From a virus, in the IMG/VR virus record IMGVR_UViG_3300033571_008202, positions 1 to 23,631 of that record: a stretch of DNA of 23,631 nucleotides; one strand, 5' to 3'. The translations under genes and the position numbers were made by a program. This document shows positions 1-23,631 of the stretch, piece after piece; position 1 is the stretch's first letter, and the number at the start of each line of letters is the position of its first letter. A model generated the notes under the pieces. It was not told the DNA's origin. It worked only from the letters and a program-made list of their open reading frames with translations, and did not search any database.

Positions 1-28
1 TATCTAGGTTCGATTCCTAGCAGGGACA
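1..28 (+). tRNA. 3' end of a tRNA gene, or tRNA-derived attachment site (partial)
   Basis: Positions 4-8 (CTAGG) and 16-20 (CCTAG) form a perfect 5-bp T-stem around a canonical T-loop TTCGATT at 9-15. Positions 21-27 (CAGGGAC) would be the 3' strand of the acceptor stem and A28 the discriminator base. CCA is not encoded; T residues follow. The 5' part lies outside the window, so the isotype cannot be read and the acceptor pairing cannot be tested. It is either a phage tRNA gene or the tRNA 3'-end copy that integrating phages carry as attP; this window cannot decide. Confidence 0.65.
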
Positions 29-36
29 TTTTCCAA

Positions 37-465
37 ATGAAATACGCACTACTCCTAGCCCTGTGCATCCAAGCACAGGCAATGGAAATCACCGATGCCT
101 TTTTGCAGAAAATTGCCATCATCGAATCTAACGAACAATGCACGGCTGTGGGAGATTCAGGCCGTAGCCTTGGCAGATATCAAATCCAGCGGTCAGCGTG
201 GGATGATGCCTGTCGCAGAAACGGAGAAACTTGGACATACTGCAAAGATAACGCCTTCAACTATCCTATGGCTCATCAGGTCGCACGATGGCACTTTGAA
301 TGGATAGCACAGACCCTTGCCAAGCGTAAAGTCAGAGTCAATGAGATGACCCTGTATATGGCCTACAACAAAGGCGTAACAGGTGCGGCTAGGCTTGGCT
401 TCAACACTCAAGCAAACGACCCTGCCCTTAACAGGGCTAGAACTTACCTTAACTCTTGTCTATGA
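37..465 (+). CDS. Secreted SLT/goose-lysozyme-type endolysin
   Basis: This 142-residue protein is probably the peptidoglycan-cleaving endolysin. Residues 1-15 form a signal peptide: short Lys start, Leu-rich core and AQA before the likely cleavage site. The mature part shows the lytic transglycosylase (SLT)/g-type lysozyme pattern: the presumed catalytic Glu30 in IIESN, GRYQI at 46-50, and YMAYNKG at 107-113. It is a single compact domain with no wall-binding module. Several Cys residues would suit a periplasmic enzyme. The ATG lies only 8 nt after the tRNA 3' end with no Shine-Dalgarno motif; the start is chosen because it gives an intact signal peptide. The gene overlaps the next by ATGA. 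It is encoded on the strand opposite the holin. Family assignment is from motifs only; a virion-associated lysin is an alternative. Confidence 0.75.
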   Translation: MKYALLLALCIQAQAMEITDAFLQKIAIIESNEQCTAVGDSGRSLGRYQIQRSAWDDACRRNGETWTYCKDNAFNYPMAHQVARWHFEWIAQTLAKRKVRVNEMTLYMAYNKGVTGAARLGFNTQANDPALNRARTYLNSCL

Positions 466-812
466 ACCACACACTACAGAACAGCCTAAAGTCTAGTGCA
501 TTCCTGCTAGGTATTTCCGTAGAAGAACTAATTGATGTCCTCCACAACGCCTCCAAAATCAAAGAAATCCGTACTGCCAGTGGATGTCCGTTTATCCTAC
601 CTACTAGGGAAAGCACGGAAAAGTCCGCACCAGAAGTTCATAGCCCTGACAATCAAGGACGCAGAACTCATCCTGACGGCTTTACGCCACCCGACTATGC
701 CAATCCCGATGAGTGTAAAAGAGCAGTAACACGACTTGAGGCATCACTAGGCTACTGGCAAGTTGAGGCTGATTATTGGCACGGAATGTGGCTCAGTAAT
801 CTTCCTAGATGA
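462..812 (+). CDS. Hypothetical phage protein, 116 residues
   Basis: I do not recognise this protein. The ATG at 462 overlaps the endolysin stop (ATGA), the coupling used throughout this unit; an in-frame TTG at 456 is less likely. The N-terminal third looks helical (GISVEELIDVLHNASK). The middle is Pro-, Ser- and charge-rich and probably disordered. The C-terminal end has an aromatic helix around YWQVEADYWHGMW. The reading frame ends in another ATGA overlap with the next gene. A second frame (535-729) lies inside it and also looks protein-like, so part of this region may be read twice, or the middle may really belong to the nested gene. Confidence 0.6.
   Translation: MNHTLQNSLKSSAFLLGISVEELIDVLHNASKIKEIRTASGCPFILPTRESTEKSAPEVHSPDNQGRRTHPDGFTPPDYANPDECKRAVTRLEASLGYWQVEADYWHGMWLSNLPR
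535..729 (+). CDS. Possible nested small gene (64 residues) in the +1 frame
   Basis: An ATG at 535 opens a 64-residue frame wholly inside the 462-812 gene and shifted by +1. Its translation has a basic N-terminus (PPKSKKS) and a sequence that reads like a folded small protein, including KFIALTIKDAELILTALR. The host frame across the same bases is Pro/Ser/Thr-rich and less protein-like. No ribosome-binding site is visible, although translation coupling without such sites is common in this unit. It is a candidate only; a chance open frame is the alternative. Confidence 0.3.
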   Translation: MSSTTPPKSKKSVLPVDVRLSYLLGKARKSPHQKFIALTIKDAELILTALRHPTMPIPMSVKEQ

Positions 813-970
813 ACAAACCACCAAGCAAACGAGGACAATGCGGAAAAAACGCTCTACCCAAAAGGGGGATGACTCCAACGGAGGAGAGGGAATACAAGGC
901 AACCCTAGCCAACAACAAGAAGCGGTGGGAACACCTTTTCTCCCTGAACAAATGGACGAAGCAACAATAA
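809..970 (+). CDS. Basic microprotein, 53 residues
   Basis: The ATG at 809 overlaps the previous stop as ATGA, the junction type used by neighbouring real genes, and the frame runs 53 codons to TAA at 968-970. The product is strongly basic: it starts MNKPPSKRGQ, contains a likely helix (PTEEREYKATLANNKKRW) and ends WTKQQ. The overlapping alternative frame that covers 838-950 is Gly/Gln/Ser-rich low complexity, which supports this frame as the coding one. I do not recognise a family. A basic Trp-containing peptide could bind nucleic acid, but that is inference. Confidence 0.6.
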   Translation: MNKPPSKRGQCGKNALPKRGMTPTEEREYKATLANNKKRWEHLFSLNKWTKQQ

Positions 971-1077
971 CTGTCGGAGATATGATTCGTGCTATGCAGT
1001 ACCTAACTGAAGAAGTCACGAACCTCCGCTACAAACTTCTACAATACGAACTATGCCAAACAAAATCCAAAAAGTAA
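952..1077 (+). CDS. Helical microprotein, 41 residues
   Basis: The ATG at 952 begins a 41-codon frame that overlaps the previous gene by 19 nt and the following metallophosphoesterase gene by 25 nt. The product starts MDEATITVGDMIRAMQ and continues as an amphipathic helix (YLTEEVTNLRYKLLQYEL), suggesting a small coiled-coil or adaptor protein. The same frame stays open upstream to 763, but that extension is low complexity and overlaps the 53-residue gene, so I place the start at 952. An internal ATG at 982 is also possible. Function unknown. Confidence 0.55.
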   Translation: MDEATITVGDMIRAMQYLTEEVTNLRYKLLQYELCQTKSKK

Positions 1078-1802
1078 AGTTCCTCGCTATCGGGGACAAT
1101 CACGGAGATATGGTGGATACCGAAGCCGCCAAACAATTGTTTGATTTTTTACAGGACTACCAGCCTGACGAGGTCATTCACTTGGGAGACTGCTTTGATT
1201 TCCGAAGCCTCAGGTCTGGGGCTAGCGGAAAGGAAGAAGCCGAGTCCCTACACAATGATGTCGAGGCTGGATTAGAATTTATCCACGAACTTAAGCCAAC
1301 AGTTTTTCACTATGGAAACCACGAAGACCGACTGCACCACCTCATCCACTCGTCAACCAATGGAATTGTTAAGGACTTCTGCGAAGACCTTGATGCTGAA
1401 ATTACAAGCAACCTTAAGAAAGTTGGATGTAAGAAGATTCTTCCGTACCACGCAGAAGAAGGAGTTTTCACGCTTGGCAGAGTACGAACTGTACACGGAT
1501 ATACTTGTGGGATACGAGCAGTCGAGGAACACGCAATCCATTACGGACTGGAAGAAGGAGCAGTACTTATGGGACATATCCACAGCATACAGCAAACTAA
1601 CGCCAAACGATATCGAGGTACTGTTGGTTTTTCGGGAGGATGCCTCTGTAAGAAGCGTGAGATGCGTTATGCCAAAAACCGATTGGCAACATCTAAGTGG
1701 GGTACTGGATGGCTATATGGGTTTGTACAGGGTAAAAACTGGAAGGTCTGGCAAGCCCATCGAGTCGGAGAAAAATTCATCTTCAGCCACCATTCAGAAT
1801 GA
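1053..1802 (+). CDS. Calcineurin-like metallophosphoesterase
   Basis: This 249-residue protein carries the full set of metallophosphoesterase motifs in order: D15-N-H17 (GDNHGD), GDCFD at 45-49, GNHED at 88-92, HGY at 148-150 and GHIH at 174-177. These residues bind the two catalytic metal ions, so the enzyme should be active on a phosphomono- or diester. Phage members of this superfamily have been linked to nucleotide or nucleic-acid phosphate hydrolysis; the substrate cannot be told from sequence. The C-terminal 55 residues are basic and aromatic (KNWKVWQ) and end in His-rich FSHHSE. The gene starts within the end of the preceding microprotein gene and overlaps the next gene by ATGA. Confidence 0.9.
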   Translation: MPNKIQKVKFLAIGDNHGDMVDTEAAKQLFDFLQDYQPDEVIHLGDCFDFRSLRSGASGKEEAESLHNDVEAGLEFIHELKPTVFHYGNHEDRLHHLIHSSTNGIVKDFCEDLDAEITSNLKKVGCKKILPYHAEEGVFTLGRVRTVHGYTCGIRAVEEHAIHYGLEEGAVLMGHIHSIQQTNAKRYRGTVGFSGGCLCKKREMRYAKNRLATSKWGTGWLYGFVQGKNWKVWQAHRVGEKFIFSHHSE

Positions 1803-2080
1803 GACACAAAACAATCCAGTTCCTAAACGAACTGAATGGGATAAGGACTCGCTACAAGCGTGTAACGGAAGAATGCGTACCAGCGGGGTACTTTTCTTCC
1901 AGAGAGATGTCGCAGAAATTCAAAATGAACCACAGGGTCTGCCAAAGAAAAGTAAGCGAGTATCTTGCAGACGGAAAACTAAATGTTGTATGGGCAAGAA
2001 GAAAAAGCGGTCTCGCAATTCGTAAGTGTCCTTGCTACAAATTCAAAAAGAAATCCTATGAGAAAAGTTTCAAAGGCTGA
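1799..2080 (+). CDS. Small basic protein with HTH-like segment
   Basis: This 93-residue, Lys/Arg-rich protein begins at an ATG that overlaps the phosphoesterase stop (ATGA). Residues about 32-58 (FSSREMSQKFKMNH then RVCQRKVSEYL) have the spacing of a helix-turn-helix with a recognition helix. They are followed by a strand-like segment (LNVVWARR) and a Cys-containing basic end (RKCPCYKFKKK), as in a winged helix. A DNA-binding or regulatory role is therefore plausible but not proven. Its tail overlaps the start of the next gene by 23 nt. A longer frame (1312-2025) crosses this region but looks like a shadow. Confidence 0.65.
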   Translation: MRHKTIQFLNELNGIRTRYKRVTEECVPAGYFSSREMSQKFKMNHRVCQRKVSEYLADGKLNVVWARRKSGLAIRKCPCYKFKKKSYEKSFKG

Positions 2081-2363
2081 CCTGAAGGAGAACACAGAGA
2101 TGTTCAAGGGATGCCAATTCCTTGAGCCTCGTGAGTGGCTAGACAACGCCATCATTGGTAAGTGTGCCGTTACGCAGGGTATCATCTATGACTACGATGA
2201 CCTTGTGGAAGCGTTTATGGAGCGTGATGGCATTGACTTCCACCAAGCCGCTATGGCGGTGGACTTCAATACCGAACGAGACATTGCACATATGCCAAAC
2301 CCTAAGCCTATCATCCACAGACAACGCCTTCAGGTGGAAGAGGACGAGGAAGAAGACGATTAA
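2058..2363 (+). CDS. Small phage protein with acidic tail
   Basis: This 101-residue protein is the last gene of the plus-strand unit. I take ATG 2058 (MRKVSKADLK) as the start because the in-frame ATG at 1983 adds only a stretch overlapping the previous gene. The core contains W27-LDNAIIG, GIIYDYDDLVEAF at 41-53, and an A-V-D-F-N-T-E-R segment at 67-74 followed by PNPKPII at 80-86. This resembles a widespread type of small uncharacterised phage protein (YDYD, then NT..., then PII). It ends in a run of Glu/Asp. A paired hairpin region lies 2 nt after the stop. Function unknown. Confidence 0.65.
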   Translation: MRKVSKADLKENTEMFKGCQFLEPREWLDNAIIGKCAVTQGIIYDYDDLVEAFMERDGIDFHQAAMAVDFNTERDIAHMPNPKPIIHRQRLQVEEDEEEDD

Positions 2364-2364
2364 G

Positions 2365-2393
2365 GCTACGCACTGCTATTGTGCGTAGCAGTG
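2365..2393. terminator. Hairpin(s) at the convergence of the two operons
   Basis: GCTACGCAC (2365-2373) pairs perfectly with GTGCGTAGC (2381-2389), giving 9 bp and a 7-nt loop. A second, mutually exclusive hairpin pairs CACTGCTA (2371-2378) with TAGCAGTG (2386-2393), 8 bp, also with a 7-nt loop. It starts 2 nt after the stop of the last plus-strand gene and lies downstream of the last minus-strand gene, so it can act on both units. The plus-side 3' flank is only moderately T-rich (ACCCTTTCTTG) and the minus-side flank is pyrimidine-rich, so termination is likely but not textbook. Confidence 0.6.
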
Positions 2394-2423
2394 TTACCCT
2401 TTCTTGCGACAGCCCCAAATGGT

Positions 2424-2482
2424 ACAACGCAACCACGCACAAACCAAGCAAGCCTCACCAGTTTGCTAGTAGGTTGCGTTGT
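2424..2482. repeat. 11-bp inverted repeat, possible terminator of the late operon
   Basis: ACAACGCAACC (2424-2434) and GGTTGCGTTGT (2472-2482) are perfect reverse complements separated by 37 nt. Part of the spacer can pair further (ACAAAC against GTTTG). The right arm ends just 1 nt from the stop of the spanin-like gene, so the transcript would form this stem immediately after the late operon. No U-tract follows on the minus strand (ACCATTTGGGG). It may be an RNA-stabilising 3' structure or part of a two-hairpin terminator with 2365-2393. Confidence 0.5.
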
Positions 2483-2483
2483 G

Positions 2484-3077
2484 TCAAGAGAGCAACCACC
2501 ACAATGCTCCAAACGAAATAACCGAAAGAGCAATCACAGTAGCACCAGCCTTCTTCCACGGACTAAATGCAGTTACCAGAATTCCAAATACAAGTAAGGC
2601 TAGAGAAGCCGAAGACGCTTGGAACACTACTTTTGTTTTACGCTCTTCTCTTGCTTGTAGTTCTGCTGTCTCTCTCATTGCTTGTTCTAAGGCTATCTGC
2701 TGATTTTGTTCTTCTACTACTGCCCACAGTTTGTCTGTTTCCTCATCTACTTTAGAGGCTTTTTGTTTATCTTTTTCGACAGCCTTTTTGTCCTGCTCCT
2801 TTATAATACGCTCAAACTCTTTTACCTTTTCAACACTAGCCTTGCTGATACCGCTCAGTCTCGTGACTTGCCCTTCAACAATTTCTCTAGGGATTCCAGC
2901 AGGGAGGGCAGGAGCGACAGCAGTGAGAGCAGAAGCAGACTCAGAGATGACTGCTTCGACCTTCGTGATGTACGCATCTTTCTGCTCATTGTTGGAAATA
3001 ATTACAGGTGGTTCAGGTGTTTTTGTAGAAAAAACTGAACACCCGCAAAGGGGTAAAGTTAACAACAGCCATCTCAT
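2484..3077 (-). CDS. Lipoprotein with C-terminal membrane segments, spanin-like
   Basis: This 197-residue protein starts with a lipoprotein-type signal (MRWLLLTLPLCGC, probable lipidated Cys13 in LCGC). Residues 14-79 are an Ala/Pro-rich linker region. Residues about 80-147 form a highly charged predicted coiled coil. Two hydrophobic segments follow at about 150-171 and 176-196, separated by WKK. An outer-membrane lipid anchor plus a C-terminal inner-membrane anchor joined by a periplasmic coiled coil is the layout of a unimolecular spanin, such as T1 gp11, which fuses outer and inner membranes at the last step of lysis. T1 gp11 has one C-terminal membrane helix; two are seen here. The ATG overlaps the preceding stop (ATGA). 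It is the last late gene. An Rz-like or other envelope protein is the alternative. Confidence 0.55.
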   Translation of the reverse strand: MRWLLLTLPLCGCSVFSTKTPEPPVIISNNEQKDAYITKVEAVISESASALTAVAPALPAGIPREIVEGQVTRLSGISKASVEKVKEFERIIKEQDKKAVEKDKQKASKVDEETDKLWAVVEEQNQQIALEQAMRETAELQAREERKTKVVFQASSASLALLVFGILVTAFSPWKKAGATVIALSVISFGALWWLLS

Positions 3078-4768
3078 TGGAATGGATTATAAGCATTAAG
3101 GAACGCCTTCAGGTACTGAAGGTCACCACGCACGGCCTGACCAACCATACTAGACAGAGGGTTTCTCTGCACATATTCAGGGTCGGCAACCATCTTTTCA
3201 TAAGCCCTGCCAGCATCAGAGTAAGACTGTCCAGAAGCAGGGGCTAGCAACAGGTCGTAAAGCGGCCTGATGGCAAGCGGGTCTGTACCTCTGTAGTTTC
3301 TGTTCATATAGTTAGAATCTGTGGCATCAATAACCTGACCAGCCATACTAAGTACGCCACCAACAGCACCAGCCGTAGGCGTTCTAAGCGTATTAGGAAT
3401 AAACTTATTTACAGCACTTCTAAACTTAGGGTCAATCTGGTATCTGTCGGTAACTCTTTGGAAAGCCAACCTACGCAACCTGTCTTGTTCTACAGCATTT
3501 TCGTATAAGGCTTCAAGTTGTGGAGCAAAGTTAGAACCAAGATATCCACCCTTTGTACGAGGGCTAGTAAAGTCATAGAAATTTCCGTGCTGACCAGTGC
3601 CGTAAAGACCCGCTGAAAGATTAGTACCATTAATAAATTTATTATAATCCACCATTGCTTCAATGGCAGGAAGAGCACCAGCCTTGTTACCAGCGGTCAT
3701 AAAATTCCAAGCATCTGCCGCTCCTTCATCAAGAATGGCTGGCCCCATTATAGGACGAGAAATTGACAAGTCATCACCAAGTCTGGCAAGTTCAGGATGA
3801 CCGCCCATATAATCTGCAACTCCGTCAACTTGAGATGGAGTTGTGAATGTCAGATACTTTCTAGCATCTCTGAAAGCCTGTTGTAGACCATCAAGTTTTT
3901 CTGCAAATTTAGGGTCATCAAACCTTCTTTGCCCAACGGCTATTTGCCTGTTTAACTGATTTCTTCTTGCTCCAGCCGAATTAAGGTATCGCTCACGGAG
4001 CAAACTTTCTTGATTGTATCGTTCAATTGCCTCCTGTGCAGTAGTGGGCTGGTCAAAGAGCAAGTCATTATGACCAAATGGGTCTATCCAAATATTGTCT
4101 ATGTCTGCTTGAGTAGCAACTCCTCTAAGTTTTCTTTCAAGACCCTGAAAATGAAGCATTCTTGGTACTTGACCTCTTGCTCTACTTTCCCAAGCACGAG
4201 GGTCATACTGAGAAGGCAAAATAGGTCTGTTTGCCCACCAGTCTCTTGAAACTAACTTAGATGGGTCTTTTGTAAAAAGACTAAGTCTTTCTTCTGGAGT
4301 TCCGTAATATGACCTTAAAAGGCTATAGTCAATAGACTCTGGATTTGAAGTAGCAATGTAGGGTATTGCTCTAGTGTATGTTCTGTCTCCAATTTCTCCA
4401 GAATCAATTAATTCGTTAAAACTTGGATTTCTGGCATCCATAACATCTCCATCAACTCCAATTCTTTTTCCGTTTGGTGGAATGTCTCTGTACCTCATCA
4501 TCGCCCTAGCCGCACCTACTTCTTCTGCTTTTACATCTATGTCTGATACAATGTCACCAAAAGGAGGAATGACTACTCTGTTATATTTTTCAATCTGAGG
4601 GGCGTTTAAGTAAAGAAGGTCATCAAAGTTGTCGGTAATGTAATCGGCATACATACCTGTGGTTCTTCCTTCAGCCGCCGCATTTAACTGAAAATTTTTG
4701 GCTTCAAGAATTTCTCTGAAAGCAGTAAGTTGCTCTGGAGAAAGAAAATCAGGAGTAATATTAGCCAT
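3074..4768 (-). CDS. Unknown late protein, 564 residues (probable virion or ejected protein)
   Basis: I do not recognise a family. The protein is soluble-looking and rich in Arg, Asn and Tyr, with helical stretches around residues 240-300 (QESLLRERYLNSAGARRNQL) and a Gly/Ala-rich hydrophobic patch near 460-480 (TAGAVGGVLSMAGQVI). I see no Walker A, nuclease or protease motif, so it is not a terminase. Its place after the ejection-type proteins and among lysis genes in the late operon suggests a virion role. It has the clearest ribosome-binding site of the window (AAGGATGA, 4773-4780), and its start overlaps the previous stop by one base (TAATG). The strong site implies it is made in quantity. 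Confidence 0.7.
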   Translation of the reverse strand: MANITPDFLSPEQLTAFREILEAKNFQLNAAAEGRTTGMYADYITDNFDDLLYLNAPQIEKYNRVVIPPFGDIVSDIDVKAEEVGAARAMMRYRDIPPNGKRIGVDGDVMDARNPSFNELIDSGEIGDRTYTRAIPYIATSNPESIDYSLLRSYYGTPEERLSLFTKDPSKLVSRDWWANRPILPSQYDPRAWESRARGQVPRMLHFQGLERKLRGVATQADIDNIWIDPFGHNDLLFDQPTTAQEAIERYNQESLLRERYLNSAGARRNQLNRQIAVGQRRFDDPKFAEKLDGLQQAFRDARKYLTFTTPSQVDGVADYMGGHPELARLGDDLSISRPIMGPAILDEGAADAWNFMTAGNKAGALPAIEAMVDYNKFINGTNLSAGLYGTGQHGNFYDFTSPRTKGGYLGSNFAPQLEALYENAVEQDRLRRLAFQRVTDRYQIDPKFRSAVNKFIPNTLRTPTAGAVGGVLSMAGQVIDATDSNYMNRNYRGTDPLAIRPLYDLLLAPASGQSYSDAGRAYEKMVADPEYVQRNPLSSMVGQAVRGDLQYLKAFLNAYNPFQ

Positions 4769-5076
4769 TAAATCATCCTTCCAAGTCCCATAATGCCCAT
4801 CATTCCGTTAGGCTGAAAATTGCTTTGTTGAGCCTGAGGATTGTAAGGGACAATAGATGGGTCACCGCCCTGACTGCCGTACCTGTTAAAGAACGACTGA
4901 GGCATACCATTTTGAGATGTTATAGCCTGTTGTGTAAAGAATGGCTGATAGTTGTTACTATCGTACCCTCCCACTGTAGGCACATTGTAGGTAGATGTGC
5001 TGGCCTGTGCTCCACCCGCATTAGGATTGGGGGGAGGTGGAGGAGCGATTCGGAATTTAGAGCGAGATGAACCCAT
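4768..5076 (-). CDS. Pro/Gln/Asn-rich small late protein, 102 residues
   Basis: The protein begins MGSSRSKFRIAPPPPPNPN and continues with Gly, Gln, Asn and Tyr-rich low-complexity sequence, ending in Met/Gly repeats (GMMGIMGLGRMI). It has no recognisable fold and is probably disordered. The MGS start followed shortly by a proline run resembles the start of the 291-residue virion-type protein encoded at 18597-19472, so it may also be a virion component. It starts 8 nt after the holin stop and its own stop overlaps the next start by one base. Function unknown. Confidence 0.6.
   Translation of the reverse strand: MGSSRSKFRIAPPPPPNPNAGGAQASTSTYNVPTVGGYDSNNYQPFFTQQAITSQNGMPQSFFNRYGSQGGDPSIVPYNPQAQQSNFQPNGMMGIMGLGRMI
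4773..4780 (-). promoter_or_regulatory. Shine-Dalgarno site of the 564-residue gene
   Basis: Read on the minus strand, AAGGATGA lies upstream of the ATG at 4768, with AAGGA 7 nt from the start codon. It is the only clean AGGA-type site I find among the starts in this window, where most genes have A/T-rich or unremarkable leaders and rely on overlapping stop/start codons. Confidence 0.6.
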
Positions 5077-5084
5077 AGTAGTAA

Positions 5085-5390
5085 TTAGTTAGAGGCTTTT
5101 TGTAAAAATTTCTTGCGTACCCAGTCAAACATTTCAGGGGCAATAGAACCAGAAATAGAGCATAGGACACTTTTGTAGAAAGGGTCAATATCTGCGTTGT
5201 ACAGGGCAAAGTATGACAGCACCCCCACTATAGCCCCTGCAATGACCATCCTAGTCCATCTGAGGGCGTGGTACTTCTCATCGGTCAGGATAAGTCTAGC
5301 AAGCATTCCTAGGCCACCTAAGACAGCAAAGAGCCAGCCAGCCTTCTTGAACTCTTCCACTATCCCATTGATGGATTGCTCATCGCTCAT
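5085..5390 (-). CDS. Holin, three-helix type
   Basis: This 101-residue protein has two clear membrane helices at about residues 17-35 (AGWLFAVLGGLGMLARLIL) and 48-64, a weaker third at about 70-87, and a basic C-terminus (VRKKFLQKASN). Size, Gly-rich first helix, short basic loops and a small-residue-rich third segment fit the LydA-like three-helix holin group. It should control the time of lysis by permeabilising or depolarising the inner membrane. Because the endolysin in this window has its own signal peptide, a depolarising pinholin-like role is possible. The start overlaps the stop of the giant gene (ATGA), so it is translated right after it. Confidence 0.7.
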   Translation of the reverse strand: MSDEQSINGIVEEFKKAGWLFAVLGGLGMLARLILTDEKYHALRWTRMVIAGAIVGVLSYFALYNADIDPFYKSVLCSISGSIAPEMFDWVRKKFLQKASN

Positions 5391-8300
5391 AGTTTACCGA
5401 GTTCCTTTTTGAGGATTTCTTCCATAGCGTCAATCTCGTGGTGAGTCTCAGCCATAAAGGCAGAGGCAGGATTGAAGAGCCTAAACACACTACGCTGTGT
5501 TGCTGGATTCTTTAAACGCATAAGGGTGTACCCAAGTTTGTTCTTGATAATGCTCCACTCAGGGAAGTCACCAGAGTCAGACTTGTCCATTTCAATGACA
5601 TCCCAGTTGCTGGAATCAGAAACAGTCTGCTCTACCTTATCGGGCTTAGGGGTAGCCGCAGTTTCGGTAGCCTGTGCCTGACTTGTAGACTGGTCAGAGC
5701 CAAGGTTAACAGGCTCAGGGGCTGTCTGGATGCTGTCCTTCTTTCTGATGTACATCGTGTGTCCATCAGGGCTGGTGGTCTTTTCAAAGTACTGAGAGTA
5801 AACACCCTCTTCTCTTGGCGTGATAAAGATACGCTTGTTACCCCACTTGCCGTCCTTGAAGTCTCTAATGTATACAGTTTCACCATACTGACCGATGCCA
5901 GCCAGTTTCTCAGCCATCTGTTCTCTGAAGAAAGGCGTACCCTTGTTCTTCATATACAGGTCTAGAATTTCTTCAGAGAAAGCAGGGACTTCATCCCATA
6001 CAGTAAACAGTTTGTCTACATTCTGGACAGGCATTGTCTTTTCTCCGACAGCCAAGGGTTCAAACTTCTTAACACCACCTTTGATAAGTCTAGAAGACAG
6101 GGTTACTCGCTTGATATCGTCTTCAAAGAATCTGATAGCAACCTGAGCCTGTGTAAGGTTCTCGACAGTTGCAAACGAGGTGATGCCAATGTCACCGACA
6201 AGGACTCCTTCGGCTGTCTTAAAGGTCTGACCCTTGAAATACACCTTGAAACTTTCCTTGCCCTTAGGGTTTACCATACGCTTGATGAAGTAACGACCAT
6301 CAATAGTATCTCTCCACTGGGGCTTGTCAGGATTGTCCCAGTCAACGCTCAATGTTCTGTCCTTGTTACGCTTTGCACCATCGATGCGAAGGTTGTCGTT
6401 AAGGGAAAGCAGGTGGTCTAGGGCAAACGGCCTTTTGTTTACAAAGGTAACAGCATCACCCTTATATCTCTGGATGGTGGCCTCAACCGACATAGCGGTC
6501 TTAAGAATTTCATCTACACGAGCAAACTCGTCCTTTGCGATGGAGTCTTCTTTTCCATACGCCCAAGTCTGCATAGAGTCAGGGGCAAGGATAGCCTTGT
6601 CACGCTTTCTGTAACGCTCTTTGGCTTCCTTGGCGGCTTGCATCTGACCAGCACGATTTTCAAGAAGCAGTCTGTTGATTCTGGAAGTCTGCAAAGCCAT
6701 ACGCTCCTGAGGAGGCATCTGTTCGTAAGCCTTCTTGACATTCCACATACCATCCAAGGCAAACAAGGCAGTGTTATATCCTTCGTCAGCCATATGCTCC
6801 TTCCAGATGGAGTCAAAGCCGTCCATTCTGATAAGAGTATCGACAGGGACGAAGCCAATTTTGCTTCTCGTAAGGAAAGGCTGTTTCTTCTTTCCAATCA
6901 TACGCTTGACCTGTTGGGGAAGTTCAATGCCAGTAACCTGTCCGTTAAGGATTCTTCTCACAGTGCCAGCGGCAAGTCCGTTGGCGGCTTCGGCTCTTCT
7001 GATTAGAAGGTTCTCTTCAATCGTGAACTTAAGGTTGACGGAGTCTCTTACATTAAGTTTTTCGCCAAGTTCTCCAACAGAAACATTGCCATCCTTAATC
7101 AGGTACATAGCCTTCTCGACAACCTCAAGAGTGTCCAAAGCCTGTTCAACATACTTCGGGTTCTCTGCCCTAAGTTTCTTGAACTGCTCATAGTTGATAC
7201 CCTTAAGGTTCATAAACGCCTTTTCTCTGAGGGACTTGTCGGTCGAGATAAGGTCAAGGGCATCAACCACAAAAGACCTGATAAATCTGCTCTTCTCATC
7301 AGGGCTAGAGAAGGTCTCGACAATGCCTTGGTTCATAGCCTCCTGCATCTGCATCTGCTCGGCAGGAATATTAGAAATCTTTTCCTTAAACAGTCCGTTC
7401 TGAATGTCTCTCTTGAACAGAACGCCAAACAGGTTGGCATCCATAGCGGACATCGGCTCGCTAGGATTTCTTTCGTGGAATCTACGCTTGTTGACTGCGT
7501 AATGGATGTAGTCAGCAAGGAAGATTCTTCTTCTGTTAGCCCTTTCGTTTTTGTTTACCTGTCTGACAAGAGGACTTTCAGTAGGAGAAAGGTCTGCTCT
7601 TTCGGCAGAAACTCCAAGCGGTCTTTCTTTTCCAGCGGTTGTAAGAGTAAGGTCAACCTGCCAGTTGCTACCAAAGAAGTCCCAAGACAGAGCACCAAAC
7701 GAATAGAACAGGTACTGGGTACGAGGGTCTCTAGGGTGTACTTCAATTCTGGAGTTTTCAAACACCAGTTCAGGGTTCTGGAATCGCATATTTTTTGCGA
7801 TGTCATCGTACATCTTGAACAGTTCTTTCTCAGAAGCCGCCAACTGTTTTTGTAAAATTTTTTCTTCGGCTCTTCTGGAGGCAGTATTCTTTCTGGCGAT
7901 TCTTTGTCTGACATCTTCGCCTTTCATCTTCTGTACCATCTTCCTGAACTCAGGGTTGGCGTACTTTCCAGAAGCCTTCTTGAGGATGGCGTTATACCTA
8001 GCCTCAAGTGAGACTTTCTGCTTACGGAGACTGTCAATCTCATCGTAAAGTTTGCCCACATCATCAGGCATACCCTGCCTATAGGTATGGATAGGGTCTG
8101 TCTCGGCTGTAACTCGTGCTCTAGCCCTAGCGGCATAGGGGTTTTCCATCTCCTTAGGAGTAAGGGCAATCTCAACTCCGTGCCTGATTCTAAGTCTGTC
8201 AGATACGACACCAATCTTTCTGATGGTTTCGTTTAACGCATTGACAGTGTCTCTAAGTTGGATGCCGTCCCTTCCTACAGTGCTGGCAAGAACTGCGTCT

Positions 8301-11300
8301 TTGATTTCAGAGATAATCTGAGGAGGCGTAGCCTCTTCTTTAGCCCATCTGGAATGGAACTCGGCAACCTGAGTCTTGTTTTCAGGATTGTTAAGCCACG
8401 CCAGTTCGGTAGCGTCAAACTTGTCGTTGCTCAGTCCTCTGATAAGAGCACCAGATGTAGATGTTTCGGAGTCTGCGGACTCTCTACCCCATCTAAGAAT
8501 GTCATCAAGACCAAGGTCACCCTTTGTCTTGCCTCTGTGCCACTGGTCTGAGGCTTCTTTTATGCCATCGTTAAACTCAGAGATAAGTTCTTCAGGGAAC
8601 TTGAAATCGTCAGGCAGAGGAGAGTCAAGAACGCCAGCCTTGTCGGGAAGGTATCTTCCTTCCTGCTTCTGAAGAGGCTCTGTCTTGGTCTTGTCTTCTC
8701 CAAAGCCTGTAACACCATCAGGAGTTCCAGCCTTAAGTTCTTTCCACTTAAGGTCTGTGTATCCAGACATACCTTCGTCCGTGCTCTTTTTCAGGTAGTA
8801 ACCAGTGTCAACATTTCTGTAACCTCTGGCTTGCATATACCTGTCAACGAGGAATTCGATTTTGTCTAAAATTTTTTCAGACGCTTCATCTCTTCCGTAG
8901 AGGTTGTCTTGCAGTTGCTGATACTGTCTTTCCCTGAACTCCCATTCAGCAAGACGCTTTCTGAATTCAACTCTAAGGTTAGAAGCCCACTCTGCCGTAG
9001 GAGCACGCTTGGCCTGTTCGGGAAGCATATTCTGTGCAAGTTCTGCTTGGTCGGCAAAATCAACTCTTGCTTCAAGAGCCTCCACCATTTCAGGTGTAAA
9101 GCCTTCAGACTTTTCCAGCAGTCCATACTTACGCATCTGCTCGGCTACAGCAAGGTACTGCAACTCCGCTTGCTTGGAAGCCCTGCTAAAATTGTCGAGC
9201 CTATCACGAAGAAGGCTTCGCATCTTGACGCTGTCAACGGACTGCTTCTTTCCAGTTCCTCTTTCCTTGTTTGCCCTGTTATAGGCAAGCATCTCATTGG
9301 TGATAAACTTCTTGTTTACCGACTCAAGTTGATGAAGTTCTTGTAGCAGTTCTCTAATCTGCGGGATAGCACCACGCTTGTCCTTCTCTGAAAGGACAGT
9401 TTGAATCTTCTTAGCGTGTTCGTCCTTGAGTGCTTGCAGTTTCTTGTCAAAAGAGGCGTAGGACTTTTGTAAAAATTTTTCAAAAGCCTTGCCTCTCATT
9501 CCGCTAATCTTGAGTTCTCCAAGTGCCTCTTCTCTGTGCTGAAGAGAATGGAAGTTAGAGTCGATAACTTCTACATCATAGTTGTCATCAACCCTAAACG
9601 AGAATCCGTAGTCGTAGTAGGCATCCTTCTGAAGGTCTACGATTTTCTGTCTGATGTTCACCTTTTCATCGGTGGTCATAGGTCTGGTGGTTTCTGGAGT
9701 CTTGCCCTTAGCAGGGACAACAACCACACCGCTCTTAATCTGACCCTTGAGGTACTGAATTTCCTGTTCTACTGTTCTGCCAGAGCGTAGTGTCTTCTGG
9801 TCAATGACAGGATAGGCCAAGAACACATCTCCGTTTCTGAACAGTTCCCATCTTGTGGCAATTTCAGTATCGGTAATGGCTTCAAGACCTTCGTCAGCAA
9901 GAATAGCAATCTCGGTATCCCTAACTGTCTGCGTGACCTCAAACAAATCTTTGACACTTCTTCCGCTGGCCTTGACAGCCTTGAGAAGCACGAACTCCTT
10001 GACAGCACCTTCAACAGTCTGGAACTTGCCGTTAGCAATAGACATCTCGGGAGACAGTTTGTTAACCAACGATGTCGCTCTTCTAAGGAACTCTGTCTTG
10101 ATGGACTTAATCTGTTCTGGTGTCTGACCAATTGTTTTCTGGTCGTACACAACTCTGTCAATCGTGTTGCCTTCTCCGTCAACAAGTTCAAACACAGCAT
10201 TGTTTTTTGCTTCGTTGATGGCTTCGGCCTTGTTACGAGAGTGTCCATCTTCAACCAAGGCATCGGAAAGTTTTCTTCTAATAAGGTAGAAGTTAGTTCC
10301 TTCAAACCTAAGAGCGTGTTGTGCCGTAAATTTTCTTCCACCCAGTTGGATGATTCCCTTGGTTCTGCTGGTATCAACCTCAGACCAATAGACACCACGG
10401 AAACCTTTACGCTCTAGGTCATCAAGAGCCTTAACAAAATTCTCCTTAATAGTCTTTCTGACATCAATGTAACGCTTGTTCTGGCTTCCGTCATAGACGG
10501 CATAGAGTTCCACAGACCTAGCGATGGCTTCTGGGCTTCCAATAGCATAGAATCCCTGCGAAGCCTCATCGTAAATCTTGGCTCTGACCTGCTCAAGGAT
10601 ATCGACATCCAGTCCCTTGATGCTGTAAGCCGCCATAATGTCCATAATTCTGTCGATGTTGTCCTGACTGATGATGGCTTCTGCCTTCCTTTCGTGTTCT
10701 ATAAGGACAGCCATTGCTTCTGCGGCCTCGGTAGGGATGTCTCTTCCAGCCTCGATGAATGTGTCAAACGCTTCCTTGATTTTCTTAAGACTAGCGTTCG
10801 GGCCAAGTTTCATCTGCTGGGCAACAAATTGTCTAGTTCTGTAAATGAACTGTTCCTTGAGTTTGTTCTTGGCAAAAGAAGACAGGGTGAATTTTTCTCC
10901 AAGTTTCGGGCCACCCATTGTCTCGTCCATAAGGAAGAACAGTTCACGCTGTCTCTGGGCAAGGTTATCCATCAGTCCAGTAATGCCGTTGTTGTCGGCA
11001 AGAACCTTCTTGATGATACCCAACTGAGAAGTCGTTCTAGTCTCAGAGTTCTTGAGGAACTCTTTTCTTTTTTCCTTGGGGATGTTGTAAAGCGTCTGGG
11101 CTGTAGAACTAAGTTTGCTAAACTTTTCGTCTTCTTGAGCACGAAGTTTATCCATTCTAGCCTGATTCTTTTTAATGACTTCGTTATAACCCTTGAATTC
11201 CTGTCTAAGGATTGCTTCTGCTTCTTCTCCTGTGATAAGTTCTTTTGACAGTTGTCTTCTTCTGGCATCAACCTGAACAGAAACTTCACCTTCCGCTCTA

Positions 11301-14300
11301 ATCTGAGCGGCACTTCTTCTGTTCTTGTTTGTCTTTCTAAAGTCAGCAAGCCAAGCCTCATACTGATTTACTTCTTTGAGAGCGGCAACATTGGCTTCTC
11401 TCTGCTTCTTCTCTTGATTGGCAATTTCACTGACAACTTTAGGCCAGTTCTTGAGTGTTTCAAACTCTGCCTGTGACATCTCCATCCAGTGACCAAGAGA
11501 AGGAATGCCAGTTTCCATCAGAGCCTCAGGAGTAATACCCATCTTAAGGGCTGTCTCGATAAACGCACTGTTAGACCTGACTTCTCTTCTTGGGATTACA
11601 ACGGAAGAACTTTCAGCACCAAAAGGCTTGATAAGTTTTCTCTGAACCTTGGGTAGCATCTCAACATAGGAAACAAAACCCTTAAGCGAATACTCGGCAA
11701 TCTGTCTTAGGACATCCTTGTCAGCCCTAGGGAATTTACGCTTAAGTTCATTAATTACATACGGAACAAGGGTCTGCTCATAAGCCTTTCTGGAGTTTTC
11801 GTCCAGAAGACCACCGCTCTTGATGGCCTTTTCGGCATCAGCAACCAGCATATTGTTAAGTTTGACAATGTCATCTAGGGTTTTGCTTGTGATTCTAGAT
11901 GTGTTAGGGACAGGTTCTCCGTATTCATCAATCCTGTACTTAAGAAGACCAGCCAGAGAGCCATCGCCACCAGTTTTTGCAATCTGCTTTCTAAGACTTT
12001 CTTCGACAGACTTGGCAGGAGAGAACTGATACTGTTCAAGTCCGTGTCTGTTTCTATTTTCAACGAACTTGTCTGGAGCAAAGATGGCAACAGCAGAGAA
12101 GTTGCTACCGCTGTTTGGGTTCACAGCCCTATACTCTACGGAGTCGATGCCGTATTTTTCAAAAACTTTTCTAGACTGAGGGGTAAACAGCCAAGACTCA
12201 ATCGTATCGATGTGAGCATTAAGAATGTTATCTTCAGACTTAAAGATGCTGTACAAATTGTTGCCGTCAATGTCATCAAGTCTAAGGATTTCTTTTACGA
12301 CTTCCGTAGCGTTAGCACCTGTCAGTTCGTTGATACGCTTTCCAATTTCAACGACCATAGACTTATAAGAACCTGCGTTTCCGATATCAGAAATGTCTAG
12401 GTGCTTTTGGGTGTTGATGTATCCAGTACGAAGTTTTCCTGTTGTAGTATAGCCAGCCTCGTGAGCATCAGCGGTAAAGTGCAACCACCCGCTAGGAGAA
12501 CTGTACATATGACCACGAACAGCACCCTTCTTCTGCATAGCATCGACAAGGTCTTCTGCTACGATGTCGTAAATCTTGTTGGCGTTTTCGTTAACAACAA
12601 TTTCAGACAAGGGTGTGCGGAGCGAGTAGACAGAAATCACTTCTCCTTCTTTGTTTCTATACCTTGTGTCCGCTAGGGCAGACCTAGCATAACTGGGCAT
12701 CGGGTGTCCTTCGTGGTCTCTATGCGTGATGGCAGGAGAGAAGTTAGCCTGACCACGCTTATAGGCTTCATCGTGGTTATATCTGAAACCTTCTCCGTCC
12801 TCGACAACCATTCTTCCAATAAGGTCTACTTTAAAATTAGTTACAACAGTAGGCAGTGTACGCTTTTCGCCCTTCTGTCTAAATTGCATTGTCCTCGGCT
12901 CATTATACCAACCTCTGTTGGCATTCTCCATCGCTCTTGTAGGATGGAATCCGATGACAGCGTTTACAATATCACGCTTAAGGGCGGCATCACGCTCGCC
13001 TCCCTTGCCTCCAGAAAACAATTTGATGCCAGCCTGTGCCTTGTTTCCAAGGCTGTAGTTGGCAAGCAAAGCCTTCACGGCTTCTCTTAGTTCGGCTCTA
13101 GTACCAAACAGTCTTCGGACTGTCTTGTAGTTAAGGTCTTCGTCATCGACCTTGTTAAAAGCGTAGTCTTCACGAGTAAGGATAGCATCCCAGTCCATAA
13201 CCATAGCCATAAGGTTGGCTTCACCGACCTCGTAGGTTACTTCACCACTCTTCTTGTTTACATTCTTCTTGGTTCTTTCAAAGTACAAGTTTAGTTCAAG
13301 AGGAACAAACCTTCTAGCGGACATAAAGTGTCCACGCTTTCTGCTTCCGTTTTCATTTTCCTTGGACTCAGTAATGACAACAGCCTTAACGATATTGCTG
13401 ATGTTCTTAAGTTGGTCAACTTTGGCTCGCTCAATGATTTGATTGAGTTCAACAAGTCTGCGAACAACATTCTCAGGCAGATACTCCTTAAAAATCTTGA
13501 CCTCTTCAGAACTAAGGACACCACTAATCTTGATTCTAGGGTTGCCCTGCCAGACGCTTTCCCAGAACTCGCCACGAGAGATAGCACCCTTGTCCGTAGT
13601 CCATCCTCCTTCTCCTTCTTCTGTAATAGGGAAAGTCTTTTCAGTAGCCTCTTGACCTTTCTTTCTTCCACCAATTTCGCGGATTTCTTCTCTGGTAACA
13701 CCAGCACCCTTCTTTGACTTAGGAAGCGTTCTCCAGAAATCCTGTCTCTGCGGCTTAGGCAACAGTTGACCAACAGTCTTTTTAGGCTTACCTTTCTTTT
13801 CAGGAGGAGCAAACGCTGGCTGGAACGAAGCAAGGGTAACACCCTTGTCGCTGATAAGTTCAAACTTGCCGCTTCTGTTGGGAGGAGCGAGCGTCTGCAA
13901 CTTTTCGACAGCCGCCTGTAGACCCTGAGTGATAGACATAGCAGTACCATCAGGGTTCACTCTTGCTTCAGCCTTGCCCAAGTCTTCAGGAACAATCAGG
14001 TGCTCAAGTTGCTGATTAAACAGAGTAAAGGTATCCTTGTACTTGTTCTTATTGACTTCCCATCCGTCATACATCTTGGCACGGATTTCTTTAACATAGT
14101 GCTTCATCAGACCTTCAAGCATCGGAACTCTGATTCTCTGCTTTGTGTTCTGGTCAATCAGGAAAGCGTCAGGCGTAGCGTCTGTCTTGAACTGGACTCC
14201 AGCCTCGGACAGGTCAACACGCATAATATCTCTGTACAGGTCTTTGCCCCATTCAATGGCGTTACGAATAAGACCAAGGTCACCACCCTTAAGCAGGTAG

Positions 14301-16354
14301 TCGATGGGCTTATCATCAACGAACCTGTTCCAATAGGAGGCTAGGAACTCTTCAAAGAAACCTCTAAATGTCGTAGGTCTTTCTCCAGCCTTAAACCTCT
14401 GGATTGCATCATTAAACTGCCTATAATGTTCCTCCATAATCTGAGGAATGTGACCAGCAGTTTCTTTATCCAAACCAAAGTACTGGTCTCTAAACTGTTC
14501 AAGGATACTGACCGCTCTTTCCTTAGGCATCCTGTACAACGCACCCTGTGCGTCTTCAGTACCGATAAGGTTTTCAACAGTATGCTTAACAAACGCAGTC
14601 TTGTATCTTTTATTGATGGCAAGAGTGTGAAAAAGTTCTTCGCTGACCGCAGACTTAACAGCCCTGTCAGCGTTAATAAGGATTACATTTTCTCCGTTTA
14701 CTTTTGTAAAGGTTACTCCTCCGAACTCAGGGTTGTCTAGCATTTTCTGATAATCAGCAAACTCTTCGGCAGTCTGCATTTCACGAAGTCTTTCTTCCTT
14801 GAGGATAAACATCTTTTCCTCACGATGGATTCTTTCAAAAGCGGCAATCTGTGACATAAGGCTGTATCTGCCTTCTTCACCTTTCTTTTCTACCACTCTT
14901 TCCATCAGGTGGAAAACGCCTTCCTGATTGTACTTGTCGTAATGTTCTGTAGCCCACAGGAAGTTCTTAAGAACAGTTCTATATCTATCACCGCCCTGAA
15001 CAGCGTTAGCAAACACGCCAACCTGATGGAAAGCAGAGCCAAGAACAATACCAGTACCAAAGCCGTGGTACATACCTTCCTCACCACCAAAGGCCAAACC
15101 AAACGCACCGCCATACATACCAGAGTGCAGGGCGGTCTTAGTCGTCTGTCCCATCCACTGTGTAAGAGGGCTTACGCTTTTAGAATAAAAATTAGAAACA
15201 GTAGCAACCTTGCCGCCAGAACTTTGAGCAACACGCTCTGAAAGCGTAAGGCCAGCAGTAGCAGTGCTAGGGTCAAAAGCGTTTTTACCAACAGCCTCTC
15301 CAAGAGCACCGATACCTTCGACTACCTTAGCGACACCCCACACGCCAGTCGTTACAGGCCAAAGAGGAATCTTGGCAATAGCACCCATACCAAGCGAAGA
15401 CTCAGCGTTTCGAGCGATAGCATCGGTAGCCGCAACTCTGCCTGTTCCCTGAATATAGTGGTCATAACTCGTGGCATCCTTGAACACCTGAGCAATGCTG
15501 TCATTGATTGTCTGGACAGCGTTTGCAACGCCACCAGCGTGGTCTGCAAGTTTTCCAAAGCCTGTAGCCGCTTTCTTGGAAGCATAGACGCTGGCCTTTG
15601 TAAGTTGCTCTCCAAGCCTGACAGCCGAAGTAGCACCCCTCAGGCTCTTTGCAATAGCCGCTTCAATGCCAAGGTTAGGTACAGCCCAAGAAGGGTCAGC
15701 CACATAAGAGATACCCTGAACAACAGCAGGGTTTGTAAGGTCAATCTCAGTATCACCAATCTTAATCTTGGGAGGAAGAAGGATGCCTTCAGTTCTATCC
15801 TTTTCAATCAACTTGTTCAGTTCGATTGTCTTCTTAAGGTTTTCATAGTAGTCCTCGTCACTAGCGTGGTTGCCGTAAAGCATCTTGCTCAAGAACGAAT
15901 GCTCATCGTACTTGGCTTGCTCGTACATATAGAACCAGTTCTTAGTTCCAAGAGCCGCACCTTCGACAGGAGAGGCAAGAACCTTTGGCAGTTTCAGCGT
16001 AAGAGCATCACCGACAAAACCAGTAGTAGCATCAATCAGGTCTGATGTTGTTTGCGAAATAGCATCTCCAGCGGACTGAATAAACGAAGCCTCCTTCTTC
16101 GCCATAAACTTTCTGTAAGCAATGGCTTCTTTGAATGTAGGGACATATCCGTGAGTCTGATACCTCTGCATCAGGTTTGCCACCTGCTCTCCAAGGATGT
16201 CCTCGGGCAGGTCTTCAAACTTAAGCCTACCAGTGGTAGGACTATTAATAGGAACAGAAGGGTCTTCTAGTGCCTGATTCTGAGGAACGATTAGCCCTTG
16301 TTCTCGTGCGGCTTTTTGAAGTTCTTCATAGTTAGAGTATACAATTTCAGACAT
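5387..16354 (-). CDS. Giant polyvalent ejection protein (T7 gp16 position), 3655 residues
   Basis: One uninterrupted frame of 10,968 bp. It follows gp13-, gp14- and gp15-like genes, so by position it is the gp16-type internal virion protein, but nearly three times larger than T7 gp16. Visible parts: Gly/Ala-rich hydrophobic segments at about 321-358 and 408-451, possibly membrane-inserting during DNA ejection; a zincin-like region at 555-673 (EELFH 572-576, EEFLA 668-672); an ART-like region at 1280-1447; charged coiled-coil stretches near 1640-1750, 2288-2348 and 2798-2851; and small beta-rich modules near 2018, 3352 and 3582-3655. I found no SLT lysozyme motif and no convincing RNA polymerase motifs. 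The start overlaps the previous stop (TAATG). Delivery into the host with the DNA is inferred. Confidence 0.85.
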   Translation of the reverse strand: MSEIVYSNYEELQKAAREQGLIVPQNQALEDPSVPINSPTTGRLKFEDLPEDILGEQVANLMQRYQTHGYVPTFKEAIAYRKFMAKKEASFIQSAGDAISQTTSDLIDATTGFVGDALTLKLPKVLASPVEGAALGTKNWFYMYEQAKYDEHSFLSKMLYGNHASDEDYYENLKKTIELNKLIEKDRTEGILLPPKIKIGDTEIDLTNPAVVQGISYVADPSWAVPNLGIEAAIAKSLRGATSAVRLGEQLTKASVYASKKAATGFGKLADHAGGVANAVQTINDSIAQVFKDATSYDHYIQGTGRVAATDAIARNAESSLGMGAIAKIPLWPVTTGVWGVAKVVEGIGALGEAVGKNAFDPSTATAGLTLSERVAQSSGGKVATVSNFYSKSVSPLTQWMGQTTKTALHSGMYGGAFGLAFGGEEGMYHGFGTGIVLGSAFHQVGVFANAVQGGDRYRTVLKNFLWATEHYDKYNQEGVFHLMERVVEKKGEEGRYSLMSQIAAFERIHREEKMFILKEERLREMQTAEEFADYQKMLDNPEFGGVTFTKVNGENVILINADRAVKSAVSEELFHTLAINKRYKTAFVKHTVENLIGTEDAQGALYRMPKERAVSILEQFRDQYFGLDKETAGHIPQIMEEHYRQFNDAIQRFKAGERPTTFRGFFEEFLASYWNRFVDDKPIDYLLKGGDLGLIRNAIEWGKDLYRDIMRVDLSEAGVQFKTDATPDAFLIDQNTKQRIRVPMLEGLMKHYVKEIRAKMYDGWEVNKNKYKDTFTLFNQQLEHLIVPEDLGKAEARVNPDGTAMSITQGLQAAVEKLQTLAPPNRSGKFELISDKGVTLASFQPAFAPPEKKGKPKKTVGQLLPKPQRQDFWRTLPKSKKGAGVTREEIREIGGRKKGQEATEKTFPITEEGEGGWTTDKGAISRGEFWESVWQGNPRIKISGVLSSEEVKIFKEYLPENVVRRLVELNQIIERAKVDQLKNISNIVKAVVITESKENENGSRKRGHFMSARRFVPLELNLYFERTKKNVNKKSGEVTYEVGEANLMAMVMDWDAILTREDYAFNKVDDEDLNYKTVRRLFGTRAELREAVKALLANYSLGNKAQAGIKLFSGGKGGERDAALKRDIVNAVIGFHPTRAMENANRGWYNEPRTMQFRQKGEKRTLPTVVTNFKVDLIGRMVVEDGEGFRYNHDEAYKRGQANFSPAITHRDHEGHPMPSYARSALADTRYRNKEGEVISVYSLRTPLSEIVVNENANKIYDIVAEDLVDAMQKKGAVRGHMYSSPSGWLHFTADAHEAGYTTTGKLRTGYINTQKHLDISDIGNAGSYKSMVVEIGKRINELTGANATEVVKEILRLDDIDGNNLYSIFKSEDNILNAHIDTIESWLFTPQSRKVFEKYGIDSVEYRAVNPNSGSNFSAVAIFAPDKFVENRNRHGLEQYQFSPAKSVEESLRKQIAKTGGDGSLAGLLKYRIDEYGEPVPNTSRITSKTLDDIVKLNNMLVADAEKAIKSGGLLDENSRKAYEQTLVPYVINELKRKFPRADKDVLRQIAEYSLKGFVSYVEMLPKVQRKLIKPFGAESSSVVIPRREVRSNSAFIETALKMGITPEALMETGIPSLGHWMEMSQAEFETLKNWPKVVSEIANQEKKQREANVAALKEVNQYEAWLADFRKTNKNRRSAAQIRAEGEVSVQVDARRRQLSKELITGEEAEAILRQEFKGYNEVIKKNQARMDKLRAQEDEKFSKLSSTAQTLYNIPKEKRKEFLKNSETRTTSQLGIIKKVLADNNGITGLMDNLAQRQRELFFLMDETMGGPKLGEKFTLSSFAKNKLKEQFIYRTRQFVAQQMKLGPNASLKKIKEAFDTFIEAGRDIPTEAAEAMAVLIEHERKAEAIISQDNIDRIMDIMAAYSIKGLDVDILEQVRAKIYDEASQGFYAIGSPEAIARSVELYAVYDGSQNKRYIDVRKTIKENFVKALDDLERKGFRGVYWSEVDTSRTKGIIQLGGRKFTAQHALRFEGTNFYLIRRKLSDALVEDGHSRNKAEAINEAKNNAVFELVDGEGNTIDRVVYDQKTIGQTPEQIKSIKTEFLRRATSLVNKLSPEMSIANGKFQTVEGAVKEFVLLKAVKASGRSVKDLFEVTQTVRDTEIAILADEGLEAITDTEIATRWELFRNGDVFLAYPVIDQKTLRSGRTVEQEIQYLKGQIKSGVVVVPAKGKTPETTRPMTTDEKVNIRQKIVDLQKDAYYDYGFSFRVDDNYDVEVIDSNFHSLQHREEALGELKISGMRGKAFEKFLQKSYASFDKKLQALKDEHAKKIQTVLSEKDKRGAIPQIRELLQELHQLESVNKKFITNEMLAYNRANKERGTGKKQSVDSVKMRSLLRDRLDNFSRASKQAELQYLAVAEQMRKYGLLEKSEGFTPEMVEALEARVDFADQAELAQNMLPEQAKRAPTAEWASNLRVEFRKRLAEWEFRERQYQQLQDNLYGRDEASEKILDKIEFLVDRYMQARGYRNVDTGYYLKKSTDEGMSGYTDLKWKELKAGTPDGVTGFGEDKTKTEPLQKQEGRYLPDKAGVLDSPLPDDFKFPEELISEFNDGIKEASDQWHRGKTKGDLGLDDILRWGRESADSETSTSGALIRGLSNDKFDATELAWLNNPENKTQVAEFHSRWAKEEATPPQIISEIKDAVLASTVGRDGIQLRDTVNALNETIRKIGVVSDRLRIRHGVEIALTPKEMENPYAARARARVTAETDPIHTYRQGMPDDVGKLYDEIDSLRKQKVSLEARYNAILKKASGKYANPEFRKMVQKMKGEDVRQRIARKNTASRRAEEKILQKQLAASEKELFKMYDDIAKNMRFQNPELVFENSRIEVHPRDPRTQYLFYSFGALSWDFFGSNWQVDLTLTTAGKERPLGVSAERADLSPTESPLVRQVNKNERANRRRIFLADYIHYAVNKRRFHERNPSEPMSAMDANLFGVLFKRDIQNGLFKEKISNIPAEQMQMQEAMNQGIVETFSSPDEKSRFIRSFVVDALDLISTDKSLREKAFMNLKGINYEQFKKLRAENPKYVEQALDTLEVVEKAMYLIKDGNVSVGELGEKLNVRDSVNLKFTIEENLLIRRAEAANGLAAGTVRRILNGQVTGIELPQQVKRMIGKKKQPFLTRSKIGFVPVDTLIRMDGFDSIWKEHMADEGYNTALFALDGMWNVKKAYEQMPPQERMALQTSRINRLLLENRAGQMQAAKEAKERYRKRDKAILAPDSMQTWAYGKEDSIAKDEFARVDEILKTAMSVEATIQRYKGDAVTFVNKRPFALDHLLSLNDNLRIDGAKRNKDRTLSVDWDNPDKPQWRDTIDGRYFIKRMVNPKGKESFKVYFKGQTFKTAEGVLVGDIGITSFATVENLTQAQVAIRFFEDDIKRVTLSSRLIKGGVKKFEPLAVGEKTMPVQNVDKLFTVWDEVPAFSEEILDLYMKNKGTPFFREQMAEKLAGIGQYGETVYIRDFKDGKWGNKRIFITPREEGVYSQYFEKTTSPDGHTMYIRKKDSIQTAPEPVNLGSDQSTSQAQATETAATPKPDKVEQTVSDSSNWDVIEMDKSDSGDFPEWSIIKNKLGYTLMRLKNPATQRSVFRLFNPASAFMAETHHEIDAMEEILKKELGKL
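12014..12517 (-). other. ADP-ribosyltransferase-like region within the giant protein
   Basis: Residues 1280-1447. The order of motifs matches ART domains of polyvalent proteins: RGHMYSS (1280-1286), then WLHFTADAHEAGY (like FFTxDxxxA..Y), then TGYINTQKHLDISD (like YLNIKNPLDI), then KYGIDSVEYRA with E1407 (like GYDGI), then SAVAIFAPDKFV and a closing QFSPA. This is family-pattern recognition by eye. If correct, it would transfer ADP-ribose from NAD to a host target early in infection. Catalytic residues cannot be fixed without an alignment. Confidence 0.5.
14336..14700 (-). other. Zincin-like metallopeptidase region within the giant protein
   Basis: Residues about 555-673. After a beta-like stretch (ENVILINADRAVK) comes the helix SEELFHTLA. 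E573 and H576 occupy the Glu and second His of an HExxH motif, but the first His position (572) is Glu. About 92 residues later FFEEFLASYW (E668-E669) fits the third, acidic zinc ligand helix of gluzincin-like peptidases found in phage and conjugative-element polyvalent proteins. The His-to-Glu change means it may be inactive, may bind another metal, or may be only a scaffold. Confidence 0.4.
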
Positions 16355-18594
16355 TATTTTTTCTTAGATTCTTGAGAAGGAAGTTTAACGCCAGTAAGTT
16401 CAGCAATTCTTTCGGCCTGTGCCTGTCTTTGTTCAGGAGTAAGCCTTTGGTCTACGCCACCAACTGGCGGTACAACTGTGAAGCCTTTTGATTCCGCTTC
16501 AATCATAATACCATCAACAATTAAAGACCTAGCAATCTGTAGGATTTCCTTTGATGTCTCACGATTTCTCCAACCAGAGAACGAAGGTTCTGCCATAAGG
16601 TCAGCAAGACGCTCGGCATCTTTTTCAGTTTCTGTTCCTGGGGCTATGAAATACTTACGGAATGTTTCAAGGCCACGCTGGTTAGCCGTGTACTCCTTGT
16701 TCCACTTGCCACCAGTCCAAGCACCAATGACAACATCGTAGAAGTCACCAGTACCCCACAGTTCAGTCATCTTATCAACGAATGTATCTGCCTTGTTGAG
16801 GTCTTTCTTAAGTGTCGTAATAGTCTGTTCTGTCTGACCAAAGTCTGTAGCCCTAGCATCATTGATAGGATTGTTCGGGTCTCGTGTAAGGAAGAAGATG
16901 CGATAGCCTGTATCTGTCATTTGGCCTCCCTTAACGGAAACATTTCCGTTTGCATCCTTAACAGCAACAGCCGCATAGTCCTTAAGGAATCTGTTATGGA
17001 TTTGCTGTTTAGCCTTCCATTCAGTTTCAGGAAGAGAAGACGGAAGACCCAGTTGAGCAAACTGAGCGGTAGACATAAATTCACCCTTGGGACTGACAAA
17101 ACCTTGAACTCCGTTAATGACCGAAGGCATATACCCGCCATAAAGATTAACAGCCTTGTACACATCTCTGTTGTCGAGAGTAAACGGCTTACCAGCCTTT
17201 GCAAAAGAAGCCTTAACAGATTCAATCTTAGCGTCCCAAATCTGCTGTTCGTCCAACTGATAGGTTTCGGTCTTGATAACCGAGTCTTCGTATGGAGATG
17301 TGTAAAGAATTTTAACCTTATCTACGACAGATGTAGGAGCAACAGCCTTATACTTTTGAGAAAGAGCCGCTTGTACGCTAGGAGTCTTAAACCACTTTAG
17401 AGCAACAGCGTACTGTTCAGCAGGGTTTGTCCTGTTTTGAAGGTCTTTATTCTGACCACCAGTAACTGCGTTGAATTTAAACTCAAAATCAATCTGGTTC
17501 TTAATTGACGGATACAGTCTAGTAACTTCGTCATAAACAGATTGAATAAACTTGTTGTTAAGTGTTGAATTTGTGTCAGCGGCTCTATCAGCAACTTCAA
17601 ACTTAGCGTCACCAGTCATACTTCTGGCAATCTGGGTCGTAACAGGAATTGCTGGGGCTTCTCCAGTAACAACAGGGTCAAGAACTCCGTCACCATCAAC
17701 ATCCTTTAGGCTAAGATTAGGGTCAATTTTCTTCAGTTCTGCTTCAAGGTCAAAAGAGTTAATTACCTGACCATCAATCTCTGCCTGTCCGTAAACTCTA
17801 TTAGTTCTTGATTCGTATTGAAGGGTTTTTGTCGGAGCAACTTGAGCGGCAGTAACAGCATCCATCATCTGAAGTTTTGCTTCAGTCCTACGCTTACCTG
17901 CGATGTCAAGTTCCTGACCTTCAAGTGCAAGTTTGAAAGCCTTAGCCTTATCAGGGCCAACAAGTCTTTCGTAATCAACCTCAAGTTGCAGTTTCTGCTT
18001 TGTAAGCAGTGCAATTTCATCTTGTGTGGCGGCTGTAGCCTTAGCCCTCTGAAGATTAAACAGGGCGGCTTTAAGATTTACTTCTGCCCCTTGTTTTTCT
18101 ACTGCAAACCTCTGTTCAGCAAGAAGATGACCAGCCCTTTGAAGGTCAAGACCAGCCTGTTGAAACTCAACCTGTCTTCTTTCTCTTTCTTCAGCCTTAT
18201 GCTTGGTCTGAATTTCAAGAAACGACTCAAGTTCAAGTCCGCTGACACCAGACATACCAGAAACCCAATCTCCGTTGCCTTCAGACTCAGCCTTCTTATA
18301 CAATTGTCTGATATGAGAAGGTGCGGTCTGTGAAAGAACAGGAGCGTTAGGTCTGTCCTGTTCGTCAGTAAGTTCTTCTGGTGCTTCAAGGAACTGACTG
18401 ATTACATTAGCCGCAAAGATACTGTTCTTCTGACGCTCTTCATTCTTGGCTTGGTACTTCATCAAAGCACCAGCAATGTCTTTTCCGAACCCAGAGATAG
18501 ATTCGTATGTCTGCCTCGCCATCTCTGTGGTGGCGGGTAGAATGTTTGTCTGGGGAACTTGTTCTCCAGTATACTTAGAAAATGGGCTAGCCAT
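16354..18594 (-). CDS. Internal virion (ejection) protein, T7 gp15-like by position and size
   Basis: This 746-residue protein is almost exactly the length of T7 gp15 (747) and sits between the gp14-like and gp16-like genes. Residues about 130-260 are a long charged helical region (AEERERRQVEFQQAG and onward), likely coiled coil. At 298-306 there is a calcium-loop-like DVDGDGVLD. The C-terminal half is mixed alpha/beta with a TGDFYDVVIGAWTGGKWN segment, ending in a basic tail (SQESKKK). In T7, gp15 with gp14 and gp16 forms the channel that carries DNA across the periplasm. I saw no enzymatic motif. The start is 2 nt from the upstream stop. Homology to gp15 is inferred from order and length, not sequence identity. 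Confidence 0.6.
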   Translation of the reverse strand: MASPFSKYTGEQVPQTNILPATTEMARQTYESISGFGKDIAGALMKYQAKNEERQKNSIFAANVISQFLEAPEELTDEQDRPNAPVLSQTAPSHIRQLYKKAESEGNGDWVSGMSGVSGLELESFLEIQTKHKAEERERRQVEFQQAGLDLQRAGHLLAEQRFAVEKQGAEVNLKAALFNLQRAKATAATQDEIALLTKQKLQLEVDYERLVGPDKAKAFKLALEGQELDIAGKRRTEAKLQMMDAVTAAQVAPTKTLQYESRTNRVYGQAEIDGQVINSFDLEAELKKIDPNLSLKDVDGDGVLDPVVTGEAPAIPVTTQIARSMTGDAKFEVADRAADTNSTLNNKFIQSVYDEVTRLYPSIKNQIDFEFKFNAVTGGQNKDLQNRTNPAEQYAVALKWFKTPSVQAALSQKYKAVAPTSVVDKVKILYTSPYEDSVIKTETYQLDEQQIWDAKIESVKASFAKAGKPFTLDNRDVYKAVNLYGGYMPSVINGVQGFVSPKGEFMSTAQFAQLGLPSSLPETEWKAKQQIHNRFLKDYAAVAVKDANGNVSVKGGQMTDTGYRIFFLTRDPNNPINDARATDFGQTEQTITTLKKDLNKADTFVDKMTELWGTGDFYDVVIGAWTGGKWNKEYTANQRGLETFRKYFIAPGTETEKDAERLADLMAEPSFSGWRNRETSKEILQIARSLIVDGIMIEAESKGFTVVPPVGGVDQRLTPEQRQAQAERIAELTGVKLPSQESKKK

Positions 18595-18596
18595 AA

Positions 18597-19472
18597 TTAA
18601 GCGTTATAGAAGTTGTTAATAGGAGCGGTAGACTTTCCAAACATACCGCCAGCACCAAATGAAGCCCCAGCAATACTTCCGACTCCGCTAAGAATTCCGC
18701 TTGTAATAGCAGACTTATTCTGAGCAGTAGCAACATTGGCCTGAAGTTGTCCGTTGTAATTGCTGGCGTAAAGATTAGCCGCATACTGGGATTCAGGCTG
18801 AAGATATGTCGGGCCAAGTCCCTGATTGTACTGTGTAGCCTGACCAGCAAGACCCATAGGAGACAACGCACCAAGTCCAGAAGAAACAAGCGGAGCACCA
18901 TACTGGTTGTAAGCCGCACCAGACATAGTGACATCGTTGCCAAGAACCTGATTAGCAAAAGTTCTAGCCTGAGCCTGACGCTGAAGTCCTAGATTATAAC
19001 CAGCCAGAGTTTCCATACCGATACCCTGAGCACTGTTTGCAATACCTCTAGCAGTTCCACCAGCCCTGCCCATCTGTGCGGCAAGGCGTTCCATTTCAGG
19101 AGTAAGACCCATACCAGCATTAAGGTCTGCAAGAGCCTGTGTTCTCATCAGGTTCTGAAGTTCAGCACCACCGCCAAGACCAAGGTCGTATGTATTTCTG
19201 GAGCGTTCAGCAATCGGAGCAAGAGAGTCGGCAAAAGTACTACCATACTCTTTAAGAAGATTAGCAGAATCGCCCATAACAGAGCGATAGAAAGTCTTCA
19301 GGTTATTAGCCTGACCCATCATCTGCTCGTACTGCAACTGTTGCCACATTGGAACGAGTCGCTTTTCGGCCTCCATCAACTGGGGGGCCATATCAATCTG
19401 AGCACGGATAGAGTCAGACATTTCCTTGTAGTAATCCCTAGGGGGCGGTGCTTGAACTTTTGTAGAACCCAT
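18597..19472 (-). CDS. Internal virion protein, T7 gp14-like by position
   Basis: A 291-residue protein starting MGSTKVQAPPPRDYYKEM, a form common at the N-terminus of podovirus internal-virion proteins. It is rich in Ala, Gly, Gln and Met, with a helical middle (TPEMERLAAQMGRAGG) and a Gly/Ser/Ala hydrophobic segment near the C-terminus (about 255-280, SGILSGVGSIAGASFGAGG) that could insert into a membrane. Position directly before the gp15-like gene and the amphipathic tail fit a gp14-type protein, which in T7 leaves the capsid first and enters the outer membrane. The start overlaps the upstream stop by one base (TAATG). Confidence 0.6.
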   Translation of the reverse strand: MGSTKVQAPPPRDYYKEMSDSIRAQIDMAPQLMEAEKRLVPMWQQLQYEQMMGQANNLKTFYRSVMGDSANLLKEYGSTFADSLAPIAERSRNTYDLGLGGGAELQNLMRTQALADLNAGMGLTPEMERLAAQMGRAGGTARGIANSAQGIGMETLAGYNLGLQRQAQARTFANQVLGNDVTMSGAAYNQYGAPLVSSGLGALSPMGLAGQATQYNQGLGPTYLQPESQYAANLYASNYNGQLQANVATAQNKSAITSGILSGVGSIAGASFGAGGMFGKSTAPINNFYNA

Positions 19473-19885
19473 TATTTTGTAAGTGTGATAAGTAGTTTTT
19501 TGTTAAATTTGACAATCTTGTCTCCCCGCTGGGCGTAAATCTGACTGTCATCAGATTCAATTGTTGGATAAATGTTTAGCAATCTTTTTACAAGCATTTT
19601 TCTACTTTCTTCGTCCTCGGTCAATGCATCCATAATAAAATAGTCGGTTTGACCACCTACATACAGTTGCATACATTCTATAACTCGCTCCATACTTGGG
19701 GTTTTTTTATGCTTCCCGATAGGAAACATAGTAATCACACCCTTTATCTGTCCGTCTTTATTGTACCTGTGAAGAAAACACCTGCCGTTAAGGTAAGCCA
19801 ACCACTCAGCCAAAAAGTCTATGTCAAAGGTAGGACGCTTGCCGCCCTTTTTTGTCTTTTCAATAAACTCTAGGAGGTCGTTCAA
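19472..19885 (-). CDS. GNAT-like protein, T7 gp13-like by position
   Basis: A 137-residue protein, nearly the length of T7 gp13 (138), directly upstream of the gp14/15/16-like genes. Its layout resembles an acyl-transferase (GNAT) fold: a strand pair around CFLHRYNKDGQIKGVITMF, a central helix, then LVKRLLNIYPTIESDD. The usual acetyl-CoA-binding Q/RxxGxG/A loop is not evident, so enzymatic activity is doubtful; in T7-like phages the equivalent protein is an assembly or virion factor. The start is TTG at 19885, whose last two bases overlap the upstream TGA (TTGA); the first internal ATG is near residue 53, too late to be the start. Confidence 0.55.
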   Translation of the reverse strand: MNDLLEFIEKTKKGGKRPTFDIDFLAEWLAYLNGRCFLHRYNKDGQIKGVITMFPIGKHKKTPSMERVIECMQLYVGGQTDYFIMDALTEDEESRKMLVKRLLNIYPTIESDDSQIYAQRGDKIVKFNKKLLITLTK

Positions 19886-21039
19886 GCAGTCTTAAACTTA
19901 GTGATAATCATATTGCTTGTACCGCTAGTGCCACCAAGGGTGGCAAGACCAGTAAAGCCAGCGGGGATAGCAAGACCAGCAACAGACTCAGATGTAACCT
20001 GAACGGCAAGACCTTCTCCTGTCCAAACTTCGCCAGCAGGAATAACAACCTTAAGGCTATAATGCGTAAGATGCCAACTAGTGTACCAAGTAGGGTAGGC
20101 TGGCGGGTTGATGCACTGGGTCATTTGTCCAAGAACAGTATTGTTGCTTGTTCTAAGAATGCGGATTCTACCAACATACGGAGACCAAAACGCAACTTGA
20201 CACTGTAGGTCAATAACCCAAAGGTCTTCGGCTGGCTTGGCAAGACCTGTAAGTGAAGCCCAAGTTACCCAAGTGTTTACTGCCGCATTGGCAATGCCAG
20301 AAGTAGGAAGAACAAGTTCGTCAATGCCATAAAGTCCGTAGACAGGAGCACCATTAAACTTAACTGTGCCTGTAAAGTTTGCATCACCACTGCTAAGGAC
20401 TGAACCCTTAAGCGTAGTAGCACCTTCAACAACAACTTCGCCATCAACAAAGGCTGAGTTTCCAACTCGTACATTTGTACCAAAGTTTGCGTTAGGCTGG
20501 CGTGTATAAGAAAGCGTACCAGAGGTAACAGAACCAGCCACTCTTAGGCTAAACCTAAAAGTACTAGCATCAACTACTTCAATTTCCTGCAATCCAGTAA
20601 TGCCAGTAGTCGTGCTTGTCACGCTAACAACCATACCACTTACCAGTCCGTGGGTAGGAGATACGCAAGTAACCAAAGTTCCAGTGCTAGTAAAACTAAT
20701 ACCTGCAACGGCAGTGCCAGTAGAACCAACAACTCTTACATCTTGGTCAGACTTAGAGTTTAGCGTTTCCGTAGTAGTTGATGTGTGAATGGCTGGAAGG
20801 TTAGAACCAAGAAAGTTCGTAACAGTCAGTTTACGCAACTGGCTTCCAACAGTACCTGTGGCGGCAGACACATCCCTAACAAGGACTTCGTCAAGGCCAA
20901 CAAGTTGACCGCTTGGCATAACAGTCTGGTCTTGGATAGCACCATTGTCAAGTTTGCCTTGGTCAACAAGGTTGTTAAGATTGGTCGATGTGACCTGATT
21001 ATTTGGGGCGTATGTAGTCCCTTTGCTAAGTTGTGGCAT
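19882..21039 (-). CDS. Tail fibre-like protein
   Basis: A 385-residue, Thr/Ser/Gly/Val-rich beta protein. The N-terminus (VTSTNLNNLVDQGKL, DNGAIQDQT) resembles the attachment segment of phage fibres. Residues about 100-180 look like an Ig-like or beta-sandwich module (VSPTHGLVSGMVVSV, then DASTFRFS). Residues 185-232 are a repeated beta-stalk (VRVGNSAFVDG, EVVVEGATTLKGSVL, NFTGTVKFNG) typical of trimeric fibres. Residues 240-385 form a separate Trp-rich C-terminal domain that could be the receptor-binding tip. It lies between the nozzle-like and gp13-like genes. A GAGAAA leader 5' of the ATG is a weak ribosome-binding site. Confidence 0.65.
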   Translation of the reverse strand: MPQLSKGTTYAPNNQVTSTNLNNLVDQGKLDNGAIQDQTVMPSGQLVGLDEVLVRDVSAATGTVGSQLRKLTVTNFLGSNLPAIHTSTTTETLNSKSDQDVRVVGSTGTAVAGISFTSTGTLVTCVSPTHGLVSGMVVSVTSTTTGITGLQEIEVVDASTFRFSLRVAGSVTSGTLSYTRQPNANFGTNVRVGNSAFVDGEVVVEGATTLKGSVLSSGDANFTGTVKFNGAPVYGLYGIDELVLPTSGIANAAVNTWVTWASLTGLAKPAEDLWVIDLQCQVAFWSPYVGRIRILRTSNNTVLGQMTQCINPPAYPTWYTSWHLTHYSLKVVIPAGEVWTGEGLAVQVTSESVAGLAIPAGFTGLATLGGTSGTSNMIITKFKTA

Positions 21040-21042
21040 AAA

Positions 21043-22683
21043 TTATTTCTCGCTTTTGTTAGTTTTAGTCTGCATTGTTGCGTTAATTGTCAATGAACGA
21101 ATATTAGGTCTAAAATAAGACATAAGATATCTCATCTGTAGGCCAGTACCAGTTTTGCGGATAGGGTTACGCCTAGAAAAATCTTCGTTTGCAGGGGCGT
21201 AAAAATCATCCAACTGAGTTGTTGTATCAGGATTTGTGATAACAGCAATAGTTTTAACATTAGCCCCTACCTGACATTCCATTTCAGTCTCAACAGTACT
21301 ATACCGCTTGTCAAAGTTGTTGTTAAAAGTGTACCTGCGAGTAAGGATTTCAGCCTGAATTGGAGTTTTAACAAAGCCTGTTTCTTGCAGGTAAACTCTA
21401 AAATCTTGCTGACCAGCGTCAGGTACAGTTTCAACAAGCGTAAATGGAAGCCTAGGTAGACCCTGTTCACCGCTGTATTCGTCTCCGTTTTCAAGTTCTT
21501 CCAGAAGGAAGATGCCTTCATTGTTATCTACGGCAAACAGTCTACGCTGGTTACCCTTCTTAGCCACGCAGAACTTGATAATGCTGAATCCAGCAGGGTA
21601 AGTATCAACGGATTCCCAGTTCTTAAGGATAAAGTTGTATACAAGAACTGTGTTGTTAACTTCAGATGTACCAGTAGGAACGGCAAGATAGTATCTGTTA
21701 TTCCAATACACAGCCGTAGCCTTGTAAGCAAAAGCCTGATTGATAGTTTGAATTACATCGTCAATCGGAGCAGACAAAGGGTCGGCAACAGTAAGAAGTC
21801 TAACAGCATCATTAGAGCCTACAGATTGAGGATTAAGCAGGTAGATGCCATTGTCAGACAGGAAGATAATACCTCCGTTAGCCTGAACAACGGACTCCTT
21901 GGCAGAGCAACCAATGTCAGTAACAAGCGTTTTAATAAACGAGTTGTTATCAAGAGCATCGCCTGTTGCGTATCTTCCAAATCCAATGTTTACATAGAAA
22001 ATACTATTACGCATAAACACCAAAAACTCATTTAGAGTCCAAGGTGAAACGGCAATAGTTTCGTCATTAGAACCTTCGTTAAAAGTAAAAGCGTCAAGGC
22101 TATCCCAGTGGTTATAGTCAAGATAGTTGCTTACGCACACAGTCTGTCTTGCATCAAACACTTGCTGGTGGTGACCACCCATAGCAATTAGTCTATTACA
22201 GTAGTAAAGAAGACCCTTAGCAGACGGAAACTCGTGACCAAGTCCGCTGGCAGGAAACTCTTCAATTAGATTGTTAGCCAAGTCCCACTTTATAGGTCTG
22301 AGAGAAAATCCTCTAGTAACAAAGATAGTATCAACGGCATAAACGACATCCACTCCTTCTGAAGAAGATAGAGCAATGCCTGTAGGGTACTGCGTGTCAT
22401 TGTACGAGTTTGTGGTAGGATTATAGACTCGGAATCTATCACCCATTACAAGGACAATACGCTCTTGGCCTGTATTGTCGTAGTATACGCCAACGCCATA
22501 AATAGGGTCATCAGCGTCCGTATCTTTTTTACGCTGTAGACCCTTTCTGACGGACACAATACCTCTATCCAATCTTACATTTTGAGCCTTGGTAAGGATG
22601 CCTTGAGGCAAAGCACTAGCGTTGTCTCGGCTGTTTACACCGATGAACGCTAGGTCTCCGTCTTTGGCTGGCTCAAAAGGCAT
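21043..22683 (-). CDS. Tail nozzle/hub protein (P22 gp10 / T7 gp12 type)
   Basis: A 546-residue protein whose N-terminal region (AFIGVNSRDNASALPQGIL, then AQNVRLDRGIVSVRKGLQ) is characteristic of phage tail nozzle or DNA-stabilisation proteins built around a beta-propeller. Recurrent blade-like strands follow: FLVFMRNSIFYVN, GGIIFLSDNGIYLLNP, AVYWNNRYYLAVP, VLVYNFILKNWES, RLFAVDNNEGIFLLEE. The C-terminal third is a beta-rich domain ending TNKSEK. It would close the tail tube below the portal and connect to fibres. The start overlaps the stop of the 35-residue gene by one base (TAATG). Confidence 0.65.
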   Translation of the reverse strand: MPFEPAKDGDLAFIGVNSRDNASALPQGILTKAQNVRLDRGIVSVRKGLQRKKDTDADDPIYGVGVYYDNTGQERIVLVMGDRFRVYNPTTNSYNDTQYPTGIALSSSEGVDVVYAVDTIFVTRGFSLRPIKWDLANNLIEEFPASGLGHEFPSAKGLLYYCNRLIAMGGHHQQVFDARQTVCVSNYLDYNHWDSLDAFTFNEGSNDETIAVSPWTLNEFLVFMRNSIFYVNIGFGRYATGDALDNNSFIKTLVTDIGCSAKESVVQANGGIIFLSDNGIYLLNPQSVGSNDAVRLLTVADPLSAPIDDVIQTINQAFAYKATAVYWNNRYYLAVPTGTSEVNNTVLVYNFILKNWESVDTYPAGFSIIKFCVAKKGNQRRLFAVDNNEGIFLLEELENGDEYSGEQGLPRLPFTLVETVPDAGQQDFRVYLQETGFVKTPIQAEILTRRYTFNNNFDKRYSTVETEMECQVGANVKTIAVITNPDTTTQLDDFYAPANEDFSRRNPIRKTGTGLQMRYLMSYFRPNIRSLTINATMQTKTNKSEK

Positions 22684-22790
22684 TAATTTTTAAAGATAGA
22701 GTAGTAAACCGCTTTAATCTTTTCAGCGTAACGAGCACCAACATAGATGCCAGCAAGCGTAAAAGTAAGGTGAGTGAATAGTGTAATCAT
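22683..22790 (-). CDS. Membrane microprotein, 35 residues
   Basis: An ATG at 22790 opens 35 codons that fill the otherwise empty gap between the 178- and 546-residue genes. Its TAA shares one base with the next ATG (TAATG), and its start is 4 nt after the previous stop. The product has one hydrophobic helix (MITLFTHLTFTLAGIYVGA) followed by a basic amphipathic tail (KIKAVYYSIFKN), a typical one-pass membrane peptide with positive-inside orientation. Function unknown. An accessory holin or antiholin, or a membrane-targeting peptide, is possible. No ribosome-binding motif is visible, as for most genes here. Confidence 0.6.
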   Translation of the reverse strand: MITLFTHLTFTLAGIYVGARYAEKIKAVYYSIFKN

Positions 22791-22794
22791 AGTG

Positions 22795-23331
22795 TTATGG
22801 GGTAAAGTTAGGGTCAGGCATTCCTTCTGGGGTTATATCGTCTTCAACGGCAGAATAATAGTTGTTAAACTGTGTATAGCGGATTTGCAATCTCCATCCG
22901 TCAATTCCAGTTACTTCGTATAAAAGTTCGTTATCATTTCTTGCATAACCACCAGAATATGTTTCAGGCCAATTTGTGTAATATGTAAATGAAGAATGGT
23001 AAGCAAAAGTACCGCCAGAATAAGCAAGTTGCCCTGCCTGTGGATTGTTTGGGTGAGTCCAATAAATAGGGTCTACATTAAATGTACTTTGTGAATATTG
23101 CGTAACCCATCCGCTAGGAGGAAAACTGCATTGTCCCTCAACTGGAGAGCCAACATTAATAGTGTAACCACAATTTCCGTCTGTAAAAGCCTGTGCGGGA
23201 GCACCTACTTCCCAACTAGTACCACTTGCATCTGTTGCAGTTACAGTAGCACAAGTACTGTACGCAAACTGCCCAGCGGCTGGACAGTTATTCTTGCTAG
23301 CAATTACTCCAGTTGTGCTTATTAATTTCAA
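22795..23331 (-). CDS. Virion-like protein with internal repeat, 178 residues
   Basis: I do not recognise a family. The protein is rich in Tyr, Trp, Asn, Ser and Gly with few Lys, as in tail or decoration proteins. A motif occurs twice: NNCPAAGQFAYS (14-25) and NNPQAGQLAYS (95-105). The first half has five Cys. The end is acidic and Pro-rich (DDITPEGMPDPNFTP). The start is TTG at 23331, overlapping the upstream TGA as TTGA; there is no usable internal ATG. It lies between the incomplete tail-type gene and the nozzle gene, so a tail accessory or adhesin role is plausible. Confidence 0.6.
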   Translation of the reverse strand: MKLISTTGVIASKNNCPAAGQFAYSTCATVTATDASGTSWEVGAPAQAFTDGNCGYTINVGSPVEGQCSFPPSGWVTQYSQSTFNVDPIYWTHPNNPQAGQLAYSGGTFAYHSSFTYYTNWPETYSGGYARNDNELLYEVTGIDGWRLQIRYTQFNNYYSAVEDDITPEGMPDPNFTP

Positions 23332-23631
23332 ACAAGGTTACCAGATAGGTAGTAAGCATTTGTGTCCATCTTGACTACAGTACACATAGAATACTGTCCG
23401 TTAAGAATAAACTTATTTCCTTGGGAAAAAATAGTAGCCCCGCTTCCAGCAGAAAATGTTCTTGTGTGTGTAGTGTTGTTTACAAAAACCCACTGAGCAC
23501 CAATAGGAATAGAGTTGTTAGCCTGAAAAACAATAGTCGAATTGCCGCTCCAAACAAGGCGAATCATCACATTGTAAGGACTGCCAGTCGTAATAGACGC
23601 AACCAGCAGATTCCAATCTCCAGTGCTAGGA
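23328..23631 (-). CDS. Tail-type structural protein, C-terminal part (cut by window edge)
   Basis: The frame is open to the right edge of the window, so the true start lies beyond it; GTG and ATG codons at 23565-23570 are internal. The visible sequence runs from PSTGDWNLLVASITTGS to YYLSGNLV. The pattern of alternating beta strands (STIVFQANNSIPIGAQWVFV, TRTFSAGSGATIFS, KFILNGQYSMCTVVKM) ending in YLSGNL is typical of the C-terminal domain of phage fibre or tail proteins. The stop overlaps the next TTG start. The identity of the whole protein cannot be judged. Confidence 0.6.
   Translation of the reverse strand, partial: PSTGDWNLLVASITTGSPYNVMIRLVWSGNSTIVFQANNSIPIGAQWVFVNNTTHTRTFSAGSGATIFSQGNKFILNGQYSMCTVVKMDTNAYYLSGNLV

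What the first reader, a model, noticed from the sequence alone, without database searches (positions are those of the whole stretch)
5387..16354. A 3655-residue virion-position protein fills nearly half the window
An uninterrupted 10,968-bp gene sits exactly where T7 encodes gp16 (1318 residues) but is almost three times longer. It combines hydrophobic ejection-like segments, long coiled coils and at least two effector-like regions. This suggests a phage that injects a multi-domain polyvalent protein with its genome, as N4 injects a giant RNA polymerase, but with different activities.
Basis: partly seen in the sequence, partly recalled or inferred. Interest (0 to 1): 0.8.

Follow-up and report, generated by a model that had tools for sequence, protein, structure and literature searches.

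The report
Giant phage-injected polyvalent ejection protein
An uncultivated short-tailed phage devotes about a quarter of its genome to one 3,655-residue protein that is probably packed in the virus particle and pushed into the bacterium ahead of the DNA, carrying a disabled protease-like domain and a likely host-modifying enzyme domain.

Summary
The gene is real. It is 3,655 codons on the minus strand, 5387-16354, under purifying selection along its length (dN/dS 0.14-0.19 in every full 500-codon block). It sits in a late operon: head closure - fibre - 137 aa - 291 aa - 746 aa - GIANT - holin. Nothing in Pfam, PHROGs, PDB sequences or 50,697 phage genomes matches it, but scanning viral contigs gave about 35 relatives, with complete giants of 2,258-3,836 aa at the same place.

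Nearly all relatives share a Gly-rich N-terminus, a zincin-like domain and a small C-terminal module. The middle is exchangeable: GNAT, ART-PolyVal and ParB-type modules in relatives. Thirteen of 13 sister-clade members keep HExxH; the window's clade has lost the first His (E, A or G) in 16 of 16 tree members. Residues 1224-1450 form a divergent domain whose four best solved matches are ART folds (AcrIF11, NatT), with low Z.

Cyanophage A4, with a distant head-closure homologue, has three proteins of solved virion/pre-ejectosome entries in the same gene order, so packaging is plausible, not shown.

Verdict: an undescribed family of ejection-type polyvalent proteins; new variant of a known kind, not an N4-type RNA polymerase by sequence.

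The parts
5387..16354 (-). giant gene, 3655 aa + stop
   Evidence: colinear 73% identical relative; dN/dS
14915..16354 (-). residues 1-480: family-conserved N-terminal region
   Evidence: blastp between giants; conservation along W
15005..15142 (-). residues 405-450: conserved glycine-zipper-like stretch (MYGGAFG..FGGEEG..HG.GTG)
   Evidence: only weakly hydrophobic
14060..14872 (-). residues 495-765: zincin-like domain
   Evidence: HExxH...EEF in sister clade; model matches to zincin-fold domains
14627..14641 (-). residues 572-576 EELFH: metal site with first His replaced by Glu
14348..14350 (-). Glu669, conserved second-helix glutamate of the zincin-like domain
   Evidence: invariant column
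12650..13552 (-). residues 935-1235: conserved domain D3, no known fold found
   Evidence: best-modelled part of model 1
12005..12685 (-). residues 1224-1450: divergent ADP-ribosyltransferase-like domain (His1292, Tyr1312, Glu1407 candidates)
11015..11419 (-). residues ~1646-1780: charged stretch mostly absent from the closest relative (about 110 residues)
5615..12004 (-). residues 1451-3580: fast-evolving variable region
5396..5608 (-). residues 3583-3653: C-terminal module shared across the family
   Evidence: HMM E 1e-22 for W
16354..18594 (-). 746-aa gene, T7 gp15-like position
18597..19472 (-). 291-aa gene, T7 gp14-like position, Gly/Ala-rich C-terminus
19472..19885 (-). 137-aa gene, syntenic in relatives
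19882..21039 (-). 385-aa gene, fibre-like by position
21043..22683 (-). 546-aa head closure / stabilization protein (phrog_578, phrog_3287)
5085..5390 (-). 101-aa holin directly downstream (phrog_6384)

Best explanation
It is the largest of three ejection proteins of an uncultivated podovirus, and at the same time a polyvalent protein. Inferred mechanism: several copies are packed in the head. On adsorption the 291-aa and 746-aa proteins build the envelope channel. The giant follows in extended form, its conserved ends acting as packaging/ejection handles. Its interior domains are released into the cytoplasm just before or with the DNA, where they disarm or reprogram the host. In this clade the main recognisable cargo is an ART-like domain (residues 1224-1450) that would ADP-ribosylate a host protein. 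The zincin-like domain has lost a zinc ligand, so here it is probably a structural or packaging domain rather than a self-cutting protease. Shown: the gene, its selection, synteny, family, shared ends with exchangeable middle, and loss of the His. Inferred: packaging, injection, enzymatic activity.
For: Late-operon position, conserved in some 35 relatives. The N-terminus and C-terminal module are conserved while the middle is exchanged. Relatives carry GNATs above Pfam cut-off, ART-PolyVal below its gathering score (E 1e-4) and a ParB C-terminal domain (E 2e-37). Structure search of residues 495-1470 hits uncultured-phage proteins named 'large polyvalent protein associated domain-containing' and 'NAT_SF' (E 1.8e-16 to 1e-6). 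The four best solved matches of the isolated ART-like domain are ART folds (AcrIF11 6kyf Z 4.3 and 8dwq Z 2.6; NatT 8qnl, 8qnq Z 2.5, 2.4). Anabaena phage A-4L, with a weak head-closure homologue, encodes in the same order 380, 1058 and 1717-aa proteins that match entries 9k2v ('Internal virion protein', 'Internal protein') and 9k3a, titled 'Cyanophage A4 pre-ejectosome'. Polyvalent phage proteins typically lie among late virion genes (PMC5512222).
Against: No virion data. No sequence homology between this giant and the cyanophage A4 ejection protein (hhalign prob 0.1), and none detected to T7 gp16. No family hit in the window's own protein. Structure models are of modest confidence (mean pLDDT 58-59) and all Z values are under 6. 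Membrane-type segments are not clear.
Confidence: 0.72

Rival explanations
1. A purely structural giant ejection protein: the size serves as internal core or channel material, with no enzymatic cargo; the ART-like and zincin-like folds are degenerate.
For: No family hit in W; zincin site broken in the whole clade; Asp1404 of the ART-like domain not conserved (His in most relatives).
Against: Relatives carry intact-looking GNATs and ART-PolyVal domains in the exchangeable middle; His1292 is invariant and Tyr1312 is in 14 of 15.
Confidence: 0.2
2. A late intracellular protein involved in assembly or lysis (it abuts the holin), not packaged.
For: Translationally coupled to a holin (ATGA overlap); a holin homologue follows the giant in all relatives where that stretch was held.
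Against: The same order downstream of gp14/gp15-like genes as known ejection operons (PMC8954989); T7 also has its holin just downstream of the virion genes (general knowledge).
Confidence: 0.05
3. A giant virion RNA polymerase of the N4 kind, too diverged to see.
For: Very similar length (about 3500 aa) and virion position (PMC12633501).
Against: No match of P0001 to any PDB chain, solved RNA polymerases included (phmmer E<=1); no tblastn match of the pieces of giants tested to GenBank phages, N4-like phages included.
Confidence: 0.03

Closest known systems
Polyvalent proteins of phages (Iyer et al. 2017, PMC5512222)
   Same: Huge late-gene phage protein; zincin, ART, GNAT, ParB-type domains mixed across the family; structural neighbours are annotated as large polyvalent proteins
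   Different: No PHROG/Pfam match in W; N-terminal ejection-like region and C-terminal module of its own; metal site lost in this clade
Cyanophage A4 (Anabaena phage A-4L) 1717-aa ejection protein, PDB 9k3a_B
   Same: Same place in the operon after a head-closure relative; a stretch reading LYHGT...GTYFS (ART-like by eye) within the part (residues 1430-1599) matched weakly by the window's ART-like region (Z 2.8)
   Different: No detectable sequence homology; half the length
Coliphage N4 virion RNA polymerase gp50 (3500 aa; PMC12633501)
   Same: Size; virion-borne multi-domain giant delivered with DNA; MPTase region reported as required for encapsidation (PMC5512222)
   Different: No polymerase similarity found; different phage lineage
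T7 gp16 (1318 aa) and P22 gp16 (609 aa) (PMC8954989)
   Same: Third and largest gene of the ejection trio
   Different: No N-terminal transglycosylase found; 2.8 times longer than T7 gp16; no homology detected
AcrIF11 anti-CRISPR ADP-ribosyltransferase (6KYF, 8DWQ; PMC12421852)
   Same: Best solved structural match for residues 1224-1450; His/Tyr/acidic arrangement plausible
   Different: Z only 4.3, 14% identity; target unknown; a domain in a giant, not a small free protein

Membership tests
Phage polyvalent proteins | two or more domains of disparate activity in one polypeptide | tested here: inconclusive
   W itself: zincin-like and ART-like folds only at model level. Relatives: GNAT above cut-off, ART-PolyVal, ParB.
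Phage polyvalent proteins | encoded among late virion genes | tested here: met
Phage polyvalent proteins | carried in the virion and injected | not testable with these tools
   needs virion proteomics / infection assay
Active zincin metallopeptidase (MPTase) | HExxH plus downstream helix Glu | tested here: not met
   W has EELFH; Glu573, His576, Glu669 kept; sister clade 13/13 HExxH
Zincin fold | three-dimensional similarity of residues 495-765 | tested here: inconclusive
   zincin-fold entries among the VIA rows (4fxq, 4gf1, 1zxv, 4l7a, 7z5g), Z 5.8 to 2.3, rmsd 4.6-7.8
ART-PolyVal (PF18760) | profile match | tested here: not met
   no Pfam hit in W or clade; hhalign to G010/G016 ART-PolyVal not significant
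ADP-ribosyltransferase fold | fold with His-Tyr-Asp/Glu site | tested here: inconclusive
   top four solved matches are ARTs but Z 4.3-2.4; H1292 15/15, Y1312 14/15, E1407 in most rows
N4-type virion RNA polymerase | T7-superfamily RNAP module | tested here: not met
   sequence level only: no PDB match at E<=1
T7 gp16-like ejection protein | N-terminal peptidoglycan hydrolase | tested here: not met
   no Pfam hit in residues 1-405; P22 gp16 also lacks it (PMC8954989)
T7 gp16-like ejection protein | last and largest gene of the gp14-gp15-gp16 trio | tested here: met
   homology of the trio itself not shown
T7 gp16-like ejection protein | membrane-spanning helices | tested here: inconclusive

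The most novel reading that the evidence does not exclude
A whole phage group delivers 2.3-3.8k-residue proteins whose two ends are a fixed ejection chassis and whose middle is an interchangeable effector cassette. In the sister clade the cassette starts next to an internal second copy of the C-terminal module, so two copies bracket the cargo. In the window's clade the built-in protease was disabled once, so the effectors travel uncut and act from one chain, including an injected AcrIF11-like ADP-ribosyltransferase.
Probability: 0.3. Interest if true: 0.68.

Novelty: new variant of a known kind. Interest (0 to 1): 0.52.

Why it matters
Giant injected proteins are known mainly from N4-like polymerases and a few ejectosomes. 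This family is as large or larger, has no match in the GenBank phages at the tests run, and offers a natural series of relatives in which ends stay and cargo changes. It therefore makes two open questions testable: what part of a giant protein is the ejection signal, and whether the zincin domain common in polyvalent proteins is needed for processing, since one clade keeps it intact and its sister has lost the metal site.

Tried and rejected
PHROGs/Pfam on the whole protein and ten tiles: only chance-level hits, such as Ferritin E 0.0036 and Cor1 E 0.001, below cut-off and not shared. tblastn of W pieces and of two sister-clade N-termini against GenBank phages: none. Profile scans A1-A3 with only two close sequences found just G001 because of poor patterns; the head-closure protein worked. 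Genome-contig scan for a host: none. hhalign of W's ART-like region to the ART-PolyVal of G010/G016: no support. PDB Foldseek of the 976-residue model: best E 0.29; BFVD search with the isolated ART-like domain: nothing at E<=0.001, best E 1.4e-3. D3 (residues 935-1235): only marginal matches (Hfq chimera, ribosomal L19; Z 3.3 or less), not interpreted. C75C1's 2769-aa protein at the comparable place looked unrelated on reading, not tested by profile. Considered and dropped: that EExxH is a new metal site, because the same position is Ala or Gly in other members of the clade.

Full report
What is there. The window is a 23.6-kb virus record, probably a fragment. It follows a 746-aa gene (TAATG overlap) and precedes a holin (ATGA overlap). 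Upstream in the same direction are 291-aa, 137-aa and fibre-like genes and a head-closure/stabilization protein (phrog_578/3287).

It is real protein. A relative, G001 (46.7 kb, ends repeating each other for about 244 bases with some mismatch, so possibly a complete genome), has a colinear 3549-aa giant, 73% identical over 3523 residues, with one stretch of roughly 110 residues missing. dN/dS is 0.14-0.19 in all seven full 500-codon blocks. In G001 the gene is 23% of the contig.

Family. The giant itself finds almost nothing. The head-closure protein found 80 viral contigs with, where examined, the same gene order, followed by a very long ORF where the contig allowed. Eighteen giants were fetched: 17 complete, 2258-3644 aa, and one truncated. 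A second scan with the window clade added complete members of 3486-3836 aa. Holin (45-86% identity) and structural genes keep their order. Two members, G021 and G022, have giants of 2458 and 2365 aa without blastp similarity to the others.

Architecture. Residues 1-760 match up to 16 of the other giants; the rest of W matches only its own clade. In the sister clade the first ~1200-1300 residues and the last ~75 are shared by about a dozen members and the middle is a mosaic. Identified middle modules: GNAT acetyltransferases in G003, G004, G007, G008 and G013 at or above the Pfam cut-off of PF00583 and weaker in others; ART-PolyVal in G010 and G016 below the gathering score; a ParB C-terminal domain in G006, E 2e-37; a second HExxH in G013. 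The C-terminal module (KFRVYNP..A..G.Y...AKRRV) is found at the C-terminus of W at E 1e-22 and has an internal second copy near the end of D3 in several sister members, E down to 1e-9. So, in the sister clade, the cargo zone is bracketed by two copies; no internal copy was seen in W.

Zincin-like domain. All 13 sister members have exact HExxH (HELFH type) and a downstream EEFGAYY-like motif. W and its relatives have EE[LT][FL]H; L127 has AEFFH and L130/133/134/135 have GELFH. On a maximum-likelihood tree the two states split once, 16 against 13, on a 100/100 branch. The tree is unrooted, but HExxH is the standard zincin site (PMC5512222), so a single loss is the natural reading. Three different residues at the position argue against a substitute ligand. 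Residues 495-764 of the AlphaFold model (mean pLDDT 58 for the whole model) resemble zincin-fold domains best (Certhrax N-terminal part Z 5.8 and 5.6, lethal factor residues 59-256 Z 4.9, 4l7a Z 3.3, MATCAP Z 2.3); that these are zincin-type folds is general knowledge, the values are moderate, and they agree with the motif. The polyvalent-protein paper predicts such domains process the giant, and notes that N4's uncut polymerase still needs that region for encapsidation (PMC5512222).

ART-like domain. I suspected residues 1224-1450 by eye. Sequence tools do not support it. The isolated domain model from 15 sequences (pLDDT 59, core 75-90) has as its four best solved matches two AcrIF11 homologues and two NatT entries, all ART folds (NatT from general knowledge); Z is 4.3, 2.6, 2.5 and 2.4, and the viral OTU proteases that follow are only slightly lower. 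PMC12421852 confirms 6KYF and 8DWQ as AcrIF11 and names His, Tyr and Asp/Glu residues as functional. In W the counterparts could be His1292 (15/15), Tyr1312 (14/15) and Glu1407 (most members). I put the fold at about 0.65.

Position as evidence for ejection. Anabaena phage A-4L has a weak head-closure relative (24%, E 0.02) and solved virion proteins. Downstream of that gene it has 380-aa, 1058-aa and 1717-aa genes, matching PDB 9k2v 'Internal virion protein', 9k2v 'Internal protein' and 9k3a_B; 9k3a is titled 'Cyanophage A4 pre-ejectosome'. The window's 291 - 746 - 3655 order is similar. There is no sequence homology of the giants, so this is analogy by position, as between T7 and P22 (PMC8954989).

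What it is not. It matches no PDB sequence, so no N4-type polymerase is visible. It lacks a detectable N-terminal transglycosylase. Hydrophobic and coiled-coil features are weak.

Conclusion. The simplest account is a giant ejection protein that doubles as a polyvalent effector carrier: conserved ends, variable middle, a disabled zincin in this clade and a probable ART. Packaging and activity remain to be tested.

Noticed in passing
window 21043-22683 versus 5387-16354: The head-closure protein is 97% identical to G001 while the giant is 73%; the holin is 82% identical to that of G007 although the giants share only about 24% in their N-termini. The giant is the fast or recombining part of the operon.
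   Followed up: partly
L110 (G021), L111 (G022), L007 (phage C75C1, CDS0001): Phages with related head-closure proteins carry other giants (2458, 2365 and 2769 aa) nearby; G021 and G022 show no blastp similarity to this family. Unrelated giants may have arisen repeatedly at this position.
   Followed up: partly
L099, L101, L094, L107 and others, near residues 1100-1315 of the giants: Internal second copy of the C-terminal module at the end of D3, bracketing the variable cargo region in the sister clade.
   Followed up: partly
window 3074-4768 versus L006 12125-14962: The 564-aa gene downstream of the holin is 946 aa in G001; one end is missing or exchanged.
   Followed up: no
window 1-2363, plus strand: Convergent plus-strand genes: a possible SLT-type muramidase (E 0.0027, below cut-off) with signal-like N-terminus, and a phosphoesterase-like 249-aa protein by eye, both also in G001.
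   Followed up: no
L107 giant residue 2441: A second HExxH (HEIGH) in the sister-clade giant of G013.
   Followed up: no
L004 and L006 ends (G001): About 244 bases at the two ends of the 46.7-kb contig repeat each other with at least one mismatch.
   Followed up: partly
L116 (contig of 88,287 bases): A window-clade giant of 3511 aa lies in an 88-kb record, twice the usual genome size of this group.
   Followed up: no

Follow-up and report, generated by a model that had tools for sequence, protein, structure and literature searches.

We have analysed a virus record from IMG/VR that is 23,631 bases long (the window), whose main feature is an uninterrupted minus-strand ORF encoding a giant protein of 3655 residues. 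Our best explanation for residues 1202-1447 of this protein, which we would put at an even chance, is that they form a module derived from the ADP-ribosyltransferase (ART) superfamily that is non-catalytic and belongs to a giant ejection protein. In terms of layout, the module would be nearest to ART-PolyVal (Tox-ART-HYD2) of polyvalent proteins, and it would lie within a virion ejection protein encoded in the position of T7 gp16. The canonical NAD-transfer site would have been lost from the domain, and purifying selection would keep it as a non-catalytic block bracketed by the motif FSPA. The most likely role of this block would be to contact proteins within the ejection machine or to bind a host partner after injection, a binding role at which we arrive by exclusion. 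The features of the window are collected in Table 1.

Table 1. Features of the giant ORF and its neighbours; residues are those of the giant protein and positions those of the window.
Feature	Residues	Positions	Strand	Remark
291-aa protein, gp14-like		18597..19472	-	by position
746-aa protein, gp15-like		16354..18594	-	by position and size
Giant ORF, 3655 aa		5387..16354	-	gp16-like position
Zincin-like helix EELFH	572-576	14627..14641	-	first His of HExxH missing
Candidate second zincin helix FEEF	667-670	14345..14356	-	
Third boundary-motif copy FQPA	844-847	13814..13825	-	start of preceding module
ART-like unit, 246 aa	1202-1447	12014..12751	-	alignments A6, A9; FSPA brackets
Left boundary motif FSPA	1205-1208	12731..12742	-	
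Strand-1 equivalent EVISVYSLRT	1238-1247	12614..12643	-	ART-PolyVal catalytic His (vYHGT) absent
Strand 2 and following turn, GWLHFTADAHEAGY	1289-1302	12449..12490	-	strand in both models
Strand 3, TGYINTQKHLDIS	1310-1322	12389..12427	-	both models; H1318 invariant
Strands 5-6, GIDSVEYRAVNPNSGSNFSAVAIF	1402-1425	12080..12151	-	both models
Right boundary motif FSPA	1444-1447	12014..12025	-	

The initial annotation had proposed a canonical, active ART-PolyVal domain at residues 1280-1447 of the ORF (nucleotides 12014-12517, minus strand), based on five motifs. We found all five of them, FTADAHEAGY, YINTQKHLDIS, YGIDSVE, AIFAPDKF and FSP, at this place and in this order. A conserved unit does exist there, but it begins about 78 residues earlier, at residue 1202, and the equivalent of ART strand 1, GEVISVYSLRT (1237-1247), lies outside the proposed interval. 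The motif F[SQ]P[AS] occurs at residues 844, 1205 and 1444, which are module boundaries (window positions 12014-13825, minus strand). In some members it is also found elsewhere, mainly near residue 845 at another module boundary, and it may serve as a linker or be a site of processing.

Relatives were found by scans of IMG/VR viral contigs, seven of the eight scans giving relatives. Besides the window, 21 IMG/VR records carry the long form of the unit (L002, L005-L020, L028, L030, L039 and L040), with identities to the window of about 36-75% over 246 residues; loci L003, L004, L021-L023, L025-L027, L029, L031-L038, L041, L046-L047 and L060-L063 belong to records already counted. For the giant protein as a whole, the 17 relatives that were measured showed 30-73% identity over the aligned parts, along the length of the window's protein. 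In four sister records, L042-L045, the match to the long form is limited to roughly the first 45 residues, and a shorter domain then stands at the same place. L064 is a fifth record of this compact form, with an extra insert ahead of the short domain. Homology between the long and compact forms covers the first 47 residues (Prob 84, P 7e-6); beyond these, their presumed equivalence rests on position and motif reading. By tblastn, neither the segment nor either half of the giant protein found a match among 50,697 phage records, L042 likewise found none among phage records, and pattern scans of genome contigs gave no relative. Alignment A9 was made without L010, a fragment, and L017, which is close to L016, and alignment A11 additionally without L015. 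For residue counts, the 20 rows of A9 were reduced to 12 representatives at below 80% identity. When the long and compact forms were combined (alignment A10), the C-termini were misaligned, and the counts and the folding were made without A10. The insert of L064 (at about residues 1335-1374 of the giant protein in that record) showed a weak GNAT match of 14.4 bits, below the cut-off, and recalls the ART-GNAT neighbourhood described for polyvalent proteins in the accessible part of PMC5512222.

The unit follows an ART-PolyVal-like order, with GE..SVY in strand 1, G.LHFT.D..EA in strand 2, GYI.T..HLDIS in strand 3 and GI.SV.Y...VAIF.P..F in strands 5-6, followed by the FSP end. The C-terminal end 'f.p..i....G.F.P' matches ART-PolyVal, and L059, an ART-PolyVal sequence, terminates in QIKSAIGNVGTFDP, with L056 being similar. 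On the one hand, the motif order put forward initially is collinear with ART-PolyVal; on the other hand, sequence profiles alone do not show that the match goes beyond chance. The hhalign comparison of the long-form family with nine ART-PolyVal sequences gave P 0.24, the segment ranking 19th of 58 comparisons along the same protein (57 tiles plus the segment). An HMM search with PF18760, the Pfam model of ART-PolyVal, found none of 18 records at E <= 10; the positive control, the prototype RPP1 vRNAP, scored 41 bits, over the cut-off. The compact form (L042-L045) gave P 0.0015 against the ART-PolyVal set, which became 0.013 when L064 was added. In tile ranking against the ART set, the compact-form tile came first in L042, L043 and L045 and second in L044. 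The long-form segment headed the ranking in both L039 and L040 and stood second among 83 in the window, at 3.2 bits; in L064 the segment came 12th, and HMM tile ranks were poor in many long-form members (e.g., 52, 54, 55, 58 and 62). The second ART set, used in the ranking, did not include L055. We consider that the match of the compact form to ART-PolyVal weakly suggests ART kinship.

The non-significant profile scores from PF18760 and hhalign would also fit a different reading, somewhat unlikely in our view, in which the unit is not an ART and another alpha/beta domain, specific to this phage group, bears a coincidental likeness in its motifs. Matches to LPD22, weak and below the cut-off in 3 of 18 members or records, would fit this reading as well. 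DarB-type families had been suggested as possible relatives; in family-model scans with Pfam, PHROGs, NCBIfam and PADLOC, no named ART or DarB family was matched and no model names the ART-like domain, and PDB sequence searches gave no match. Candidates dropped as below the cut-off were HEPN_RiboL-PSP (E 0.05), GH114 (E 0.092) and LPD22 (14.8 bits), the last of which gives matches in 6 of 14 control genomes too.

For the fold, we used two AF2 models, made from 18 and 19 sequences, with pLDDT of 54 and 56 and pTM of 0.55 and 0.56, in both of which strand 1 is badly predicted. Foldseek gave nothing significant for either model, which together with the low pLDDT is consistent with the unit being some other alpha/beta domain. 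NatT chains came second and third for model 1 at E of about 0.6, and no ART was among the top 50 matches for model 2. The best BFVD match (E 0.011) is without a name, and the entry 'PolyVal ADP-Ribosyltransferase', 13th at E 0.63, was set aside as no evidence for an ART. By VIA-align, whose Z values here all lie within the range that the tool calls common, 6kyf came first for both models (Z 3.5, 4.5 A, 100 residues for model 1; Z 4.0, 4.1 A, 106 residues for model 2); among 998 chains, only 6kyf and ParT (6d0h, Z 2.7) reached a Z of at least 2 for model 2, and two of the seven chains listed for model 1 were NatT entries (Z 2.4). Another four of these seven are not known to be ARTs. DarT and other ART families were not among the structural matches listed, which excludes nothing. 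6KYF is AcrIF11, an ART according to the accessible part of PMC12421852, and ParT is a toxin that is ADP-ribosylating like AcrIF11. The low-Z matches to both on these models are suggestive. Against a coincidental likeness, partly independent lines converge, namely the collinear motifs, the compact form and AcrIF11 as the first structural match for both models; from these several directions, an ART fold and ancestry of the domain are weakly suggested.

In polyvalent ARTs, the active site is described as H in strand 1, Y in strand 2 and D in strand 5 (accessible part of PMC5512222). None of the 12 representatives has the strand-1 His, position 1244 being S in six, G in three and P, D or T in one each. 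The strand-2 Tyr is likewise absent from all of them, and a His (H1292) is present in 12 of 12, its equivalence to the ART set being read by eye. At the Asp position of strands 5-6 (D1404 in the window), which is not conserved, D is found in two, H in seven, Q in two and N in one. The R-S-E pattern of Alt/VIP2 ARTs was not found either: position 1246 is R in six, N in three and E, D or K in one each, and at position 1418 half of the representatives (6 of 12) have E, the window having N. Three residues had been proposed for the NAD pocket. Eleven of 12 representatives keep R1280, but it precedes strand 2 and is not at the ART strand-1 position; E1407 is not invariant, with E in 11 of 12 and G in the branch of L005, L006 and L010. 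At H1282 the residue varies between H, S, G, R and others. Since the H-Y-D residues are missing, we infer from the residues that the activity has probably been lost. A canonical active ART-PolyVal domain would agree with the motif order and with the polyvalent-like context of a giant protein, but H-Y-D is absent family-wide and PF18760 found none of the 18 records, and we see next to no probability for it. With no H, Y or D position kept and two of the three proposed residues not invariant, the initial view of an injected host-modifying enzyme was not borne out.

R1212, D1213, Y1243, G1289, W1290, H1292, T1294, H1318, S1405, Y1408, N1412, E1432 and N1433 are invariant in 12 of 12 representatives, so that G, W, H and T of the strand-2 region are all kept, and the polar ones could form an active site of another kind. 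A His in strand 2 is a feature of the H-H-h ARTs. This is a named ART clade in the accessible part of PMC9503650. The domain may be an active ART-superfamily enzyme with a non-canonical site (x-H-x), which would use NAD+ or another nucleotide and modify host molecules on injection, with the invariant R1212/D1213, H1292, H1318 and E1432 as candidate site residues. The invariant polar residues, the strand-2 His and the strong purifying selection would agree with such an enzyme, but the strand-1 His/Arg is absent at positions 1244 and 1246, the strand-5 acid is not conserved, position 1418 has E in half of the representatives, and both R1280 and D1296 are absent from L028; we consider this enzyme quite unlikely. 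We regard as a long shot a new type of ART active site, without the strand-1 His/Arg, in which the invariant strand-2 His together with R1212, D1213, H1318 and E1432 would act on a nucleotide or macromolecule, of the host or of the phage, at cell entry.

Purifying selection on the ART-like domain is strong: four pairs of moderate divergence gave NG86 dN/dS values for the segment of 0.055/0.843, 0.025/0.543, 0.053/0.563 and 0.009/0.313, as low as, or near, those of the flanks. Saturated pairs gave 0.170/1.537 (window and L002) and 0.108/2.966 (L005 and L006), and L018 and L019 hardly differ (0.002/0.019). From the low dN/dS of the segment, we conclude that the domain is being kept for a function.

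The three adjacent genes encode 291, 746 and 3655 residues in this order, the giant gene being the last and largest, and its start and the stop of the gene before it overlap in TAATG. T7 gp14, gp15 and gp16 have 196, 747 and 1318 residues, respectively (accessible part of PMC8954989). The giant protein resembles a T7 gp16-type ejection protein in that its gene is the third after gp14- and gp15-like genes, which are themselves assigned by position and size only and whose products gave no family match in family-model scans. Unlike T7 gp16, it is almost three times longer and shows no sequence match to any family; family-model scans of it found no lysozyme-like N-terminus, as in the T7 gp16 type, and no match to RNA polymerase families. 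From gene order and sizes, with no sequence match behind it, we infer that the giant protein is an ejection protein, and from the gp14-, gp15- and gp16-like gene positions, that it would be located in the virion and injected.

Among known systems, ART-PolyVal (PF18760, Tox-ART-HYD2), as in the vRNAP of Roseovarius Plymouth podovirus 1, shares with the window domain the order of strand motifs, the embedding in a phage protein of more than 3000 residues and the C-terminal end seen in L059 and L056. Unlike ART-PolyVal, the window domain lacks H-Y-D, the helical insert that separates its strands 3 and 5 is larger, the Pfam model is silent, and the giant protein has no RNA polymerase match. AcrIF11, a phage/plasmid ART anti-CRISPR, also has a variable helical region, as described in the accessible part of PMC12421852; unlike the window domain, it stands alone and is an active enzyme, for which H/Y and D/E residues have been shown to be important, and the PDB sequence search found no sequence similarity between the two. 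The RES-type toxins ParT and NatT (6D0H, 8QNL) share weak fold matches with the domain, but they are toxins with antitoxins, and no such pair was seen in the window. The PMC literature, from which subscription papers are mostly absent, gave no description of an ART-like domain in an ejection protein (accessible parts of PMC5512222, PMC9503650 and PMC11654794). As a separate observation, model 1 showed a weak fold match (Z 2.5) to residues 1438-1605 of PDB 9k3a chain B, from the pre-ejectosome of cyanophage A4. If this match is true, an experimentally solved ejection protein may contain the same kind of block.

Residues 572-670 (window positions 14345-14641, minus strand) are, by motif, zincin-like. 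All 20 rows that have residues at this place show the pattern x-E-x-x-H, in which the first x is E or A (AExxH in L007) and never H; EExxH is the form in place of HExxH, and E573 and H576 are kept. The zincin-like MPTase of polyvalent proteins carries HExxH, whereas this region is without the first His. The ART domains of polyvalent phage proteins are commonly interpreted as weapons that are injected. Throughout this phage group, the ART-like domain is strictly kept, and both its catalytic residues and those of the zincin-like region nearby are missing. This suggests that effector domains can become parts of the ejection machine or act through an unrecognised site, and motif order alone is insufficient for annotating such proteins as host-modifying enzymes.

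Residues 413-440 (15035-15118, minus strand) form a glycine-rich stretch, MYGGAFGLAFGGEEGMYHGFGTGIVLGS, within the 50-residue block where conservation of the giant protein is highest; this stretch and the hydrophobic one after it are a candidate membrane-insertion element. At residues 1601-1800 (10955-11554, minus strand), 113 of 200 positions are gapped in L002, a variable insert in a protein that is otherwise conserved.
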